NCBI RefSeq assembly: GCF_000426725.1
Contig: NZ_KE384561.1
Location: 475,092 to 539,091, forward strand
Length of the DNA stretch: 64,000 nt
DNA from: Sporocytophaga myxococcoides DSM 11118
GTDB lineage: Bacteria; Bacteroidota; Bacteroidia; Cytophagales; Cytophagaceae
Direction: 5' to 3'
The translations under genes and the position numbers were made by a program. Below, piece after piece: positions 1-64,000 of this stretch. The notes under the pieces are model-generated. The model saw only the letters and a program-made list of their open reading frames with translations. It ran no database searches and had not been told where the DNA came from. The stretch's first letter is position 1, and every line of letters begins with the position of its first letter.

Positions 1-1
1 T

Positions 2-1204
2 ACATCAATTTTCGTTTTTTCAATTCCTGCAATTCTGATCACTTCTCTCGCAGAAAAGGATAACCCAATAAATCCACTTATGATAATTCCGGTAGTCATC
101 ATAGTAACACTCTTGGCAATTACCTTTTTCTCTTATAAAAAACAAGGCAGAGCATATACAATTGTAAAAAAACATTCCCCTACCCTATCTAAAAAATTAG
201 ATGAGATTAACCTTCAGAAATTCTCTACAAAGTTTTTGATTTATACATTTACAACTTCTACATTCCTTGACATCACTGGCATTTCCTTTGCATTCTCAGC
301 AATGGAGGCCATATCAGGAAAAGGGAGTCTGACAATGGCCTTTCTTTCATATGTAGTAGTTTTTTTTATTTCTATGGTTTCTCCATTTATGAATGGATTA
401 GGAGCAATTGAAGCTGCAATTACATATTTATTTAAACAATATGGACTATCTCCAGCTCAGGCATTGATAACAGCACTTATATACAGATTATTCAGTTTCT
501 GGACACCTTTACTTTATTCAATATTTTCCTATATCCTATACAGAGACAGTCTGTTCCTGAAAGTATTTCCAGCTGTAGTTTGTTTTTTACTTGGAATGCT
601 TAACATCCTGACATTGCTAATTCCTGTTGATTTCATACATTTTAACACCATCAAAAATTTAATTTCTAATGAGTTATTTTACACATCGACCTATGTCCAA
701 TTTGTAACTGGTGTTATACTAATTATCAATTCTATTTATCTGTGGAAAGGATATAGGACAGCTTGGTACATAGCCCTCCTTGGATCATTTATATCAACCA
801 TCGCACACCTTACCAAAGGTGGTTATTATGAATTCTCTATAGCTTCTTTTTTTATAATTGTGATATTATTATACACTGAAAAAAACTACTCATTACAAAC
901 CAATCTATCCGATATAAAAAGGGATTTCAAATTTCCTTTAGTTTTATTTGTATTCATAATATTATATGGAACATTAGGCTTTTACTTAATGGATACTATC
1001 AATTTTGGAAGCAAATTTACAATCAAAGAAGCTTTCAGTCTTTCATTAAAAAATATATTATTAATCGGAGATTCACGCATAAGAAAATCAGGATCATTTG
1101 GCAACTTCTTCATTCTCTCTTTAAGATCAGCAAGCATTGTATGCTTTCTCTACGTTATTATATTGTCTTTACTTCCGTTAATAGGAAGACGACAACATAA
1201 ATAG
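2..1204 (+). CDS. Flippase-like integral membrane protein (LPG synthase TM / UPF0104 family), 5'-truncated
   Basis: The frame is open from the first bases of the window, so the gene starts upstream; an internal ATG lies at 80. The visible part is almost entirely hydrophobic, with about eight membrane segments. The region around codons 95-150 reads MNGLGAIEAAITYL, then a conserved Arg in ALIYRLFSFW, which is the signature of the lysylphosphatidylglycerol synthase transmembrane domain family (UPF0104, PF03706). Members flip or transfer lipid-linked groups in the inner membrane; many Bacteroidota members have no known substrate. The catalytic aminoacyl-transferase domain of MprF is not visible in the C-terminal part. 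It converges with the aminotransferase gene that follows, so the two are not an operon. Family call fairly firm, function open. Confidence 0.7.
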   Translation, partial: TSIFVFSIPAILITSLAEKDNPINPLMIIPVVIIVTLLAITFFSYKKQGRAYTIVKKHSPTLSKKLDEINLQKFSTKFLIYTFTTSTFLDITGISFAFSAMEAISGKGSLTMAFLSYVVVFFISMVSPFMNGLGAIEAAITYLFKQYGLSPAQALITALIYRLFSFWTPLLYSIFSYILYRDSLFLKVFPAVVCFLLGMLNILTLLIPVDFIHFNTIKNLISNELFYTSTYVQFVTGVILIINSIYLWKGYRTAWYIALLGSFISTIAHLTKGGYYEFSIASFFIIVILLYTEKNYSLQTNLSDIKRDFKFPLVLFVFIILYGTLGFYLMDTINFGSKFTIKEAFSLSLKNILLIGDSRIRKSGSFGNFFILSLRSASIVCFLYVIILSLLPLIGRRQHK

Positions 1205-1226
1205 ATATCTATCCTATTATAAATAT

Positions 1227-1259
1227 AAGAAAAGAGCGTCCTCATAACACTCCTTTCTT
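1227..1259. terminator. Weak hairpin between convergent genes
   Basis: AAGAAAAGAG at 1227-1236 pairs with CTCCTTTCTT at 1250-1259 with one mismatch, between two convergent genes. It could act as a bidirectional terminator, but the stem is AT-rich and weak. Confidence 0.35.
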
Positions 1260-1302
1260 GCCTGATTAAATTCTGAGATGTTCTGAAAACTTTAATACTC
1301 TT

Positions 1303-2799
1303 TTAATGAGCATAAACTGCTTTCTTCTTTGAAACAGATTTGTTTGAAGGTATAACAGCAGAAGTTACAGGTCTTGATACATTTAAAAATCCTTTTGCAA
1401 AATTCATAAATTTATATGCATCAGAAAATTTAGAAACATATCCGAATGATATCCTCACAGCCCCGCGACGCTTACCCAATGTCTCAATTAGATCAAAATA
1501 GTTTTTCGCTCCCATTTTGGAAAAATATTTCTTCAGCTCTCCTTCTTCCAATGAATGATTGGTTTCATCAATTCCCGGATTGCAGAAGCAGCCTGTTCGC
1601 AAAGAGATATTGAGTTCATTAGCTTTCTTTTCTATTTCAAGAAAATCATACATTTCTCCATTTTTATCAAAAAAATTCATGGCAATAGTACCGCCTCTTT
1701 GTGAGGTGTCTTGAGGGCCATAGATCTTTATCAATGATCTTCCGTTATCATGTTTCAGACTGAGCAACTGTTGCAGCATCCACCCTGTAATACATTGTAT
1801 CCTGATATTTATACTTTCTATTCCCACTGACTCTATATACCTTAATCCCGACTCTATAGCAGGAATATCAAGGTAATTAATAGTACCATCTTCAAACATT
1901 GCATTGTCCTTTTCATAATAATAATTATCTCCCTGAACTGAGACAATAGTAATTGTCCCTCCAGCAAACCATGGCCTACGGAGTTTTTCAAACTTGCTGC
2001 GATGAACAAGCAAACATCCCAATCCGGTTGGATAACCAAAAATTTTATAAAATGACATGGAGACAAAATCCGGCTTGTATTTACTCAGATCCAGTTTGTC
2101 TGAAGGCACAAATGCAGCTGCATCAAGAAGAACATCCCAACCTTTTTGTTTCGCGATATTTATCCATTCAAGATCATGCTTTACTCCCGACACATTGGAT
2201 TGAGCAGGAAAAGCAAAAAGTTTATTCTTACCATCAACATGCTGATCAAGGTTTTCAAGAAGTTTCTCCCTATCAATACGAAGGTCTGATCTTCTTATTG
2301 GAGTATAATTAAAGGTAGCAGAATTTTTTCTAGCAAACTCTCTTATACCATTTACTGAATTATGATTATCAAATGTAAGTAGAAAATGATCTCCGCTTTT
2401 AAAGGGATAAGCTTCGCCTAGCAACTTAAGTGCTCCGCTTGCATTCTGGGTAAAAATGCAAACGTATTCGTTACGGTCTGTATTGAGATATCTTAATATA
2501 TAATCTCTTGCCGATTCAGTTACCTTTGTTGCCCTGTTAGATGTGGGATTAGAAGAGTGGGGATTTCCATAAACATTTGAGGCAAGTTTTGCCGCATGCT
2601 CTGTGACCAGTTTGCGGGCATAAAGATTCCCCCCTGTAAAATCAAGATATACATGCCCCTGTTCATCGAGAATTGAGAATTCTTTATCCCTAAGGGTATC
2701 TATATGCATTGTTTTCTTATATGCCTTATTCGTGCTTAGGAAATTTGCATATGCTGCCTGAAATCCTTTATCTGTTCTGCTTTTTAAAATGGACCACAT
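1303..2799 (-). CDS. Class V aminotransferase, NifS/molybdenum-cofactor-sulfurase-like
   Basis: A 498-residue PLP-dependent enzyme of fold type I. Visible family marks are YLDFTGGNLYARK near the N-terminus, the phosphate-binding stretch FTQNASGALKLL (about 116-127), the cofactor Asp in LLDAAAF (D226) and the Schiff-base Lys in SFYKIFGYPTG (K252). Near residue 400 the motif RTGCFCNPG resembles the persulfide-bearing loop of MOCS/NifS-like proteins. These enzymes act as cysteine desulfurases or sulfur transferases; the molybdenum cofactor sulfurase group is the best match. No MOSC domain is attached and no molybdopterin genes lie nearby, so the sulfur acceptor is unknown. No signal peptide; expected in the cytoplasm. 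The ATG at 2799 gives a full-length N-terminus. Confidence 0.75.
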   Translation of the reverse strand: MWSILKSRTDKGFQAAYANFLSTNKAYKKTMHIDTLRDKEFSILDEQGHVYLDFTGGNLYARKLVTEHAAKLASNVYGNPHSSNPTSNRATKVTESARDYILRYLNTDRNEYVCIFTQNASGALKLLGEAYPFKSGDHFLLTFDNHNSVNGIREFARKNSATFNYTPIRRSDLRIDREKLLENLDQHVDGKNKLFAFPAQSNVSGVKHDLEWINIAKQKGWDVLLDAAAFVPSDKLDLSKYKPDFVSMSFYKIFGYPTGLGCLLVHRSKFEKLRRPWFAGGTITIVSVQGDNYYYEKDNAMFEDGTINYLDIPAIESGLRYIESVGIESINIRIQCITGWMLQQLLSLKHDNGRSLIKIYGPQDTSQRGGTIAMNFFDKNGEMYDFLEIEKKANELNISLRTGCFCNPGIDETNHSLEEGELKKYFSKMGAKNYFDLIETLGKRRGAVRISFGYVSKFSDAYKFMNFAKGFLNVSRPVTSAVIPSNKSVSKKKAVYAH

Positions 2800-3148
2800 A
2801 AGATTAATCGTTTAAATTTTCTTTACAAAATTCAGCCGAAATCACTCACATGTTCAATACCGCAAAACGGTAATCCAAAATAAATATCAAAAACCTCTAT
2901 ATATCCTTTGGTATAAGACTTTTCAGATGCAAAAAGTATAAAGACAGGATTCAACTGTTTATCTATAATTCAAAGCAATTCATCCTTTTAAGACAAATCT
3001 TTCTCTCCTTTTCGATTATAAAAAGTAAAAACATCATAAGAACTGCATTAAACTAAAAGGAGTTTTTAAGATGGCTCAGTTAAAAAATTGCCCTCTCATG
3101 TCAAGTTGTAAGAGTAAAAAATAAAAAGGAGAAATATTATTTTTCAAA
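2800..3148. other. Gene-free stretch upstream of the aminotransferase gene
   Basis: This AT-rich interval should hold the promoter of the leftward aminotransferase gene. I see no convincing open frame, RNA gene or repeat in it. Confidence 0.5.
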
Positions 3149-3183
3149 GCCATACTTTTGTCGTTTACAGGCAAAAGTATGGC
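3149..3183 (-). terminator. Terminator of the TonB receptor/DUF4249 operon
   Basis: GCCATACTTTTG (3149-3160) and CAAAAGTATGGC (3172-3183) form a perfect 12-bp stem with an 11-base loop, seven bases beyond the stop codon of the DUF4249 gene. On the minus strand it is followed by a short U-rich stretch. Confidence 0.75.
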
Positions 3184-3190
3184 TGAAATA

Positions 3191-4117
3191 TTATTGATTA
3201 CGACCGTAAGGATTTGGAACAATCGTTTCGGCTCTGGAAACAGCAGATGTACAGAAAAACCCTACTGCCGCTTTATCCTGAGATGTCGTATTAACGATAT
3301 TGGTTGGAACATTTGCTGGCGGTGGAGAAAATAAAGCTCCTATTGGTCCACCGTTCCCTTGAGTAGACTGAGTTACTACTGCTTGTAAAAATGTTGCAGC
3401 TTCCTCAGTTATAGAAAACAATTCTACACCAAACTGCTGGCCATCCAACCATTGATCATCTTCCTCACCTCCGTTATCGTTAACAGGGAATACTCTTAAC
3501 GGATAAATGAACATTGATCCATCCGCTTCAGCAGTTGCGAAAATCTTTCCGTCATAGGAGATCCCAATTCTTTCCGCATCTGTTATTCTTACTCCATTCT
3601 TATAATTTCTGATCCACACCTGGTCCCCTGTACCTACCTGATCTGTAGCCTGGAATTCTGCAAAGTATTTACCTGGAATAATATTTTCGTTAAGATCTTC
3701 AAGAGGTTCAAACAAGATTGAATCTATTGGAGGAACTCTTTTCATTAATGAATAAGCTGTATAAGCCTGACCCTGATAATCTATAAACAATCTGTAAGGA
3801 TGACCGATAATCAGCATTGAATCACCTCTGACAGGTGAAACATACAGCCCGGGACCAGATTCTGCGAATACATATTCCTGTTGTGTTGTTTCATCCACTA
3901 CCTTAACTGATGCTCCGCTTATTCTTATTGGGCCAGAGTTATCAAAATAATATTGAGTACTTGAAAGGTATACAGTCTGTTTTTCGGGCAGATTGGTAAT
4001 AAAAGCATCCACTACTAAAGCAGGTTTACCAGCCTTAAGCGTACTGCTGATATCCACCTTATCCTCACATGCTACAAGCCCTATAAGTAATAAGAATAAT
4101 AAAACTTTATTTTTCAT
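3191..4117 (-). CDS. DUF4249 lipoprotein paired with a TonB receptor
   Basis: A 308-residue protein with a lipoprotein signal ending LLIGLVAC (Cys17). The N-terminal region after the Cys (KPALVVDAFITNLPEKQTV) and the overall length match the DUF4249 family of Bacteroidota, which is typically encoded next to a TonB-dependent receptor. It starts five bases after the receptor's stop codon, so the two are co-transcribed and probably work together at the outer membrane. The mature protein is rich in beta strand and acidic patches; no catalytic motif is visible. Ligand unknown: unlike SusD pairs, DUF4249 pairs have no established substrate class. The family call is firm. Confidence 0.85.
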   Translation of the reverse strand: MKNKVLLFLLLIGLVACEDKVDISSTLKAGKPALVVDAFITNLPEKQTVYLSSTQYYFDNSGPIRISGASVKVVDETTQQEYVFAESGPGLYVSPVRGDSMLIIGHPYRLFIDYQGQAYTAYSLMKRVPPIDSILFEPLEDLNENIIPGKYFAEFQATDQVGTGDQVWIRNYKNGVRITDAERIGISYDGKIFATAEADGSMFIYPLRVFPVNDNGGEEDDQWLDGQQFGVELFSITEEAATFLQAVVTQSTQGNGGPIGALFSPPPANVPTNIVNTTSQDKAAVGFFCTSAVSRAETIVPNPYGRNQ

Positions 4118-4122
4118 TATGT

Positions 4123-6495
4123 TTAAAATTTAAAGTTGTATGTAATTGCAGGAACAAATGATCCGAAAATTGAGAATCGTAAAGCTTCACTTATTTGTTG
4201 ATTTTCAGGATTTTGTCTCGGCGTTATTGCAAATGCATTTCTACGTGAATAAAGGTTATAAACTGTAAATACCAAATCCCAGCTGTATCTGCCAAATATT
4301 TTAGACTTGCGAACTTTTTCTTTGCTTTTTAAAGTTGCGGCTACATCCAGACGATGATAGGCTGGCAATCTATAATTGTTTCTTGGACCTCCGGGATTAT
4401 ATGGTACAAATATACCCTGGAACTCAAACTTATCCGTAGCAAAAGTAAATGGAGTACCTGAAGCATAAACAAATGTACTGCTCAAACTCACACGTTTGGA
4501 AAGTTCATATATCCCAACAACACTTAGATTATGTCTTCTGTCATATCTGTTTGGATACCAGTCTCCCTGATTGATACCGGGCACCTTTCTTTCAGACTTC
4601 GAGAGCGTATAGCTAATCCATCCATTGAATCTTCCTTCTCTCTTCTTCACAAACAATTCCAGACCATAAGCTCTGGCAGTTCCCGGAATAACTTCTCCTT
4701 CAAGATTCGGATTAAAGAACAGATTTGCGCCATCTATATAATCCAATTGATTTAACATGTCCTTATAAAAGACTTCTGCAGAAGTTTCTATATTTTGTTT
4801 AGGACCAATATTTCTGAAATAGCCCAGTGAATATTGATCACACAATTGAGGCTTTATGTTATTTGTACTTGGCAAATAAACATCCAGAGGAATTGATGCA
4901 GTAGTATTGGATATCAAGTGAATGTACTGAACCATTCTGTTATAGCTGGCTTTAAGAGATGAGTTTTCACTAAGTGAATAATTAGCTGCTATTCTTGGTT
5001 CAGGCTTGGCATAAGCTTTAATCGTTTTTCTGCTTCCGAATTCTTCAATACCTACAGGATTTCTAACATAGTTACCTGCTGTTGAATCATAATAATATGC
5101 TGTTCCAGACCCAAGGTAGTTGAAGAAGGAATATCTCAGACCATATTGAAGTGTAAGCCTTGCTGTCAATTTCTGTTCATTGGAAATATATAAAGCATTT
5201 TCCATCGCATATTTATCCGGAAGTCCTATGTCTCTTCTCTCCCCTCCGGAATAAAATACTCCTGTGCTGGGTACAAACTTGTAATACGTAGCCTGGGCTC
5301 CCAGACTTATAGTATTATTACTGTTTAAATACCATGTAAATTCAGGCTTTGCACAATAGTTAATTATTTTAGCTGTCCACTTGAAAGAGTCTTCAGTCAT
5401 ATCTTCGCCAAACTCAAGGCGATAGCTATAACTGCTATAATCTCCGATCATATTAAGGAGTAGTTTGTCGCTGAATACGTGGTTCCAACGTAAAGTCGTT
5501 GTGGCATTTCCCCAACCGAAGTAAGCACCTGGGAATGCAAACACATCTCTTCCATAATATCCGGAAAGATAAACACGATTTCTGTTATTGATATTATAGT
5601 TTGCTTTTAGAGTCAGGTCATAAAAATAAAGCTTAGCATCTTCAAATGCCTTGGCAAGGAAAGGTCTTGCCAGAACGTCTGCGTATGATCTTCTGCCTGC
5701 AACAATAAAAGATAGTTTATTTTTTTTGATAGGACCTCCAACTGTGAGTCGGCTAAAGATGGTACTAATACCACCTTGAACTCCGATTTTATCAGGATTA
5801 CCTTCTTTCATTTTCACGTCAAGAACGGATGATAAACGGCCACCATATTGAGCAGGTATCGCTGCTTTAGAAAGCTTGAGATCTTTTACCATGTCCGGAT
5901 TGAATACAGAGAAGAATCCAAACATGTGAGAGGAATTGTATATCGGAGCATCATCAAGCAAGATCAGGTTTTGATCTACAGCTCCCCCTCTGACATTAAA
6001 TCCGGATGCGCCTTCCCCGACCGTCGATACTCCAGGCAAAAGCTGAATGCTTCTTATCACATCTACCTCACCTAGAAGAGGCGGAATAGCATTTATTTGT
6101 TTCATGTCCAGCTTCTGAGTTCCCATCTCAAGGTTCTTAACCTGGGCATCTGGCCTTTCACCGGTAACAACAACCTCATTCAACATTTGCTCTCGCATGC
6201 TGAATGACATTTTAGTATTCCCTTTAACAACAATAGTTTGGGAAGCTTTACCAAATCCGACAAAATTGATTTCTACTGTATACTTTCCTGGAGGTACTTT
6301 TAAGGAAAAATCGCCATTGATATCTGTAGCAGTACCTGCATTGATTTCCTTGACTGTTACTACTGCGCCAATCATTGGCTCTCCATTGGCAGAGTCCTTG
6401 ACAGAGCCACTAAGCGTATATGTTTCTTGTCCATAGCTTAAATTCAAAGAAGCAAAAAACAAAACTATTACACTAAAAATAAATCTTGTTACCAT
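4123..6495 (-). CDS. TonB-dependent receptor with carboxypeptidase-like N-domain
   Basis: A 790-residue outer-membrane receptor. Signal peptide about 1-22, then a carboxypeptidase D regulatory-like beta-sandwich (about 24-105, with the typical GAVVTVKEINAGTATDING), a plug domain (about 130-235, IQLLPGVSTVGEGASGFNVRGG) and a 22-stranded barrel ending in Phe (ITYNFKF). This architecture imports nutrients through the outer membrane using TonB energy. It is first in a two-gene operon with the DUF4249 lipoprotein. No iron or carbohydrate genes adjoin it, so the substrate cannot be assigned. No truncation or frameshift seen. Confidence 0.9.
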   Translation of the reverse strand: MVTRFIFSVIVLFFASLNLSYGQETYTLSGSVKDSANGEPMIGAVVTVKEINAGTATDINGDFSLKVPPGKYTVEINFVGFGKASQTIVVKGNTKMSFSMREQMLNEVVVTGERPDAQVKNLEMGTQKLDMKQINAIPPLLGEVDVIRSIQLLPGVSTVGEGASGFNVRGGAVDQNLILLDDAPIYNSSHMFGFFSVFNPDMVKDLKLSKAAIPAQYGGRLSSVLDVKMKEGNPDKIGVQGGISTIFSRLTVGGPIKKNKLSFIVAGRRSYADVLARPFLAKAFEDAKLYFYDLTLKANYNINNRNRVYLSGYYGRDVFAFPGAYFGWGNATTTLRWNHVFSDKLLLNMIGDYSSYSYRLEFGEDMTEDSFKWTAKIINYCAKPEFTWYLNSNNTISLGAQATYYKFVPSTGVFYSGGERRDIGLPDKYAMENALYISNEQKLTARLTLQYGLRYSFFNYLGSGTAYYYDSTAGNYVRNPVGIEEFGSRKTIKAYAKPEPRIAANYSLSENSSLKASYNRMVQYIHLISNTTASIPLDVYLPSTNNIKPQLCDQYSLGYFRNIGPKQNIETSAEVFYKDMLNQLDYIDGANLFFNPNLEGEVIPGTARAYGLELFVKKREGRFNGWISYTLSKSERKVPGINQGDWYPNRYDRRHNLSVVGIYELSKRVSLSSTFVYASGTPFTFATDKFEFQGIFVPYNPGGPRNNYRLPAYHRLDVAATLKSKEKVRKSKIFGRYSWDLVFTVYNLYSRRNAFAITPRQNPENQQISEALRFSIFGSFVPAITYNFKF

Positions 6496-6887
6496 AAATA
6501 ATTTAAACTTACAACATAGCTAAAAGAAATACCAAACAGCTTTTTCAAATGACATAGAAGTATGAATGTACGAATACGCTACAAAACTTAACAAACGGTT
6601 CCTGCAGCTATGTGAAACACTTGTTTAAACACCCTCTATGCGGGCAATACCGAAGCCCGGACTAAAAAAGCTATACTTTTATAATGCAATAATAAAAACA
6701 TTTAAAATTAATTGCCTTATAAAGTCGGATTAATTTCTTATTCTCATATTAAGAAATTTTAAAGAATTAACTTTTCAGAAAAATTTCATTTCTGGGATAA
6801 AAAATTAAAATATCTTAATATGTATCTTTTGATACATAAAAATTGAATTTTGTTCCGGTTAAACTTTGGGATATCACCCTCTTTAAA
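6496..6887. other. Gene-free stretch between the TonB receptor and the PorP-like gene
   Basis: It must hold the leader of the leftward TonB receptor operon and the 3' end of the PorP-like transcript. I see a GC-rich inverted repeat (CGGGC at 6641-6645 with GCCCG at 6655-6659) and an AT-rich 9-bp stem, AATTTCTTA (6732-6740) with TAAGAAATT (6750-6758), that may end the PorP-like transcript. No coding frame of note. Confidence 0.4.
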
Positions 6888-7763
6888 TCAATTGGCTATC
6901 CTATATTGAAGGCCAAGTTCATAAGAACCTGTAGTAAGAAGGCGGTTACTTAAGAATAGGCTATTAAAGGAAAAATTTAAAATTATTGGATTATTGGATT
7001 GGTTAAGATATAGAGATGCTAAAAATGAGGTACCTCTCTGATACTGATACATCCCGCCAAAAGCAATCGTTTCTTTATAACAAAGTAATATCGCGGCATT
7101 TCCTAAATCTATATACGGTTGCGGTCTATAGAATAAATGAGCTCTTACAGTTAAATACTCACTCACATCCTTTTCCGATTGAAAATAGAACTGATAAAAT
7201 CGTTTAAATAATAACGGGCTATTAATAGCTGTAATGCTGTTGTTTAAGAGCTGGTAAGAGGCCGCTCCGATTTCTGTCTTCCTGTATTTTAGAATTAAAC
7301 CAGCATTTGCATCGGGAGCACTGGCCTTTCCCATTCCTGAAGGAGCTGTAAAGCTGATGGAAGCTACACCAAATGCGAGCCCTGCAGACAAAAAGAGGTC
7401 TTCTCTGAGAGGTATCTTGATTGCATAGTTGCCATAAAACTTGGGAGATGATATATATGGTCCCTCTTTTTCATTCTGAAACAATACTCTTGCAACCTGT
7501 CCTGTATTACCCTTTGGGTTTAGCAGAACATCCCCATATGCAGTGATAGTAGCTACTTCATTAAAAAGACCAGATCTTGATTTATACAAACTATTTAATG
7601 TCGCCCTTTTATCATCGGCAGTCCAGGCAGGATTAATCAATGCTAAATGATCTAGTGCAGTTGAAGAGTAATAATCAGGCAAATAAAAGTTCTGGGTCTG
7701 TTGGGAGTAGCAGACGATGGTTATGTTAAAAATAAAAAGAAAGGATGAAAGTAATTTCCTCAA
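6888..7763 (-). CDS. PorP/SprF-family type IX secretion outer-membrane protein
   Basis: A 291-residue protein when read from the TTG at 7763, which gives a good signal peptide (RKLLSSFLFIFNITIVCYSQ) with cleavage before QTQNF. The mature start, with YYSSTALDHLALINPAWT, is the hallmark 'NPA' region of PorP/SprF proteins, followed by a small beta-barrel (KIPLREDLFLSAGLAFG). In gliding Bacteroidota, SprF-type proteins are needed to export cargo with type B C-terminal domains and sit in or near the outer membrane. No ATG lies in frame upstream or near the signal peptide; a longer reading to 7982 would overlap the sigma gene and bury the signal peptide. A promoter match just upstream supports TTG. 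The gene is divergent from the sigma/anti-sigma/LRR operon, whose product carries a type B signal. Confidence 0.8.
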   Translation of the reverse strand: MRKLLSSFLFIFNITIVCYSQQTQNFYLPDYYSSTALDHLALINPAWTADDKRATLNSLYKSRSGLFNEVATITAYGDVLLNPKGNTGQVARVLFQNEKEGPYISSPKFYGNYAIKIPLREDLFLSAGLAFGVASISFTAPSGMGKASAPDANAGLILKYRKTEIGAASYQLLNNSITAINSPLLFKRFYQFYFQSEKDVSEYLTVRAHLFYRPQPYIDLGNAAILLCYKETIAFGGMYQYQRGTSFLASLYLNQSNNPIILNFSFNSLFLSNRLLTTGSYELGLQYRIAN

Positions 7764-7785
7764 TGAGACTAAAGTGAAATTCAGA

Positions 7786-7814
7786 CAAATATAATAGAAA
7801 ATCCTATCCTGCAA
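7786..7814 (-). promoter_or_regulatory. Bacteroidota-type promoter of the PorP/SprF-like gene
   Basis: On the minus strand TATATTTG (7786-7793) fits the -7 consensus TAnnTTTG, with TTG (7812-7814) 18 bases upstream as the -33 element. Transcription would start near 7779, giving a leader of about 15 bases before the TTG start codon at 7763. Confidence 0.6.
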
Positions 7815-7975
7815 TCCTAAATTATAATTCCAAAATACAATTTTGGAATAGTCTTTAACGGTAAAAAAATCGTAAAGAGTAATCCCGGAGATGATAAAAA
7901 AATTTTTAAAAAATTTCTTAAAAATTCCATTACTATTAAGATTCCGGCGTGTCTTCAGTTTAGATTTTGACGAGT

Positions 7976-8560
7976 ATGGCAATTGTTGAAAAGGATATTC
8001 CTGACTTAATTAAACAAGGGAAAGATAAAGAGGTGATCTCTTTATTTTACAAATTGGTGTATCCCAGGGTAAAAAAGACAATTTTAAACCGGGGAGGCAA
8101 GAAGGAAGATGTTGAAGATGTATTTCAGGATGCTGTCATGTACTTATATAAACACATCCTTGAAGATAAATATAATGGTAAGTATACTGTTTACGGATTT
8201 CTATTTACGCTTTGCATCAACAGATGGATTAATAGCCTGAGAAAGAGTAACAAATCGATTAGTGTAGATTTTCAATCTGAAGAGAATATTTATAACATAG
8301 TAGTTGATTTTCAGGAAATATATCCGGCAGCAAAGGAAGAGAATCTTCTTTCCCAATTATTCTCCAAAATCGGTAGTAAGTGCATTGAAATTTTAAACTA
8401 CACCATATACCAAAATCTGATGATGGAAGATATTCAGTTGAGGATGGGACTGGAATCTGAGGGAGCAGCTAAGATGGCTCTTAAAAGATGTAGAGAAAAA
8501 TTATATAAAGAAATTGAAAATAATCCCCTTATAATTCAAAAATTAAAAGGTCATGTATAG
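7976..8560 (+). CDS. ECF-type RNA polymerase sigma factor
   Basis: A 194-residue sigma-70 family protein. Region 2 is visible at about 25-95 (EDVEDVFQDAVMYLYKHI and the promoter-melting stretch FLFTLCINRWINSLRKS), then a linker and a region 4 helix-turn-helix at about 125-180 (MMEDIQLRMGL, AAKMALKRCREKLY). It lacks regions 1 and 3, as ECF factors do. I chose the ATG at 7976 over an in-frame TTG three codons earlier. It overlaps the next gene by eight bases and leads a three-gene operon with its probable anti-sigma factor, so it most likely drives genes in response to a signal at the periplasm or outer membrane. Targets unknown; the divergent PorP-like gene and its own operon are candidates. 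Confidence 0.88.
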   Translation: MAIVEKDIPDLIKQGKDKEVISLFYKLVYPRVKKTILNRGGKKEDVEDVFQDAVMYLYKHILEDKYNGKYTVYGFLFTLCINRWINSLRKSNKSISVDFQSEENIYNIVVDFQEIYPAAKEENLLSQLFSKIGSKCIEILNYTIYQNLMMEDIQLRMGLESEGAAKMALKRCREKLYKEIENNPLIIQKLKGHV

Positions 8561-9665
8561 CAGTAGTGATGAAAACATATATGAGGTAATTGAGCTATAC
8601 CTTTCAGAAATACTTCCTGAAAATGAAAGAATGTTGTTTGAGGAACAACTTATATCCGATATTGCTCTTCAACATAAAGTAGAAGTTTGTAAAACTGCCA
8701 GGGATCTCATTCTTCAGAATAAACTTAAAGGTCTGAAATCAATAATGGCCGAAGAGCAAAGTAAAGCTGACCAAAGCGGTCCCTTCAATAAAGGCTGGAC
8801 ATTCCTGATACTATTGGCAGTGATTAGTTCTGGCTTCTATTTTCTGTTAAAAAACAATTCATCATCCGAAATTGAAAAATCAGAACGTATTAAAAGTATT
8901 ATTACTTCAACCGATAGTGCTTCTAATGTTCAGCTGTCCGGAAGTGAAGTAAAAATTACGAACACAAAACTACATTCAGGAAAAACTATAACAGCTGATA
9001 AAAAAACTACTAATGAACCCACTACAGCTAAAATAGATGCTTCTTCAATCTCCCCTGATATTGATGGTCAGGAATTACAATCAAAGGACAAGACTTTAAA
9101 GCCTGATAACACTTACAATTTAATAGCAGAACCTAAAAATAACCTTCTAACACCTCCGGCGAATAAATGTGAAGGTGTTGTTATCTCTGCTCAATTACTT
9201 GTTCAGGAACCTTGCAATGGCAGCAGCACTGGAGTTATTGAAATTAAAGGGTTTAAAGGTGGTACTTCCCCTTACAAAACATTCCTTAATGGTTCAGAAT
9301 CAGAGGAAGAAAATATTTTCAGAGATTTAAATCAAGGGACCTACAGAGTAGACGTTACTGACGATAACGGTTGTAAACATCAATTTAATCCCTTAATTTT
9401 AAAAGGAATAGTCTGTAAACTTGATTATGATTTTAATCCTGGACGAGGCGAAGAATGGCTTGGCCCAGTCGCTATGCAGACTTCAAAACTGACTATCATT
9501 GACAAAACAGGCAATCAGGTTTATTCCAAACAAATGGCAAATGGTGAGCAATGTACATGGTCAGGATATTTGGAGTCAGGAAAACTTGAACTGGGGTATT
9601 TTATTTATATTATTGAAAATAAGGACGGGAATGTTATCAAGGGAAGTATTACAGTAACAGAATGA
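8553..9665 (+). CDS. Membrane anti-sigma factor with SprB-like repeat and T9SS-CTD-like periplasmic end
   Basis: A 370-residue protein in three parts. Residues 1-78 are a soluble, helical, acidic domain (IELYLSEILPENERMLFEEQL) like the cytoplasmic sigma-binding part of Bacteroidota anti-sigma factors. One membrane helix follows at about 82-100. The rest is periplasmic: a Ser/Thr/Lys-rich linker, an SprB-like repeat at about 206-280 (GTSPYKTFLNG, YRVDVTDDNGC) and a terminal beta-sandwich at about 285-370 (SKLTIIDKTGNQVYSK, WSGYLESGKLELGYFIYII) resembling the gliding-motility-associated type B T9SS domain. The usual NGDG loop of that domain is missing (FNPGRGEEW instead). There is no signal peptide, so the end domain cannot be an ordinary export signal. 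It overlaps the sigma gene by eight bases and the next gene by four (ATGA). Anti-sigma role is inferred from position and topology. Confidence 0.72.
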   Translation: MYSSSDENIYEVIELYLSEILPENERMLFEEQLISDIALQHKVEVCKTARDLILQNKLKGLKSIMAEEQSKADQSGPFNKGWTFLILLAVISSGFYFLLKNNSSSEIEKSERIKSIITSTDSASNVQLSGSEVKITNTKLHSGKTITADKKTTNEPTTAKIDASSISPDIDGQELQSKDKTLKPDNTYNLIAEPKNNLLTPPANKCEGVVISAQLLVQEPCNGSSTGVIEIKGFKGGTSPYKTFLNGSESEEENIFRDLNQGTYRVDVTDDNGCKHQFNPLILKGIVCKLDYDFNPGRGEEWLGPVAMQTSKLTIIDKTGNQVYSKQMANGEQCTWSGYLESGKLELGYFIYIIENKDGNVIKGSITVTE

Positions 9666-11263
9666 GTTTCATTAAATACATAGCGGCAATCTATATCTGT
9701 GCTATGTCTGCATTTGCAGCAAGAGCGCAGGTTACACCAATTGCAGACAATGCTTTCAGAAAGTGTATTGCTGATAGTATTCCCACTGCTCTTGACGCTA
9801 ATCAGAATTTAATTTTGGCACAAGCTCCGACTATTAAAAAGCTGGAGTGCCCGAATTACGGTATTGCTACGATCGATGAGTTAAAATATTTTACAGGACT
9901 GACAGAACTTAATATCACTAAGAATCCTATCATAACTCTGCCAGATATATCTGCTATTAAAGGATTGACGAAATTGAATATTGGAGAAACCAAATTGACT
10001 GTAATACCGGATTTATCGCCATTCACTAATCTTCAATACCTTTCCATTCACCGTTTAGAATTGGCCAAATTCCCCGATCTCACTAATAATAAAAACCTTA
10101 TTCAGTTATTGGTTCATACGAACAAGTTTGATAATATACCTGCTTTAAACTTACCAAAGCTGGAAGATTTAGGAATTTCTTTGGTTGGAATTACTGCTCT
10201 ACCTGACTTGTCAAATCTACCTAAATTAAGAAAACTGGAATGCTTTAGAAATCAAATAAAACAATTGCCGGATCTATCTGGAATGGATAGCTTGAAAATT
10301 CTTGACGCAAGTTCTAACTTGATTGATAAGTTCCCGGCTTTACCAAAAGGTATCCAAACTGTGTATCTGGATAGTAACCTGATTTCAGAATTACCTTTAT
10401 TAACTTCTTATCAATCGCTTACCAAAGTAAGATTGTATAAGAACTACCTGAACTTTCAAAATTTGATGCCATTAACAGCGTTTCTCAATTACAATTCATT
10501 GTTTGAATTATCGCCTCAGAAAATCTTCAAAGTCGGTACAAGTGAGACTGTAGTGGAGCTTGAAAAGTTTTCGTTAAATTCAAAAATAGATTCGAACACT
10601 TCAGGAGTCTCAAGAAAGTGGTTCTTTAATAATAATCTAACTGCGCAAACATCCAGAATATTCAGCATAGATAAAACAAGCCTTTCTAACAAGGGCTATT
10701 ATTATTGTGAAGTGACGCATCCTACATTCCCAAATCTTACACTAAGGACAGATGCCTTTAATGTTGACGTTCTTCCATGTGTAAATATAAGTGGAATAAT
10801 CTATGACATTACAGGAAGCACTTGTGTAAAGCAAGGAGCTGTAAATATAAGTTTGACCAATCAACCAGGTCATAACTACAAATTTGACATAGAAGGATTG
10901 CAGACACATACTAAGTATTCTTCAGCATCTGGTCAATTCATAAATCTCGAAGATTTGGAATATAAGCTTACTGTGTCATCATCCAATGGTTGTTCCTATA
11001 CAATACCTCAAACTATTGAGATTCCAAGAGAGAACTGTAAACAACTTGTTCTGACTCCGAATGGAGATGGAGTAGATGATAATTATTATTTTTCTCAAAC
11101 TGGTAATGCTAAAGTTGTTGATAAATTTGGCAACACCATTTGCCAGTTAACTCTTCCAAAACTATGGGATGGTTATGTAAATGACCACAGAGTACCAGCA
11201 GGTTACTATCTTATCAATATCAATAGTGGAGAAGAAGTTTTAAAAATGTCAGTGATATATTAA
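9662..11263 (+). CDS. Secreted leucine-rich-repeat protein with type B T9SS signal
   Basis: A 533-residue exported protein. Signal peptide 1-22 (ending AARAQ), then about eight leucine-rich repeats of 20-23 residues from about 75 to 265 (LTELNITKNPIITLPDIS, LKILDASSNLIDKFPALP), an Ig-like domain with paired cysteines (YYYCEVTHP), an SprB-like stretch (VSSSNGCSYTI) and a type B C-terminal domain from about 461 (LTPNGDGVDDNYYF to WDGYVNDHRVPAGYYLINI). Proteins with this ending are exported by T9SS with help from SprF-like proteins. It is translationally coupled (ATGA) to the anti-sigma gene, so it is probably the surface partner of that signalling module: a ligand-binding receptor, or a reporter of secretion status. 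LRR ligand unknown. Confidence 0.8.
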   Translation: MSFIKYIAAIYICAMSAFAARAQVTPIADNAFRKCIADSIPTALDANQNLILAQAPTIKKLECPNYGIATIDELKYFTGLTELNITKNPIITLPDISAIKGLTKLNIGETKLTVIPDLSPFTNLQYLSIHRLELAKFPDLTNNKNLIQLLVHTNKFDNIPALNLPKLEDLGISLVGITALPDLSNLPKLRKLECFRNQIKQLPDLSGMDSLKILDASSNLIDKFPALPKGIQTVYLDSNLISELPLLTSYQSLTKVRLYKNYLNFQNLMPLTAFLNYNSLFELSPQKIFKVGTSETVVELEKFSLNSKIDSNTSGVSRKWFFNNNLTAQTSRIFSIDKTSLSNKGYYYCEVTHPTFPNLTLRTDAFNVDVLPCVNISGIIYDITGSTCVKQGAVNISLTNQPGHNYKFDIEGLQTHTKYSSASGQFINLEDLEYKLTVSSSNGCSYTIPQTIEIPRENCKQLVLTPNGDGVDDNYYFSQTGNAKVVDKFGNTICQLTLPKLWDGYVNDHRVPAGYYLININSGEEVLKMSVIY

Positions 11264-12038
11264 TTTCCATTTTATATCAATTGGAAATTATCCAGGAACA
11301 TATTCAATTTCCCCTTTTATCAATTCCATTCCACGCGCACTACTGCTAATATTTCCTGCTTTCGAAAATGAATAGCTTTTCAACAATAATAGCTATTTAA
11401 ATTTCAACTCACCTTAATCAATACAATCAGTTATTGGTGCTACTAATTCACCAATTATATTGAAAATATGAGCTATGACAATGGGCAAAAAACACTCATC
11501 TTTACTCATTCTTTTATAAATTCTAATCATTCTCAATTCTTATACTATTTTTTTTATTTTTTTAAAGGACATTAAATCTTCTCTTAATATCGATGAAATC
11601 AATAACAGACTTAAGCGAAGTTACACCTCTTCCATACTGATAACAGAAAACAATGCAATATCTTCAAAAAAGATAAAATCAAACTGCATAAGCCCAATTA
11701 CCACAATTTACAATGTGACTAAAGATCTCCACCTATATCCTGTATATGAAGGGAACATTTGCCTAGGTAAAATATAAAAAATTCATAGGCGCTATTCTTC
11801 TCGAATAAGTTCATTAAACAAATAATCAAGGTAAATGCATATAAATCTATAATATCACTTATTCATACCTTGAAAAATTCATGAATAAGACAAACATGCA
11901 AACCAGCAAAATCGAACGACATAACATACTGTATTACAAATATTTAACATTAGGTTAAACCAGAATATAATTGAATATTTACCTCGAGTATTTTTAAATT
12001 CTTTCAACAAAAAAATCTTTTCACTAAAACTAGAAAAA
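11264..12038. other. 775-base stretch without a recognised gene
   Basis: A weak 8-bp hairpin (AATTTCCA at 11262-11269 with TGGAAATT at 11282-11289) directly at the stop of the LRR gene may end the operon. From about 11520 to 11778 one plus-strand frame stays open for some 86 codons and ends LYPVYEGNICLGKI, but it has no ATG and no family I recognise; it may be a gene remnant or chance in AT-rich DNA. The rest should include the promoter of the metallopeptidase gene. Confidence 0.4.
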
Positions 12039-13211
12039 ATGAAAAAGCTAACCTATTGTCTAATCATGGCTCTTGGCGTTATTTTTCTTTCATGTAAATC
12101 GCAAAAAGAAGAAGTAAAACGCAACAATGATGTTTCAGATGAAATCATATCTAAACTTCAAGCTGCAGGTTTTGTAACCAGTGAAGGTCTTCGCAAATAC
12201 GAAGACGGGTATATAGTAGAAGACGATATATATTTAACCGAAAGCCAGATCGATGAGCTTGTTGCACAAAACCAAGAGTCGTTGACTAATGGAAGAACTG
12301 ACCATTACGCATCAAGTTCTCAGGTAACCCGGCTACCCCGAACAATACAAGTATACATGGATGTAACATTCGGAACTTTTATGCAAAATGCATTTGATGC
12401 GGCATTAGCAAGATATAATGCGGTAAACATGAGTTTAAGGTTTACCAGATCCAGTAACATATCGACAGCAGATATAAGAATAATGTCTTTCTATGAAGTT
12501 AGTTCACTCCTTGGAATCAGTGCAGGATTTCCTTCAGGTGGAAATCCTGCTAATCTTATCAGACTCAATACATACTATTTCAACAACTCTACTGCAAGAG
12601 CTGACGCCTCTACAGTTATAGCGCATGAGATAGGACATGCAGTGGGCTTCCGACATACAGATTTTATGAACAGAGCTTTCAGCTGCGGCGCGAGTAATGG
12701 TGGCAATGAGGGTGATGCAGGAGTCGGTGCAGTGCATATCCCAGGAACTCCCACTGCACCGTCATCAGGGTCTTGGATGCTTGCATGCTCAAACGGATCT
12801 GACAGACCATTCACAACACAAGACAGAGTTTCTCTTTTAACTTTGTATCCTCAGACTTTTACAACCAATACATACAGAATGTTCGGAGGAGCGCAACTAT
12901 TGCAAGGTCAGTCATTGAGATCCATAGATTCTCGTTTTACTTTAACAATGCAAACAGATGGGAACCTTGTCCTATATGATAATTTAAACCGTGCATTATG
13001 GCATACTAATACAGCAGGAAGACCTTATATCACTCGCTGCATTATGCAAAATGACGGTAATCTTGTCCTGTATGATAACAGTTTAGTCCCTTATTGGGCA
13101 ACCAATACCCATATGTATCCGGGATCTTATCTAAGACTTCAGGATGACGGTAATCTTGTGATCTATCAAGGTACAACTGCACGGTGGGCATCTAACACAT
13201 GCTGCAGATAA
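12039..13211 (+). CDS. Lipoprotein: HEIGH zinc metallopeptidase (M57-like) fused to a bulb-type lectin
   Basis: A 390-residue protein with a lipoprotein signal (IFLSC, Cys19). Residues about 100-275 form a metallopeptidase domain with HEIGHAVGFRH at 196-206, giving zinc ligands H196, H200 and H206 and catalytic E197; this fits the 'dual-action HEIGH' family (M57). The C-terminal 110 residues hold three bulb-lectin repeats (MQTDGNLVLYDN, MQNDGNLVLYDN, LQDDGNLVIYQG), each carrying the QxDxNxVxY mannose-binding pattern, two with Met or Leu before it. The lectin would tether the protease to mannose-rich glycans, perhaps of prey, plant or host matrix. It stands alone between two gene-free stretches and ends in a strong terminator. 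The lipid anchor suggests surface or outer-membrane display rather than release. Substrate unknown. Confidence 0.85.
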   Translation: MKKLTYCLIMALGVIFLSCKSQKEEVKRNNDVSDEIISKLQAAGFVTSEGLRKYEDGYIVEDDIYLTESQIDELVAQNQESLTNGRTDHYASSSQVTRLPRTIQVYMDVTFGTFMQNAFDAALARYNAVNMSLRFTRSSNISTADIRIMSFYEVSSLLGISAGFPSGGNPANLIRLNTYYFNNSTARADASTVIAHEIGHAVGFRHTDFMNRAFSCGASNGGNEGDAGVGAVHIPGTPTAPSSGSWMLACSNGSDRPFTTQDRVSLLTLYPQTFTTNTYRMFGGAQLLQGQSLRSIDSRFTLTMQTDGNLVLYDNLNRALWHTNTAGRPYITRCIMQNDGNLVLYDNSLVPYWATNTHMYPGSYLRLQDDGNLVIYQGTTARWASNTCCR

Positions 13212-13219
13212 TATAATAA

Positions 13220-13254
13220 AAAAGGAATATAGGGTAGTTCTTTATATTCCTTTT
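13220..13254 (+). terminator. Terminator of the metallopeptidase-lectin gene
   Basis: AAAAGGAATATA (13220-13231) and TATATTCCTTTT (13243-13254) pair perfectly over 12 bp with an 11-base loop and a run of T at the end, nine bases after the stop codon. Confidence 0.8.
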
Positions 13255-13396
13255 ACTTTTCATTCATAACATTATATCATTTTTGTTCAATAAGATTCCT
13301 TGTAATTTATAAAGGAGTCTCCTGACTGCATCCCTGGCCTAATCGAGTAAAAATCAACAATAAGCCTGCTCTTGCTCTAAATTCAAAAATTCAACA

Positions 13397-13680
13397 TCAC
13401 CATACTTTCCATTCTATGACAACAATATACCGCCTTTCTTTAAGAAGTTTCCTTTATAAGAAATCCTTCTTTGTGAGCCAATTAAGCGAATTATAGACAC
13501 TTGCAATTGTGCTGCATCTGTCCCCCGCATTTTTAAGTTCAACAAAAAGGTTGTCTGCACTTTTACAAACAGGATCAAACCATAGTCTAAGTAATACTTT
13601 AACCTTAATACAGCTCTGCCTCACATTACGAGACATGCAATATGTGCGAAATGCTTCAAAATAGATTCTGATGATTCCAT
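13397..13680 (-). pseudogene. Decayed Fur-family regulator at the end of the siderophore operon
   Basis: On the minus strand a start at 13680 gives MESSESILKHFAHIACL before a stop; a second frame, open from upstream of 13636, continues with RQSCIKVKVLLRL, then SADNLFVELKNAGDRC and STIASVYNSLNWLTKKDFL and stops at 13454-13456; the same frame reads on as RKLLKERRYIVVIEW to a second stop at 13397. The middle part follows the winged-helix pattern of Fur/PerR proteins (SAddiy..L...g..is.atVYr.L..L...g). One frameshift and one stop are needed to join the pieces, and no metal-binding C-terminal half is visible, so I call it a remnant. It begins 22 bases after the DUF4198 stop codon, in operon position. 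Family match is by eye and moderate. Confidence 0.5.
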
Positions 13681-13702
13681 AGCCTTGAAAAATGGAAAAG
13701 AA

Positions 13703-14410
13703 TTACCTTCCTACTGTTATACTATACGTTGACGTATTTCTGATAAGCTTATATTCTTTTCCATTCAAATTCCCTTCTGTTTTATCTGTGTGATATGCTT
13801 CAATCACATACACTCCAGGCCAAAGGGCATCAAAGCTGAATGTTCCGTCATTCGTTTCAACTGCTTTTACCCAACCGGTAGGAGAAGCTACAGACACTGA
13901 AGATTTATCAAGATTTTTTCCTTTGTACATTACCTTTAATGAGACGTTCTTCTTCGCTGCAGGATTTGAAGTGATAAGCTGCACGGGCATATCTAACGCT
14001 GTAATCACATTATTAACACCTTCAACAGAAGTTCCTACTTTTATCTGTGAAGCTGCATAATATTGTATCTTAGCTGTTCCATAAACATCGGCAACCTCAT
14101 GAGACGCCGAGACTGTGTAGTAGCCTTCCTGTGAAGGTGTAAACATAGCTTCCAGGTAATTTCCGGATGCTCTTGTTAAAAGATTTTCTTTTGTACCATC
14201 CGGTTTGGTAAGGCTTATTGCAACCTCTCTGGTATTGCTAAACCACTTACTTACAGAATCCCTTTCATTTTCACCATAACCTCCAAGGTAAATTTTTATT
14301 GAATGTATTTTCCCAGCTTTACCAGAATTGTTTGTTTCTATCCAGATATTGTGAGCATTTCCAATATTCAATAGGAATAAAGAAAATAATAAAGTAAGTA
14401 TTGACTTCAT
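13703..14410 (-). CDS. DUF4198 periplasmic protein of the siderophore locus
   Basis: A 235-residue secreted protein. Signal peptide MKSILTLLFSLFLLNIGNA, with cleavage predicted just before HNIWIET so that the mature protein starts with His. DUF4198 proteins share this N-terminal 'H..W.E' and consist of beta-sandwich domains; several sit next to metal or heme uptake genes, and an N-terminal His is well placed to bind a metal. The second half carries a SpaA/carboxypeptidase-like fold (VASPTGWVKAVETNDGTFSF, ALWPGVYVIEAYH). It is 32 bases downstream of the PepSY gene and in the same transcription direction, so it belongs to the operon. A periplasmic metal-handling role is inferred. Confidence 0.75.
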   Translation of the reverse strand: MKSILTLLFSLFLLNIGNAHNIWIETNNSGKAGKIHSIKIYLGGYGENERDSVSKWFSNTREVAISLTKPDGTKENLLTRASGNYLEAMFTPSQEGYYTVSASHEVADVYGTAKIQYYAASQIKVGTSVEGVNNVITALDMPVQLITSNPAAKKNVSLKVMYKGKNLDKSSVSVASPTGWVKAVETNDGTFSFDALWPGVYVIEAYHTDKTEGNLNGKEYKLIRNTSTYSITVGR

Positions 14411-14442
14411 GTGCTGTCTTTTACAGTTAAAATAGTTTATTA

Positions 14443-15849
14443 TTAATTATTCGTATTAGATTCCATTACTGTCAGTGCAACCTTCACATTTGGTTTAAAA
14501 GGTTTTCCTGCACCTGAAGGTATCTTTTTTGTAACACTTTCTTCTTTATCTGATTTTTTTCTTAGCTTATTGATCCATATGATAGTCCCTGTTACAGGAA
14601 GACTCGTCGCAATGAGGCAGGCGATGAAATAAATAATTTTGGTAAATGTACCGAATACTTCTCCCACATGAAGAGGATATATCAATGCTACAATCTGCTC
14701 TCCAATTCGTTTATCAGAAAATGGTTCTTTCTTCAATAAATCTCCTGAATATTGGTCAAAAAACACACGATCTGTGCCAGCAGAAGATATAAAGCCTTTA
14801 TGTACTTTATAAAACGTTACAGGGCTTACAGAATCCTTTGGTAAGCTAATGCGAAGATCTCCTTTATAAGGATATATCTCATCTGCTTTTCCTAATAAAA
14901 AATCAAGAGATTCAGGCTTTGCATTTCTGTATTCAGATTGAATCACAGCAGCTTTTCTATCATCAAATGGCTTTGCTCCAAAAACATTTCCTACTCCATT
15001 ACGAAACCATTCGAAAGAAAAACATAAGCCTGTCAAAGCCATCAGTGTAATAAGCAGAAATGTATAAAAGCCAAGCGTATTATGAAGATCGTGGTTAATC
15101 CTTTTCCAGCGGGCATCTGTTTTTACTTTAAATCCAGCTTTCCATGCGCTCCATTTTTTCCAGCTTTTAAGTTTGGGCGGAAGCCATAGTATCAATCCGG
15201 TTATTTCTATCAGTATAAAAATTACTGTAGCAGTACCTGTAATAGGACGGCCAATATCATGATCAAGGAGAAGCCATCTATGCAATCCCATAATAGTCAT
15301 GAAAAATTTAGAAGAAGCTGTTCTTGTATTCCCCAATACTTCTCCTGTATATGGATTTACAAAATAGGTTTTAATTCTTTCACGGTCTCCCCGACCTTTT
15401 CCTCTTTCTGCTTTCGGCTTGGTATCCTTATCAGTTCCGCGGCCTCGCTGGTTAGCTTTTTCATCTCTCCTTCCTTTGGCTTCTTGATTTTCGCCATTGC
15501 GTTCTTTCAGTTTTGCTTCTCTCTCTTCCTTGCTTCTGCGTAAAAGGATATCTTTGGGTGTCAGTGTAAATAACCAGGCACTTTCTTCTCCTTCTGGTAT
15601 CTGAATACTTGTAACCTTACTATCAGTCTTCTCCTTCTCCAACGAAGCCACCAACTGTGTTACCTGAAGGGGTTGGGCATTTTCAGAAAAAGTAAGGGTG
15701 AATTTTTCTTTATCCATCCATTCAGTGATATCTCTGGCGAAGACGTAGATCGTACCCGTCAGACAAATGATGAAAAGAATAATACCACTTCCTATACCCA
15801 ACCATAAGTGAATATCATTCATAAATTTTCTGAATGTGTATTTCTTCAT
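14443..15849 (-). CDS. PepSY-TM inner-membrane protein, XusC-like ferric-siderophore reductase candidate
   Basis: A 468-residue PepSY-associated transmembrane protein with four main membrane helices (first at about 13-35, WLGIGSGIILFIICLTGTIY). PepSY-type periplasmic stretches lie between helices, and conserved His residues flank the membrane (FMNDIHLWLG, GLHRWLL, INHDLHNTLGF, YPLHVGEVFG) as in heme-bearing siderophore reductases of the PepSY_TM family. In Bacteroides the xusABC locus has this protein as its third gene. A strongly charged insert at about 120-165, rich in Lys, Arg, Glu and Gly, interrupts the first periplasmic region; its length is likely variable. Likely job: releasing iron from imported siderophores by reduction at the inner membrane. 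The symbol is withheld because orthology to xusC is by context. Confidence 0.8.
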   Translation of the reverse strand: MKKYTFRKFMNDIHLWLGIGSGIILFIICLTGTIYVFARDITEWMDKEKFTLTFSENAQPLQVTQLVASLEKEKTDSKVTSIQIPEGEESAWLFTLTPKDILLRRSKEEREAKLKERNGENQEAKGRRDEKANQRGRGTDKDTKPKAERGKGRGDRERIKTYFVNPYTGEVLGNTRTASSKFFMTIMGLHRWLLLDHDIGRPITGTATVIFILIEITGLILWLPPKLKSWKKWSAWKAGFKVKTDARWKRINHDLHNTLGFYTFLLITLMALTGLCFSFEWFRNGVGNVFGAKPFDDRKAAVIQSEYRNAKPESLDFLLGKADEIYPYKGDLRISLPKDSVSPVTFYKVHKGFISSAGTDRVFFDQYSGDLLKKEPFSDKRIGEQIVALIYPLHVGEVFGTFTKIIYFIACLIATSLPVTGTIIWINKLRKKSDKEESVTKKIPSGAGKPFKPNVKVALTVMESNTNN

Positions 15850-15949
15850 GCTCCTATTTATTTGACGATATTGTTAAATCAAAAATCCGGCAACTGACAA
15901 GGACTTCCCTGTTAGCTGCCAGATCAGGTTTAAAAACTATTTATTAGAA

Positions 15950-17182
15950 TTAATATTCAAGACTTCCAACAGCTGTAATACTTCCTGACTCCACCTGCAT
16001 TCCTCTTGTTGCTGTACCATTTACATTTATATTATATATGTAAGGGCCATCGGCATCAGTAGTGATACCCAAAGAAATTGATTTTTTATCGGGCCAAACA
16101 TATGGATGCATACCAACGTGAGTTGGTGCGCTAGGAATGCCGGTTACCCAGGTAAAGGTTTCTGCAAAAACATCGGCAATGGCATATTTAACGTTTCCAC
16201 TGGTTTTACCTGCTTCAGCAAACATTGTAAGTAAAAACTTTCCATCCCCGAAATATTTTTCGCTAGACAAATGGTGACCACCTGATTTTTCCTGAACATT
16301 AAAGAAATAGCTCTTATCAAATTCGGTAGCATCTTTTTTAATCCGAACAATAGCAGAAGGTTTAGTTGAAGGAACCACGCCAGCACCTTCTACCACTGCT
16401 CTTGAAAAAGCATAAACATCTCCGTTTTCAACTTCTTTCAGACAGTTCTGTGCAAAATAATATCCGAAATAGCTTGTTCTGTTATCTCTTATTACACGCT
16501 CAAGATTCAGATCTGGATATGAAAATACTGCAACCCAGCTACTGTCTGTATAGTTCGTATGAAATGCACTTCCAGTGATACCTTTGATACACATATAAGG
16601 TGCATATACTTTGTTACCTACCTGAAATGCTCCCGTAAAGTGTGCACGTTCTCCGTTTCCTGCAAGGTCTACAATATTAATAGTTTTGGATGCAAGAATT
16701 TGTGGGTTGTTTGCATCTACCCTGAACATTGTAGCATTAGCATCTCCCTGGCGCGGAACTTTAATTAGTAGAATTTCATCATTTACTGTTCCGAATACGT
16801 GGACAGATTCGGTCTGCAATTCATGAGTCTTTTGCAGTTCACCTGCAGTATTGAGCATGTATGCTGTAACCGCACCAGGATTCCCTTGTCCGTACAATAA
16901 GCTGAATACTTTGTTCTTATGAAAAACATAATAACGGTACCCATCCTGTTCTATGCCATTTCCTTTAGTACTGATGCTTCCGGATGTAAGATCACCGGAT
17001 GTAAGAAGGTAGTTGGAAGATTCTCCAAGAGTACCTTCAGGACTTGCCGCGATAACATATTTTGTCTGACCTGTAAGACCGCCAACTTCACCCGGTGAAG
17101 GATCTTTTTTCTTTTCACATGATGATGCCACAAATAATCCCAGCCCCAAAGCCATACAGATCCATTGATTTTTATTTTTCAT
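15950..17182 (-). CDS. DUF4374 lipoprotein, XusB-like siderophore-binding protein
   Basis: A 410-residue lipoprotein (signal ending FVASSC, Cys22) of the DUF4374 family, with features such as TKYVIAASPEG and repeated short beta-strand units of a propeller. The Bacteroides thetaiotaomicron XusB protein is a DUF4374 surface lipoprotein that binds ferric enterobactin; that family and the same gene order (TonB receptor, DUF4374, PepSY) support the same role here. It lies 26 bases downstream of the receptor and 100 bases upstream of the PepSY gene. Which siderophore it binds cannot be read from the sequence. Confidence 0.82.
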   Translation of the reverse strand: MKNKNQWICMALGLGLFVASSCEKKKDPSPGEVGGLTGQTKYVIAASPEGTLGESSNYLLTSGDLTSGSISTKGNGIEQDGYRYYVFHKNKVFSLLYGQGNPGAVTAYMLNTAGELQKTHELQTESVHVFGTVNDEILLIKVPRQGDANATMFRVDANNPQILASKTINIVDLAGNGERAHFTGAFQVGNKVYAPYMCIKGITGSAFHTNYTDSSWVAVFSYPDLNLERVIRDNRTSYFGYYFAQNCLKEVENGDVYAFSRAVVEGAGVVPSTKPSAIVRIKKDATEFDKSYFFNVQEKSGGHHLSSEKYFGDGKFLLTMFAEAGKTSGNVKYAIADVFAETFTWVTGIPSAPTHVGMHPYVWPDKKSISLGITTDADGPYIYNINVNGTATRGMQVESGSITAVGSLEY

Positions 17183-17208
17183 TGTATTAAATTATATATA
17201 GTTTGAAT

Positions 17209-19620
17209 TTATTTACCTGTAAGGAAGTATCTGAGTTTTATATAAAAACCCCTGCTTGGTTTCTGCAAGCTAAAATTGTCATATAGTCTGCTATCGGTAA
17301 GGTTGGTGCATTCCAGACCGATATTGTATTTTCCATTAGCCATAGAATAAACCAGACTCACGTCATGAGAAAGTTGAGTTGGTATGGTATACTTTTCAGT
17401 GGAAGTTCCCTGACTTGGCCATCTTAAATAGTACTCATACACATATAATAAATTATACCCGATATTTAATCTGTTTCCTTTCGCGCCAACGTTATTAAAG
17501 GTAAAGCCAAGATCGAAATGACCAAACAAATAAGGAATATTCGGTATTCTGTCTCTGTAAACTGTACTTTCCTTAGTGCTTCCGTCCTCGTATTTGGTAT
17601 TGTTTCTAAGATTCTGATAAGTCAGATTCGCTCCAGCATGAAATAACCTTTTAAAGGAATATCTGACATCACCATTAAATCCGATATTATTTACATCTCT
17701 CTGATTTGTCATTACCTGATGTGTGCCATTGGTAACCAGAGCCGGACGAATGAAATCGTAGGCCTCTCTATACATAATATTTCCTTCCAGCATTAAAACA
17801 TGATTGGCTGCGAAAGTCCTATTGAGCGTTGCCCCAAGATTAAGGTTATGGCTGCTTTCCGGCTTTAAAGTATTATTACCAGAAAGATTAATCATATCTC
17901 CGAATAATTCCTCATTTTCAGGAAGCCTATAACTTTTCTCATAAGAAGCTTTCACTTGAATTGTGCTTGAAAGAAAATAAGAAGTAGCTAACCCAAATCC
18001 CGTTTTATTGAATACAGAATGTTGTTTTATATAAATGGTATTTCCCCACCCTCCAGGCCCTTCAGCAGAAAGAGAAGATGTATTTTTCTGTATAAACTGC
18101 TTTACAAAAACTGAAGTACTCCAGCGGGCATTGAAATCATATTTATAACCTAGACCTATAATGTTCTTCAGTGTGATCTTCGGCTGCTTCAATGCTTCTG
18201 CATCAGGTCTAAGCTCGTCTTCTCCCTTTCTGTTAAAGGAAGTTATTACATTGTTCAATGCAATCGAATGCTTATTATTGAACTTATAAGAGATATTTGC
18301 TGTAGCAATAGCATTATTGTTCCTGAATTTATATAAGGAACGTTCACGTTCACTTCCCGGACTTGTTGTGTTTGTATATTGCTGAAACCAGTTATAACGA
18401 CGAGCTACCGTATCTACATTTTGTTCCTGTCCTAGATTATAATTCCCTGTAACATTAAGTGTTAATCCTTTGATGAAAAGATCACTTTTACTGTATCGGA
18501 TAGATGGCATAATGGTATTTCCTTTTCTGTAAAAGTCACCAAACACACTCACCATGCGGGCTCCGGTCTGAATATCTGCTCGGTTCTGTCCAAGTGTGAC
18601 GCCAAACAATAAAAGGTCTGCATATTTTTTTCCTCTTACTCCAACATTTGCAATAAGCGTTTCATTTCTATATGTATCATGAAACCTCCTCACACGTTGG
18701 TCTTTAAGGTATAGACCAGAAGGAATTTGTGCTACATCAGCATATACCCAGTAGTTGTTATCAGAATAGTTTTGAAATAGATTTAACTGTGCAGTAAGAC
18801 CAGACTTGGAAGTATATCCTGCATTGATTGATGTTCTATGCGTATTAAATGATCCAAAGGAATAGGATGCATCTAAATAATTTCTTCTGTTTGCATTAGT
18901 AACAATGTTTACTGCACCACCCAAAGCATCTGCTCCAAGCCATACAGGTACAACACCTTTATACACTTCAATTCTTTCAGCCAGGTTAATAGGAATGTTG
19001 TTGATCTGAAAAGAGGAACCAAAATTATCCATTGGAATTCCATCCATGAAAAACTTCACTTGTCTGCCTGTAAATCCGTTCAGTGAAAAATTAAAATTAG
19101 AACCAACTCCTCCACTTTCTCTTACACGTACTCCAGAAACCTTATCCAGCGCTGAGCTCAGATCAAGCGTTGAATTATGAAGTCTTTTAGCATCTATAGT
19201 CGCTACATTATAAGATTGCTGCTGAACCTCCTGAATTTCTGATTTGCCAAATACTTTCACTTCATTCAGATGATTGTCAGGAGCCTTTAAAACAACTGAA
19301 GGCAATTCAACATATTCGGCTGCTTTTACTTCAATTATCTTTTCGATATTTTCATAGCCTATTAATTGAATGATGATTGTATATTTCCCTTGTTTTAACT
19401 GTAATTCAAATCTTCCTTCTTCATCCGTCAAAACTCCTTTACTCTCACCTTTTACCCCAATTGAAGCAAAAATTGCAGGTTCACCATCTTCAAGCTGAAT
19501 GCGTCCTTTTACTGTCACCATTTCTACATTTTGAGCCTGAGCTGAAAAAAAAGAAAAAAAGATCAACACATAAACTACTGTTTTACAAATGATTTTACCG
19601 AATCTAACCCTCTCACTCAT
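17209..19620 (-). CDS. TonB-dependent receptor, XusA-like siderophore receptor
   Basis: An 803-residue outer-membrane receptor: signal peptide about 1-29, carboxypeptidase D-like domain about 33-115 (GRIQLEDGEPAIFASIGVK), plug about 125-240 (NSTLDLSSALDKVSGVRVRESGG, ERIEVYKGVVPVWLGADALGG) and a beta-barrel to the end (YIKLRYFLTGK). The plug and barrel resemble siderophore and cobalamin receptors rather than SusC proteins. It is the first gene of the xusABC-like operon, and a PchR-like AraC regulator is encoded divergently 228 bases away, an arrangement usual for siderophore-induced receptors. Confidence 0.88.
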   Translation of the reverse strand: MSERVRFGKIICKTVVYVLIFFSFFSAQAQNVEMVTVKGRIQLEDGEPAIFASIGVKGESKGVLTDEEGRFELQLKQGKYTIIIQLIGYENIEKIIEVKAAEYVELPSVVLKAPDNHLNEVKVFGKSEIQEVQQQSYNVATIDAKRLHNSTLDLSSALDKVSGVRVRESGGVGSNFNFSLNGFTGRQVKFFMDGIPMDNFGSSFQINNIPINLAERIEVYKGVVPVWLGADALGGAVNIVTNANRRNYLDASYSFGSFNTHRTSINAGYTSKSGLTAQLNLFQNYSDNNYWVYADVAQIPSGLYLKDQRVRRFHDTYRNETLIANVGVRGKKYADLLLFGVTLGQNRADIQTGARMVSVFGDFYRKGNTIMPSIRYSKSDLFIKGLTLNVTGNYNLGQEQNVDTVARRYNWFQQYTNTTSPGSERERSLYKFRNNNAIATANISYKFNNKHSIALNNVITSFNRKGEDELRPDAEALKQPKITLKNIIGLGYKYDFNARWSTSVFVKQFIQKNTSSLSAEGPGGWGNTIYIKQHSVFNKTGFGLATSYFLSSTIQVKASYEKSYRLPENEELFGDMINLSGNNTLKPESSHNLNLGATLNRTFAANHVLMLEGNIMYREAYDFIRPALVTNGTHQVMTNQRDVNNIGFNGDVRYSFKRLFHAGANLTYQNLRNNTKYEDGSTKESTVYRDRIPNIPYLFGHFDLGFTFNNVGAKGNRLNIGYNLLYVYEYYLRWPSQGTSTEKYTIPTQLSHDVSLVYSMANGKYNIGLECTNLTDSRLYDNFSLQKPSRGFYIKLRYFLTGK

Positions 19621-19666
19621 TATCTCGTACTTTTTATTTAGACTAATTCCATTTAAATTTGAACAA

Positions 19667-19709
19667 CAAAGATAATTTTCTCCACCCCAAAATCGGGTAC
19701 GCCAAACGG
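19667..19709 (-). promoter_or_regulatory. Receptor-operon promoter and candidate AraC operator
   Basis: On the minus strand TATCTTTG (19667-19674) matches the -7 consensus TAnnTTTG; transcription would begin near 19660, about 40 bases before the receptor's ATG. No TTG lies at the expected -33 spacing. In its place the plus strand shows two similar blocks, CCAAAATCGG (19687-19696) and CCAAACGG (19702-19709), a possible tandem activator site for the divergent regulator. The operator is inference from spacing alone. Confidence 0.45.
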
Positions 19710-19848
19710 AGTAAAATATACAAATGAGGGATTAATTGAGTTTTACCTCAAACAATTCAGAGGGCATTAAAAAGTAGTGCATTAATATTACAATTGCTTA
19801 TTCTGAAAGGCAACACAAGCCTGCAGTATAAGCTTATATAGAGGGCAA

Positions 19849-20850
19849 ATGAAACTTAAGATTATAAACCTGGAGCCTTTTAAAGGTGAATTGGATATAC
19901 TATATCCAGCCGCAATTGAGAGTCCGCATGTCCCGCTAACCGAGACCATATACGATATAGGCTTTAACACTACCTTTGGTAATGCTCATGATATATACAT
20001 GAAGGATCTCTGGCTTAGCTATAGCGCAATCACTTTAGATGAAAATTTTAAATTTCTCTTTCAGTATGATTTTTCTATCATTACACTTCAATTCCTGCTT
20101 TCAGGAAATTCATTAACTGAAATAATTCAGGATAGAGAACCAGTTACTTACTTTGCAAACCAGCATAACATACTTTATTACTCTAATTATGAAGCACAAC
20201 ATGAACATACTCCTTCGGACAACATTCAGCTTGTAAGAATTCATGTTAACCCTGTACTATTCTTAAAGCTGCTGCCAGAGAGCGAGCTGTTTGACGCATT
20301 CAGACAAGCTATTCTAAATGGTAATCCCGGGAAAATCAGTCCGGCAAATCTGCCGCTAAGCCCTGCCATGCTAAGAATCATTCATGATATAAAGAATATT
20401 CAAAGCACAGGCTACTATAGAAGATGGATGATTGAAGCCAAAGTGACAGAATTGCTTATGCTTCAGTTTGAACAATATGAACTATACTCACAAACAGAGA
20501 ATAGTTTATCGAGAAAATCATTAAGAAAAAAAGATATAGAAATAATGGAGCATGCAAGGGACATCATTATGAATAACATACAATCTCCTTGCTCTTTGAT
20601 AGATCTCGCCCACATGGTAGGTACCAATGAGTTTCACCTAAAGAAGACGTTTAAAGAAGTTTATGGTACAACAGTATTCGGTTATCTGCTTCAGCAACGC
20701 ATGGAAGAAGCCAGGAAATTACTGCTTTCAGGTGAGAAGAACATTAATCAGATTGCTCTTCATCTGGGATATAAAAATTCGAACCATTTCAGTTCTGCCT
20801 TCAAAAAGCACTATGGATTTTCCCCTTCTGAACTGAGGAGGAATGTCTAA
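19849..20850 (+). CDS. AraC-family regulator, PchR/siderophore type
   Basis: A 333-residue transcription factor. The N-terminal 220 residues form a ligand-sensing domain (beta-rich, ITLQFLLSG, VTYFANQHNILYYSN) as in PchR/AlcR-like regulators that sense internalised ferric siderophore. The C-terminal part from about 240 has two helix-turn-helix motifs: LIDLAHMVGTNEFHLKKTF, then INQIALHLGYKNSNHFSSAF, ending GFSPSELR. The GTNEFHLKKTFKEVYG stretch is characteristic of the PchR branch. Divergent from the receptor operon, it most probably activates that operon when its siderophore is present. It converges with the exporter gene downstream; no clear terminator is seen between them. Confidence 0.85.
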   Translation: MKLKIINLEPFKGELDILYPAAIESPHVPLTETIYDIGFNTTFGNAHDIYMKDLWLSYSAITLDENFKFLFQYDFSIITLQFLLSGNSLTEIIQDREPVTYFANQHNILYYSNYEAQHEHTPSDNIQLVRIHVNPVLFLKLLPESELFDAFRQAILNGNPGKISPANLPLSPAMLRIIHDIKNIQSTGYYRRWMIEAKVTELLMLQFEQYELYSQTENSLSRKSLRKKDIEIMEHARDIIMNNIQSPCSLIDLAHMVGTNEFHLKKTFKEVYGTTVFGYLLQQRMEEARKLLLSGEKNINQIALHLGYKNSNHFSSAFKKHYGFSPSELRRNV

Positions 20851-20927
20851 ATAGTATTACACAAATCAATCTTTTAGCAATTTAGGATTCACTTAATGAT
20901 CTTCTTACAGGAGATGAATTTTTCACT

Positions 20928-21809
20928 TCAACTTTTTGAATAAATCAACAAGCCGATAGAACATAATACAATACCAGCCTGCTCAGTAAATGAGAGTGAT
21001 TCCTTGAGAAAAAAGAAAGCCAGAATTGCCGTTACAACAGGTACATATGATAAAAATACAGACATTGTACCTGAACCAAGCTTACTAACACTATAAGTAA
21101 TTAACAGCAAAGCAAAAACACTTACTACAACTCCCTGATAGATCATTTGTACTAACACATCCTGAACAGGAGAACTCAGGATAGCAGATGGATTCATAAA
21201 CCACAGCGGCAAGAACAATATCGCGTTCACCAAGGGCACAAATGCGATAACATCTTTCATACCATATCCCCATCGCTTTGTAGCTGCCATATAAGTTGAA
21301 AATACCAATGCCGCAGAAAGCAAACAAAGAATTCCAGGCAGGTATGAAGCTGAAAATCCTGAGGTGAGATTTGCTATCAGCAGGTTGGCAATCAGCAAAA
21401 CGAAGATTGCCAGATATTTCATGTTGCTGACTTTTTCTTTAAACCAGAACAAGGTAAAAAGTAAACCGATCACAGGAAGCATACCGTTCACCAGTACTCC
21501 AGCATTTGCAGCCTTGGTCGTTTTCAAGCCAATAAATGATAACATTGTATAAGGAAATCCGCAGCCCAGAGCAACCAATAGAATCTGATGCCATTTAATG
21601 CTCTTCCAGTCATATCTCAAACTAAAAGGTAAGGTTAATATGGCAGCTGTTCCAAATCTTAGTAATGTTATATCATAAGGAGTGAGATTTGTATGTACCC
21701 CCATTCTCGACAAAGTTATCCAACCAGACCAGATAAACACAACAATAACAGCAGCTATATATGCACTAATTTTTCCCGACTTGACTACCAGATTTTCCGA
21801 ATGCTCCAT
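20928..21809 (-). CDS. EamA/DMT-family transporter
   Basis: A 293-residue inner-membrane protein with ten predicted helices in two EamA repeats (first IAAVIVVFIWSGWITLSRMGV; second starting about 155). Highly conserved DMT features include LRFGTAAILTLP after helix 2 and FLSYVVPVTA-like residues near the end (LSYVPVVTAILAFFFLKESL). DMT proteins export metabolites or amino acids; substrate cannot be told. An upstream in-frame GTG at 21818 is possible, but the ATG at 21809 gives a normal N-terminus 12 bases after the TPR gene's stop, so the two genes form an operon. Confidence 0.85.
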   Translation of the reverse strand: MEHSENLVVKSGKISAYIAAVIVVFIWSGWITLSRMGVHTNLTPYDITLLRFGTAAILTLPFSLRYDWKSIKWHQILLVALGCGFPYTMLSFIGLKTTKAANAGVLVNGMLPVIGLLFTLFWFKEKVSNMKYLAIFVLLIANLLIANLTSGFSASYLPGILCLLSAALVFSTYMAATKRWGYGMKDVIAFVPLVNAILFLPLWFMNPSAILSSPVQDVLVQMIYQGVVVSVFALLLITYSVSKLGSGTMSVFLSYVPVVTAILAFFFLKESLSFTEQAGIVLCSIGLLIYSKS

Positions 21810-21821
21810 AAAATGCACAAT

Positions 21822-22568
21822 TTAGGACTTCACCTTATCCAATTCCCTTAGCAGCTTTTTAGTTTCACTGACCAGAGGTTTGTTTACCTTTCTTTCAAGT
21901 GGCTTCATGTGATCAAACTCTTCCATCAATACTTGCAGTATTGTCTCAGCAGACTCATGTTGGTCCAGTTTTATAAGAAGCTTTGAATACTCTATTCGAT
22001 GTCTGAAATTCGTATAACTCTTATCCAAGTCCTTAAAAATATCTATTGCAACAGATTGCTGATTATCAAAAAAGTAAGACCAGGCTAATGCAATCCTTTC
22101 TTCCGCATTTTTAAAAGTTTTATTCGAAGAAAGTTTTTCACCAATGAAAATTACCTTTTTATAATTTCCATTCTGATAGTACGCGCTTAGCAATTTCATC
22201 AACAATACTGGGTCTTCCGCCATAAATCCTTCGAGACATTTTTCATACAGATTAACCGCGTCCTCATACCTCTGCACTCTCATATAAGCGTCAGCAAGGT
22301 TTACTTTATTGGTATAACTGTCGTTAAATTTGACTTGTCTCTCCAATTGTTCTACCCTATGATTACTGTTCCCAAGAGCCTTTACGCCTTCTGACAGGTT
22401 ACTAATAAGGCGTTTGCTGTAAAAATTTTCATACAGATAAATAAGGCATCCAAAAACAGGAAAAAACAATATCAGCCAATACCATTTTTGCTGATTATTA
22501 TTTTTGTAAGCATGATATAAGCATAAAGCCTGCAATATAAGAACAGGGGTATAGTATCCCAGCATCAT
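21822..22568 (-). CDS. Membrane-anchored TPR protein
   Basis: A 248-residue protein with two N-terminal membrane segments (about 4-20 and 28-46) and a soluble helical part with three or four tetratricopeptide repeats from about 85 (NLADAYMRVQRYEDAVNLYEKCL, AEERIALAWSYFFDNQQSVAIDIF). TPRs mediate protein contacts; the membrane-proximal part resembles the short N-terminal domain of cardiolipin-synthase-like membrane proteins, but no catalytic domain follows. Upstream of and tightly linked to the EamA transporter gene. No specific function assigned. Confidence 0.65.
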   Translation of the reverse strand: MMLGYYTPVLILQALCLYHAYKNNNQQKWYWLILFFPVFGCLIYLYENFYSKRLISNLSEGVKALGNSNHRVEQLERQVKFNDSYTNKVNLADAYMRVQRYEDAVNLYEKCLEGFMAEDPVLLMKLLSAYYQNGNYKKVIFIGEKLSSNKTFKNAEERIALAWSYFFDNQQSVAIDIFKDLDKSYTNFRHRIEYSKLLIKLDQHESAETILQVLMEEFDHMKPLERKVNKPLVSETKKLLRELDKVKS

Positions 22569-22860
22569 AAAAAAGTATATTTAAATTTAATATCATAAAT
22601 ATACGAAAAAATCTGCAGTGCCTTTTTCATATTTCACCAAGTAGCTCGTTTATTCTAAGATTTTAATAATCTTTTTTAGACATGAGAAATAAACTTCTGA
22701 TTCTTTCATACTTAATCAATTGACATCTTTTTTTCCATTGCAAATAAAATTTAAATTGCTTATTCCGTCTATCAACTTCACATTGATAACAACTTTAAAA
22801 TGAGAGGATAAAGCAAATATGCAATATATGAGCAGATGCTTATACTAAGTTATATATTTG

Positions 22861-22897
22861 AAAATCAAAAGCCGACTACATAGTCGGCTTTTGATTT
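22861..22897 (-). terminator. Strong terminator of the expansin-like gene
   Basis: AAATCAAAAGCCGACTA (22862-22878) and TAGTCGGCTTTTGATTT (22881-22897) form a 17-bp perfect palindrome with A and T runs on either side, 24 bases past the expansin-like gene's stop. The rest of the 22569-22920 gap is AT-rich and shows nothing else. Confidence 0.85.
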
Positions 22898-22920
22898 GTC
22901 AGTAATAATTAGAGGCTTCC

Positions 22921-24069
22921 TTACTTTATTAATATCTTACTGCCTATAATACTATTGCTTCCATAAAAAACCACTCTAAAACACCCTCCAGATAAAGACC
23001 CCGGCTCAAGAGAGCCCTTTACTGAATCTACTTTAAACTCTTTTACTGTTCTGCCCAACAAATCAACAAGCTGTACAGAATAAACCAATTCATTAAGATC
23101 CCACATAATTATATGATTATCGTTAGCACCTCCTACATAAAAGAATTTATCTTCACTGTCAGTATTTACTGATGTTATTACAGGGTCATTTATCTGGTAG
23201 GTAGCTTTTGTAGCCGGAACGGGACATTTGCTTCCACATGCAGCAGGTAAAGAAAATACATACTCTCTCCCATTGTTAATAAGCTTATCTTCGGCATCCC
23301 ATACTCTTATTCTATATGGCTGCTCCGCTGGGTCCAGAAGGTATGCTTGCCCCATATCGCTATTAGTTTTTAATTTGACCCATTGCTTTCCCACTTTTTG
23401 TTCTACATTATGGATTCCATTCTCCAGGTGGTTTACAAATATACTAGCCCAATATTGTTGGGAGTTTTGCATAAAATAAATATCTATATCTCCAGTATAT
23501 CCGGGAGCTTTAATATATTCCCACTCAATCTTTCTATTATTAAAATGTCCCGGATACATATCCGCTATAGTCTGTCCATCTTTTTCAAATTTATTCAGAG
23601 CTGGAGTATGGAGATCGAGATGGTATTTGCTGTCTCTGCACCATCCGTTGCCATCTCCACATGCATCTGTTACAATCATATTGAGATAAGCATAGGAATA
23701 TTTATCATGTGTCCACTTGGCATTTCCACCTCTGCAAAATTGCTGTCCTAGTGCTCCGTCATTGGTTCCTCCGATACAGTCTTCCATAATAGAAACTCTG
23801 ACCCATCGACCACAGTTTCGACCATTATTAAATTCACCTTTAAAGAGAGTATCTGTTCCTGTCAAAGGGCGTGGCCAAGTGGTACTTACTCCAGGTGAGT
23901 GATAAACATTCAATGCAACGAAATACTCAGATTCAACAAGGTCTGGTGGAACTCCACACCCACCATAAGGTGTACCCAGGGCCTCAAAGTGCGTAGAAAC
24001 TCCTGAATACTTTTCCTGAGCATATGTCAATTGTGACAGTAGAAGAAAGAATAAAAATATTTTTTTCAT
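22921..24069 (-). CDS. Expansin-like double-psi barrel protein exported by T9SS
   Basis: A 382-residue protein with a signal peptide (ending LTYAQ). The first domain, about 20-165, has the double-psi beta-barrel pattern of bacterial expansins: THFEALGTPYGGCGVPP, CGRWVRVSIMEDC and VTDACGDGNGWCRDSKYHLDL, with paired cysteines and the conserved Asp of the polysaccharide groove. A second beta-domain at about 190-275 would match the expansin carbohydrate-binding D2 domain. The last 80 residues are a type A T9SS domain (VQLVDLLGRTVKEF to SKILIK). Expansins loosen cellulose without hydrolysis. Fusion to a T9SS signal fits a cellulose-degrading gliding bacterium. Stands alone with its own terminator. 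Confidence 0.78.
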   Translation of the reverse strand: MKKIFLFFLLLSQLTYAQEKYSGVSTHFEALGTPYGGCGVPPDLVESEYFVALNVYHSPGVSTTWPRPLTGTDTLFKGEFNNGRNCGRWVRVSIMEDCIGGTNDGALGQQFCRGGNAKWTHDKYSYAYLNMIVTDACGDGNGWCRDSKYHLDLHTPALNKFEKDGQTIADMYPGHFNNRKIEWEYIKAPGYTGDIDIYFMQNSQQYWASIFVNHLENGIHNVEQKVGKQWVKLKTNSDMGQAYLLDPAEQPYRIRVWDAEDKLINNGREYVFSLPAACGSKCPVPATKATYQINDPVITSVNTDSEDKFFYVGGANDNHIIMWDLNELVYSVQLVDLLGRTVKEFKVDSVKGSLEPGSLSGGCFRVVFYGSNSIIGSKILIK

Positions 24070-24284
24070 AAAGTTAATTTTGATGAAATGAATTGGTTAA
24101 TAGATAGAAGTAAATATAGGTAAGAATTTATTTTTTCGAAAAGAGCCTATTCAATGCTATCTGGAATGGCGAGCTTCATTAATTATACTTTGAAATATAT
24201 TTTTTTTAAATCGATTTTTTCGCGATAATTTCAAAAACAATAACTACTATTTTAAGTTATACGTGAGAATTAATCCCACTTTTA

Positions 24285-24689
24285 ATGGATACAAAACCTG
24301 TTTACGAAATTTTTTTTAACCCTGATCTTAAAGCAGTAGTAATGAATTGGCATGGTTATTCAACCAGCAGACAATTAAAGGAAGGATCTGAAAAAATGTT
24401 AAGCACATTGATAGAACATAAGGCAAATAAGGTATTGGCAAATCTCAAAGAGATGATCCTTATAAGTACGGAAGATCAAAACTGGATTGAGCACAGTTTT
24501 ATTCCACGAGGATCTGAAAAAGGATTTAAAGCTATCGCCATAATAAAGCCTACAAGCTATTTTAATCGGGTTGCAATAGAAACAATCGCATCTAAAGTTG
24601 AGAATAGAGATTTAATGCAAATCAAACATTTTGACACAGAAGGAGAAGCCATTGCATGGCTTAATGAAGTAGAAATAAAAAGATCTTAA
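24285..24689 (+). CDS. STAS/SpoIIAA-like small protein
   Basis: A 134-residue soluble protein without signal peptide. The alternating strand-helix pattern (VYEIFFNPDLKAVVMNWHGY, helix SRQLKEGSEKMLSTLIEH, strand KVLANLKEM, strand FKAIAIIKP, helix GEAIAWLNEVE) matches the SpoIIAA/STAS-like fold common in Bacteroidota as stand-alone proteins. The phosphorylated Ser of true anti-anti-sigma factors is not evident. Function unknown; it ends in a bidirectional terminator. Confidence 0.55.
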   Translation: MDTKPVYEIFFNPDLKAVVMNWHGYSTSRQLKEGSEKMLSTLIEHKANKVLANLKEMILISTEDQNWIEHSFIPRGSEKGFKAIAIIKPTSYFNRVAIETIASKVENRDLMQIKHFDTEGEAIAWLNEVEIKRS

Positions 24690-24733
24690 ATAAAAAGACT
24701 CCCATTGTGATTCTTCAAAAAATGTAATAAAAA

Positions 24734-24758
24734 AATGACCGGATAAAAGCCGGTCATT
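24734..24758. terminator. Bidirectional terminator between convergent genes
   Basis: AATGACCGG (24734-24742) pairs with CCGGTCATT (24750-24758) around a seven-base loop, flanked by A-rich and T-containing stretches, midway between the converging STAS-like and giant genes. Confidence 0.8.
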
Positions 24759-24784
24759 CTCACATGAAAGGCAAACTATAAGTA

Positions 24785-27700
24785 TTATTTCATTATAGTC
24801 ATTTTCTTGCTGATCATTTTACCATTACTTATAATATTTACAGCATAAAATCCTGCTCCCAGCTCCATAGCCTCCACATTAATCTTATCCTCAGAGCTAC
24901 TGAACTCTCTTACTTTATTGCCTTTGGCATCTATAATCTGGATAGTAACGGACTGAGCTTGATTCATAGAAACAGCAAACGAACCATTATTCGGATTGGG
25001 GTAGATTTCGATTCCCTCTTCCTCCAACCTATGAATATTGGAAACAGAAGACGGACCGTCAATACCAAATTGCTGAGCTACCAAACTTTTTGGTGCGCAT
25101 GGAGCAGGTTGTACATTTACTTTAGTAAAATCCTTTGCTTCACAACCTGAAACTGTTTTTTTCACTACTAAGGAATAGGTCGTAGTTTGTAAGGGTGTTA
25201 CACTTAAGTCTGGTCCTGACTGAAGACCGGCCGGTGAACTCCAGAAATATGTTGCATTGGCAGAAGGATACATAAATGTCCATGTTGGTCCGTTTATTGT
25301 GCCATTAATCCCATTTCCGGATTTGTCTTTGGCTACGCTTCCCGAACCTTCATGCATTTGAAGATAAAGCTTTAGCCCCAGAGTACCTGCTTCTATTGTA
25401 TGATACATCCCGTCTTTAATCTCTGCCTCAGTTCTCATTGTATTCCATATTCTGAATTCATCAATATTTCCATTTAGAAAAAAGCTGTTATTAATAAAAC
25501 TTCCTATTCTCAAATTCGAAAGTAAGATGTTATTTCCATCTGATGTATTAGCTGAAGCAACAAGCTTACCATTAATATATATCCCTTTAAATGTATTTGC
25601 TTTTCCAGATGAAACAAATGCAATGTGAGTCCACCTTCCAAGATATGGTTGATAATCAGCAGTTATTCTACTTGAAGAATTATTAATATTTCCATAATCA
25701 AACACGAGTAATCCATTGGCACCAGGCGTGTGAGCCTGAAGTCTTTCATTATTATCAGAACCCACCGAAAATGCTGACCTAGTCCTTCCATTTGCAGGAT
25801 CCACATTCAGCCAGAACTCCACGGTAATCGCTCCGCCATTTGCAGGATTGGAAAAAGAAGGTACTGTCACTTTATCGTCAACTCCATCAAAACTTAAGAC
25901 TTTTCCTCCGGTTAAATTTATGGTCTCACCTGGACAAATATTCGTCGAAGAAAATGAACTGACAGCTCTTGCTCCTTCTTTTACTACCACAGTTGCATCA
26001 TCATAAACAACAGGATTTGAACTTTGCACCCTAATTTTATAACTGCCATTTAGAATTAAATCCCTGGGCAATTCTGCACGCATTTGAGCACTACCTGAAT
26101 TGGAGTATGGAAAACTATTTAAAATAACAGGATTAGTAAAACTTCCGGAAGCATCTGAAAGCATTAACGTAAAGGTATTACCTGGATAATAAAATCCTTC
26201 CATAATAATTGGCACATATATTTCTCCAGTACAGATAGTGCTTCCTTCTGCTAAATCTACTGTGACGCTTGGGGCCTTTACAGTTATATTCTCTGGATTT
26301 TGGGTACCGATAATGTTAGGATTTGCTGATACTACACGTACTCTGTAATCAGATCCTATAGGCGTATTTATGGGTATGGTAGCATTAATTGTTCCTATCT
26401 GGGTGCTACTTCCTATAATTTGATAATTTGCAAAACTACCTTTAACATCCGATAACTGGACATTAAAAATGGTACCTGCAGGAAAACTTATATTAGTTTT
26501 AAAGCTTACCTGAATACTTTCGCCTCTGTAATATGATACCGGATTTACACTATTGGTATATATTCCGTCCTTAACATTTACTTTAGTAGTATATTGCCCA
26601 ACACATCCTGTGGTATTATCTGTAACTGTTGAAACGAAGTTCCCCGTATAGTCAGGACTTGCAGTTACATTTGGTCCAGATGTCGGGTTAGTTGCAGGCA
26701 TCCAGTTATATGTCATATTTGTAGATGGAGAAGTCCACTCAGCTCCATATACAGTTCCATTCAAGCCTTTTCCGGATTTGTCTTTTATCTCAGGACCTTT
26801 TCCTTCGTGCATCTGAAGATATAACTGTAGACCGGCAGTATTTTCATCTATAAATTTAATCATACCAACCTGAATTTCTTCGGCCGTTCTCATTACATTC
26901 CAGACTCTGAATTCGTCAATCATTCCTTTTACAAAAAGAGTGTTGTTGACAAAACATCCAATTTTCAAACCACTGAGTGCCATTGCATTTCCATCCGAAG
27001 TGTTTTCAGACTTTACCAGTTTTCCATTAAGATAAATTCCCTTAAAGGTATTGGCCTTCCCTGATGAAACAAGAGCCACGTGAGTCCACTTATCCAGATA
27101 TGGATTATAATCTACATTAATCCGACTTGCTGGATTATTTAAATTCCCATAATCAAATGTAAGTATTCCGTCATTATATGGTGCATGCACCTGAAGCCTG
27201 TCATACTCATCAGTCCCAACTGAGAATGTAGAACTTTTTCTAAGGTCTGCGGCATTTACCTTTAGCCAGAACTCAACTGTTATGGGGCCTCCATTGGCAG
27301 GTTTTGAATAACCAGGTACAGAAACATAGTCATTTATACCATCAAAACTCAACACACTTCCACTTCTAATATCTATGGTTTCATTCAAATTGATATTGGT
27401 GGAAGAAAATGAATTAATAGCTCTTGGGGTCTCTTTTATAGTAACGTTTACATCACTTTCAAGATACGGACTGGAACTTTCAACCCTTATTTTATAACCA
27501 GATCCTGCTAGTATATACTTTGGAATAGTAACATTGATCATCCATGAACCAGAACTTGGAAAACTATTCATTTCCAAAATATAGGGATCGTCAAAATTTC
27601 CTGTTGCGTCTGAGAGTAAAACAGTAAATATATTGTCAGGATTAAAATTACCTGTTGTCGTAAACGGTATAGCTATTGCACCAGGGCATATAACAGTTTG

Positions 27701-30700
27701 TGTCAGATCTACAGTTAATGATGATTGATTAATCGTTATATTCTCAGGATTTGACAAACCTGTCACCGCCGGATTAATTGATACCACCCTTACCCGATAT
27801 AAACTTCCAGAAGGCACATCCATTGGGATTAATGCATTAACAGGGCCTGGCTGCGAACTACTGCCAATAACTCTCGGATTTACAAAACTTCCGCTGGCAT
27901 CGGACAGCTCTACATTAAATTTATTACCAGAGGCAAATTGTAGATTAGTCAAATAACTAACCGTCATTGCATCACCGGCATAATATATTGCAGGACTCAC
28001 AGTGTTAGTTAATATGCCAAAGATTGAAATATCTACGCCATTATCATTGCTCACAGTTGCAGGTAAAGATGAAATGATCCTGATTCTATAACCTGAGCCC
28101 ATTGGAACTGCCAATGGAATCTGAACATTAATAGAGCCACTTGTTGATGATATTACAGATCCGAGAGTTACAGGCCTCAGGAAGCTACCCTGAGCATCCG
28201 ACAACTGCACTGTAAATTTATTTGTAGCACTAAAAATACCATTTACAGTATAGGGAACAGATATAGTTGAGCCTGAAAGTATTCTATTGGTTGATAAAGA
28301 ACCTAATGTTACTATCGGGAACCCAACAATAATATCTTTGGTATTTACCGTACCATCAATAGCAGGATTGCTTGAAACTACTTTAATCCGATAAGTAGCT
28401 CCTGGAACTGTCGATATTGGAATTACTGCATTAATCTGTCCTGAAATTTTTCCAGAAAGTGTTCCAATGTTTACTGTATTTGCAGTAAAGCTTCCGGTAA
28501 CATCAGACAATATTGCTGTGAAAGTATTTCCGGAATTGAAAGTACCAAGCGCCGTGAAAGGCACCATAACAGGATCTCCCGGATAATAAACTTTATCGAT
28601 TATGGTTTCAGTAAATAAACGCCCTACCGAAATATTAACTCCATTATCGCTGCCATTAATAAGCGGATTTGAGCCCACAACCCTGATTCTGTATCCGCGA
28701 CCTACAGGAGTGTTAGCAGGTATAGTTGCGCTGATGGTTCCTGCATTTGTTGAAGTAAGCGTACCTATGTTTACAGAATTTACAAAATATCCATTGGCAT
28801 CAGAAAGCTGCGCTGTAAACACATTGCCACTCTTGAATACTCCCAATATGCTGTATGGAACAGAAAGTGTTGCTCCAGGCATATAAGCCAGTGGAGATAT
28901 AGTTCCGGTTGTGATCTGAGAGGGTTTTATGGTAATATATTGTCCGTTATCGGCAGATGTTGTCTGTGTAACAGAAGATATAACCCTTATTTTATAGCCA
29001 GTTCCAGGTATAGCATCGGCAGGAATAGTACCATTGATTGTACCTGAGGTCGCTCCTGATGTACCTATGTTTACAGGCATGCTTGCAGGATTGGTAAAAC
29101 TTCCGTTCTGGTCTGATAACTGAGCAGTAAATGTCTCACCCGGCTTGGTGCATGAAGCATTAAACGGAATAGCAACTACAGCAGAAGGAAAGTAAGCGGT
29201 TGGATTTATATTTCCCAAGGTCATGGATCCCGAATTTTGACCACTACCAACTTTTAGTATCCAAATATCAGAGCCACCACGACCTGCTTCAGATTTATCT
29301 CCGCCTCTAGGAGAACTAGAAGCCCCCGCCATCAAAAAATCATCATCATTAACCACGGCCAGGTTCCCGAGCCTATCACCTGATGTACCTCTAATAGTTT
29401 TATCCCAAAGAATATTACCTAATTTGTCTGTTTTAAGAAACCAGTAGTCTTCACCTCCATACGAAGGCTCCGATTTAGCCCCACTCTTAGGAGAGCCGGA
29501 GCTTCCTCCAATCAAAAGATTTCCATTGGGGAATTCCTTTACGGAATAGAAACGATCTCCACCACTACCACCATATTCTTTTTTCCATATTAGAGTTCCA
29601 TTAGGATCTACTTTTAGTAAAGCATAATTTTCATTATTAATTGTTCCTATAATATAGTTGCCATCGGAAGTCATTATCATTGAAGCTATCCCGCTACCTC
29701 CATAAGAACCAGAACTTGCCGCATAGGTATAGGTCCATAATTTTTTTCCAGCAGCATCGATTTTTGTTAATCTTATCAAACCAGGTGTAATGCCCGATGC
29801 ATTTTGCACACTTTCACTGGCAATTAAATATCCTCCATCAGCGCTTGCACAAAGCGAGTGTATAGATTCATTCATGTCCAAATTCCCAATAGTCTTATCC
29901 CAAATTTTGTTGCCCGTTCCATCAATCTTTAAAATCCATAAATCATAATTTGGAAAATAATAGTTCCAGGAATTGGTACTGACATAGCCTTCGGACTTGT
30001 CACCTCCAGCAGGAGAATTTGAATGACTCCCAATTATAAAACCTCCATCGCCGGACGGAATAATTGACCCTGGATGCTCAGAATTAATGTTGCCATACTT
30101 TTTCCCCCATATTTGCACACCGGACTTGCTTATTTTAGTAACATAAGTATCATAACCTGATAAAACATTATTGAAAGCGCTACCAGAATTTGGATACCAT
30201 CTCCTGCCCAGAAGGACGTATCCGTCTGAAACCTCCACAAGATCCCGAAATTCATATGATTCTTCAAAAACATTAAATTTCTTATCCCAAACTTTATTGC
30301 CACAGGCATCCAGTTTTACAATCCACATGGTACTTAATCCTCCCACCAGGCTTGTACCAGATCCTGAAGAATGATTCTCTGAAACATCAAATCCTGCATT
30401 AGACTTTGTTGTCGCCCCCAAGATATAACCACCATCTGTTGTAGGATATATTTTCACGTCAGACTCATCAACACTACCACCGTATGTTTTGTCCCATGCT
30501 ATAGGAATATTGGTATAAGCGCTTGAGTTATTGCTAGTACCAAGATTCGGTGTTGTTGCATTTTTTGCATATACTCGGTAATAATAAGTAACTCCAAGTG
30601 AAGCAGAATTATCTGTAAAGGATGTTATATTCTCTCCTACCGTTGCTATTGCAACAAAACCCGATGTCGCATCTGTAGATCTTTCAACTACAAAGGCCGT

Positions 30701-33700
30701 CTCTGTGGTAGAATTATCAATCCAGGTAAGTTTCACTTCTTTAAATCCACCCACTGTAACAAGCCCGCTCGGAGCTACTGCACTGACATTTACAAGGGCA
30801 GTACCTGTACCCTTGCAGCCTTTGCTGTCTGTAACTGTTAGATTATATAGTAAGCTCGTTCCCATTTGGGGGGCCTGTACATTTGGAGTAAGTATATTGG
30901 CATTTGTAAGATATGTTGATGGAGTCCATACTCCTGTAAAACTTCCCGACCCTCCGGCAACAGGTAAATTCAGCGTCTCGATGCCTCCTTTGCAAGTATT
31001 ATAGGTTTTATTACCCACGGTCACCGGTTGAATGGTAATTTTTACATCATCAGAATTTACACAACCAGAAGTTAAATTCCTGGCATTTACAGTATAGTTA
31101 TATGTTCCTGGTATAACAGTATTAAATTTAGGATTTGATATTGCAGCATTACTTAAATAATTAACTCCGGTGCTTGGGCTGCATGACCACGAATAAGTGG
31201 TATTCGGCTTTGAAGCGCTCCCCAGCTGCAGTTCATTTCCCGGGCAGACGGAAATATCAGGACCGGCATTTGCTCCGGGATAATACAAAGTCACAGTAAT
31301 TGACTTTGAATCCAGCTGAGTAAGACTTTGGCAATCATTATGGGCGAGGCTTATTATAAAGGTATCTGTATAAGGGAATACAGGAAGATTCGTTCCGTTC
31401 TTAAAATCAATCTTATTATTTTTTAATTCACCTGTTTTGGCACCATGTATTTTTATTTCATAAGGACAAGTGTATGAATCGACCTCCACATTAAATTCAG
31501 GATATGCGCCTTTATTCCAGCAGGTAGTTGATAAGGATACATTCCCCAGAACTGCCTTACAGTCTCCGGGTCCCATGCCAGGTACAACTATTACTGCATC
31601 GTTCTTAACTTGTTTTTCCCATATTAAATAGGGCCTTGGTTTATGGTTTTTCACGAACAAGGATGAGCTATATTTGCCTGGTTGCGTGTAAAATACAGTA
31701 TGCGGTCCATAACCGGTTGCAGTTGGTGGACTTGCAAATGTACCTGACCAGGCATCCTTATCAAATTCCCAAGTATATTTCATGTCTGGTGATTCAGGAA
31801 AATAACCGGCATACATAACTGGTACGTTACAGCCTACAGTTATCGGATCGTCTTTTGACGCAGGTTCTCCATTTATTAAATAAGCAGCAGATGAACTTGG
31901 GATATCTGAAATATTCACACAGCCCTTACGAATCTTTGTATCGCAGTTATCCCCATCACAAACCTTTAGAGAAACCGTGTAGGTACCAAAATCGCGGTAA
32001 ACATGACTTCCATGCATTGACGATGATGTCGTACCGTCTCCAAAATCCCAAAGATAACTGGTAAGCGGAAAACTACTTCCGCCGGTACTCTCATCCGAAA
32101 ACGCCACATTGCCACCAGGTCTGATTCCTATCGGAGGGCAACCACTAAACTCTGCTCTTAAAGGAGTTATTCTTGGATCGTTTACGGTTATAAAAGCATT
32201 TTTTATTTCTATAACAGTACCTGTATTATCAGTTACCTGTAGCGAAATATTTTTAATACCTGATGAGCTAAAAGAGACTGTAGGATTTGAAGTTACCAGG
32301 CTTGATGCGTCTGCGTCTGGTCCAAAATTCCAGAGGTAGGCTGGAGAACTTTCATTGCCGGAAACAGTGCTGGTAAATTCAATTTCTTCACCGGGTTGTA
32401 TATATCTCCTAGACGAAGTAAAATCTACCAGCATGGTGCTGCTGGAATTTTGAACATCAATATAGGCTGCCTTTTGTTCTGTAATACAACCTTCATCGTC
32501 GCATACTGTCAGCTTTACCCACTTATTCCCTGTAGATGTATAATAAACTGAAGGAGGTTCTTCTTCATCACTAGTGGCAGGTACAGCGTCTATTCCAAAG
32601 TCCCACTCATACGTCACATCACCAACTCCTCCTGAACTCCCGTTCGTAAAAGTAACTTCTTCGTTGACTAAAGCTTCGGTTTTATCTGCTGAGAAATTTA
32701 CTTCCATACATGTAGATAATGTACGCATCTGAGCACCTGTACGCGCTTGTTGTTGATTGTTGCCGGGACAAGATTCTACTTCAGGTGCAGGGCAATAGGT
32801 ATCTGTTTCCTGAACATTTCCTAAATAGACCCCAAAGTGGCCATGATCAAATGATGTGGAAAATCTTCCGTATACAGAAGTTGCTATTGGTAGGTCATTT
32901 GGAGGATTAGGATTAGGATGAATTCTGGGATCAAAATTAGGGTCAGTTTCACAGAGATCTCCTCCAAAACCTTCCTTGAGAACGCCAACAATTCTCTTAT
33001 TATTATCAAACAAAGCTGAACCGGATGAACCTTCGGCAGTATATCCGGAATTCCAATTGTCAACTTCCCAAAATACAGGAACTCCTGAACCTAACTGACG
33101 ATTATAGAAACTTATCTTTTTTACATCGCCATGCGGATGGTGAATACCAACAAAAGGCGGTTGCGGGCTTGAGGCTCTGGACCATCCAGCATAGCAGACA
33201 TTTTGAGGTGTTGAATTCAAACGCATCAATAAATAATCCCTTTCCCTATCTCCGGATAAACGTCTTGCGCCTGTAATTGAATTTATTGCGTTAACGGAAT
33301 TGGAAATACTATGCCCATCACCGTTGCAATCAGGATCATAGTGATTAAACAATACAACCCATTTAGAGAAATCAAAACAAAGATCGGTCTTATCACTACA
33401 ATCTGCATTTGCATCATCAATATTGTGAAATGCTGTTAAAAAGTATGGTTCTTTGTCATTATTGGAATTGTTAATTAATGTTCCCGTTGCATGACCTACA
33501 TATCTCCCACTGGGCATTTTATATAAAATTAAAGCTACCGCTTTCGCTTCATTTGCATAAGGCAGAGCTTCTGGACAAGAAACATTCTTTATACAAGAAA
33601 CATCTCCATAACTTAACATAGGATTAGGAACAAATGGACCTACCCCCTTTAAAAATTGTAAAACATTGGCAAAGTCATGTATAACTTCGCCGACTACTAC

Positions 33701-34228
33701 CTCTCCATGAAATTCAACATTTGAAGGCTCATAGTACTCTATTATTATTGAGCTTCCATATATTGGTTGTGTTGCCAGTGTTCCTTGAGCACTATTGTTC
33801 AAAGAACTCAATGCGCCCAATACCACGGAATGGTCCTCATTGTAAATAAAAAGCTGAGCTTTATCAGGCAAATGAAACCTGCTAAAAACAACTTCCATTG
33901 AATAGGCAGTTGAGGAGCTTACTTTATATCTCCAAAGCGCACCTCCGTCAGACAAAACTTCTTTGAATCCTTGTTTAATAATATCGACATTGACAGCATT
34001 TATCAATCCATATATATTCGGACTGATCTTTTTTGCCTTCTCCAGCTCTTCTTTGTTATCAATAGCAGGAACTGTACTAACAGGAATAGAAGGCTCTCCC
34101 CGACTCCTTTTATTCTTTTCTATTGTAAATGATTTGGGAGTACCTCCTGTTGTTCTCTGTCCTTCTGCAATAAAGGGTAGCCGGATCAACAACAAAACCA
34201 AAATAATTAATCGTAAAAATGTATTCAT
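24785..34228 (-). CDS. 3147-residue T9SS surface protein: serine protease, PKD, seven-repeat propeller, Ig-like repeats, LamG
   Basis: Domains in order: signal peptide 1-23; trypsin-fold serine protease about 215-470, like lysyl endopeptidase, with catalytic H268 (LTAFHN), D331 (RDYLLMRL) and S402 (GSSGSALF); three or four PKD domains about 505-870; Ig-like domains about 985-1150; fibronectin type III about 1150-1240; seven repeats about 1240-1666, each built on WDKTYGG...DGGYIIG...DYWILKID, fitting a seven-bladed propeller; six Ig-like repeats of about 95 residues to 2266; LamG about 2289-2490; two more Ig-like repeats; a second LamG about 2774-2986; and a type A T9SS domain from about 3071 (IYPNPNNGSF to KKMTIMK). 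Probably a surface adhesin-protease for matrix or biomass attachment. All three catalytic residues are present, so the protease may be active. Monocistronic with its own -7 box. Confidence 0.85.
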   Translation of the reverse strand: MNTFLRLIILVLLLIRLPFIAEGQRTTGGTPKSFTIEKNKRSRGEPSIPVSTVPAIDNKEELEKAKKISPNIYGLINAVNVDIIKQGFKEVLSDGGALWRYKVSSSTAYSMEVVFSRFHLPDKAQLFIYNEDHSVVLGALSSLNNSAQGTLATQPIYGSSIIIEYYEPSNVEFHGEVVVGEVIHDFANVLQFLKGVGPFVPNPMLSYGDVSCIKNVSCPEALPYANEAKAVALILYKMPSGRYVGHATGTLINNSNNDKEPYFLTAFHNIDDANADCSDKTDLCFDFSKWVVLFNHYDPDCNGDGHSISNSVNAINSITGARRLSGDRERDYLLMRLNSTPQNVCYAGWSRASSPQPPFVGIHHPHGDVKKISFYNRQLGSGVPVFWEVDNWNSGYTAEGSSGSALFDNNKRIVGVLKEGFGGDLCETDPNFDPRIHPNPNPPNDLPIATSVYGRFSTSFDHGHFGVYLGNVQETDTYCPAPEVESCPGNNQQQARTGAQMRTLSTCMEVNFSADKTEALVNEEVTFTNGSSGGVGDVTYEWDFGIDAVPATSDEEEPPSVYYTSTGNKWVKLTVCDDEGCITEQKAAYIDVQNSSSTMLVDFTSSRRYIQPGEEIEFTSTVSGNESSPAYLWNFGPDADASSLVTSNPTVSFSSSGIKNISLQVTDNTGTVIEIKNAFITVNDPRITPLRAEFSGCPPIGIRPGGNVAFSDESTGGSSFPLTSYLWDFGDGTTSSSMHGSHVYRDFGTYTVSLKVCDGDNCDTKIRKGCVNISDIPSSSAAYLINGEPASKDDPITVGCNVPVMYAGYFPESPDMKYTWEFDKDAWSGTFASPPTATGYGPHTVFYTQPGKYSSSLFVKNHKPRPYLIWEKQVKNDAVIVVPGMGPGDCKAVLGNVSLSTTCWNKGAYPEFNVEVDSYTCPYEIKIHGAKTGELKNNKIDFKNGTNLPVFPYTDTFIISLAHNDCQSLTQLDSKSITVTLYYPGANAGPDISVCPGNELQLGSASKPNTTYSWSCSPSTGVNYLSNAAISNPKFNTVIPGTYNYTVNARNLTSGCVNSDDVKITIQPVTVGNKTYNTCKGGIETLNLPVAGGSGSFTGVWTPSTYLTNANILTPNVQAPQMGTSLLYNLTVTDSKGCKGTGTALVNVSAVAPSGLVTVGGFKEVKLTWIDNSTTETAFVVERSTDATSGFVAIATVGENITSFTDNSASLGVTYYYRVYAKNATTPNLGTSNNSSAYTNIPIAWDKTYGGSVDESDVKIYPTTDGGYILGATTKSNAGFDVSENHSSGSGTSLVGGLSTMWIVKLDACGNKVWDKKFNVFEESYEFRDLVEVSDGYVLLGRRWYPNSGSAFNNVLSGYDTYVTKISKSGVQIWGKKYGNINSEHPGSIIPSGDGGFIIGSHSNSPAGGDKSEGYVSTNSWNYYFPNYDLWILKIDGTGNKIWDKTIGNLDMNESIHSLCASADGGYLIASESVQNASGITPGLIRLTKIDAAGKKLWTYTYAASSGSYGGSGIASMIMTSDGNYIIGTINNENYALLKVDPNGTLIWKKEYGGSGGDRFYSVKEFPNGNLLIGGSSGSPKSGAKSEPSYGGEDYWFLKTDKLGNILWDKTIRGTSGDRLGNLAVVNDDDFLMAGASSSPRGGDKSEAGRGGSDIWILKVGSGQNSGSMTLGNINPTAYFPSAVVAIPFNASCTKPGETFTAQLSDQNGSFTNPASMPVNIGTSGATSGTINGTIPADAIPGTGYKIRVISSVTQTTSADNGQYITIKPSQITTGTISPLAYMPGATLSVPYSILGVFKSGNVFTAQLSDANGYFVNSVNIGTLTSTNAGTISATIPANTPVGRGYRIRVVGSNPLINGSDNGVNISVGRLFTETIIDKVYYPGDPVMVPFTALGTFNSGNTFTAILSDVTGSFTANTVNIGTLSGKISGQINAVIPISTVPGATYRIKVVSSNPAIDGTVNTKDIIVGFPIVTLGSLSTNRILSGSTISVPYTVNGIFSATNKFTVQLSDAQGSFLRPVTLGSVISSTSGSINVQIPLAVPMGSGYRIRIISSLPATVSNDNGVDISIFGILTNTVSPAIYYAGDAMTVSYLTNLQFASGNKFNVELSDASGSFVNPRVIGSSSQPGPVNALIPMDVPSGSLYRVRVVSINPAVTGLSNPENITINQSSLTVDLTQTVICPGAIAIPFTTTGNFNPDNIFTVLLSDATGNFDDPYILEMNSFPSSGSWMINVTIPKYILAGSGYKIRVESSSPYLESDVNVTIKETPRAINSFSSTNINLNETIDIRSGSVLSFDGINDYVSVPGYSKPANGGPITVEFWLKVNAADLRKSSTFSVGTDEYDRLQVHAPYNDGILTFDYGNLNNPASRINVDYNPYLDKWTHVALVSSGKANTFKGIYLNGKLVKSENTSDGNAMALSGLKIGCFVNNTLFVKGMIDEFRVWNVMRTAEEIQVGMIKFIDENTAGLQLYLQMHEGKGPEIKDKSGKGLNGTVYGAEWTSPSTNMTYNWMPATNPTSGPNVTASPDYTGNFVSTVTDNTTGCVGQYTTKVNVKDGIYTNSVNPVSYYRGESIQVSFKTNISFPAGTIFNVQLSDVKGSFANYQIIGSSTQIGTINATIPINTPIGSDYRVRVVSANPNIIGTQNPENITVKAPSVTVDLAEGSTICTGEIYVPIIMEGFYYPGNTFTLMLSDASGSFTNPVILNSFPYSNSGSAQMRAELPRDLILNGSYKIRVQSSNPVVYDDATVVVKEGARAVSSFSSTNICPGETINLTGGKVLSFDGVDDKVTVPSFSNPANGGAITVEFWLNVDPANGRTRSAFSVGSDNNERLQAHTPGANGLLVFDYGNINNSSSRITADYQPYLGRWTHIAFVSSGKANTFKGIYINGKLVASANTSDGNNILLSNLRIGSFINNSFFLNGNIDEFRIWNTMRTEAEIKDGMYHTIEAGTLGLKLYLQMHEGSGSVAKDKSGNGINGTINGPTWTFMYPSANATYFWSSPAGLQSGPDLSVTPLQTTTYSLVVKKTVSGCEAKDFTKVNVQPAPCAPKSLVAQQFGIDGPSSVSNIHRLEEEGIEIYPNPNNGSFAVSMNQAQSVTIQIIDAKGNKVREFSSSEDKINVEAMELGAGFYAVNIISNGKMISKKMTIMK
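25115..28018 (-). repeat. Tandem duplication inside the giant gene (unit about 1452 bases, 484 codons)
   Basis: Residues 2071-2554 (26567-28018) and 2555-3038 (25115-26566) have the same order: two Ig-like repeats, a Ser-rich hinge (INSFSSTNI or VSSFSSTNI), LamG, and a closing Ig domain. Conserved words such as SSGKANTFKGIYLNGKL versus SSGKANTFKGIYINGKL show duplication of the whole block. Confidence 0.75.
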
Positions 34229-34265
34229 ATTACCTATTTATTGAAAAATTGAGTCACTGAATTCA

Positions 34266-34273
34266 CAAAGTTA
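34266..34273 (-). promoter_or_regulatory. -7 box of the giant gene
   Basis: On the minus strand TAACTTTG matches TAnnTTTG and would start transcription about 30 bases before the ATG at 34228. No -33 TTG is found at the standard 17-23 base spacing, so confidence is limited. Confidence 0.4.
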
Positions 34274-34524
34274 CCCCAGACCTACCCCAAATTCAATAGC
34301 CAAACCTGGTCATTTTTTTGCAAATCGACCCATTAACAGATTTCCGAACCTGAAGATTTTATGGTACTTTTAGCAAAGAGGCTACCCGGTAGAACTACTT
34401 TATAATAAAGAAAATGAGATAAATACAATAGAAACAAGGGGCGCAAAAAAAATTACAAAGGCACACTAGCCTGAAAATTAAAAATAAACTACTTAATAAT
34501 TCATTAACAGAATTAGGATTTGAT

Positions 34525-34983
34525 TTAATCTATCATTTCATCCCCTCTTTGCACTTCTCCACCTTCAAGCTTCAGGTAAAAATCATTCCATTCCATGTAA
34601 TCAAAAGGGCCATATTCAAGCAGTTTATCAAGGTTTGTGTTAAAAATTTTTATCTCTGATCTTTCATCAATAAGTATAAATAATTGTTTTAACATTTTAC
34701 CATCTTTATTCTGAAGAGCTATTAGATAATCACCATATGTTCCGACAGCGAATACCAACCCATTCAAATTCCATTGACTTTTAAACCACATAGACTTTGA
34801 CACAATGAAGTTTTCAGAAGGGTCATCCGGGTTATCTGTCACAGTGGGGAAAGTCCATTCTTCTTCGCCAAACATTACATCGGGACTTTCAAGCTTTCTG
34901 ATGAAATCAAAAAGCTTTTTTGGAAATCGTAGCTCAAGTTTTAATTCAGCTTCACGAAGCTTATCGGATACATGCTTTAACAT
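34525..34983 (-). CDS. SMI1/KNR4 (SUKH) family protein
   Basis: A 152-residue acidic cytoplasmic protein. The N-terminal helix (AELKLELRFPKKLFDFIRKLES) and the later G-Y-G-D stretch (VFAVGTYGDYLIALQNKDG) fit the SUKH fold. In bacteria SUKH proteins are often immunity proteins for contact-dependent or T6SS toxins, but solitary members also occur. Located 24 bases after the 5'-nucleotidase stop, so co-transcribed with it. No toxin gene is visible nearby. Confidence 0.65.
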   Translation of the reverse strand: MLKHVSDKLREAELKLELRFPKKLFDFIRKLESPDVMFGEEEWTFPTVTDNPDDPSENFIVSKSMWFKSQWNLNGLVFAVGTYGDYLIALQNKDGKMLKQLFILIDERSEIKIFNTNLDKLLEYGPFDYMEWNDFYLKLEGGEVQRGDEMID

Positions 34984-35007
34984 TTTAAAAATCTTTATAA
35001 TAGTTGG

Positions 35008-36579
35008 TTATTCATTCACCCATAATGGACTTTTCATTCCAGACTTAATATATGTAATAACGGAATTTCTGACATCGTTTTTAGAATAAGCTTTATCAAT
35101 ACTTGTATTAGCAAGAGCATCAGGTGTTGTTTGAGTAAATTTATTTATAAACTCAAGATTTTTTTCTTTACCTTTTGAAAGGAAAGTAGGCATCACTGCA
35201 GTATAGGTATTACTTAAGATGATCTGCTTTCCATTTAAAACCCATACATTATTTTTCCTTTCAGCACCTTCAATCTGTAAAAATCCTCCACTCCCTTTCT
35301 GATATACTGCAGTGCCGATATTAAGTATCTTCAATAGTTCCTCTCCAGTAAGTTTTACAAGGGAAAGACTTCCTCCAAATGGTAAAGATCTTAATATATC
35401 TGCTTGAGTTATTTCACCCTTCATCTGATCATCAATCCTTATACTGCCGCTATTTAAAATAGCAATATCTGCTTCCGGGAAGGAGTATAATAGCGAATTA
35501 GTAACAAGTCTTGTAAAATTAGTTGACTGTGACCTAATGAACGGCTCTCTTGCTTCCAGCGGCAAATCTGCCCTCATCAGTTTTTCCTTCGCAACAAAAC
35601 CCAGAGAATACACCACACTATCTCTGAATGCAACCCATTTTTGCACTGTTTTATTAACCTCACTATCAAAAGGAACTGATGAGTTTATTATTTTCAATTC
35701 GGAAATAACATTCACTTCACGAGTGTCTGGCGCATACGTCACCTTATGAATACAGGCAGATTTCGCATTGGCATCTGCTTTACAAATCAAAACTTTTCCA
35801 ACTTCCTGATACATGTGCATATGTTCATGACCACCGATGATAAGATCAAGACCAGGTACAACCTTTGCCAGCTTCTTATCCATTTCCATTTCAAGATGTG
35901 TAAGCCCTACAATTACATCACAGCTATCTTTTATTCTTTCATAAGTATCCTTGACAGAACTATATATATCGTCATACACAATTGAATCTGTCTTATTAAA
36001 AGGAAGTGTTACCCCAATAATTCCGAGTCGAATCGATTGACCTTTTTCATATATAAACTGATGAATTACATAGGGCCTGATTACCTCTGAAGTACCATTT
36101 TTATATTTCATGAAAGGCCCCGTGCTTCCATCTACTCTTTTTTCTTCAACATTGGAAGATACCCATGTAAACTCTGATTCGTTGATTCTTTCCTGTAATT
36201 GCCTTTTCTCAATATCAAATTCATGATTTCCGAAAGTGACATAATCAATACCTGTTGCATTCATCACATCTACCATCTGTTTGCCTGCAAGACGTTGACC
36301 ATTATACTTTAGTGTTCCCATAAAAGAAGGACTGACAAAATCACCTGCAAGCACCGCTATCGTGTTTTTATTATCTTTGACTAAATCCTTTCGAACTTTG
36401 GCAACGCGAGCCATACCGCCTTCTTCTCCTCCTGAAAGCGGTTCTATTTCATAAACATCATTGATCTGAAGAATAGTAAAAGTTAGTGGTTTATATTTGC
36501 CGGAAAGTTTCCTCTGACAGGAAATATAATTTAAGGAGACCAGCAAACATGCAAATACAAAAAAGCTATGTGGTTTCAT
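35008..36579 (-). CDS. Periplasmic 5'-nucleotidase/metallophosphatase lipoprotein (UshA-like)
   Basis: A 523-residue protein with a lipoprotein signal (SLNYISC, Cys21). The metallophosphatase domain shows its motifs in order: ILQINDVYEIEP (a Val replaces the His of the usual DxH), LAGDFVSPS, FGNHEFD, GLTHL and IGGHEHMH. The C-terminal 5'-nucleotidase domain follows from about 340 with LNSGSIRID and LPFGGSLSLVKLTGEEL. Such enzymes dephosphorylate nucleotides or sugar nucleotides outside the inner membrane for salvage. First gene of a two-gene unit with the SUKH gene. Confidence 0.87.
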   Translation of the reverse strand: MKPHSFFVFACLLVSLNYISCQRKLSGKYKPLTFTILQINDVYEIEPLSGGEEGGMARVAKVRKDLVKDNKNTIAVLAGDFVSPSFMGTLKYNGQRLAGKQMVDVMNATGIDYVTFGNHEFDIEKRQLQERINESEFTWVSSNVEEKRVDGSTGPFMKYKNGTSEVIRPYVIHQFIYEKGQSIRLGIIGVTLPFNKTDSIVYDDIYSSVKDTYERIKDSCDVIVGLTHLEMEMDKKLAKVVPGLDLIIGGHEHMHMYQEVGKVLICKADANAKSACIHKVTYAPDTREVNVISELKIINSSVPFDSEVNKTVQKWVAFRDSVVYSLGFVAKEKLMRADLPLEAREPFIRSQSTNFTRLVTNSLLYSFPEADIAILNSGSIRIDDQMKGEITQADILRSLPFGGSLSLVKLTGEELLKILNIGTAVYQKGSGGFLQIEGAERKNNVWVLNGKQIILSNTYTAVMPTFLSKGKEKNLEFINKFTQTTPDALANTSIDKAYSKNDVRNSVITYIKSGMKSPLWVNE

Positions 36580-36712
36580 GAATGTTTAGACGGAAAGATG
36601 ATTAGCTTGAGAAATTAAATTTCCAATTGATGATAAAAGTATAAAAAATATTATTCAGATCTATAATTGGTATTTCCGTTGCTTAATTTAATTAACCTAT
36701 TATCCCTACTGA

Positions 36713-37534
36713 TTAATACAGTTTGATTTTTTGTTTCTTATTGTTATTAAACTCTTCTTTTAAGTCAAAATGTGTAACCTTAGAGTTGTCAAGTTTGTAG
36801 ATTAAAACAAACTCCATATCTGTAATATCAATGAACGTAGAATAGAGTGTTCCTGCTGTTTGATTTTCTTTATTTTCTGAAGGCAACTGAACAGCCTTCG
36901 CTGCGACGTTTCCTATTCTCTTTAAATTAACAGTTTCGTTATTTTCTTTTATATAACTTATGTCTTTCTCCATTGCATTGTATCGTTGACATGGATAATT
37001 TCCTTTGGTAGTATCAGTCAAAAGAAAGTTTGTAGCCAACAATACATTGTCCTTAATGAAAACCAAATTTCGTTTTCCATTTGCCCATTCTACCACAGCA
37101 GCATTACCTGTCTTATCACCCAAAAATAAGTGTCCATTAGTTAATGCAATTTTTTCCTGCTCTAATAAATCAATGGCTTCGGTTACCGTTTTACATTTAG
37201 ATATAATTCTATCACCCAGATTCCCTTTTGGTTTACTATACCCATCTATTGCAGGCTCCTCAGGAGTAGCCGCTCCATCAAAAAATAATCCATATTCATT
37301 TACACCACCTTGTGCAAAATTGTCCCATCCATACCATAACCTGGCATATTCGTTCTTTGAACTGGGAAGAATTTCGATATATGGCTTTATGTCATACCAA
37401 TAATCCTCATTATTGGCAACATAAATCTTACCAGTTGCAGGATCAACATAATACAATATAGAGCAAGCATTGGTATTACAATAAATCAATGTGAAGATAA
37501 GAAGCCATGTTATTTTGTAAAATAATATTCTCAT
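36713..37534 (-). CDS. Secreted Ntn-type linear amide hydrolase (choloylglycine/penicillin acylase-like)
   Basis: A 273-residue protein with a signal peptide ending in CNTNA, placing Cys24 (CSILYYV) at the mature N-terminus as an Ntn nucleophile. Further family marks are the NNEDY segment (the R/N-x-D pair of the active site), GGVNEYGLFFDGAA, and GNAAVVEWANGKR. Members hydrolyse linear amide bonds (bile salts, penicillin V, N-acyl homoserine lactones) or act as acyl transferases. The substrate cannot be decided. It is separate from the nucleotidase gene by 133 bases. Confidence 0.75.
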   Translation of the reverse strand: MRILFYKITWLLIFTLIYCNTNACSILYYVDPATGKIYVANNEDYWYDIKPYIEILPSSKNEYARLWYGWDNFAQGGVNEYGLFFDGAATPEEPAIDGYSKPKGNLGDRIISKCKTVTEAIDLLEQEKIALTNGHLFLGDKTGNAAVVEWANGKRNLVFIKDNVLLATNFLLTDTTKGNYPCQRYNAMEKDISYIKENNETVNLKRIGNVAAKAVQLPSENKENQTAGTLYSTFIDITDMEFVLIYKLDNSKVTHFDLKEEFNNNKKQKIKLY

Positions 37535-37614
37535 AATTCAGATTCAGAATTTCAATTAACACATTAGTACCCAATCATCAAATCTTTCAGAAGACATAAT
37601 ATGTAAGGAGGTTC

Positions 37615-37983
37615 TCATTTTACCTCAATTATATATTTTTCAGGTACCCCATAATCTTCATCGCAACTCATAGTTGCTGTTAATAGCTTTAATTCGACAG
37701 TATCAATGCCGATAGATTTTCCCTGCAAAGTAAAAGCTGCTACAAAATTACACCCTTCGCAATCTTCAGGTCCCTCATCAATCGTTTTTCGTCCTAATAA
37801 GGTCACATGCTTTAATTCCTTTTCATTGGACAGGCAGTAATAACAGCAAGAATTAGTAGAATAATAGAGATCCAATTTTTCACCGATTGAAATAATATAT
37901 CTGTCTTTATTAGTATACCTCTTACATCCGCCCAAAGTCAATCCTAATAATATTACTAAAAGTCTTAAATGCCTATTTTTCAT
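37615..37983 (-). CDS. Small Cys-rich lipoprotein of unknown function
   Basis: A 122-residue lipoprotein (LLGLTLGGC, Cys20). The mature part has seven further cysteines, two of them in SCCYYC, and mainly beta strands. The arrangement (ISIGEKLDLYYSTNSCCYY, later FVAAFTLQGKSIGIDTVELKL) faintly recalls chagasin-type I42 inhibitors, but the NPTTGY and RPWE motifs are absent. I do not assign a function. Lies 80 bases upstream of the amidase gene and may be co-transcribed. Confidence 0.5.
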   Translation of the reverse strand: MKNRHLRLLVILLGLTLGGCKRYTNKDRYIISIGEKLDLYYSTNSCCYYCLSNEKELKHVTLLGRKTIDEGPEDCEGCNFVAAFTLQGKSIGIDTVELKLLTATMSCDEDYGVPEKYIIEVK

Positions 37984-38044
37984 ATTTAATATAAAAATAT
38001 CTATTTAAGCAGTAATAATCAAAATGCAGAATAAATAAGGATTG

Positions 38045-38074
38045 TCTGCTGACACTTCCGGGAAGTGCAGCAGA
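38045..38074 (-). terminator. Hairpin after the KirBac gene
   Basis: TCTGCTGACACTTCC (38045-38059) and GGAAGTGCAGCAGA (38061-38074) pair along their length with one bulged A and a tiny loop, 47 bases beyond the channel gene's stop. Strong stem but little U tract on the minus strand. Confidence 0.5.
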
Positions 38075-38120
38075 TGTCGGTATTGATGAATATAGGTTAA
38101 ATAAATGTATGTTTTAGAAA

Positions 38121-39125
38121 CTATAACTGATCGAAAAGATCATTTGGTTTTATCAGGGTGTAATTGCTTATTTTCTTCATTTCAAGCAATGTTTCACCAT
38201 GCCTGTCAGTTTGAAACATGGATTCAAAAACGGCTCCCCAAACGATTTCGTTATGTTTGTACGAAACCCTCGAGTGCACGACCTGACTGTATACATCATC
38301 AAAAGCCTTAAACAAAACAAGAAATTCAACATTAGATTCTTCCAGATCCTCTTTGGTCCAGCCCTGAATAGGACTTTCTGAATCAATAACATGAACCACT
38401 GTCCAGTTTAATGGGAAGAAATTGATTTTATTAATTTCTAGTTTAAGATTATTAAATTTCCGTATTGGTCTATCACACGAAGCATCTACCCAAGAAAAAA
38501 TCAGTTGCACCTCAGCGTCCAGTAATTGATTTTTACGAGCATTGGCAATTCTGAACTGAAATGATTTCTGACCCTTATAAGGCGCTATTAACGCCTGGTC
38601 GCTGGAAAGTAGTTTTACATTAGGCATAGAGAAACGACCGTACATGATACCAGTGGCCACTGCAAAGCACATCAAGCCGGTAAGAGACTCAAAAAAAGCA
38701 ACCAGGTTAGCACCTAATCCCAATGGACTCACTCTTCCATATCCCACTGTCGTCAATGTTTGAGACGAAAAGAAGAATACCTCGAAAAACTTTTCAATGG
38801 TATTTAAGCCTGGCCTTCTTACGACGCCCTCTATCCCAGCGATATAGTAAAGGCCAGTAAAGAACAAATTAAAAACCAGGTAAAGAATGATAATGGCAAT
38901 AGTAAACGTAGCCCAATCAGCAGAAGTAAACCAGTGATACAGACTATTATTATTACCATACAGCATTATCCCTGATCTTCTCACATTAAATCTACCGTCA
39001 TGGAATATCAGACGTTCGTTCTCTGTTTCAGGAGAACTACCAAATCCTAATTCTTCAATTTTATATTGAGTAGTAAAGGGGTGTTTATTGCATTTTTCTG
39101 ATTTATTCTCGGAACCTTGCTCCAT
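38121..39125 (-). CDS. Inward-rectifier potassium channel (KirBac type)
   Basis: A 334-residue protein. An N-terminal slide-helix region (FNVRRSGIMLYG) precedes membrane helix 1 (about 72-95), a pore helix and the selectivity filter TVGYG (126-130) followed by Arg, membrane helix 2 (about 138-165), then a C-terminal cytoplasmic beta-rich IRK domain (LMCFAVATGIMYGRFSMPNVKLL onward, VQLIFSWVDA). This matches prokaryotic Kir channels, homotetramers conducting K+ across the inner membrane, gated by lipids and pH. No neighbours are obviously related. Confidence 0.9.
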   Translation of the reverse strand: MEQGSENKSEKCNKHPFTTQYKIEELGFGSSPETENERLIFHDGRFNVRRSGIMLYGNNNSLYHWFTSADWATFTIAIIILYLVFNLFFTGLYYIAGIEGVVRRPGLNTIEKFFEVFFFSSQTLTTVGYGRVSPLGLGANLVAFFESLTGLMCFAVATGIMYGRFSMPNVKLLSSDQALIAPYKGQKSFQFRIANARKNQLLDAEVQLIFSWVDASCDRPIRKFNNLKLEINKINFFPLNWTVVHVIDSESPIQGWTKEDLEESNVEFLVLFKAFDDVYSQVVHSRVSYKHNEIVWGAVFESMFQTDRHGETLLEMKKISNYTLIKPNDLFDQL

Positions 39126-39244
39126 AACCCAAAAACTGCCTTAAGGAGTCAAAGTTTGAGATATAAGAAAAAACTATTCAGTAAGGGAGAAAAACGACTT
39201 TGTTGCCTTGTTTAAAGCATGAATGAAAGAAATTATGTAGGTGG

Positions 39245-39487
39245 TTAACTATTGTTATTTAAAATTCTCTTCCAGGGCAGCCATATCAGAATTATAAATA
39301 TCACTCCTACAACTAAACTAATATACAAATGTCGTTCTGCATCTTCTCTGCTTTTAAATGGAATATTATGAGAAGAAGCTCCGATTGCTGTGTCTAATAA
39401 AAATGAGAATGGGATATACAATACAATAATGATTGTTACTATAATTTTAAAAGCTTTCTTCATGTAGTTTAACACTTCGTATTCCAT
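39245..39487 (-). CDS. Small membrane protein, unknown
   Basis: An 80-residue protein with two membrane segments (about 12-34 and 53-70) joined by a short polar loop (SSHNIPFKSREDAERH). The ATG at 39487 is used here; an ATG at 39463 (MKKAFKIIV) is equally good and gives 72 residues. No family recognised. Confidence 0.5.
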   Translation of the reverse strand: MEYEVLNYMKKAFKIIVTIIIVLYIPFSFLLDTAIGASSHNIPFKSREDAERHLYISLVVGVIFIILIWLPWKRILNNNS

Positions 39488-39737
39488 CTTAAATTAAAGA
39501 ATCTTTAACTCCTTTCAAAAACACATGAAAAGATCTTCTCACCTATCCTTCTTAGGGCATAGTCATTTAACATTCATTACATCAACAATCATTTAGAATT
39601 CAACGAAATACAATGTAATTAAAAACCAGTATTCCCTAGTGTTAACTTTTAAACAATCTCACTAGTTCTTTAAAAAGGGACGATTCTAAATTAAGAATCA
39701 AGCCAGCAGAAAATATAAAAGAACTTAAAGGATAGAT

Positions 39738-40892
39738 ATGCTTGCAATGAATTATCGGGGCCCAGGAAGGGTCCGTGCAGAAGAAAAGCCAATGCCTGAA
39801 ATCCTTCATCCGGAGGATTGTATAGTAAAAGTGTTACGTTCATGCATTTGTGGATCTGACCTGCATTTATATAATGGAAATGTACCTGATACACGTGTAG
39901 GTACGACTTTTGGTCATGAGTTCGTGGGAGAAGTAGTAGAGTTGGGATCAGAGGTCCATAAGTTAAAGCTCGGAGATAAGGTATTGGTGCCATTCAATAT
40001 TGCTTGCGGAAAATGTTCTTTCTGCAGACAGGGATTGTATGGCAATTGTCATGAATCTAATCCTGAAGCTACAGCAGTGGGTGGTATCTTCGGATATTCT
40101 CATACTGCAGGTGGATACGATGGAGGACAAGCAGAGTATGTAAGGGTACCTTATGCAAATTTTGGACCTACTATTATACCGGAAGGAATGGATCTTGATG
40201 ATGCAGTATTGTTAACAGACGTAGTTCCCACTGGCTACCAGGCAGCGGAGATGGGTGGAATCCAGCCAGGAGATACGGTGGTAATATTTGGTGCAGGGCC
40301 AATTGGAATAATGGCAGCTAAATGTTCATGGTTGTTTGGTGCAGGAAGAGTCATTGTCATTGACCAGAATGAATTCAGGCTGGAGTTTGTAAAGAACTAC
40401 GCTAAATGCGAGTCCTATAACTTCAAATCGATTGAAGATCCTGTACAATTTATCAAACAAACTACTGACTGGCTTGGCGCTGACGTTTGCATTGATGCCG
40501 TGGGTGCCGAAGCAGCCGGTAGTGCTATGCAGACAATAACAGGAAGAAAAACACTGTTACAGGCAGGTTCTGCTACTGCTTTATTCTGGGCTATCAACTC
40601 GGTAAAAAAAGGTGGTATTGTCTCTATTGTAGGTGTATATGGACCTACAGGAAATCTCGTACCTATAGGTAACGTATTGAATAAAGGTATTACAATACGT
40701 GCTAATCAGGCTTCTGTAAAAAGGCTGTTACCTAAACTGATCGATCACGTTCAGAAAGGAACCATCAAGCCAAAAGAGCTAATTACTCACAGAATGCCAT
40801 TAAGGAATGTATCTGATGCATACAGAATCTTTTCGGATAAACTGGACAACTGTATCAAACCTATTCTGATTCCACCTACAGCAAAAGAATAA
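39738..40892 (+). CDS. Zinc-dependent alcohol dehydrogenase (formaldehyde-dehydrogenase-like MDR)
   Basis: A 384-residue medium-chain dehydrogenase. Catalytic zinc ligands are visible in CICGSDLH and GHEFVGE, and the structural zinc cluster in ACGKCSFCRQGLYGNC. The NAD-binding Rossmann motif is VIFGAGPIGIMAAK (about 180-193). The long insert with TAGGYDGGQAEYVRVP and the length match the glutathione-independent formaldehyde dehydrogenase-like branch common in stress-related gene pairs. Oxidises an alcohol or hydrated aldehyde with NAD; substrate not settled. It forms an operon with the following acidic protein gene, 12 bases apart. Confidence 0.85.
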   Translation: MLAMNYRGPGRVRAEEKPMPEILHPEDCIVKVLRSCICGSDLHLYNGNVPDTRVGTTFGHEFVGEVVELGSEVHKLKLGDKVLVPFNIACGKCSFCRQGLYGNCHESNPEATAVGGIFGYSHTAGGYDGGQAEYVRVPYANFGPTIIPEGMDLDDAVLLTDVVPTGYQAAEMGGIQPGDTVVIFGAGPIGIMAAKCSWLFGAGRVIVIDQNEFRLEFVKNYAKCESYNFKSIEDPVQFIKQTTDWLGADVCIDAVGAEAAGSAMQTITGRKTLLQAGSATALFWAINSVKKGGIVSIVGVYGPTGNLVPIGNVLNKGITIRANQASVKRLLPKLIDHVQKGTIKPKELITHRMPLRNVSDAYRIFSDKLDNCIKPILIPPTAKE

Positions 40893-40904
40893 ACGGATAT
40901 TCAT

Positions 40905-41435
40905 ATGGAAAAAATATTAAAAGAACAGCCAAATATTAAAGACTGGGGAATAGATGCGGATCCGGAAAATGATCCTACTTATCCTATGAAGCCCAACCGT
41001 ACAGATGAAGAACAAAACGGCTATACATGGGAAAGGCCGGCTTTACAAAAGCCAACTGTAGAAATTTTAAAATCAACAGAAAGGCCAAACTTAACTGCAG
41101 TATTTGGAACAACCTTACCTCCTAAAGGGCTTAGCGGTATGATTCGCCGGAATGCATATAAAAAGAGTGAAGGACAGTTCAGTCACTGGCTGCCTTTGCT
41201 CATTGCAGATCGCGTAGATGTTATAGAAGGAATCATTGATGATTTGAGTAAAGGAAAAATTCCAAATATTTATGCTGAAATAGGATTCAAAGCTATGTGG
41301 AAGTATAACAGGAAAGCTGCAATTGCCAGAATAGCTGCTCATGTGGCAGTTGCTTCTGCTATTGGACTAGTTCTATTCAGAGGCAGGATATTTAATGATG
41401 AAAAACTCATTAAAAAGGCTTTGAAAAATATTTAA
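40905..41435 (+). CDS. Hypothetical partner of the alcohol dehydrogenase, one C-terminal membrane helix
   Basis: A 176-residue protein. The N-terminal third is polar and proline-rich (WGIDADPENDPTYPMKPN), the middle has KGLSGMIRRNAYKKSEGQFSHW and a helical segment, and a hydrophobic helix sits at about 143-160 (AHVAVASAIGLVLFRG). Twelve bases after the dehydrogenase gene, so co-expressed and possibly a membrane tether or partner. No motif that I recognise as catalytic. Confidence 0.6.
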   Translation: MEKILKEQPNIKDWGIDADPENDPTYPMKPNRTDEEQNGYTWERPALQKPTVEILKSTERPNLTAVFGTTLPPKGLSGMIRRNAYKKSEGQFSHWLPLLIADRVDVIEGIIDDLSKGKIPNIYAEIGFKAMWKYNRKAAIARIAAHVAVASAIGLVLFRGRIFNDEKLIKKALKNI

Positions 41436-41437
41436 AT

Positions 41438-41468
41438 AAATCCCGGAAAGCTTGTCTGTCCGGGATTT
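41438..41468. terminator. Terminator after the dehydrogenase operon
   Basis: AAATCCCGGA (41438-41447) pairs with TCCGGGATTT (41459-41468) around an 11-base loop, right after the stop codon. A-rich on the left and T-containing on the right, it may also serve the converging beta-helix gene. Confidence 0.8.
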
Positions 41469-41519
41469 CATTATTAAATAAAGTATCGATAGTATTATAC
41501 AATAGTCTTCATATTCTTC

Positions 41520-43013
41520 TCACAATTTCACCACTTCCTTAGTACTAATTCCTTTATGAGAACTAACTATAAGTATATAGATTCCTTGTGGATAAGAGGA
41601 CAAGTCAAACGATGGATCATTCTGTTTGCTTGCGTTATTACTGCTTTGCAAAACTCTTCCATTAATATCGATCACTTTCCACTCATAGTTTCCTTGCATG
41701 GTATTGTCCACTTCAAATCTATAATGACCATTACTGTAGTCGGAGAAGATCTTTACATCGTGTTGTTTTTGTGCTGATATAGAGGCTAGAGAATACTGGT
41801 ATTCAAATGCTCCTATATCTATTTGTTCTACCCTTTCCTGACCGCATTGATCCTTGGAAGGTGCACTTTCAGTGGTCCCTGCATTAATGGCCAGTGCACC
41901 TTCTGTCAATGATATAGTTTCTATTTTTGATCCGTTAAAAAATCCGTTGGTACTTCCCGTACCAAAGGCAGATTCAGGGGTAATACCCATTTCGTTGTTA
42001 GGACCTTCAATTGTTAACCACTTACCAACGTTACCAAATAAGCAATTAGTAGCGCTTATAAAAGCCTCTGACGTGCTGTAGATATCTTCTTTAGTTTTAG
42101 TCAGGCTACCTCTATTTCCCGTAACAATCGTATTTGTAAGGGTTACATCGGTGCTTTTATTTACATAAATACCTCCTCCTATATCATTAGCGCTAATGGT
42201 GCAGTTGATCAGTATAGTATTCCAGTAGCTGCTAATTGCCCCTCCTATCTGTGCCTGATTGTTAAACATAGTCACGTTGGTTAATATGGCATAATTTCTA
42301 TTACATAAAGCTCCCCCTTCTCCACCCATATTATTGACAAAAGTCATATCTGAAAGCTCGACCTCTCTTCCGTTATTAAAAAGTCCTCCGCCTCCAGATG
42401 ACGTCCAATTAGCACCAATTGTAGTTTTGGAAATCTTCACTCTGCCATTTACACTACTGCAAATTCCTCCTCCGGAATTTGATTCTCCCCCTGTATTGTG
42501 GTTATTGATAATCCAACTATTTGTAATTTCCAGATAACCGTTATTATAAATTCCCCCTCCATATCCATTACCTATGATCTCATTTCCATCTACACTGACG
42601 TTGTCCAGCCATAAACCTCCTGAATTTAAAATACATCCTCCAACTCCTGAAGTTAAACTTCCCTTTGAAAGTATTAACGAGCTGAAGAATACATACTTTC
42701 CGGATTTTATTTCAAATACTCTAAACCCTGATCCGCCTAAAATTTTTACATATTCAGCTTGGCCATCTACAACTAAATGATTTTCAATTGCAGGAAGAGC
42801 AGAGAGCAAGGAGATTTCTCTACTTCCATCTGCCAGATTAAAATGGATAATATGTGGATTTTCCATTGTTGCTGTAAGGTCTGCATTGGCATCTGCAATA
42901 CATTGTCTCAGAGAACCTGGACCGGCGTCATTTTTATTTAAAACTGTGAATGTGGTAGCACTCAGAACATTAAAAGCAAATAAGAATACAATAGAGATGT
43001 AAAATTTTTTCAT
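41520..43013 (-). CDS. Beta-helix surface protein with type A T9SS signal
   Basis: A 497-residue exported protein read from the ATG at 43013, which gives a signal peptide MKKFYISIVFLFAFNVLSA. The first motif after it, LNKNDAGPGSLRQCIADAN, is typical of Bacteroidota parallel beta-helix proteins. From about 100 to 330 come repeated coils rich in Gly and Asn (GGGIYNNG, GGGICSSVNG, GGGLFNNG, GGALCNRN) that build a right-handed beta-helix of the polysaccharide-active or adhesin kind. The last 75 residues are a type A T9SS domain (YEWKVIDINGRVLQ, YPQGIYILIV, KEVVKL). A promoter just upstream of 43013 rules against a longer N-terminus. No lyase catalytic residues can be picked out. Confidence 0.8.
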   Translation of the reverse strand: MKKFYISIVFLFAFNVLSATTFTVLNKNDAGPGSLRQCIADANADLTATMENPHIIHFNLADGSREISLLSALPAIENHLVVDGQAEYVKILGGSGFRVFEIKSGKYVFFSSLILSKGSLTSGVGGCILNSGGLWLDNVSVDGNEIIGNGYGGGIYNNGYLEITNSWIINNHNTGGESNSGGGICSSVNGRVKISKTTIGANWTSSGGGGLFNNGREVELSDMTFVNNMGGEGGALCNRNYAILTNVTMFNNQAQIGGAISSYWNTILINCTISANDIGGGIYVNKSTDVTLTNTIVTGNRGSLTKTKEDIYSTSEAFISATNCLFGNVGKWLTIEGPNNEMGITPESAFGTGSTNGFFNGSKIETISLTEGALAINAGTTESAPSKDQCGQERVEQIDIGAFEYQYSLASISAQKQHDVKIFSDYSNGHYRFEVDNTMQGNYEWKVIDINGRVLQSSNNASKQNDPSFDLSSYPQGIYILIVSSHKGISTKEVVKL

Positions 43014-43051
43014 TATGGATAAATAATCAGATTCAAAAGATACATACGTAT

Positions 43052-43084
43052 CAAAGATAAAATGCTTTACTTTTTTATACCAAA
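43052..43084 (-). promoter_or_regulatory. Promoter of the beta-helix gene
   Basis: On the minus strand TATCTTTG (43052-43059) matches the -7 consensus TAnnTTTG, and TTTG (43081-43084) lies 21 bases upstream, an excellent Bacteroidota promoter. The transcript would begin near 43045, about 30 bases before the ATG at 43013. Confidence 0.7.
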
Positions 43085-43219
43085 GGTTCTGAATATTTTG
43101 AGTTAATTTGATAGTTATAGCGCTTTTTTTCAAGTGTGAGATTGATAATCAGTGATATCATAAATATTACAAAGTACAAGACGAGCAGGTTGGTGAATTT
43201 TCCAATACCATTAACATCA

Positions 43220-43298
43220 CTGTCAGCCGACAGGTGGAGGTGTAATAGAGCTTAAATGGTTGGTTAAAAAGGCTGTCGTTTCCGAAAGGAGGCGGCAG
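43220..43298 (+). terminator. Orphan rightward hairpin pair with terminator, possible small RNA end
   Basis: CTGTC/GACAG (43220-43224 with 43229-43233) is followed by an 11-bp stem, CTGTCGTTTCC (43273-43283) with GGAGGCGGCAG (43288-43298), closed by a GAAA tetraloop and followed by TTTTTATTTATA. This is a good rightward intrinsic terminator, yet no rightward gene precedes it; the nearest genes on both sides read left. It could end an unannotated small RNA. The rest of the 43014-43481 interval shows no gene. Confidence 0.5.
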
Positions 43299-43481
43299 TT
43301 TTTATTTATATGAATTCGGATTAAAACTGAAAAATACATAGAATCAAAAGGAGCCTAATAATGAAGATTACTTTTATCAAAGATTGATTATAAAGTAAGT
43401 CTCGATACTCCTAATACTAGCTACCTCTCATAGACTTCAAAAACATCCCCCAACTCCATAATAATCCCTCTTCCATAAACA

Positions 43482-43521
43482 ACAATGCCTTTCAGCTGAT
43501 ATAGGCTAAAAGGCATTGTTA
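43482..43521 (-). terminator. Terminator of the NHL/dockerin-like gene
   Basis: AACAATGCCTTT (43482-43493) and AAAGGCATTGTT (43510-43521) form a 12-bp perfect stem with a 16-base loop, 18 bases beyond the stop. Confidence 0.8.
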
Positions 43522-43539
43522 TTATTCAGAGATTAACTT

Positions 43540-46167
43540 CTATTCCTCTATCACAAGTTGATTTACTCTATTAAAATTATCCCCTACCAGCTTTAACTGA
43601 TATACTCCTGCTTTTAATTCTGAAAGATCAAATTCATTTATAGAATTACCTTTAAGACTTGAAAACCTTGCAACCTCAATACCTAACACATTATAAACAA
43701 CCAGTTCATTTGCGAGGTCTGCATTCTTAAGTTCTACAGTGAATGCACCTTTAGTCGGATTAGGATAAACATGAAAATCTGTAATACTATTATTTTCAAC
43801 AATACCTGTAGTAATTCCTGCAGTGCCGATTTTTGAAGAAACCGGAGTACCATTGATATATGCATTAAAACCACCAAAGAGATTTTCATTTAACTTCTGA
43901 CCATCATTAATTTTTAGACTTACTGAAAAAACTTTGCTATCTACAATATATCCGTCAGAAACATATGACCCCACTAAAAGGCTTCGCCCATAAACGTTTT
44001 TATCAAAAATCAAATCGGGAGTATCAGATGTTACTTTCAAAATAGATACAGTACTATCAACATCAATCGAAAAATCTACTGATGAAATATCATCATCTGC
44101 TGAAACATAAACAGGTACTGAAAAGGCACCTCCACCTGTATAAGTGGCTTCTGCAAGATTAAATAAAACTTCTGTTTCATTCTGAAATGCCCTTCTTTGC
44201 GCTTTATTTGCAACAGCCCAGCTTCCATCCACATCTCCCAGCAATATTCCTCTATATTTGTCCTTTGTCGTGGGACATACATTCAGAGGTTGAATACAAT
44301 TTGGTATTGAAGGTACATTTTTAATACTATAATTTGAATATTTCACAACTGAACTATCATCAATAAAAAGCCAGTCTTTTGACAGTTCTCTATTCTCATT
44401 TGGTACATACCCATTATAATTCCATAGTTGTGGAAACTCTCCTATTTTTAACAAATAACGTCTTGTCATTAACGTTAAATCACCAGCTGTAACTCTTCCA
44501 TCAAGATTCACATCTGCAGCAACGAGCTGATAAAAATTTGGTAAAGTTTTTCCAACAATAAAATTAGAAGCAAGGACAACATCATTTCCATTAATAACAG
44601 ACATAATAGAAGGAAGCCCTATGCTATCTTCATATGAACCTCTGATATCTCGCTCAAATACAATTTCGCCATTGGTAAACGGAATTGTGAACACGCCGCT
44701 TGTATCTGGTTTCACAGGAGCGACATTGGTGCTTCTACAATTAAAACCAGGATAAATTCTGGTAACATTATAATAAGAGCCAGCAACTGTTGAGGTCCCC
44801 ATAGGAACATAGGTACCCGCATAATACAACTTACTTGTAAACTGATTTGTAGAAACATACAAACTTCCTTCATGGACAGGATATTCAACATACCCTCCGT
44901 TATTCATATTACTTTCTGTAATACCACATGAAGTAAGAGGGCTTGCTTGTGGTTGTATGTTTGATTTCAGACTAAAATCAAATGTGATGATATCTCCAAT
45001 GCCTTTAAAGCTTGTGGTTGCAGGAGCACTTGAAGTATAATAAATGGTAGCTTTAATTTCACCCGGGGTTGATATATTGAGATTTGCAACTGCCCACGAA
45101 GCCTTTCCAGCATTTACTACTTTACCAATTGTGTAGGTAGACTTTGCCGTCATGATAGCAGGATCATATTTCAGGCAAACATCTAAACCAATTACACCAG
45201 GAGTCGGATTAATGTAATTTTGAACCTTCACAGAGAAATTTCCGGAACAGCCAACAGTAGGACTTGAAATACCATATGCAAATGGTTTAAACTTTTGTAT
45301 TCTATTATTGCCCGCTTCCACAACATAAACAAAGCCTTTGCCATCCACAGCTACCCCTTTGGGTGCATCTAAAAACCCATCGCCATTACCTGTACCGCCA
45401 ATGAAGCCGAGGTAATTCCCATTTGAATCATATTTAAAAACAAAATTATACTGAGACTCTCCCATATAAATATTTCCGTCCTTATCAACGAATACACTCG
45501 CAGGAGTGAACCATAAAGCAATTGTTTTAATATAAACACCATCTGAAGTATATATCTGAATTCGATTCCCATCAGCTACATATACATTCCCTTGCAAGTC
45601 TACATCCAATGCTAGTGGACCAAAATTCAACTGTTCATTTTCAGGACCAGACGCTCCCCATTCTGTGATATATTCACCCTCTGTAGTGAATTTCTGAACA
45701 CGGTTATTTTCATAATCCGGTACATACACATTATCAAACTTATCTATTGCCAGATCTCCGATATTTTTAAACTGTCCTTTACCAGTACCCTCACTACCCC
45801 ACATCGAAGCAAATCCTCCGGAAGGAATAAACTTCTGTATTCTATGATTAAAATTATCTGAAATATAAATTTCCCCTTTACTGTTCACAGCAATACCAGT
45901 AGGGCCATTCAACATTCCCGGGCCTTCGCCACCCCGTCCAAATTGAGACAAGAATTCGCCTTCAGGTGTAAATTTTTGAACTCTGAAGTTATTTACATCT
46001 AAAACCACAATATTCCCATCCCTATCTACCAGCAATTCCCTTGGCTGTCTAAACTGCCCAGCTTCAGAGCCGGTAACTCCCCATTTGGATACATACTGAA
46101 ATGGCTGTTGCGCCCATGTCGTAATACAATAAAACAATAGCACAATCTGTAAAAATAGTTTTTTCAT
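43540..46167 (-). CDS. T9SS protein with six-bladed NHL propeller, cohesin-like and dockerin-like parts
   Basis: An 875-residue protein read from the ATG at 46167 (signal peptide MKKLFLQIVLLFYCITTWAQ). Residues about 20-295 are six NHL repeats, each with a pattern like PTGIAVNSKGEIYISDNFNHRIQKF, forming a closed propeller. From about 300 to 430 a cohesin-like beta-sandwich follows (IGLDVCLKYDPAIM, GDIITFDFSL). At about 545-575 AADVNLDGRVTAGDLTLMTRRYL is a type I dockerin calcium loop; a second half-site is GILLGDVDGSW. A second cohesin-like domain precedes the type A T9SS domain (VYPNPTKGAFTVEL to QLVIEE). Such dockerin-like pairs are common in Bacteroidota T9SS proteins and do not by themselves mean a cellulosome. 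Ligand unknown. Confidence 0.8.
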   Translation of the reverse strand: MKKLFLQIVLLFYCITTWAQQPFQYVSKWGVTGSEAGQFRQPRELLVDRDGNIVVLDVNNFRVQKFTPEGEFLSQFGRGGEGPGMLNGPTGIAVNSKGEIYISDNFNHRIQKFIPSGGFASMWGSEGTGKGQFKNIGDLAIDKFDNVYVPDYENNRVQKFTTEGEYITEWGASGPENEQLNFGPLALDVDLQGNVYVADGNRIQIYTSDGVYIKTIALWFTPASVFVDKDGNIYMGESQYNFVFKYDSNGNYLGFIGGTGNGDGFLDAPKGVAVDGKGFVYVVEAGNNRIQKFKPFAYGISSPTVGCSGNFSVKVQNYINPTPGVIGLDVCLKYDPAIMTAKSTYTIGKVVNAGKASWAVANLNISTPGEIKATIYYTSSAPATTSFKGIGDIITFDFSLKSNIQPQASPLTSCGITESNMNNGGYVEYPVHEGSLYVSTNQFTSKLYYAGTYVPMGTSTVAGSYYNVTRIYPGFNCRSTNVAPVKPDTSGVFTIPFTNGEIVFERDIRGSYEDSIGLPSIMSVINGNDVVLASNFIVGKTLPNFYQLVAADVNLDGRVTAGDLTLMTRRYLLKIGEFPQLWNYNGYVPNENRELSKDWLFIDDSSVVKYSNYSIKNVPSIPNCIQPLNVCPTTKDKYRGILLGDVDGSWAVANKAQRRAFQNETEVLFNLAEATYTGGGAFSVPVYVSADDDISSVDFSIDVDSTVSILKVTSDTPDLIFDKNVYGRSLLVGSYVSDGYIVDSKVFSVSLKINDGQKLNENLFGGFNAYINGTPVSSKIGTAGITTGIVENNSITDFHVYPNPTKGAFTVELKNADLANELVVYNVLGIEVARFSSLKGNSINEFDLSELKAGVYQLKLVGDNFNRVNQLVIEE

Positions 46168-46617
46168 ATAATTTGTTTTAAGTGTGTCTAGCGTATGTAA
46201 ATTCAAATTTGTCACAATTTAAATTCGCTGACAATACAGGAAAAGGGTATATTTTTAATCTGAGAATATGCCAGTTTTATGGTAAGAATTGAAACACTGG
46301 CCTGAAGTATATATAAAATTTGAATTTACATCTGTAAAAAATATGATTGGGTATAAAGCGAAATAGAAAATAAGATATTAATAAAGTCCTCGCTTACAAA
46401 AATGATTTTCGAAATAGCACTTACATTGCTATTTTCTATAATCTTAAAAATTCGCTAACTTTTCAATAGTTCAATTAAACTGATTCTTTAAGACAAACCT
46501 TACTTAGCTACTCCCCAGTCCGAATAACGATTCAATATCCATCTTCTGCTGTTTGTAAAATTTACCTCCCTCACAACCACTTAAACATAATTACTTAATG
46601 CAGGTAAATAGCTTATT
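46168..46617. other. Gene-free divergent promoter region
   Basis: It separates two divergent genes (NHL protein leftward, CapA rightward) and should hold both promoters. AT-rich, without a clear TAnnTTTG pair, RNA structure or repeat that I can defend. Confidence 0.4.
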
Positions 46618-47568
46618 ATGGAAAATACTTGCACCATCAGGTTCATGGGCGATGTAATGATTGGAAGAAATGTTAATCTTAAGATTTCTGAATCAGGATA
46701 TGAATATCCATGGGGAGATGTTTTACCTCTGCTCAGACAGGAGGGAGTAAATATTATAAACCTTGAAGCAGCTATTACCACATCTAAACGGCCTGTCAAT
46801 AAAGTATTCAACTTCAAAGCCGACCCTGACAAAATTAATACCCTTAAAGTTGCCAATATCCATGTTGCTAATATTGCCAATAATCATATTGGTGATTATG
46901 GAATAGACGGATTGGAAGAAACCATTCGGATCCTTGATCATCATTCCATTGGTCACGCAGGTGCTGGAATAAATATAGCTCAAGCCAAAAAGCCCATAAT
47001 TATTAAAGAAAACAACATTAAGATAGGAATCATAGGTTGTACTGACAATGAACCATCATGGAGAGCTAACCTTCATCCAGGTACATTTTTTATAACAGTT
47101 GATGATCCGGAAGAATTGGAATCTGAAGTGGTAAAATTAAGAAGCGAAGTAGATGTATTGATTATATCGATTCATTGGGGACCAAATATGGAGATAGAAC
47201 CCAACAAAAGACAAATTGAGTTTGCTCACAGACTTATAGATCTTGGTGTAGATATTATCCATGGACATAGCGCACACATCTTTCAGGGAATTGAGATATA
47301 CAAAGGAAAGATAATACTATACGATACAGGGGATTTTATTGATGATTACGTTGTAAATGAGCTACTAAGAAACGATAGGTCATTTTTATTTGAATGCATA
47401 ATAAAAAACAAGAAGTTAAGTGAATTTAAATTAAGACCTGTTATTATTCAAAACATGCAGGTCTGTCTTGCTATCGGTCATAACAAAGAATATGCAATTG
47501 CCAGGATGCAATATCTTTCATCGGTATTTGGGACTAGAATAACTGATGAAGGAGAAGTGGTACTATGA
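46618..47568 (+). CDS. CapA family metallophosphatase-like protein
   Basis: A 316-residue protein of the CapA (poly-gamma-glutamate capsule) family: MGDVMIGRNV with metal-binding Asp, NIINLEAAIT, ANIANNHIGDYG, ISIHWGPNMEIEP, HGHSAHIFQGIEIYKGKIILYDTGDF. These are all the expected calcineurin-like motifs. No signal peptide or membrane helix, which is usual for stand-alone CapA-like proteins outside capB/capC clusters. No capsule genes are nearby, so a role in poly-glutamate synthesis is not supported; phosphoesterase or amide hydrolase on a cell-envelope substrate is possible. Confidence 0.82.
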   Translation: MENTCTIRFMGDVMIGRNVNLKISESGYEYPWGDVLPLLRQEGVNIINLEAAITTSKRPVNKVFNFKADPDKINTLKVANIHVANIANNHIGDYGIDGLEETIRILDHHSIGHAGAGINIAQAKKPIIIKENNIKIGIIGCTDNEPSWRANLHPGTFFITVDDPEELESEVVKLRSEVDVLIISIHWGPNMEIEPNKRQIEFAHRLIDLGVDIIHGHSAHIFQGIEIYKGKIILYDTGDFIDDYVVNELLRNDRSFLFECIIKNKKLSEFKLRPVIIQNMQVCLAIGHNKEYAIARMQYLSSVFGTRITDEGEVVL

Positions 47569-47737
47569 TTTTTCCTATTTATAAATCTTAGAAGAAGGTT
47601 GGATTTATTTTACCAATAAAACCTAATTCTCTATTCTGGAGTGACGTCAAATATTCATAAAAATTGTTTAAATTCACGCTAAGTAAAACAAGTGAAGATG
47701 TACACTCAAATTCTTTAATTATTTAAACTTATTTTTT

Positions 47738-48523
47738 ATGAAAACTACCATTTACTTTCTTTTATTTATTCTTCTCATTAATAAAAGTTTTTCACAAGAT
47801 TATATACCAACTATAAAGACAGGTCGGATATGGGAAGTATTTTATCCTCATGGTTTAGGAAACTCCTCTATTGACAAATACCAAATCAGATGCGATACGA
47901 CTATCAATAACACAACTTATAAGAAGGTTTCTTATTTAAACAATGTTTATATCGGGGCTGTCAGAGAAGATATTGATAATAAAAAGGTTTATTTTTTTCG
48001 TAAAGATGCAACTCAGGAAAGACTTGTAGCTGATTATTCTCTTGCTGTGGGTGAATTATTTTACGATGGTCTAATAGCCAAAGATCTTGATTCAATTAAA
48101 GTTCAGTATATACATGGAGCAAATCGAAGGGTATTCTACTTTGATCCATTAACCATACTTATTGAAGGAGAAGGATCTAACTTTTCCGGAATAATAAATA
48201 ATCGTAATTACGTATCTATCAATAACCTAACTGACAATGTGTATACTTGTGATATTTCATCTACCAAATCTGAAGAGCCAAAGCCTTCTATAAATATTTT
48301 CCCTAATCCGACGACTTATTCTGATTTTATTTACATAAACGGACTGCCAATTAATAAGGAAGTAAATTACCAAATATATTCCTTAACAGGGCAGATGCTA
48401 AAAGAAGGCTTAACAAAAAATCTATGTATTGAAATTAAAGACATTTCTGAGCAATCAGTTATGCTAAAACTAATCGAAGGTAATTCTTCTATATACAACA
48501 AGATCTTATTAATCAACAGATAA
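47738..48523 (+). CDS. Small T9SS cargo of unknown function
   Basis: A 261-residue exported protein: signal peptide MKTTIYFLLFILLINKSFSQ, a beta-rich domain of about 150 residues (GRIWEVFYPHGLGNSSIDKYQIRCDTT is the recognisable opening in many Cytophagales paralogues of this kind) and a type A T9SS domain from about 185 (INIFPNPTTYSDFIYI, YQIYSLTGQMLKEG, NKILLINR). No catalytic motif. Likely a secreted or surface-bound protein. Confidence 0.7.
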   Translation: MKTTIYFLLFILLINKSFSQDYIPTIKTGRIWEVFYPHGLGNSSIDKYQIRCDTTINNTTYKKVSYLNNVYIGAVREDIDNKKVYFFRKDATQERLVADYSLAVGELFYDGLIAKDLDSIKVQYIHGANRRVFYFDPLTILIEGEGSNFSGIINNRNYVSINNLTDNVYTCDISSTKSEEPKPSINIFPNPTTYSDFIYINGLPINKEVNYQIYSLTGQMLKEGLTKNLCIEIKDISEQSVMLKLIEGNSSIYNKILLINR

Positions 48524-48535
48524 TTTTCAATCATT

Positions 48536-48563
48536 GGCCTGTCTATAACACCTATGACAGGCC
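48536..48563 (+). terminator. Terminator of the small T9SS cargo gene
   Basis: GGCCTGTC (48536-48543) and GACAGGCC (48556-48563) form an 8-bp GC-rich stem 12 bases past the stop; the U tract is poor. The following bases to 48837 contain no gene that I can see. Confidence 0.6.
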
Positions 48564-48837
48564 TCTATAATACCTCTGAGATTTCTGCCTTAAGTCCCAC
48601 ATCCAGACTTACACTTACAAAGTCAAAGTTTTTTGTCAAAAAATATTTTCAACCTCACTACTAATAAACTCGTCGGGATAATTAAATACAATCTAGCATT
48701 GAATCTATCATAGTCTTTGTGAAATTATATCTTTCATTTTTCCATGATGTGTCTTACAACAGTCTACTGTAAAGAAATGACACTACTACAAAAGTGTAAT
48801 ATATGATTTAGTTATAAAAAAAAACATAAGCAACTAA

Positions 48838-49533
48838 TTAAAATCTATAGCCTATTTTGTAATGCAATGGAAGATACAACCTATAATACTTACCTTTTCT
48901 ATGTATGTGATTAGGTGTTTCGTTCAATCTATCCTCTGGGTTATCTCGATTAGTTTGCGTAATATTATTATGTCTCAAACCTACTCCTGAATTAAATTCC
49001 ATTATCATTCTGCCGAACATAAATTGCATACCAAATTTTAGACCAACACCTACCACTTCTTTGTGTACAGTAAAATAGTCTGTATAAGTAAGCTCGGAAG
49101 GCCCGGGAGAAGCCGATCCATTTACTTCATTTCTTTCATTCTTATAAAAAGCTTCCACAGAACAGAAAAGGTTATGCCTGCCACTTATGGTTTCGGCTAA
49201 AATATATTTTGTTTCCCCCATAATTTTATAGCCACTAAATCTATAATAATCTTTATTGGGTAATAGTCCTACAAAACCAAATATGCTATGAGGCAAGATA
49301 ATACCTCCACTTATTTGAATGACAACATTTTCCCGTACTTTTCTATCATATCCAATTTGTAATGATGGATCAAGTATATTAAGCACCCCAACCGGATAAA
49401 GACTGATAACATTTAATTTATCTTTATGGAATCTATTCCTTTCAAACATCCTTAATCTTTTCTGACAAACGCCATCAATTACAGTGAATAACCCAAGGAC
49501 TAAGAATACAACTCTTATTAATACTTTTTTCAT
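48838..49533 (-). CDS. Outer-membrane beta-barrel protein, unknown
   Basis: A 231-residue protein read from the ATG at 49533 (signal peptide MKKVLIRVVFLVLGLFTVIDGVCQ). The mature part alternates hydrophobic and polar residues (LNVISLYPVGVLNILDPSLQIGYDRKV, VVGVGLKFGMQFMFGRMIMEFNSGVGL) and ends in Arg-Phe (LHYKIGYRF), as outer-membrane barrels do. It resembles small DUF3575-like barrels, with about eight strands. Preceded by a gene-free stretch; no partner. Confidence 0.65.
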   Translation of the reverse strand: MKKVLIRVVFLVLGLFTVIDGVCQKRLRMFERNRFHKDKLNVISLYPVGVLNILDPSLQIGYDRKVRENVVIQISGGIILPHSIFGFVGLLPNKDYYRFSGYKIMGETKYILAETISGRHNLFCSVEAFYKNERNEVNGSASPGPSELTYTDYFTVHKEVVGVGLKFGMQFMFGRMIMEFNSGVGLRHNNITQTNRDNPEDRLNETPNHIHRKGKYYRLYLPLHYKIGYRF

Positions 49534-49772
49534 ATCAAAAAATTTAATTAACATAAAACAATTTTTAATTTAACTCAGCTGACAAGACAATGCTTGTAAA
49601 AAAAAATGGTAGCACTGTTGGATTCTGTATTCAAATTAATAGGACTAAAATAATCATTCTAGGATTAATAAACAATGTTGGTAAAAATGAAGGATATCCC
49701 TTTTAATTGAAGAATATTTAATATCCAATCTTTCTATTGCGGACTTTGGGAGACGAAAAAAAGGACATCAAA

Positions 49773-50252
49773 CTAATAACCCTGATGAGAATATCCATCA
49801 ATATATTCAAGTATTGAATCTATCTCTGCTTTTGTGAAATTAAACTCTTTCATTTCTGTTTTAGCATATTTATTGTATAGCTCTACAGCATAAGGATCTC
49901 CGGACTTAATAACCGCATTTGACTTATTAATAAACTTATAAAGCCATTTCTTAGGTCTTCTTTTTCCAACATCTTTTAAAGCTGGTCCTACAACAACATC
50001 GTGAATACTATGACAAGCTCTACAATTATTAGTAAATAACTGCTCTCCTGTTTTATTAAATTCTACACCACTGCTTATCTGTCTTAAATAATTTCCACAG
50101 ACAGGTTGCTCTTCAACAACACCGCAATTAAACTGTTTTGACTGCCTCTTTTCTTTTACAATATAAAAACAGAACAATGTTACAATAATCGCAAAAGCTG
50201 ATACTGCAACTGTCATCTTAAAAAGTGAAATAAACTGATACCCCTTCTCCAT
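49773..50252 (-). CDS. Membrane-anchored monoheme cytochrome c
   Basis: A 159-residue protein with an N-terminal membrane anchor (about 12-31), a linker and a class I cytochrome c domain. The heme site is CRACH (77-81) and the likely distal ligand is M134 (KTEMKEF); GPALKDVGKR is the conserved 'GPxL' loop. It faces the periplasm and carries electrons, probably to an oxidase. No oxidase or partner gene adjoins it. Confidence 0.85.
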   Translation of the reverse strand: MEKGYQFISLFKMTVAVSAFAIIVTLFCFYIVKEKRQSKQFNCGVVEEQPVCGNYLRQISSGVEFNKTGEQLFTNNCRACHSIHDVVVGPALKDVGKRRPKKWLYKFINKSNAVIKSGDPYAVELYNKYAKTEMKEFNFTKAEIDSILEYIDGYSHQGY

Positions 50253-50287
50253 TTATTGATTATAATCTCTTGTTACAATATTAAGTA

Positions 50288-50324
50288 AAAATGGGAATAA
50301 CGATTGTATCGCTATTCCCATTTT
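50288..50324 (-). terminator. Terminator of the DUF1566-type lipoprotein gene
   Basis: AAAATGGGAATA (50288-50299) and TATTCCCATTTT (50313-50324) pair over 12 bp, extended by an inner CGAT/ATCG stem. With A and T runs on both sides it is a strong terminator between two leftward genes. Confidence 0.82.
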
Positions 50325-50413
50325 TTATGTATCAAATCTTGTCACAAGCAAGTATTGATAGAGGCTTTGACCTTTACAATTTTAAAAGTTAAATTTGTTA
50401 CTTCTTATGATTT

Positions 50414-52309
50414 TTAAAATGCTCTTGCAGCTCGAACGCAATATGCAGTTCCTTTAGCATAATTTCTGGAAATACCATTTACAAAAAATCTTCCCCACGC
50501 GTCCGTCGATTCAAGCCCAGGATATTCAGTAGAGCTCCAGTATACTCCTACAAGATTATTAGGATCCGCAGTGAAATTGCCCAATCCTTTAAGATGTAAA
50601 TTTTCATACATCAAATCCAGCTCAGATTTGGATGGCAGAAACCAGTCATCATAACCATTAAGCACAAGATTCGAACAAATGTAAGCCGCACCAATAGGCT
50701 GAGAACAAGCCTTCACAATATCTGCCGTATTCCACTTTCCAAATCCTACTGCCGGATTATCGGCTCCAACGATAGCAGTATTATGACAGCCCCAACTTCC
50801 CGGATCTTCCCAACCCTTTCCTACTACCTGATCATTAGGAGCTGCTACTAATCCATGATGTTTGGTTTCATCAAGATAAAAGATAATACCTCCTGCATAT
50901 GACTGGCCTATTTCCAAAGGAGGTTGCTTAATTGTAACCGAGAGATCTTCAGAATAGGAGAAGTCTCCATTGTTATAGACTAACTTGCAATTAATGTTTA
51001 TGTCATCAGAAGAAGTTCCTGAATACTTAAAGGTAACTTTGGCTTTATTGTTACTCACTCCTGTCAATGTTCCCTGTACTAAGGAATTACTTATCCCCTG
51101 GAGTGATATATATCCGGATGACTCCAGCGGCCTCAGTCCCAATCTTGGTGAATTAGGAATAAGCAGATAAGATACTGTCTTAGTGGTATAAAGAAAACCA
51201 ATCACAGCATTCACTCCTTCAATGGTTTCATTAATTTTATTTATATAACCGGTTAACTTATTAAAGCCTCCAAAAAAAGATTGAATAACAGAATTGCTGT
51301 TTGAAGCATCTGCATTAGTTAAGGAAGCCTTCCTTATATTAATCCCGATAGAGGTAGGTTCTTCATTATTCACTGTTAGCATCTGAGCAGTAACTTGTGA
51401 CTTGCGTTGCTGACTTTCTGATGAAAGTTTATCTATGATTACCGAAACAGGCTTATATAAATCATCTCGGGATTTTTTGCCGAAATAAATGGAAGCTTTA
51501 TATGACACAAATACTCCTGCAAGACTTAACAGGGCTTTATCATATTGTTTTGCGCTATACATGATATAAGAAGCCCAAACAGATCCCCCCAATGCCAGTA
51601 CCGAAGCTTTGAATAATAAAAGGCTATTGTATTCGCTTGTAACTCGGGCATTGGAAATCAGATTTTTATTTTCAAGATTAGTTGAGTTAACTTCCAGAAA
51701 ATTTGCTAAGCTCTGCTGCTTGGAAGCATCCATTGATTTAACCTTTGTCAAAACATCGGAAATGAATTGCCTGGTTTCATTTACCTCTGTATTTTTCTCC
51801 TCTATCGTAATAAGATTTGAATCAACCTCTACCTGTAGGGCGCTATCCAATTTATTTATCTGGGCTTTAAGATAATTTTCGTATTGATCAAATCTTGCAG
51901 GCACATCACTAACTACAACCTTATTTTCTATTACTATTCTTGATTCATAAGTCGTGTTGCCAAGTACAAAGCTGATCGGATATTCTCCGGGAGCAAGATC
52001 AGCAGGAGTAATAAAGGTAAGCATATTTTCATCTGATTTTATGAATACCACTTCCTTGTCTCCGATCTTACCGGTGATTTGCTGTTGAGATATATTTGTA
52101 TTAAGAGTAACTGTGTTTATTTCGTCAATATTGACAGTTGTTTTGTCAATAGAATTCCCATTGGATTGAAGGTCTGTATGTGTGTTTGGGGGAGCTTCTT
52201 CTTTCTTCTTATTACAGGCTGTCAAAAGGAAAATAAACAGAATGGCAGCTGGGATTGTAAGAGATTGTTTTTTAATCAACTTAACAACAATTTGAAAATT
52301 TCTGAACAT
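50414..52309 (-). CDS. Lipoprotein with IPT-like domain and DUF1566/Lcl C-terminal domain
   Basis: A 631-residue lipoprotein read from the ATG at 52309 (FIFLLTAC, Cys32); an in-frame TTG lies two codons earlier. Residues about 55-125 are an IPT-like beta-sandwich (ITGKIGDKEVVFIKS, FVLGNTTYES). A long helical middle (about 130-390) includes coiled-coil and two hydrophobic stretches. The C-terminal 170 residues match the DUF1566/Lcl domain: GGIIFYLDETKHHGLVAAP, WNTADIVKAC, WFLPSKSELDLMYEN, YWSSTEY, YCVRA. Such domains are probable surface-binding modules in Bacteroidota and Fibrobacteres. Partner and ligand unknown. Confidence 0.75.
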   Translation of the reverse strand: MFRNFQIVVKLIKKQSLTIPAAILFIFLLTACNKKKEEAPPNTHTDLQSNGNSIDKTTVNIDEINTVTLNTNISQQQITGKIGDKEVVFIKSDENMLTFITPADLAPGEYPISFVLGNTTYESRIVIENKVVVSDVPARFDQYENYLKAQINKLDSALQVEVDSNLITIEEKNTEVNETRQFISDVLTKVKSMDASKQQSLANFLEVNSTNLENKNLISNARVTSEYNSLLLFKASVLALGGSVWASYIMYSAKQYDKALLSLAGVFVSYKASIYFGKKSRDDLYKPVSVIIDKLSSESQQRKSQVTAQMLTVNNEEPTSIGINIRKASLTNADASNSNSVIQSFFGGFNKLTGYINKINETIEGVNAVIGFLYTTKTVSYLLIPNSPRLGLRPLESSGYISLQGISNSLVQGTLTGVSNNKAKVTFKYSGTSSDDININCKLVYNNGDFSYSEDLSVTIKQPPLEIGQSYAGGIIFYLDETKHHGLVAAPNDQVVGKGWEDPGSWGCHNTAIVGADNPAVGFGKWNTADIVKACSQPIGAAYICSNLVLNGYDDWFLPSKSELDLMYENLHLKGLGNFTADPNNLVGVYWSSTEYPGLESTDAWGRFFVNGISRNYAKGTAYCVRAARAF

Positions 52310-52551
52310 AAACAATGTTAACTATATTGAAAATCAATGAATTCCAAGCAAAAAAGCAAAACTTTGCCTGGCCTTCTGACTCTTACGCCTCTGACGTGGC
52401 TAAGTTTCACATCGTGTATTAATCATATTACCAATCTTCCTATGGGTTCTACTTCCTATTGTAAAGATTAACTATGTACCTACATTGACAAGTATTAAGA
52501 TATGATAACAGATTGGAAATTTAGTCAAGTGATATGATATTTTTATATAAT

Positions 52552-52830
52552 TTAATTCCGACTTATTCTCAGGATTTTCTTGTAATAAATAAAAATTATA
52601 GTGCTAACAATGACCCAATAATAAAAGGAAAAAGCTATAAGATAAACTAAAAACCACAACGTCCAAAGTCCTATATAATCCGCCCAATGATCTTTCCAAT
52701 ATCTTTCTATAAATATCCAGTCATCCCAGATAACATAAATCCAAAATATGATTGTAAATAAAATTACTAAATACTTAAATATATTTCCTGCTTTTTTGAA
52801 AACTGCTTTCATATTAAGACCATAATCCAT
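52552..52830 (-). CDS. Small aromatic-rich membrane protein
   Basis: A 92-residue protein with two membrane helices (about 17-35 and 52-82), rich in Trp, Tyr and Ile (IIFWIYVIWDDWIF, FYYWVIVSTIIFIYY). The ATG at 52812 (MKAVFKKAG) is an alternative start. It follows the 204-residue hypothetical gene by 21 bases and is likely co-transcribed. No family recognised. Confidence 0.5.
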   Translation of the reverse strand: MDYGLNMKAVFKKAGNIFKYLVILFTIIFWIYVIWDDWIFIERYWKDHWADYIGLWTLWFLVYLIAFSFYYWVIVSTIIFIYYKKILRISRN

Positions 52831-52851
52831 TCTTCGTTCTACCTTTATGCT

Positions 52852-53466
52852 TTATGCAAGTTCTTCAGATATAATATCGATAGTTTTTCCTTTCTTATTT
52901 ATTGCCCAAATTTGTAAGGTATCATAACCATTTCGTTTTACAATGCTAAATTTATCTTTGCTTCCATCTACAAGTTCTATTAATCCATCTTCATCAACTT
53001 CACTTGCAAATTCATCATCATAGTCGATACCATTATATGTTGAGATAATTATTTCAAAAGTATCATTACCCTCTTCGTCAATATAGTAATTTGTTGCTGG
53101 CCTGTTTTTGATCTGGTCTTCGGTGTATGTATCACAGAACAATGCATTATATCCATGTTTACAGCCATCAAACAATAAGATTTCTTGCCCGGTCGATACC
53201 TCTACAGCAAAAACTAATGAAGGTGCAAAGTCAGTCCCAATGATTAAACTTTTGTAATTCTCATGTAACTCTCCAAAATATTTTATTTTAAAATTAGTAT
53301 GACCATTTGAGAATTTTAAGCGTCTTCGCCATTCATGTGAATGCAAGTCTTTAGGATTTTGAATATGTTCAGTCAATCCGTCAAGAAAAGTAGGACCTAA
53401 AATTCCATTATCTGTTGATGAGTCATTAGGTGATTGATCCTTTTTAAAAATATCTGAAAGTCCCAT
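52852..53466 (-). CDS. Acidic cytoplasmic protein, possibly immunity-like
   Basis: A 204-residue soluble, strongly acidic protein (many Asp/Glu, including DDEFASEVDEDG). It shows alternating strands and helices: SLIIGTDFAPSLVFAVEVSTGQEILLFDG, FEIIISTYNG, YDTLQIWAIN. The size, charge and composition are like immunity proteins of polymorphic toxin systems, but no named family is recognised and no toxin gene adjoins. Upstream partner of the small membrane protein gene. Confidence 0.5.
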   Translation of the reverse strand: MGLSDIFKKDQSPNDSSTDNGILGPTFLDGLTEHIQNPKDLHSHEWRRRLKFSNGHTNFKIKYFGELHENYKSLIIGTDFAPSLVFAVEVSTGQEILLFDGCKHGYNALFCDTYTEDQIKNRPATNYYIDEEGNDTFEIIISTYNGIDYDDEFASEVDEDGLIELVDGSKDKFSIVKRNGYDTLQIWAINKKGKTIDIISEELA

Positions 53467-53653
53467 TGTTGATTATTTAGTATCTAAAGTTATTAAATAT
53501 AACACTAGATTATCAATTGTGAATTTATAAGCGTAATTATTTAGCAATACATAATCCTATTTCACCAACATACACATAATGAACTATCTACATATCTTTT
53601 CTTTGCACTTTATAGCTTTTATAATATTTTTGTAAACCCGATATACTTTACAC

Positions 53654-53992
53654 ATGAGCGTATTAAAACATTCTCTTCCAGGAATTTTATTTGCTATATG
53701 CATTATCCTCATTGGTCTATTCGGTATTTTCCAGGCGACGGATTTTACTCAAAGTAAAAATTCCCCAGAGCGGATGATATATGCTAATAGTTATGAAGAT
53801 CTCGCTGACAATGATTCTATAGATCCTAAGCATCTGCTACCAATCGATACATTGCCTTTTGTGATACAAAAACAACATGCAAAACAAGAACCTATACCGA
53901 TCATAGGGAAAGTTTTAAAAATATTGTCCGACGGAATTGCCAAGAAATATCCGTCTTATAAAGATTCTGTAGAAACTGATTCTTTCAAATAA
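53654..53992 (+). CDS. Small single-pass membrane protein, unknown
   Basis: A 112-residue protein with one N-terminal membrane helix (about 9-27, GILFAICIILIGLFGIFQA) and an extracytoplasmic tail with acidic and Pro-rich parts (DLADNDSIDPKHLLPID). Could also be a secreted protein with an uncleaved signal. No family recognised; stands alone. Confidence 0.5.
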   Translation: MSVLKHSLPGILFAICIILIGLFGIFQATDFTQSKNSPERMIYANSYEDLADNDSIDPKHLLPIDTLPFVIQKQHAKQEPIPIIGKVLKILSDGIAKKYPSYKDSVETDSFK

Positions 53993-54390
53993 AATTTTCA
54001 AATTATAATTGAAAGAAGTTCTTTGCTAATAGTTCTACACGCACTCCTAATCAAAATCTTTTCCTGCTTCTCTCCTATATTGCTATAAACTGATCTATTA
54101 AAAAATATAAACTAAAGGATTCAATCTATACATTTACATTTTCATCCTTTAATAATCCCTAAGAAGTTTTTGAACAATAATTAATACCTCTCACTATCCA
54201 TATTACCTTTAGATTTAAAGCACCTGGGCGAAAATTCAAAGGTTTTAAGATCAACACACAAAATTTTTTTCTTACGAAAACATCCCTGATATTCCATTAC
54301 AAAAATTTTATTACCCTAATCCAATACAATACTTTGAAAATAAACAAGAATCAATATTTTTAGAGTTATATTATTGGATTCCTTTAGATA
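53993..54390. other. Gene-free stretch before the PAS/GAF sensor
   Basis: AT-rich, no coding frame, no stable hairpin and no repeat that I can support. It should contain the sensor gene's promoter. Confidence 0.4.
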
Positions 54391-56298
54391 ATGAAAAAGA
54401 ACCCTTCTCAACCATTAATGAATGTTTATAGCCAGGAGAATTTATTAGCAGTACTCGAAAGAATATCTGATGCTTTTGTGGCTCTTGACAAAAATTGGCG
54501 CTACACATATATGAACAGGAAGGCAGGGGAAATTTTCAACAGGGATCCTTTAAGCATGATCGGGAAACATATCTGGACAGAATTTCCGGAAGGAGTCGAT
54601 CAGCCGTTCTACAAAGCCTATAATAAGGCTATGGAAACGCAACAGTATATTCACCTTGAAGAATATTATGCTCCCTATAATAAATGGTTTGAAAACAATA
54701 TCTATCCGTCCTCTGAGGGACTAACAATTTATTTTCGAGATATCACGGCTCGTAAGCTGGAAGAACAACAGATTCGGATAGATAAAGCACGGTTATTAAA
54801 AGCACAGGAAATAGGACAGGTTGGATACTGGGAACTTGAGAAAAACAAAGACGTAATCTGGGGATCTGAAAAAGCATGTGAAATATTTGGGTTCCCTCCC
54901 GAAGCTGCGGAGATTCCAATCAGCAAAATTGAACCATTGATTAAAGAAATTGAAAAAGTCAGAAATGCCGGTAAAAAGCTCATTAAGGAGCAAATGAAAT
55001 ACGATATTGAAGTTCAAATCTTTCCAGAAAATGAAGACAAGCCAAGAATAATTTCTGCGAAGGCTGAAATTGCAAAAGACCTGTTTGGTAAAGCTAAGAT
55101 TATGGGGGTAATAAGAAATATTACCGAGCAAAAAAGAATCGAGAAGCTTGAAAATCTGGAGAAAGAGGTTCTTCAGCACTACGTCCAACCTAATTCTTCC
55201 GTAGAGGAATTGATTACGTTCCTTTTGAATGGTTTAAAAGAAATTCACCCGGATATGCTATGTTCCGTGCTAAAAGCTAAAAATGGCAGATTATATAACT
55301 GGTCCTCTCCGCATCTTCCTGAAGCCTTCAATAAAGAAGTGGAGGGAACCCAGATAGCTGAAGGAAAAGGTTCTTGCGGAAGTTCTGCGTTTCTACGGAA
55401 AAAAGTTGAAGTTTCGGACATTTTTAACCACCCCTATTGGAACAATTATATAGATATTATAAAAGATTTTGACCTTCGATCATCATGGTCTTATCCTATC
55501 ATCAATTCAAAGAATGTCTTATTAGGAACATTTGCGATTTATCACAAAACAATTCGAGAGCTTTCAAAAGAGGAAGAAAACAGTATAGATCGGATCAGGA
55601 GAATCCTAGTTTATGTAATGGAGAGGAAACTTGCAGAAACAGAAGCAAGGCTCCAAAAAGAAAAACTGGAGTTAGTGTTCAATTCTACAAATGAGGTAAT
55701 GTTTCTTATTGATATAGAAAAAGAAAAAAGCTTTCGTTTTTCCACTGTTAACAGAAGATTTCTTGAAGTTACAGAACTCTCCAGAGAGCAGGTTGAAGGT
55801 AAACTTGTTGAAGATGTAATTCCAAAGCCATCTTCTTCTCTGGTTTTATCTAAATACCATGAGGCCATAGAAAAAAGAATACCCATTTCATGGGATGAAA
55901 CGACTGATTATCCTTCTGGTCAGAAAAAAGGGATAGTGACTATTTCACCTGTCTTTAATGAGGAGCATGTATGCATTAATCTGATAGGTAATGTGCATGA
56001 TATCACAGAGAGAAAGAAAAGTGAAGAGAAAATCAAGAGGGCAAATGAAAAGTTAAAAGTCAACAATGAATTAATTATTGAAAAGAATAAAAAACTGAAA
56101 GAAATAGCTTGGTATCAATCACACAAAGTAAGGTCTCCTGTGGCAAGAATAATGGGACTGATAAACTTGATCACAATTAACAAAAAAAACGGAGAGAGCA
56201 CAGATGATCTTCTTGAATATGTATTGCAATCAGCTGTTGAATTGGATGAAGTAACCAAAGATCTGGTAGAAAAAATTGCTGATTCTGATGCGTATTGA
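54391..56298 (+). CDS. PAS-PAS-GAF-PAS sensor with a DHp-like end and no ATPase domain
   Basis: A 635-residue cytoplasmic protein. Domains: PAS about 12-115 (ISDAFVALDKNWRYTYMN, GLTIYFRDITARK), PAS about 130-245 (GYWELEKNKDVIWG, MGVIRNITEQKR), GAF about 255-410 (SSVEELITFLLNG, KGSCGSSAF, SYPIINSKNVLLGTFAIYH), PAS about 425-545 (VHDITERK) and a helical end with an H-box-like QSHKVRSPVARIMGL (H578). The ATP-binding domain of histidine kinases (N, G1, F and G2 boxes) is missing, and nothing resembling it follows within the 93 bases to the next gene. Many Bacteroidota proteins of this type end in the same DHp-like segment. It may bind a partner kinase or receive a phosphate. Signal unknown; probably redox or light (GAF/PAS). 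Confidence 0.78.
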   Translation: MKKNPSQPLMNVYSQENLLAVLERISDAFVALDKNWRYTYMNRKAGEIFNRDPLSMIGKHIWTEFPEGVDQPFYKAYNKAMETQQYIHLEEYYAPYNKWFENNIYPSSEGLTIYFRDITARKLEEQQIRIDKARLLKAQEIGQVGYWELEKNKDVIWGSEKACEIFGFPPEAAEIPISKIEPLIKEIEKVRNAGKKLIKEQMKYDIEVQIFPENEDKPRIISAKAEIAKDLFGKAKIMGVIRNITEQKRIEKLENLEKEVLQHYVQPNSSVEELITFLLNGLKEIHPDMLCSVLKAKNGRLYNWSSPHLPEAFNKEVEGTQIAEGKGSCGSSAFLRKKVEVSDIFNHPYWNNYIDIIKDFDLRSSWSYPIINSKNVLLGTFAIYHKTIRELSKEEENSIDRIRRILVYVMERKLAETEARLQKEKLELVFNSTNEVMFLIDIEKEKSFRFSTVNRRFLEVTELSREQVEGKLVEDVIPKPSSSLVLSKYHEAIEKRIPISWDETTDYPSGQKKGIVTISPVFNEEHVCINLIGNVHDITERKKSEEKIKRANEKLKVNNELIIEKNKKLKEIAWYQSHKVRSPVARIMGLINLITINKKNGESTDDLLEYVLQSAVELDEVTKDLVEKIADSDAY

Positions 56299-56391
56299 AT
56301 TTGAATAAATTGAGGAAAATAAATAAATGCGCCCTGACAGTTATATTTTATTTAATGACATGTATTAAAATTAAAGACGAATTAAATTTAT

Positions 56392-56739
56392 TTATTCATC
56401 CTCAAATTCCTCATTTAGAAATTCAATGTAATTCTTTAATAAGCCATCGATTTGTTTAGCCGCAACGGGATTTGCGGAATGAACATCAAATTTCAAATTC
56501 CTGAGATCAATGCCGGATTCATAAACTAACCACTTTGCTGCCACATACCCATCAGGTGCCAATTCTCCATTTTCATCAAGGCCTGGATCATTATCAAAAC
56601 TAATAAAATCAGGTAGTTCGTTCCTTTGAATGTAACTAACAAAGTCTTTATAATTTCTCACAACATCAAACTTGGGCTCCAGTATCTTATCATAGATCAT
56701 GTCAATAGTTCTTATATCGTCAAGGAATATTTTTTTCAT
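56392..56739 (-). CDS. Cyclic-phosphate processing receiver-like protein (cREC)
   Basis: A 115-residue receiver-fold protein read from the ATG at 56739 (MKKIFLDDIR); an upstream in-frame TTG at 56757 is unlikely. Family motifs: FLDDIR, PDFISFDNDPGLDENG, DGYVAAKWLVYE and DVHSANPVAAKQI. The family is predicted, from gene neighbourhoods, to act on RNA ends with 2',3'-cyclic phosphate. The usual SFDHDLG motif here reads SFDNDPG, so a conserved His is Asn and a Leu is Pro. No RNA ligase gene is nearby. It faces the sensor gene tail to tail. Confidence 0.7.
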   Translation of the reverse strand: MKKIFLDDIRTIDMIYDKILEPKFDVVRNYKDFVSYIQRNELPDFISFDNDPGLDENGELAPDGYVAAKWLVYESGIDLRNLKFDVHSANPVAAKQIDGLLKNYIEFLNEEFEDE

Positions 56740-56869
56740 ATGAAAAATAAGTAACAATAAGCGCTCATGTAGTATTCTGATATATCATTTAAAGCCTTGC
56801 ATTAGCTATAACTTCAATTGAAAAAAATCCCTGTTTCAATTTTAAAAAATCAATTTCATCAAATAATTA

Positions 56870-56905
56870 GGGCTTGCAGTGAGTTCTAACCCATTAAGCA
56901 AGCCC
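56870..56905 (-). terminator. Hairpin after the small lipoprotein gene
   Basis: GGGCTTGC (56870-56877) and GCAAGCCC (56898-56905) pair over 8 bp with a 20-base loop, 28 bases past the stop. Moderate terminator. Confidence 0.5.
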
Positions 56906-56932
56906 AAGATTTTTATATGATAAATTGTAACT

Positions 56933-57385
56933 CTACTTAGTCGTTACTTCAAACGATATAGGCCTTGTATAATTTTTATCTGTATATCTATAGATCTCAC
57001 AGCTTGTGCAAGTTGAAGTGATATAGCCTTTTCTTACTTTAACGTCCACTGTACCTGAAGAACCATACATTTGGTAAGTATCCGGAGCATCAAAATATAC
57101 TATTAAAAAATCCTGCTTGCTCAAATCCAACACAGTATCTCTCAATGGCTTTTGATCAAATACTAACTGCAGCCCCCAATGAGGGGTTGGTTGTGCTCTT
57201 TGCGTGAATACTCCATTCCAAGTACTATCTTTAGTAGATTCCATTGTATATAGTTCGCCTTCATAGATGAATGTTCCTGCAACTACAGGGTCATCAGCAG
57301 GTGAAGGATCTTTACTTTTTTTACCACATGAAAATGTAAAAGCAACCAACAGGCCAATGAAATAATTACAAAGAGTTTTCTTCAT
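56933..57385 (-). CDS. Small lipoprotein, unknown
   Basis: A 150-residue lipoprotein (LLVAFTFSC, Cys20) followed by a Lys/Ser/Asp/Pro linker. The mature part is mainly beta strand (FIYEGELYTMES, DFLIVYFDAPD, VDVKVRKGYI, PISFEVTTK), with a CTSC pair. No family recognised; stands alone. Confidence 0.55.
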   Translation of the reverse strand: MKKTLCNYFIGLLVAFTFSCGKKSKDPSPADDPVVAGTFIYEGELYTMESTKDSTWNGVFTQRAQPTPHWGLQLVFDQKPLRDTVLDLSKQDFLIVYFDAPDTYQMYGSSGTVDVKVRKGYITSTCTSCEIYRYTDKNYTRPISFEVTTK

Positions 57386-57893
57386 AAGTTTATTTTAGAT
57401 TTAATTGAAAAATGATATTTATTATTATTAAAAAATATTGATTTAAAAATATTTTTTTTTTCTCGAATAACAAGGTATTGAATCCTTTATAACATGTATC
57501 GGATATATCGGCTTTTGATGAAAGACTATTCTTTAACCAAAAAGAGAACTAAAGTAGTGCTATAGGTTACAATAACACGATAATCAATATGGCCTTAGTG
57601 ATAATGAGAGGAAGCTCTATGAAGATAAAACTCTTGGAAGAGATGTGGAGATGAGGAATCGAGAGATAGAGAGACTGAAGGGACTTAATTAAATACTATT
57701 GGCGTTTATGTATATAACAGAACAATTCTGATATGAAGTGAATTACAGTATTTTTTTTTTTAGACTAATGATACTCGGGACACAGTTACTTCGTCTCTAC
57801 CTAATGACTTTTATCTGCAAATTTTTTATTGATATCCTTTAAAACTGATGAGTTGCATGAAGATAAGAGGAGTGCTTAAATCTATCATAAGCT
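57386..57893. other. Gene-free stretch between rpoD and the small lipoprotein gene
   Basis: About 500 bases of AT-rich DNA. A 38-codon plus-strand frame at 57576-57692 (ends REIERLKGLN) looks protein-like but has no start codon and no family. I see nothing else apart from homopolymer runs near 57450 and 57755. Confidence 0.4.
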
Positions 57894-57924
57894 TAAGCCG
57901 GAATTTGAAAATGCTTCCGGCTTA
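57894..57924 (-). terminator. Terminator of rpoD
   Basis: TAAGCCGGAA (57894-57903) and TTCCGGCTTA (57915-57924) form a 10-bp perfect stem with an 11-base loop, 61 bases beyond the rpoD stop codon. Confidence 0.75.
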
Positions 57925-57985
57925 TTGTAATTACTTTTATCTTAAAGAGGTAAACCCATTTGGCAACTCGGTACCTAGATTTAAT

Positions 57986-58849
57986 CTAACCAAGGTAGGA
58001 TTTTAATGCTTTACTCCTGGATGTATGTCTTAATCTTCTTGTAGCTTTCTCTTTGATCTGCCTTACCCGTTCTCTTGTAAGATTAAATTTCTCACCAATT
58101 TCTTCCAGGGTCATTGAGTTTTTATTATTCAACCCAAAATACAAACCTATAACCTCTGATTCTCTCGATGATAACGTAGATAAAACCCGCTGTACTTCCA
58201 TGGTAAGAGAATCAATTATTAACTGAGAATCGGGAGTTGACTCATTTACATCAGAAAGTACGTCTAGCAAGCCATTTTCTTCACCTTGAGTGAAAGGTGC
58301 ATCCACCGAAACTTGGCGACCGGATACTTTGAGATCTGCAATTACCTCCTCATTGGTTACTCCCATTAATTCTGCTACTTCCTCAGTAGATGGTTCACGT
58401 TGGAACTTTTGTTCAAGGTCTGAAAAGGCTTTTGAAATCTTGGTTAGAGAACTAACGCGATTTAAAGGCAATCTTACTATTCGTGATTGCTCTGCTAATG
58501 CTTGCATGATTGATTGACGAATCCACCAAACTGCATATGAAATAAATTTAAATCCACGTGTCTCATCAAATTTTTGCGCTGCTTTTATTAAACCCAAATT
58601 ACCTTCATTGATTAAATCTCCGAGTGTCAGCCCATTATTCTGGTATTGTTTAGCTACTGAAACTACAAAGCGTAGATTGGCTTTCGTCAGTTTTTCTAAT
58701 GCCACCTGGTCTCCTTCCTTGATTCGCTTCGCAAGCTCCACTTCAACTTCAGCAGTAATCAAATCAACCTTCCCTATTTCTTGTAAATACTTGTCAAGGG
58801 ATTGGCTTTCACGGTTGGTAATTTGTTTACTAATCTTAAGTTGTCTCAT
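57986..58849 (-). CDS. rpoD: Primary sigma factor RpoD (SigA), short Bacteroidota form
   Basis: A 287-residue sigma-70 protein, the size typical for the primary sigma factor of Bacteroidota, which lacks most of region 1.1. Region 1.2 is [20 protein letters not shown]; region 2 holds [33 protein letters not shown] and the -10 recognition helix [18 protein letters not shown]; region 3 follows; region 4 ends with [23 protein letters not shown]. It directs transcription from most vegetative promoters, including the TAnnTTTG promoters seen in this window. Monocistronic. Confidence 0.93.
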
Positions 58850-59167
58850 GTATTACTATTTAGTTATAAATTAATTATCGAATAGAAATTTTACAATCCT
58901 TTAGCATAAATTTCAAAATCGCTAAATAAATCTGATTTTAGAATATGGTGCCAAAAGAAGAATTATCTCAATATACACAAATAAAGCTATATATCTAAGA
59001 AAGGATACATATTAATCGTTCAATTAATATCTGGCTTTCAGCAGCACTTGTCAACATAGTCCAGGACTGATGTGCTAATAAGATTATCAGCGCCTATAAT
59101 AAAGGAACCATGGTGCATCTGTAGCTCTGATACTTGTATAATAATTATAAAGCTGAAGGGTAAAAAA
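58850..59167. other. rpoD promoter region, no gene
   Basis: Holds the leader and promoter of the leftward rpoD gene. No frame, repeat or RNA structure stands out. Confidence 0.4.
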
Positions 59168-59200
59168 AAAGAAAACCACTTTACTAGAGTGGCTTTCTTT
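59168..59200 (-). terminator. Terminator of the cold-shock gene
   Basis: AAAGAAAACCACT (59168-59180) and AGTGGCTTTCTTT (59188-59200) pair with a single mismatch; on the minus strand a run of nine T follows. Strong intrinsic terminator. Confidence 0.82.
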
Positions 59201-59237
59201 TGAATCAAATTTCAAATAATATATCTATTAAGATTTC

Positions 59238-59429
59238 TTAATTCAAGACTTCAACGTTCACCGCATTCATACCTTTTTTACCTCTCTCCATATCAAATTT
59301 AACTTGATCGTTCTCACGAATTTCGTCAATAAGACCTGAAGAGTGTACGAAGATATCTTCTTTAGAATCTGATGATGTAATAAAACCAAATCCTTTTGCG
59401 TTGTTGAAAAATTTTACTGTTCCTTGCAT
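59238..59429 (-). CDS. Cold-shock domain protein (CspA family)
   Basis: A 63-residue single OB-fold protein with RNP1 KGFGFI and RNP2 DIFVHSS, opening with MQGTVKFFNNAKGFGF. It binds single-stranded RNA or DNA and acts as an RNA chaperone. Short, as usual for the family. The long gene-free region upstream leaves room for a structured leader such as those that control csp genes, but I cannot show one. Confidence 0.93.
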   Translation of the reverse strand: MQGTVKFFNNAKGFGFITSSDSKEDIFVHSSGLIDEIRENDQVKFDMERGKKGMNAVNVEVLN

Positions 59430-59889
59430 TGTTTATATATTTATTATTAAAAAACACTAATAGTTATGAATTGACTCCATAAGTAGCACTAATTATTCTG
59501 CTAATGTTATCTTAGAAAAGAATGATTATAAATTAAGAAAGGGTGAGAAAAACTGAGGTATGATTAATACAGAGCAGCTAAAAAACACAATAACTTAAAT
59601 GTTCAGTAAAGTTAAGTATATAATTCGAACATACCTAATAATAGAACAAATATTTTTCTTTTAGTGTCAGGTCTTTTGACCATGATCTACTTAAATGATC
59701 TGATTGATGCCATTGCTCTATGCGGCATCAATTATAGTTCAAGCATCTTCTTACCCTTAAAGTATATACAACTCTTTATAATTTATACTGTCAGTTTTAA
59801 CATTATGTAATGAGCTTAAGAACAGGGTTTAATATTTTTTAAATTTCAGACTTTTTTTTGAGGTGTGTTCAGACTGTCCCTTAAAAGGT
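59430..59889. other. Gene-free stretch upstream of the cold-shock gene
   Basis: Contains a 9-bp hairpin, ATTGATGCC (59703-59711) with GGCATCAAT (59724-59732), of unknown role, probably outside the cold-shock leader. The promoter of the cold-shock gene should lie close to 59430-59600. No coding frame recognised. Confidence 0.4.
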
Positions 59890-59974
59890 AGCAAGAGTTT
59901 GAGCAAGAGCAACAGGTTTGTAGCTTTATCAATGTATATTTTACCCTCTTGCTGTTGCACCATACACTTGCTGC
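59890..59974 (+). repeat. Palindromic repeat element, copy 1
   Basis: An 85-base element starting AGCAAGAGTTTGAGCAAGAG and ending CACTTGCTGC. Inside, GCAAGAGCAACAGG (59903-59916) faces CCTCTTGCTGTTGC (59945-59958), a stem with two mismatches. It aligns throughout with the two copies at 61335 and 61427 in the same orientation, sharing the centre TTTATCA. Confidence 0.75.
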
Positions 59975-60176
59975 CAAATCTCTTACTGTCTCATTGCATC
60001 TGATAAGTAAAAAATCTAAACAATTTCTAAGAATAATTTAACCTTTATTCAAAAATTTGGTTTTCCATCCTGGAATTAATATATGAGGAAAACTTCTGTA
60101 TTTCCATACATCCTGCAAAAAACTGCATAATCCGAATCTACGGTTTTATAACATTTAAGTATCAAGAAATATTTTT

Positions 60177-61331
60177 ATGAAGAAAGAAGCACATATTTCG
60201 GGCATTGGTACTGCCCTTCCCTACCCGGTTTCAACAGAAAGAATGCTGGAAATTGATGAAGCAATGAGAAGATTCCATGGTCAACCAGATTCAGTTATCT
60301 CCAGAATGAAAAGTTTTGTGAAAGGTACAGGCATCCATACCCGGCATTATTCACATCCTGTCTGGATCGAAACCAATAGATCAATTGATGATTTTGAGGA
60401 AGCAAAACGCGTAGCGCTTTCACACGATATTTATACACCTAATGATTTCATCCCACCCTATTGGCAACGTATGGAAGTTTTCAATGATACAGCAATAAAA
60501 CTTGCTGTTGAAGCTGCCCGCAAAGCACTTGACAATTGGGGAGGAAAAGCTTCTGACGTTACTCATATTATTACGACCTGCACAAGCGGATGGAGCGAGC
60601 CCGGTGTTGCTGTTTCTGTTATGGAAGCCTTAGGACTTTCAGATGATTGCCAGAAGGCAGAATTAAATTTTAACGGATGCTTTTGTGGCGCCACTTGCTT
60701 AAGAATCGCAAGAGACATCATTCGAGCCGGTGATGCCAAAGCAGTATTGGTTGTTGCTGTTGAAGTTGCCTCATCACATTATGACGTGAATGCCACTGAT
60801 ATTTCTTCACTGGTAGCACATTCCTTATTTGCAGATGGAGCTGCTGCAATAATCCTTTCAGATGAAGGGAAATGGAAGTACACACAAACGGGAATGTCAC
60901 TTGTACCTAAAAGCCAGCATTTATTAGGATTAGTGCCTCCAACAGGGCCTGATCATACAAGCTATCGCATGACATTAAATCGTGAAGTAGGGAAAAAATT
61001 AGGTGAGTATTTCTGCGATGGAGCAGGAAGTAAGATCCTTAATAAATTGCATCCAAATTTGGATAAGCCAACACCGGCACTAGGAATTCATCCAGGAGGA
61101 CCAAATATATTAGATCATGTTGGAAGTGTATTTTATGGTTTGGGCTGGCCAACAAATGCTCTTCAGTCTTCCTATGATACATTACAAAGCATTGGAAATT
61201 TAGGTGCAGCAGCTATGATGTTTGTATTAGCAAGAAGATTGGACACTATAGAAGAAGACGAATTGATTACTCTTGCTTTTGGCCCAGGCGTAACGGTAGA
61301 GTGGGCTAAGCTTGAAAAAGTAAGCTCATAA
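60177..61331 (+). CDS. Type III polyketide synthase (chalcone synthase-like)
   Basis: A 384-residue thiolase-fold enzyme. The catalytic triad of chalcone/stilbene synthases is present: C168 in NGCFCGATCLR, H305 in GIHPGGPNIL and N341 in SIGNLGAA; the terminal AFGPGVTVE is the family's 'GFGPG' loop. Residues around 199-231 include SSHYDVNATDISSLVAHSLFADGAAA. It condenses an acyl-CoA starter with malonyl-CoA units without a carrier protein. The closest functional type (alkylresorcinol, pyrone or other) cannot be told by eye. It stands alone without methyltransferase or oxidoreductase partners; palindromic repeats lie on both sides. The ATG at 60177 gives a typical N-terminus. Confidence 0.85.
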   Translation: MKKEAHISGIGTALPYPVSTERMLEIDEAMRRFHGQPDSVISRMKSFVKGTGIHTRHYSHPVWIETNRSIDDFEEAKRVALSHDIYTPNDFIPPYWQRMEVFNDTAIKLAVEAARKALDNWGGKASDVTHIITTCTSGWSEPGVAVSVMEALGLSDDCQKAELNFNGCFCGATCLRIARDIIRAGDAKAVLVVAVEVASSHYDVNATDISSLVAHSLFADGAAAIILSDEGKWKYTQTGMSLVPKSQHLLGLVPPTGPDHTSYRMTLNREVGKKLGEYFCDGAGSKILNKLHPNLDKPTPALGIHPGGPNILDHVGSVFYGLGWPTNALQSSYDTLQSIGNLGAAAMMFVLARRLDTIEEDELITLAFGPGVTVEWAKLEKVSS

Positions 61332-61334
61332 ATC

Positions 61335-61419
61335 AGCAAGAGTGTGAGCAACAACAACAGGTTGTAGCTTTTTATCAAAGCTTTTTTTATCCTGTTGCTG
61401 TTGCTAATTACTGTTGCTG
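61335..61419 (+). repeat. Palindromic repeat element, copy 2
   Basis: Starts four bases after the polyketide synthase stop codon with AGCAAGAGTGTGAGCAACAA. GCAACAACAACAGG (61347-61360) pairs with CCTGTTGCTGTTGC (61391-61404), one mismatch, with an inner AGCTTT/AAAGCT stem and a T run. Probably doubles as the gene's terminator. Confidence 0.78.
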
Positions 61420-61426
61420 AAAATGA

Positions 61427-61509
61427 AGCAAGAGTGTGAACAAGAGCAACAGATTGTGCTTTTATCAAGCGCCTTTCATCCTGTTGCTCTTGCTCACCAC
61501 TCTTGCTGT
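61427..61509 (+). repeat. Palindromic repeat element, copy 3
   Basis: Begins seven bases after copy 2 in the same orientation. It has two nested stems: outer AGCAAGAGTG (61427-61436) with CACTCTTGCT (61498-61507), and inner CAAGAGCAACAG (61441-61452) with CTGTTGCTCTTG (61481-61492). This copy is the best palindrome of the three. The rest of the interval to 61719 shows no gene. Confidence 0.8.
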
Positions 61510-61719
61510 CCCTGTACCCCCGACAGACAATTTGTCGAACCAAATTCTCAAAAGACCTACATATACTCTACTCATTATCAAGCATTTTAAAAAGTCGACT
61601 ACAAAGTCTCCTAAACTCTACAGTTTCAGGGCAGATTTAAAGTCTATTACCATCAATATACTTTAAGACAATCCCCCAAACAAGAAGAAATATTTCAGGT
61701 TTTTTTAAAAATTATTCAC

Positions 61720-61965
61720 ATGGCTATAATACAAATCAACTTGAATATTACAAATGCAGAGGAAGTCCTGCATGCAAAAAAGAGCGAGCTTACCAGCTTT
61801 ATCGCTGATTTGGCTTTAAGTGATAAAAAGATTAAGAAAAAGGTTGAAGAAGAAGTTTGTAAACAGTTAGTAAAACAACTTAAAGAAAAAATAGAAACGG
61901 GTTTAATTGAAGAAGGAGTAAAAGCAGAACTAGAGTTTTCCATTATTACAAAAAAGAAAGTCTGA
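61720..61965 (+). CDS. Small helical protein upstream of the AI-2E-type transporter
   Basis: An 81-residue, Lys/Glu-rich soluble protein: one N-terminal strand (AIIQINLNIT), then two long helices (EEVLHAKKSELTSFIADLAL, KKIKKKVEEEVCKQLVKQLKE) and a closing strand. No family recognised. It lies 31 bases upstream of the transporter gene and is likely co-transcribed with it, possibly as a regulator or partner. Confidence 0.55.
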   Translation: MAIIQINLNITNAEEVLHAKKSELTSFIADLALSDKKIKKKVEEEVCKQLVKQLKEKIETGLIEEGVKAELEFSIITKKKV

Positions 61966-61996
61966 TTTCCCTTTAGGTTTATTAAATAATAACATT

Positions 61997-63088
61997 GTGA
62001 GAAAAGATCCTTTACTTCGTTTTGTCCTGATATTATTTGCCGGCTTTCTTTTCTTTTGTGCATTGTATTTTGCCAAAAGTATATTAATACCTTTAAGCTT
62101 CTCGGCTTTGCTTTCAATGCTCATTCTCCCTTTATGCAAGAAACTGGAACACTGGAAATTCCCAAGATGGCTAGCTATACTTTCATGTTTTTTGGTAGCA
62201 ATAATTATTATCGGAGCTTTTGTCACACTATTTATTTTCCAGGTTATTTCCTTTACAGACAATCTTCCCATGTATAAGGAACTTATCAATTCTAAAATCG
62301 GACATATTCAGAGATTTTTGGAAGGACTAATAAAAGTTTCTCCGAAAGACCAGACAGCCTTCATGAAGGAAAAAATGTCTGGCTTTATGTCAAACGGTGG
62401 TGAGTATATAAAAGTCGCATTTGTAGAAACTACAGGAACTTTTGCAACTATAGGGATTGTGTTTATATGTACATTCTTTTTTTTATATTTCAGAGATAGA
62501 TTTAAAAATTTTATTTTAAAAATAGCAAACCCTATCTATGAAGAAAAAACACGGATGATTATAACAGCATCAAGTAAAGTAGCTGCAAGATATCTGTCTG
62601 GTGTTTTTATAGTGATAATTATCCTGTCTGTTCTAAATTCTGTCGGACTTATGATTATTGGTCTGGACAATGCCATATTTTTCGGAATATCAGTGGCTAT
62701 ATTAAATATTATACCTTATATCGGGGTTCCTATAGGGGCAGTTCTGCCAGTAGTAATGGCCTTGATCACCAGAGAATCCCTTTGGAGTGCAGTCGGGGTA
62801 ATTGCTGTATTTTCTTTTAATCAGTTTATAGAAAACAATTTCCTCACTCCCAATATTGTTGGAAACAAGGTAAACATAAATCCTCTGGCAACAATAATTG
62901 TGTTGCTAATAGGAGGTAATCTATGGGGCGTTTCCGGTATGATCATTTTTCTTCCTTTCCTAGGCGTACTAAAGATTACACTAGATCATGTAAAACCTCT
63001 CAACCCATACGCTTATCTGATCAGTACAGATGAAACAGAGACTTCAATTTTAAGTAGAATTAAATCTCTCTTTAACCGAAAGAAATGA
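61997..63088 (+). CDS. AI-2E family transporter (PerM-like)
   Basis: A 363-residue inner-membrane protein starting at GTG 61997, which gives a complete N-terminus (RKDPLLRFVLILFAGFLFF). It has about seven or eight helices and the family's conserved blocks: LPLCKKLEHWKFPRWLAIL, IIPYIGVPIGAVLPVVMAL and VNINPLATIIVLLIGGNLWG VSGMI-type residues near the C-terminus. AI-2E proteins export AI-2, act as Na+/H+ antiporters, or have no assigned substrate; substrate here is unknown. Confidence 0.85.
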   Translation: MRKDPLLRFVLILFAGFLFFCALYFAKSILIPLSFSALLSMLILPLCKKLEHWKFPRWLAILSCFLVAIIIIGAFVTLFIFQVISFTDNLPMYKELINSKIGHIQRFLEGLIKVSPKDQTAFMKEKMSGFMSNGGEYIKVAFVETTGTFATIGIVFICTFFFLYFRDRFKNFILKIANPIYEEKTRMIITASSKVAARYLSGVFIVIIILSVLNSVGLMIIGLDNAIFFGISVAILNIIPYIGVPIGAVLPVVMALITRESLWSAVGVIAVFSFNQFIENNFLTPNIVGNKVNINPLATIIVLLIGGNLWGVSGMIIFLPFLGVLKITLDHVKPLNPYAYLISTDETETSILSRIKSLFNRKK

Positions 63089-63174
63089 TGAAAAGGATAG
63101 ACCCTTTGTCCTTAAGCAATAACCTCTAAACATCTTAATGAACATTTGGTTGATTTTTCAATAGTTTTCTATGA

Positions 63175-64000
63175 ATGAATCTTAAGAACCACCCATTTCT
63201 TTCTGCCTTTTTCGGAGTAATTGCGATATTTCTTATAACAGGATTTATCCTTATAAATTTCTTCCTGGACTCTTTCGTAAAAAGTCGGATTGCTAATGAA
63301 GTATACAGGTCTTCAAAAGGTCTTTACAGTATAGAAATTAACGATTTAAACACCCGGTTCTGGACTGGTACTGTAAATATGACAAAGGTATTGTTGTATC
63401 AGCATTCTACCAGATTGAAAACACTTAAGAGTGAACAACCGGATACAAATATTTCAACTGTAAAACTATACATTCCCGTTTTGCGCATTCGTCGGATAAG
63501 GTGGGTAAATTATTTGATAAGCAAAGATCTTCGGGTTGGTACAATAAGTATAAAATCACCTGAAATTCAGGTAAAGGGAAGTACAGTTTCAGAGCAATTC
63601 AGAGAAACAAATAAGACATTTATTGAAATACTTCCTGCGATTATTGCTGGCTTTGCCGGCTCTTTAAGAATAGAAGAGATGGATATTGAATCAGGGAAAT
63701 TAAAGTATGATCTTGAAACCGAACAAAATAAAATTGTGCAAACAGCTGAGAATATCTTTATCGAATTAAATGATATCATAATTGATACTATCCCAAGAAA
63801 AAAAATCTTATACTCTGAAGACATCCATATCAGTCTGGGTAATTATCGCTTAAGGTCAAGTGATGACTCATACACATTGGGCATAGATAAGATTGAGGGA
63901 CAGCTTTCAGATTCGACGCTGCAGTTTAAAAAATTCTATTATTCTAAATCGGATATCATTAATAAAAAGGCTAAAGAAACTGAAGCAGTTTTTGACGAAA
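63175..64000 (+). CDS. AsmA/DUF748-like protein, 3'-truncated by the window end
   Basis: The frame opens at the ATG at 63175 (MNLKNHPFLSAFFGVIAIF) and stays open to the last base, 275 codons. It has one N-terminal membrane helix (about 9-30, VIAIFLITGFILINFFLDSF), followed by an extracytoplasmic beta-strand-rich part (VYRSSKGLYSIEINDLN, LRVGTISIKSPEIQVKG, LRIEEMDIESGKLKYDLE) with the repeated strand pattern of AsmA/TamB/DUF748 proteins that line hydrophobic grooves for lipid transport between membranes. Lack of the C-terminal half leaves family membership as inference. Confidence 0.6.
   Translation, partial: MNLKNHPFLSAFFGVIAIFLITGFILINFFLDSFVKSRIANEVYRSSKGLYSIEINDLNTRFWTGTVNMTKVLLYQHSTRLKTLKSEQPDTNISTVKLYIPVLRIRRIRWVNYLISKDLRVGTISIKSPEIQVKGSTVSEQFRETNKTFIEILPAIIAGFAGSLRIEEMDIESGKLKYDLETEQNKIVQTAENIFIELNDIIIDTIPRKKILYSEDIHISLGNYRLRSSDDSYTLGIDKIEGQLSDSTLQFKKFYYSKSDIINKKAKETEAVFDE

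What the first reader, a model, noticed from the sequence alone, without database searches (positions are those of the whole stretch)
6888..11263. Candidate new signalling-secretion module: PorP/SprF-like protein, ECF sigma, anti-sigma with T9SS-like end, LRR T9SS cargo
Seen: three overlapping genes (8-bp and ATGA overlaps) encode an ECF sigma factor, a single-pass protein and a secreted LRR protein with an NGDG-type (type B) T9SS ending; a PorP/SprF-like gene is divergent. Known: SprF-like proteins serve export of type B cargo; ECF/anti-sigma pairs relay periplasmic signals. Inference: the LRR protein and PorP-like protein may form a surface sensor whose state is read by the anti-sigma factor, or the sigma factor may monitor T9SS export load. 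I do not know of a described system with this exact set.
Basis: partly seen in the sequence, partly recalled or inferred. Interest (0 to 1): 0.85.

Follow-up and report, generated by a model that had tools for sequence, protein, structure and literature searches.

The report
Self-regulating surface-protein export gene cassette
Sporocytophaga and its relatives carry many copies of a four-gene cassette in which a gene switch appears to control the making of one surface protein, and the switch's membrane-anchored brake ends in a copy of that protein's own export tag, suggesting the cell senses from inside how its outer-membrane export dock is occupied.

Summary
This Sporocytophaga genome holds nine paralogous cassettes: a PorP/SprF-like barrel, usually divergent, beside an ECF sigma, an anti-sigma and a T9SS type-B cargo (usually LRR). 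Of 85 non-redundant Cytophagales cassettes, 82 have PorP adjacent. They occur in 15 of 19 Cytophagaceae genomes, sporadically in other Cytophagales families; no full-length match was seen outside the order.

The anti-sigma is a cytoplasmic sigma-binding domain, one TM helix, a disordered tether of constant length (median 105 aa, IQR 100-110) and unconserved sequence, then a SprB-repeat plus CHU_C tail homologous to the cargo's last 170 aa (hhalign 99.5%, E 4e-23). That tail lacks the PNGDG loop.

An ECF-type promoter (TTAC...[TC]GTA) precedes sigma in most cassettes. In three rearranged architectures the separated cargo, or its operon, has its own copy. For one cassette the motif occurs exactly twice in 6.3 Mb: before sigma and before cargo.

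Best reading: insulated, autoregulated circuits, each dedicated to one T9SS surface protein, with a tethered anti-sigma reading PorP/cargo status through a pseudo-CTD. Docking and the sign of the signal are inferred. No description was found in the held literature.

The parts
6888..7763 (-). short PorP/SprF-like T9SS shuttle, 14-strand outer-membrane barrel (about 291 aa; TTG start)
   Evidence: PF11751 E 3.5e-18; AF2 pLDDT 92.9, nearest solved folds FadL and PorV 8gl6_F
7928..7955 (+). ECF-type promoter of the sigma operon, CATTACTATT-N11-GTGTCTT
   Evidence: conserved in orthologues and family-wide TTAC...GT at a fixed distance; only exact match in the genome
7976..8560 (+). ECF sigma factor (194 aa; ORF extends to a TTG at 7967)
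   Evidence: the ten best hits in the genome are the nine cassettes plus one variant
8553..9665 (+). anti-sigma factor (370 aa), overlaps sigma by 8 bp
   Evidence: gene order, three-helix N-terminal domain with YLxGxLxxxExxxFE motif, TM helix
8553..8789 (+). anti-sigma residues 1-79: cytoplasmic sigma-binding domain
   Evidence: helices 5-17, 23-35, 37-74, mostly high pLDDT
8790..8855 (+). anti-sigma residues 80-101: TM helix
   Evidence: hydropathy maximum
8856..9164 (+). anti-sigma tether, length conserved (median 105 aa), sequence not conserved
   Evidence: disordered, pLDDT below 50 over residues 103-184; 85 sequences
9165..9416 (+). anti-sigma SprB-repeat-like domain
   Evidence: PF13573 sub-threshold in paralogues; homologous to cargo
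9417..9662 (+). anti-sigma CHU_C (type-B CTD) domain without PNGDG loop
   Evidence: PF13585 in every full-length own-genome paralogue; PN(x)D/G in 2 of 85 anti-sigma tails against 48 of 66 cargo tails
9662..11263 (+). secreted LRR + Ig-like + SprB-like + type-B CTD cargo (533 aa)
   Evidence: LRR_4 E 6.3e-15, CHU_C 3.4e-4; TIGR04131 3.2e-5; family alignment

Best explanation
This is a self-contained trans-envelope circuit for one surface protein. SHOWN by sequence: the sigma gene has its own ECF-type promoter, which also precedes the anti-sigma and, in the same operon or through a second copy of the promoter, the cargo. PorP is normally not under that promoter. The anti-sigma is predicted to be anchored in the inner membrane and carries, on a tether of periplasm-spanning length, a copy of the cargo's T9SS tail. 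INFERRED: PorP is the outer-membrane shuttle and anchor for the cargo. The anti-sigma's pseudo-CTD docks on the same PorP, or on the T9SS receptor that sees the cargo, so the anti-sigma reads whether PorP is vacant or occupied by cargo and releases sigma accordingly. I lean 60:40 to 'vacant PorP = sigma on', a quota or refill control that keeps cargo stoichiometric with PorP; the opposite sign is possible. Nine differently tuned copies would run in parallel, one per surface protein.
For: Synteny in 82 of 85 cassettes and nine copies in one genome. Anti-sigma C-terminal 170 aa homologous to cargo C-terminal 170 aa, and every full-length anti-sigma in the genome ends in CHU_C. Constant-length, unconserved, disordered tether. 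Sigma-direction motif in 51 of 65 cassettes against 5.2 +/- 2.1 in dinucleotide shuffles; PorP direction 9 against 6.6 +/- 2.5. In rearranged cassettes the separated cargo has its own copy (0 of 5000 shuffles for each of four loci; four orthologous loci of a second type), or the PorP-cargo operon does (L199/L210). Exactly two genome-wide hits for one cassette's motif, before sigma and before cargo; one each for two other cassettes. PorP distances correlate with anti-sigma CTD, cargo CTD and cargo body distances after removing the sigma distance (partial r 0.54, 0.47, 0.59). Literature: type-B substrates need a cognate PorP/SprF shuttle and are probably stoichiometric with it (PMC12618676); PorP-like proteins hold type-B proteins at the surface (PMC9143113). 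SprA is present.
Against: No binding, expression or mutant data. PorP-CTD docking could not be modelled here (single-chain folding only). A conserved variant operon has an anti-sigma that stops before the CTD (L069, L250), so the CTD is not universal. PorP is a long sequence, which lowers noise and favours its correlations. Cassettes are related, so motif counts are not independent. The missing PNGDG loop leaves it unclear whether the pseudo-CTD can reach PorP's outer face.
Confidence: 0.5

Rival explanations
1. Ligand-triggered cell-surface signalling like FecA-FecR-FecI: the LRR cargo on PorP is a receptor; ligand or contact changes the complex, the docked anti-sigma lets sigma go, and more receptor or adhesin is made.
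For: Cargo bodies are variable recognition-type domains (LRR, RCC1, Ig, laminin-G-like). Receptor, anti-sigma and sigma are co-encoded. TonB-dependent transducers touch their anti-sigma (PMC11637429, title and abstract).
Against: For the three promoters searched, the only clear targets are the cassette's own sigma operon and cargo, so the sensor would mainly turn on itself. No TonB-dependent receptor or FecR-type domain in the cassette.
Confidence: 0.27
2. Export-jam monitor: unexported cargo piling up in the periplasm competes with the homologous anti-sigma tail (for PorP or another T9SS receptor), shutting down or boosting its own synthesis.
For: Anti-sigma tail is a cargo-tail homologue without the PNGDG loop, as expected of a decoy that is not exported (in PMC12618676 each conserved type-B motif was needed for secretion).
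Against: Cannot be separated from occupancy sensing by sequence. No further strong promoter copies were found outside the cassettes, so no sign that T9SS machinery genes are targets, and nine separate monitors would be needed.
Confidence: 0.15
3. The anti-sigma tail is only a fold or stability domain left from gene fusion; signalling is by an unrelated protease or periplasmic cue, and PorP adjacency reflects only cargo-PorP pairing.
For: Variant anti-sigmas without the CTD (L069, L250) or without the SprB repeat (L247-L249) exist.
Against: CTD and SprB repeat are the most conserved parts, more than the TM or tether, the tail is kept in nearly all cassettes, and tether length is held.
Confidence: 0.08

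Closest known systems
[quoted passage not shown] PMC13088901)
   Same: N-terminal anti-sigma domain, one TM helix, long disordered tether, C-terminal outer-membrane-directed module; cognate ECF sigma; Bacteroidota only
   Different: Dma ends in its own beta-barrel. Here the barrel is a separate PorP gene and the anti-sigma ends in a SprB-repeat plus T9SS type-B CTD homologous to the cargo's tail.
Type-B CTD substrate / PorP-SprF shuttle pairs (SprB-SprF, Fjoh_3952-3951; PMC12618676, PMC9143113)
   Same: type-B cargo next to a PorP/SprF-like gene
   Different: adds a dedicated ECF sigma and an anti-sigma carrying a cargo-like tail; PorP is a short divergent subfamily and usually divergently transcribed
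PorA / PorXY-SigP of Porphyromonas gingivalis (PMC7712824)
   Same: a T9SS CTD protein feeds into an ECF sigma
   Different: there a two-component system and one sigma control the T9SS machinery; here sigma and anti-sigma appear to control one cargo each
FecI-FecR-FecA cell-surface signalling (family knowledge; PMC11637429 abstract)
   Same: OM protein, IM anti-sigma, ECF sigma logic
   Different: no TonB-dependent receptor and no FecR periplasmic domain

Membership tests
ECF sigma / anti-sigma pair | ECF sigma (regions 2 and 4) with overlapping downstream single-pass anti-sigma | tested here: met
   gap of -3 bp in 50 of 85
ECF sigma / anti-sigma pair | anti-sigma binds and inhibits its sigma | not testable with these tools
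   needs two-hybrid or pull-down
PorP/SprF family | PF11751 over cut-off, 14-strand barrel | tested here: met
   66.5 bits vs 22.3; but below the NCBIfam TIGR03519 cut-off (55.9 vs 90.55)
T9SS type-B substrate (cargo) | signal peptide plus C-terminal CHU_C / TIGR04131 with PNGDG | tested here: met
   PNGDG present and CHU_C/TIGR04131 matched, though below cut-offs; family alignment; signal peptide judged by eye
T9SS type-B substrate (anti-sigma) | cleavable signal peptide | tested here: not met
   N-terminal 79-aa cytoplasmic domain then TM helix
T9SS type-B substrate (anti-sigma) | complete type-B CTD including PNGDG loop | tested here: not met
   2 of 85
Dma dual membrane-spanning anti-sigma | covalent C-terminal beta-barrel | tested here: not met
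   C-terminus is two small beta domains, not a membrane barrel
Dma dual membrane-spanning anti-sigma | anti-sigma domain, TM, long disordered tether | tested here: met
FecIRA cell-surface signalling | FecR domain and TonB-dependent transducer | tested here: not met
   no FecR match in the anti-sigma; cassette barrel is PorP. A TonB-dependent receptor lies nearby at 4123-6495; no gene of that size lies upstream of PorP in L102, and L101 is cut short there

The most novel reading that the evidence does not exclude
A new class of trans-envelope sensor: an inner-membrane anti-sigma factor that is a T9SS pseudo-substrate. Its cargo-like tail is tethered across the periplasm (possibly threaded through SprA) onto the PorP shuttle, so the cell counts vacant or filled surface docks and makes exactly the cognate adhesin; one genome runs nine such circuits in parallel.
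Probability: 0.42. Interest if true: 0.88.

Novelty: new variant of a known kind. Interest (0 to 1): 0.74.

Why it matters
It would give a first dedicated feedback control for individual T9SS surface proteins. It would help explain why one genome carries some 30 PorP/SprF paralogues, and make the open question of how type-B cargo and shuttle stay matched directly testable in Cytophaga hutchinsonii, whose genome (G014, 4,433,218 bp; identification from memory) has five full-length cassettes. It also offers nine naturally distinct, apparently insulated sigma/promoter pairs.

Tried and rejected
Chance co-location: rejected by synteny in 85 cassettes. A general T9SS-load sigma: the promoter motifs of three cassettes have no further strong copies in the genome. 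PorP as a sigma target: no motif enrichment in its direction, except L199/L210. Structure-based identification of the anti-sigma tail in the PDB gave only generic Ig-like folds, GhpA and PorZ. Two genome pattern searches used a wrong spacer; they returned only background and were repeated correctly. The C. hutchinsonii sigma study (PMC6384103) and the original Dma paper (PMC10927553) are not held.
Full report
OBSERVATION. Domain searches confirm a PorP/SprF-like protein (PF11751 E 3.5e-18), an ECF sigma (Sigma70_r2 E 3.8e-7; TIGR02937 E 1.6e-14), an anti-sigma ending in a CHU_C-like domain (E 1.5e-4) and an LRR protein with a type-B CTD (LRR_4 E 6.3e-15; CHU_C E 3.4e-4). Both CHU_C matches in the window are under Pfam's cut-off, but several paralogous anti-sigmas pass it. 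The overlaps (8 bp; ATGA) are correct. The probable PorP start is a TTG at 7763, leaving a 212-bp divergent intergenic region. The host is a Sporocytophaga: the closest public hits are Sporocytophaga MAGs, sigma 96% identical.

THE MODULE IS A FAMILY. In the window's own genome, searches with sigma and anti-sigma find nine cassettes with the same parts. The ten best sigma hits are these nine plus one variant locus on C4; the other ECF sigmas score lower. PorP/SprF paralogues number 30; the nine cassette PorPs belong to the short, divergent group. Relatives fetched around anti-sigma hits show the same order. Of 85 non-redundant cassettes, 77 have PorP divergent, 5 same-strand, 1 is cut by a contig edge and 2 lack it. 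Sigma and anti-sigma overlap or abut in nearly all, 66 have the cargo directly downstream, and most of the rest have it beside PorP or cut by a contig end. By genomes: 15 of 19 Cytophagaceae including this one, a few in other Cytophagales families, and no full-length match among the phylum-wide sample outside the order. The phylum search scored only six candidates per genome, so rare distant cassettes could be missed.

THE ANTI-SIGMA. AF2 (28-sequence alignment) gives a three-helix N-terminal domain, a TM helix at 80-101, a disordered stretch 103-184 and two confident beta domains from about 205 to the end. Across 85 sequences the tether from TM end to the first conserved Cys is 105 aa (median; IQR 100-110; 5-95% 93-119), although its sequence is the least conserved part (17% mean majority residue), rich in K, S, T, E, N and P and without Cys. 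Constant length with free sequence suggests a physical span. The two C-terminal domains are the most conserved parts. Profile comparison aligns them over their whole length to the last 170 residues of the cargo (probability 99.5, E 4e-23). In F. johnsoniae the minimal type-B export region is up to 235 aa (PMC12618676), so the shared part lies within it. The anti-sigma tails lack the PN(x)D/G loop (2 of 85) that cargo tails usually have (48 of 66). Mutating any of five conserved motifs blocked secretion of a type-B CTD in F. johnsoniae; that one of these is the PNGDG loop is my inference, since the figure is not held. If so, the anti-sigma tail looks like a docking decoy rather than an export signal.

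PROMOTER AND TARGETS. Anchored on a conserved sigma residue, TTAC occurs at 95-135 of a 200-bp upstream window in 61 of 71 cassettes against 12.4 +/- 3.1 in dinucleotide shuffles. The full two-part motif (TTAC, then [TCG]GT[ACT] 16-19 bp on) is in 51 of 65 against 5.2 +/- 2.1, but in the PorP direction only 9 against 6.6 +/- 2.5. This is an ECF-like promoter feeding sigma, anti-sigma and usually cargo. The rearranged cassettes are the natural experiment. In the L061 type (own genome C2:95k; L195, L205, L234) the cargo is moved beyond PorP and carries TTTACTTTTT-N9-10-TTTGTA; none of 5000 shuffles of each region contains it. In L061, L195 and L234 the sigma promoter of the same cassette has the matching motif. 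In the own genome that motif occurs exactly twice, before sigma and before the cargo. In the L063 type (four species) the cargo follows PorP and has GGGTTACAAT...ACTGTA just after the PorP stop, like the sigma promoter GGGTTACAATT...TTTGTA. In L199/L210 the PorP-cargo operon carries the promoter too. So the promoter follows the cargo. The window's own motif has no other exact match; inexact matches are no more frequent than the control. Cassettes are phylogenetically related, so these counts are not independent trials.

CO-INHERITANCE. Pairwise distances of sigma, anti-sigma parts, PorP and cargo parts correlate strongly (r 0.67-0.88), as expected if cassettes move as units. After removing the sigma distance, the strongest remaining correlations involve PorP (with cargo body 0.59, anti-sigma CTD 0.54, anti-sigma SprB repeat 0.50, cargo CTD 0.47). 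This fits PorP as the common partner but is not proof; sequence length affects such values.

PorP. AF2 gives a 14-strand barrel, pLDDT 92.9, closest by fold to FadL-family transporters, with a chain of a T9SS substrate complex that I take to be PorV also among the top matches (8gl6_F). SprA is present in the genome.

VARIANTS. In L247-L249 sigma and anti-sigma head a linear operon with a canonical type-B cargo, a canonical PorP and a TPR/PD40 (PorE-like) gene; there the anti-sigma has the CTD but no SprB repeat. In two Sporocytophaga genomes (L069, L250) a similar operon has an RCC1 cargo and an anti-sigma that stops just before the CTD. Sigma/anti-sigma thus associates repeatedly with type-B cargo and PorP, but the anti-sigma tail can be reduced.

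MECHANISM. Shown: composition, synteny, tail homology, and the promoter motif with its placement. Inferred: sigma/anti-sigma binding, use of the promoter by the cognate sigma, docking of the tail on PorP or another CTD receptor, and the sign of the signal. I favour occupancy sensing because the promoter follows the cargo but usually not PorP, and because type-B substrate and shuttle appear to be needed in stoichiometric amounts (PMC12618676). The rivals are ligand sensing and export-jam sensing.

NOVELTY. No paper in the held library was found that describes this set; many subscription papers are not held. The nearest architecture is the Dma family (PMC13088901), which has its barrel fused on. 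I file it as a new variant of trans-envelope ECF/anti-sigma regulation, not as a member of Dma or FecIRA, since defining features of both were tested and not met.

Noticed in passing
L069:3208-9626 and L250:6038-11001; L247-L249: Second arrangement: linear operon sigma, anti-sigma, type-B cargo (RCC1 or DUF2341/SprB), canonical PorP, then a PD40-type gene (PorE-like with TPR in L248); anti-sigma tail reduced in different ways.
   Followed up: partly
L071:6571-8020; L109, L110: A simpler sigma/anti-sigma pair without CTD beside an ftsX-like gene, found in several Cytophagales; possible relative or ancestor of the cassette regulators.
   Followed up: no
L061:4830-7067; also L195, L234 (similar-sized gene in L205): A secreted protein with GH30, CBM6 and a type-A T9SS tail (domains tested in L061) lies just downstream of the anti-sigma in the C2:95k cassette type; possible functional link to polysaccharide use.
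   Followed up: no
window 12039-13211: Lipoprotein-like M57 metallopeptidase with B_lectin domain next to the cassette; a similar-sized gene lies there in one near relative (L100) but not another (L099).
   Followed up: partly
window 3191-6495: TonB-dependent receptor with carboxypeptidase-regulatory domain plus DUF4249 lipoprotein-like gene pair upstream.
   Followed up: no
window 24785-34228: Giant 3147-aa secreted protein with a type-A-like T9SS ending (judged by eye).
   Followed up: no
L236, L237, L182, L215, L191: Broken or split cassette genes (anti-sigma, PorP or cargo in two ORFs): decay or assembly error, suggesting turnover of cassettes.
   Followed up: no
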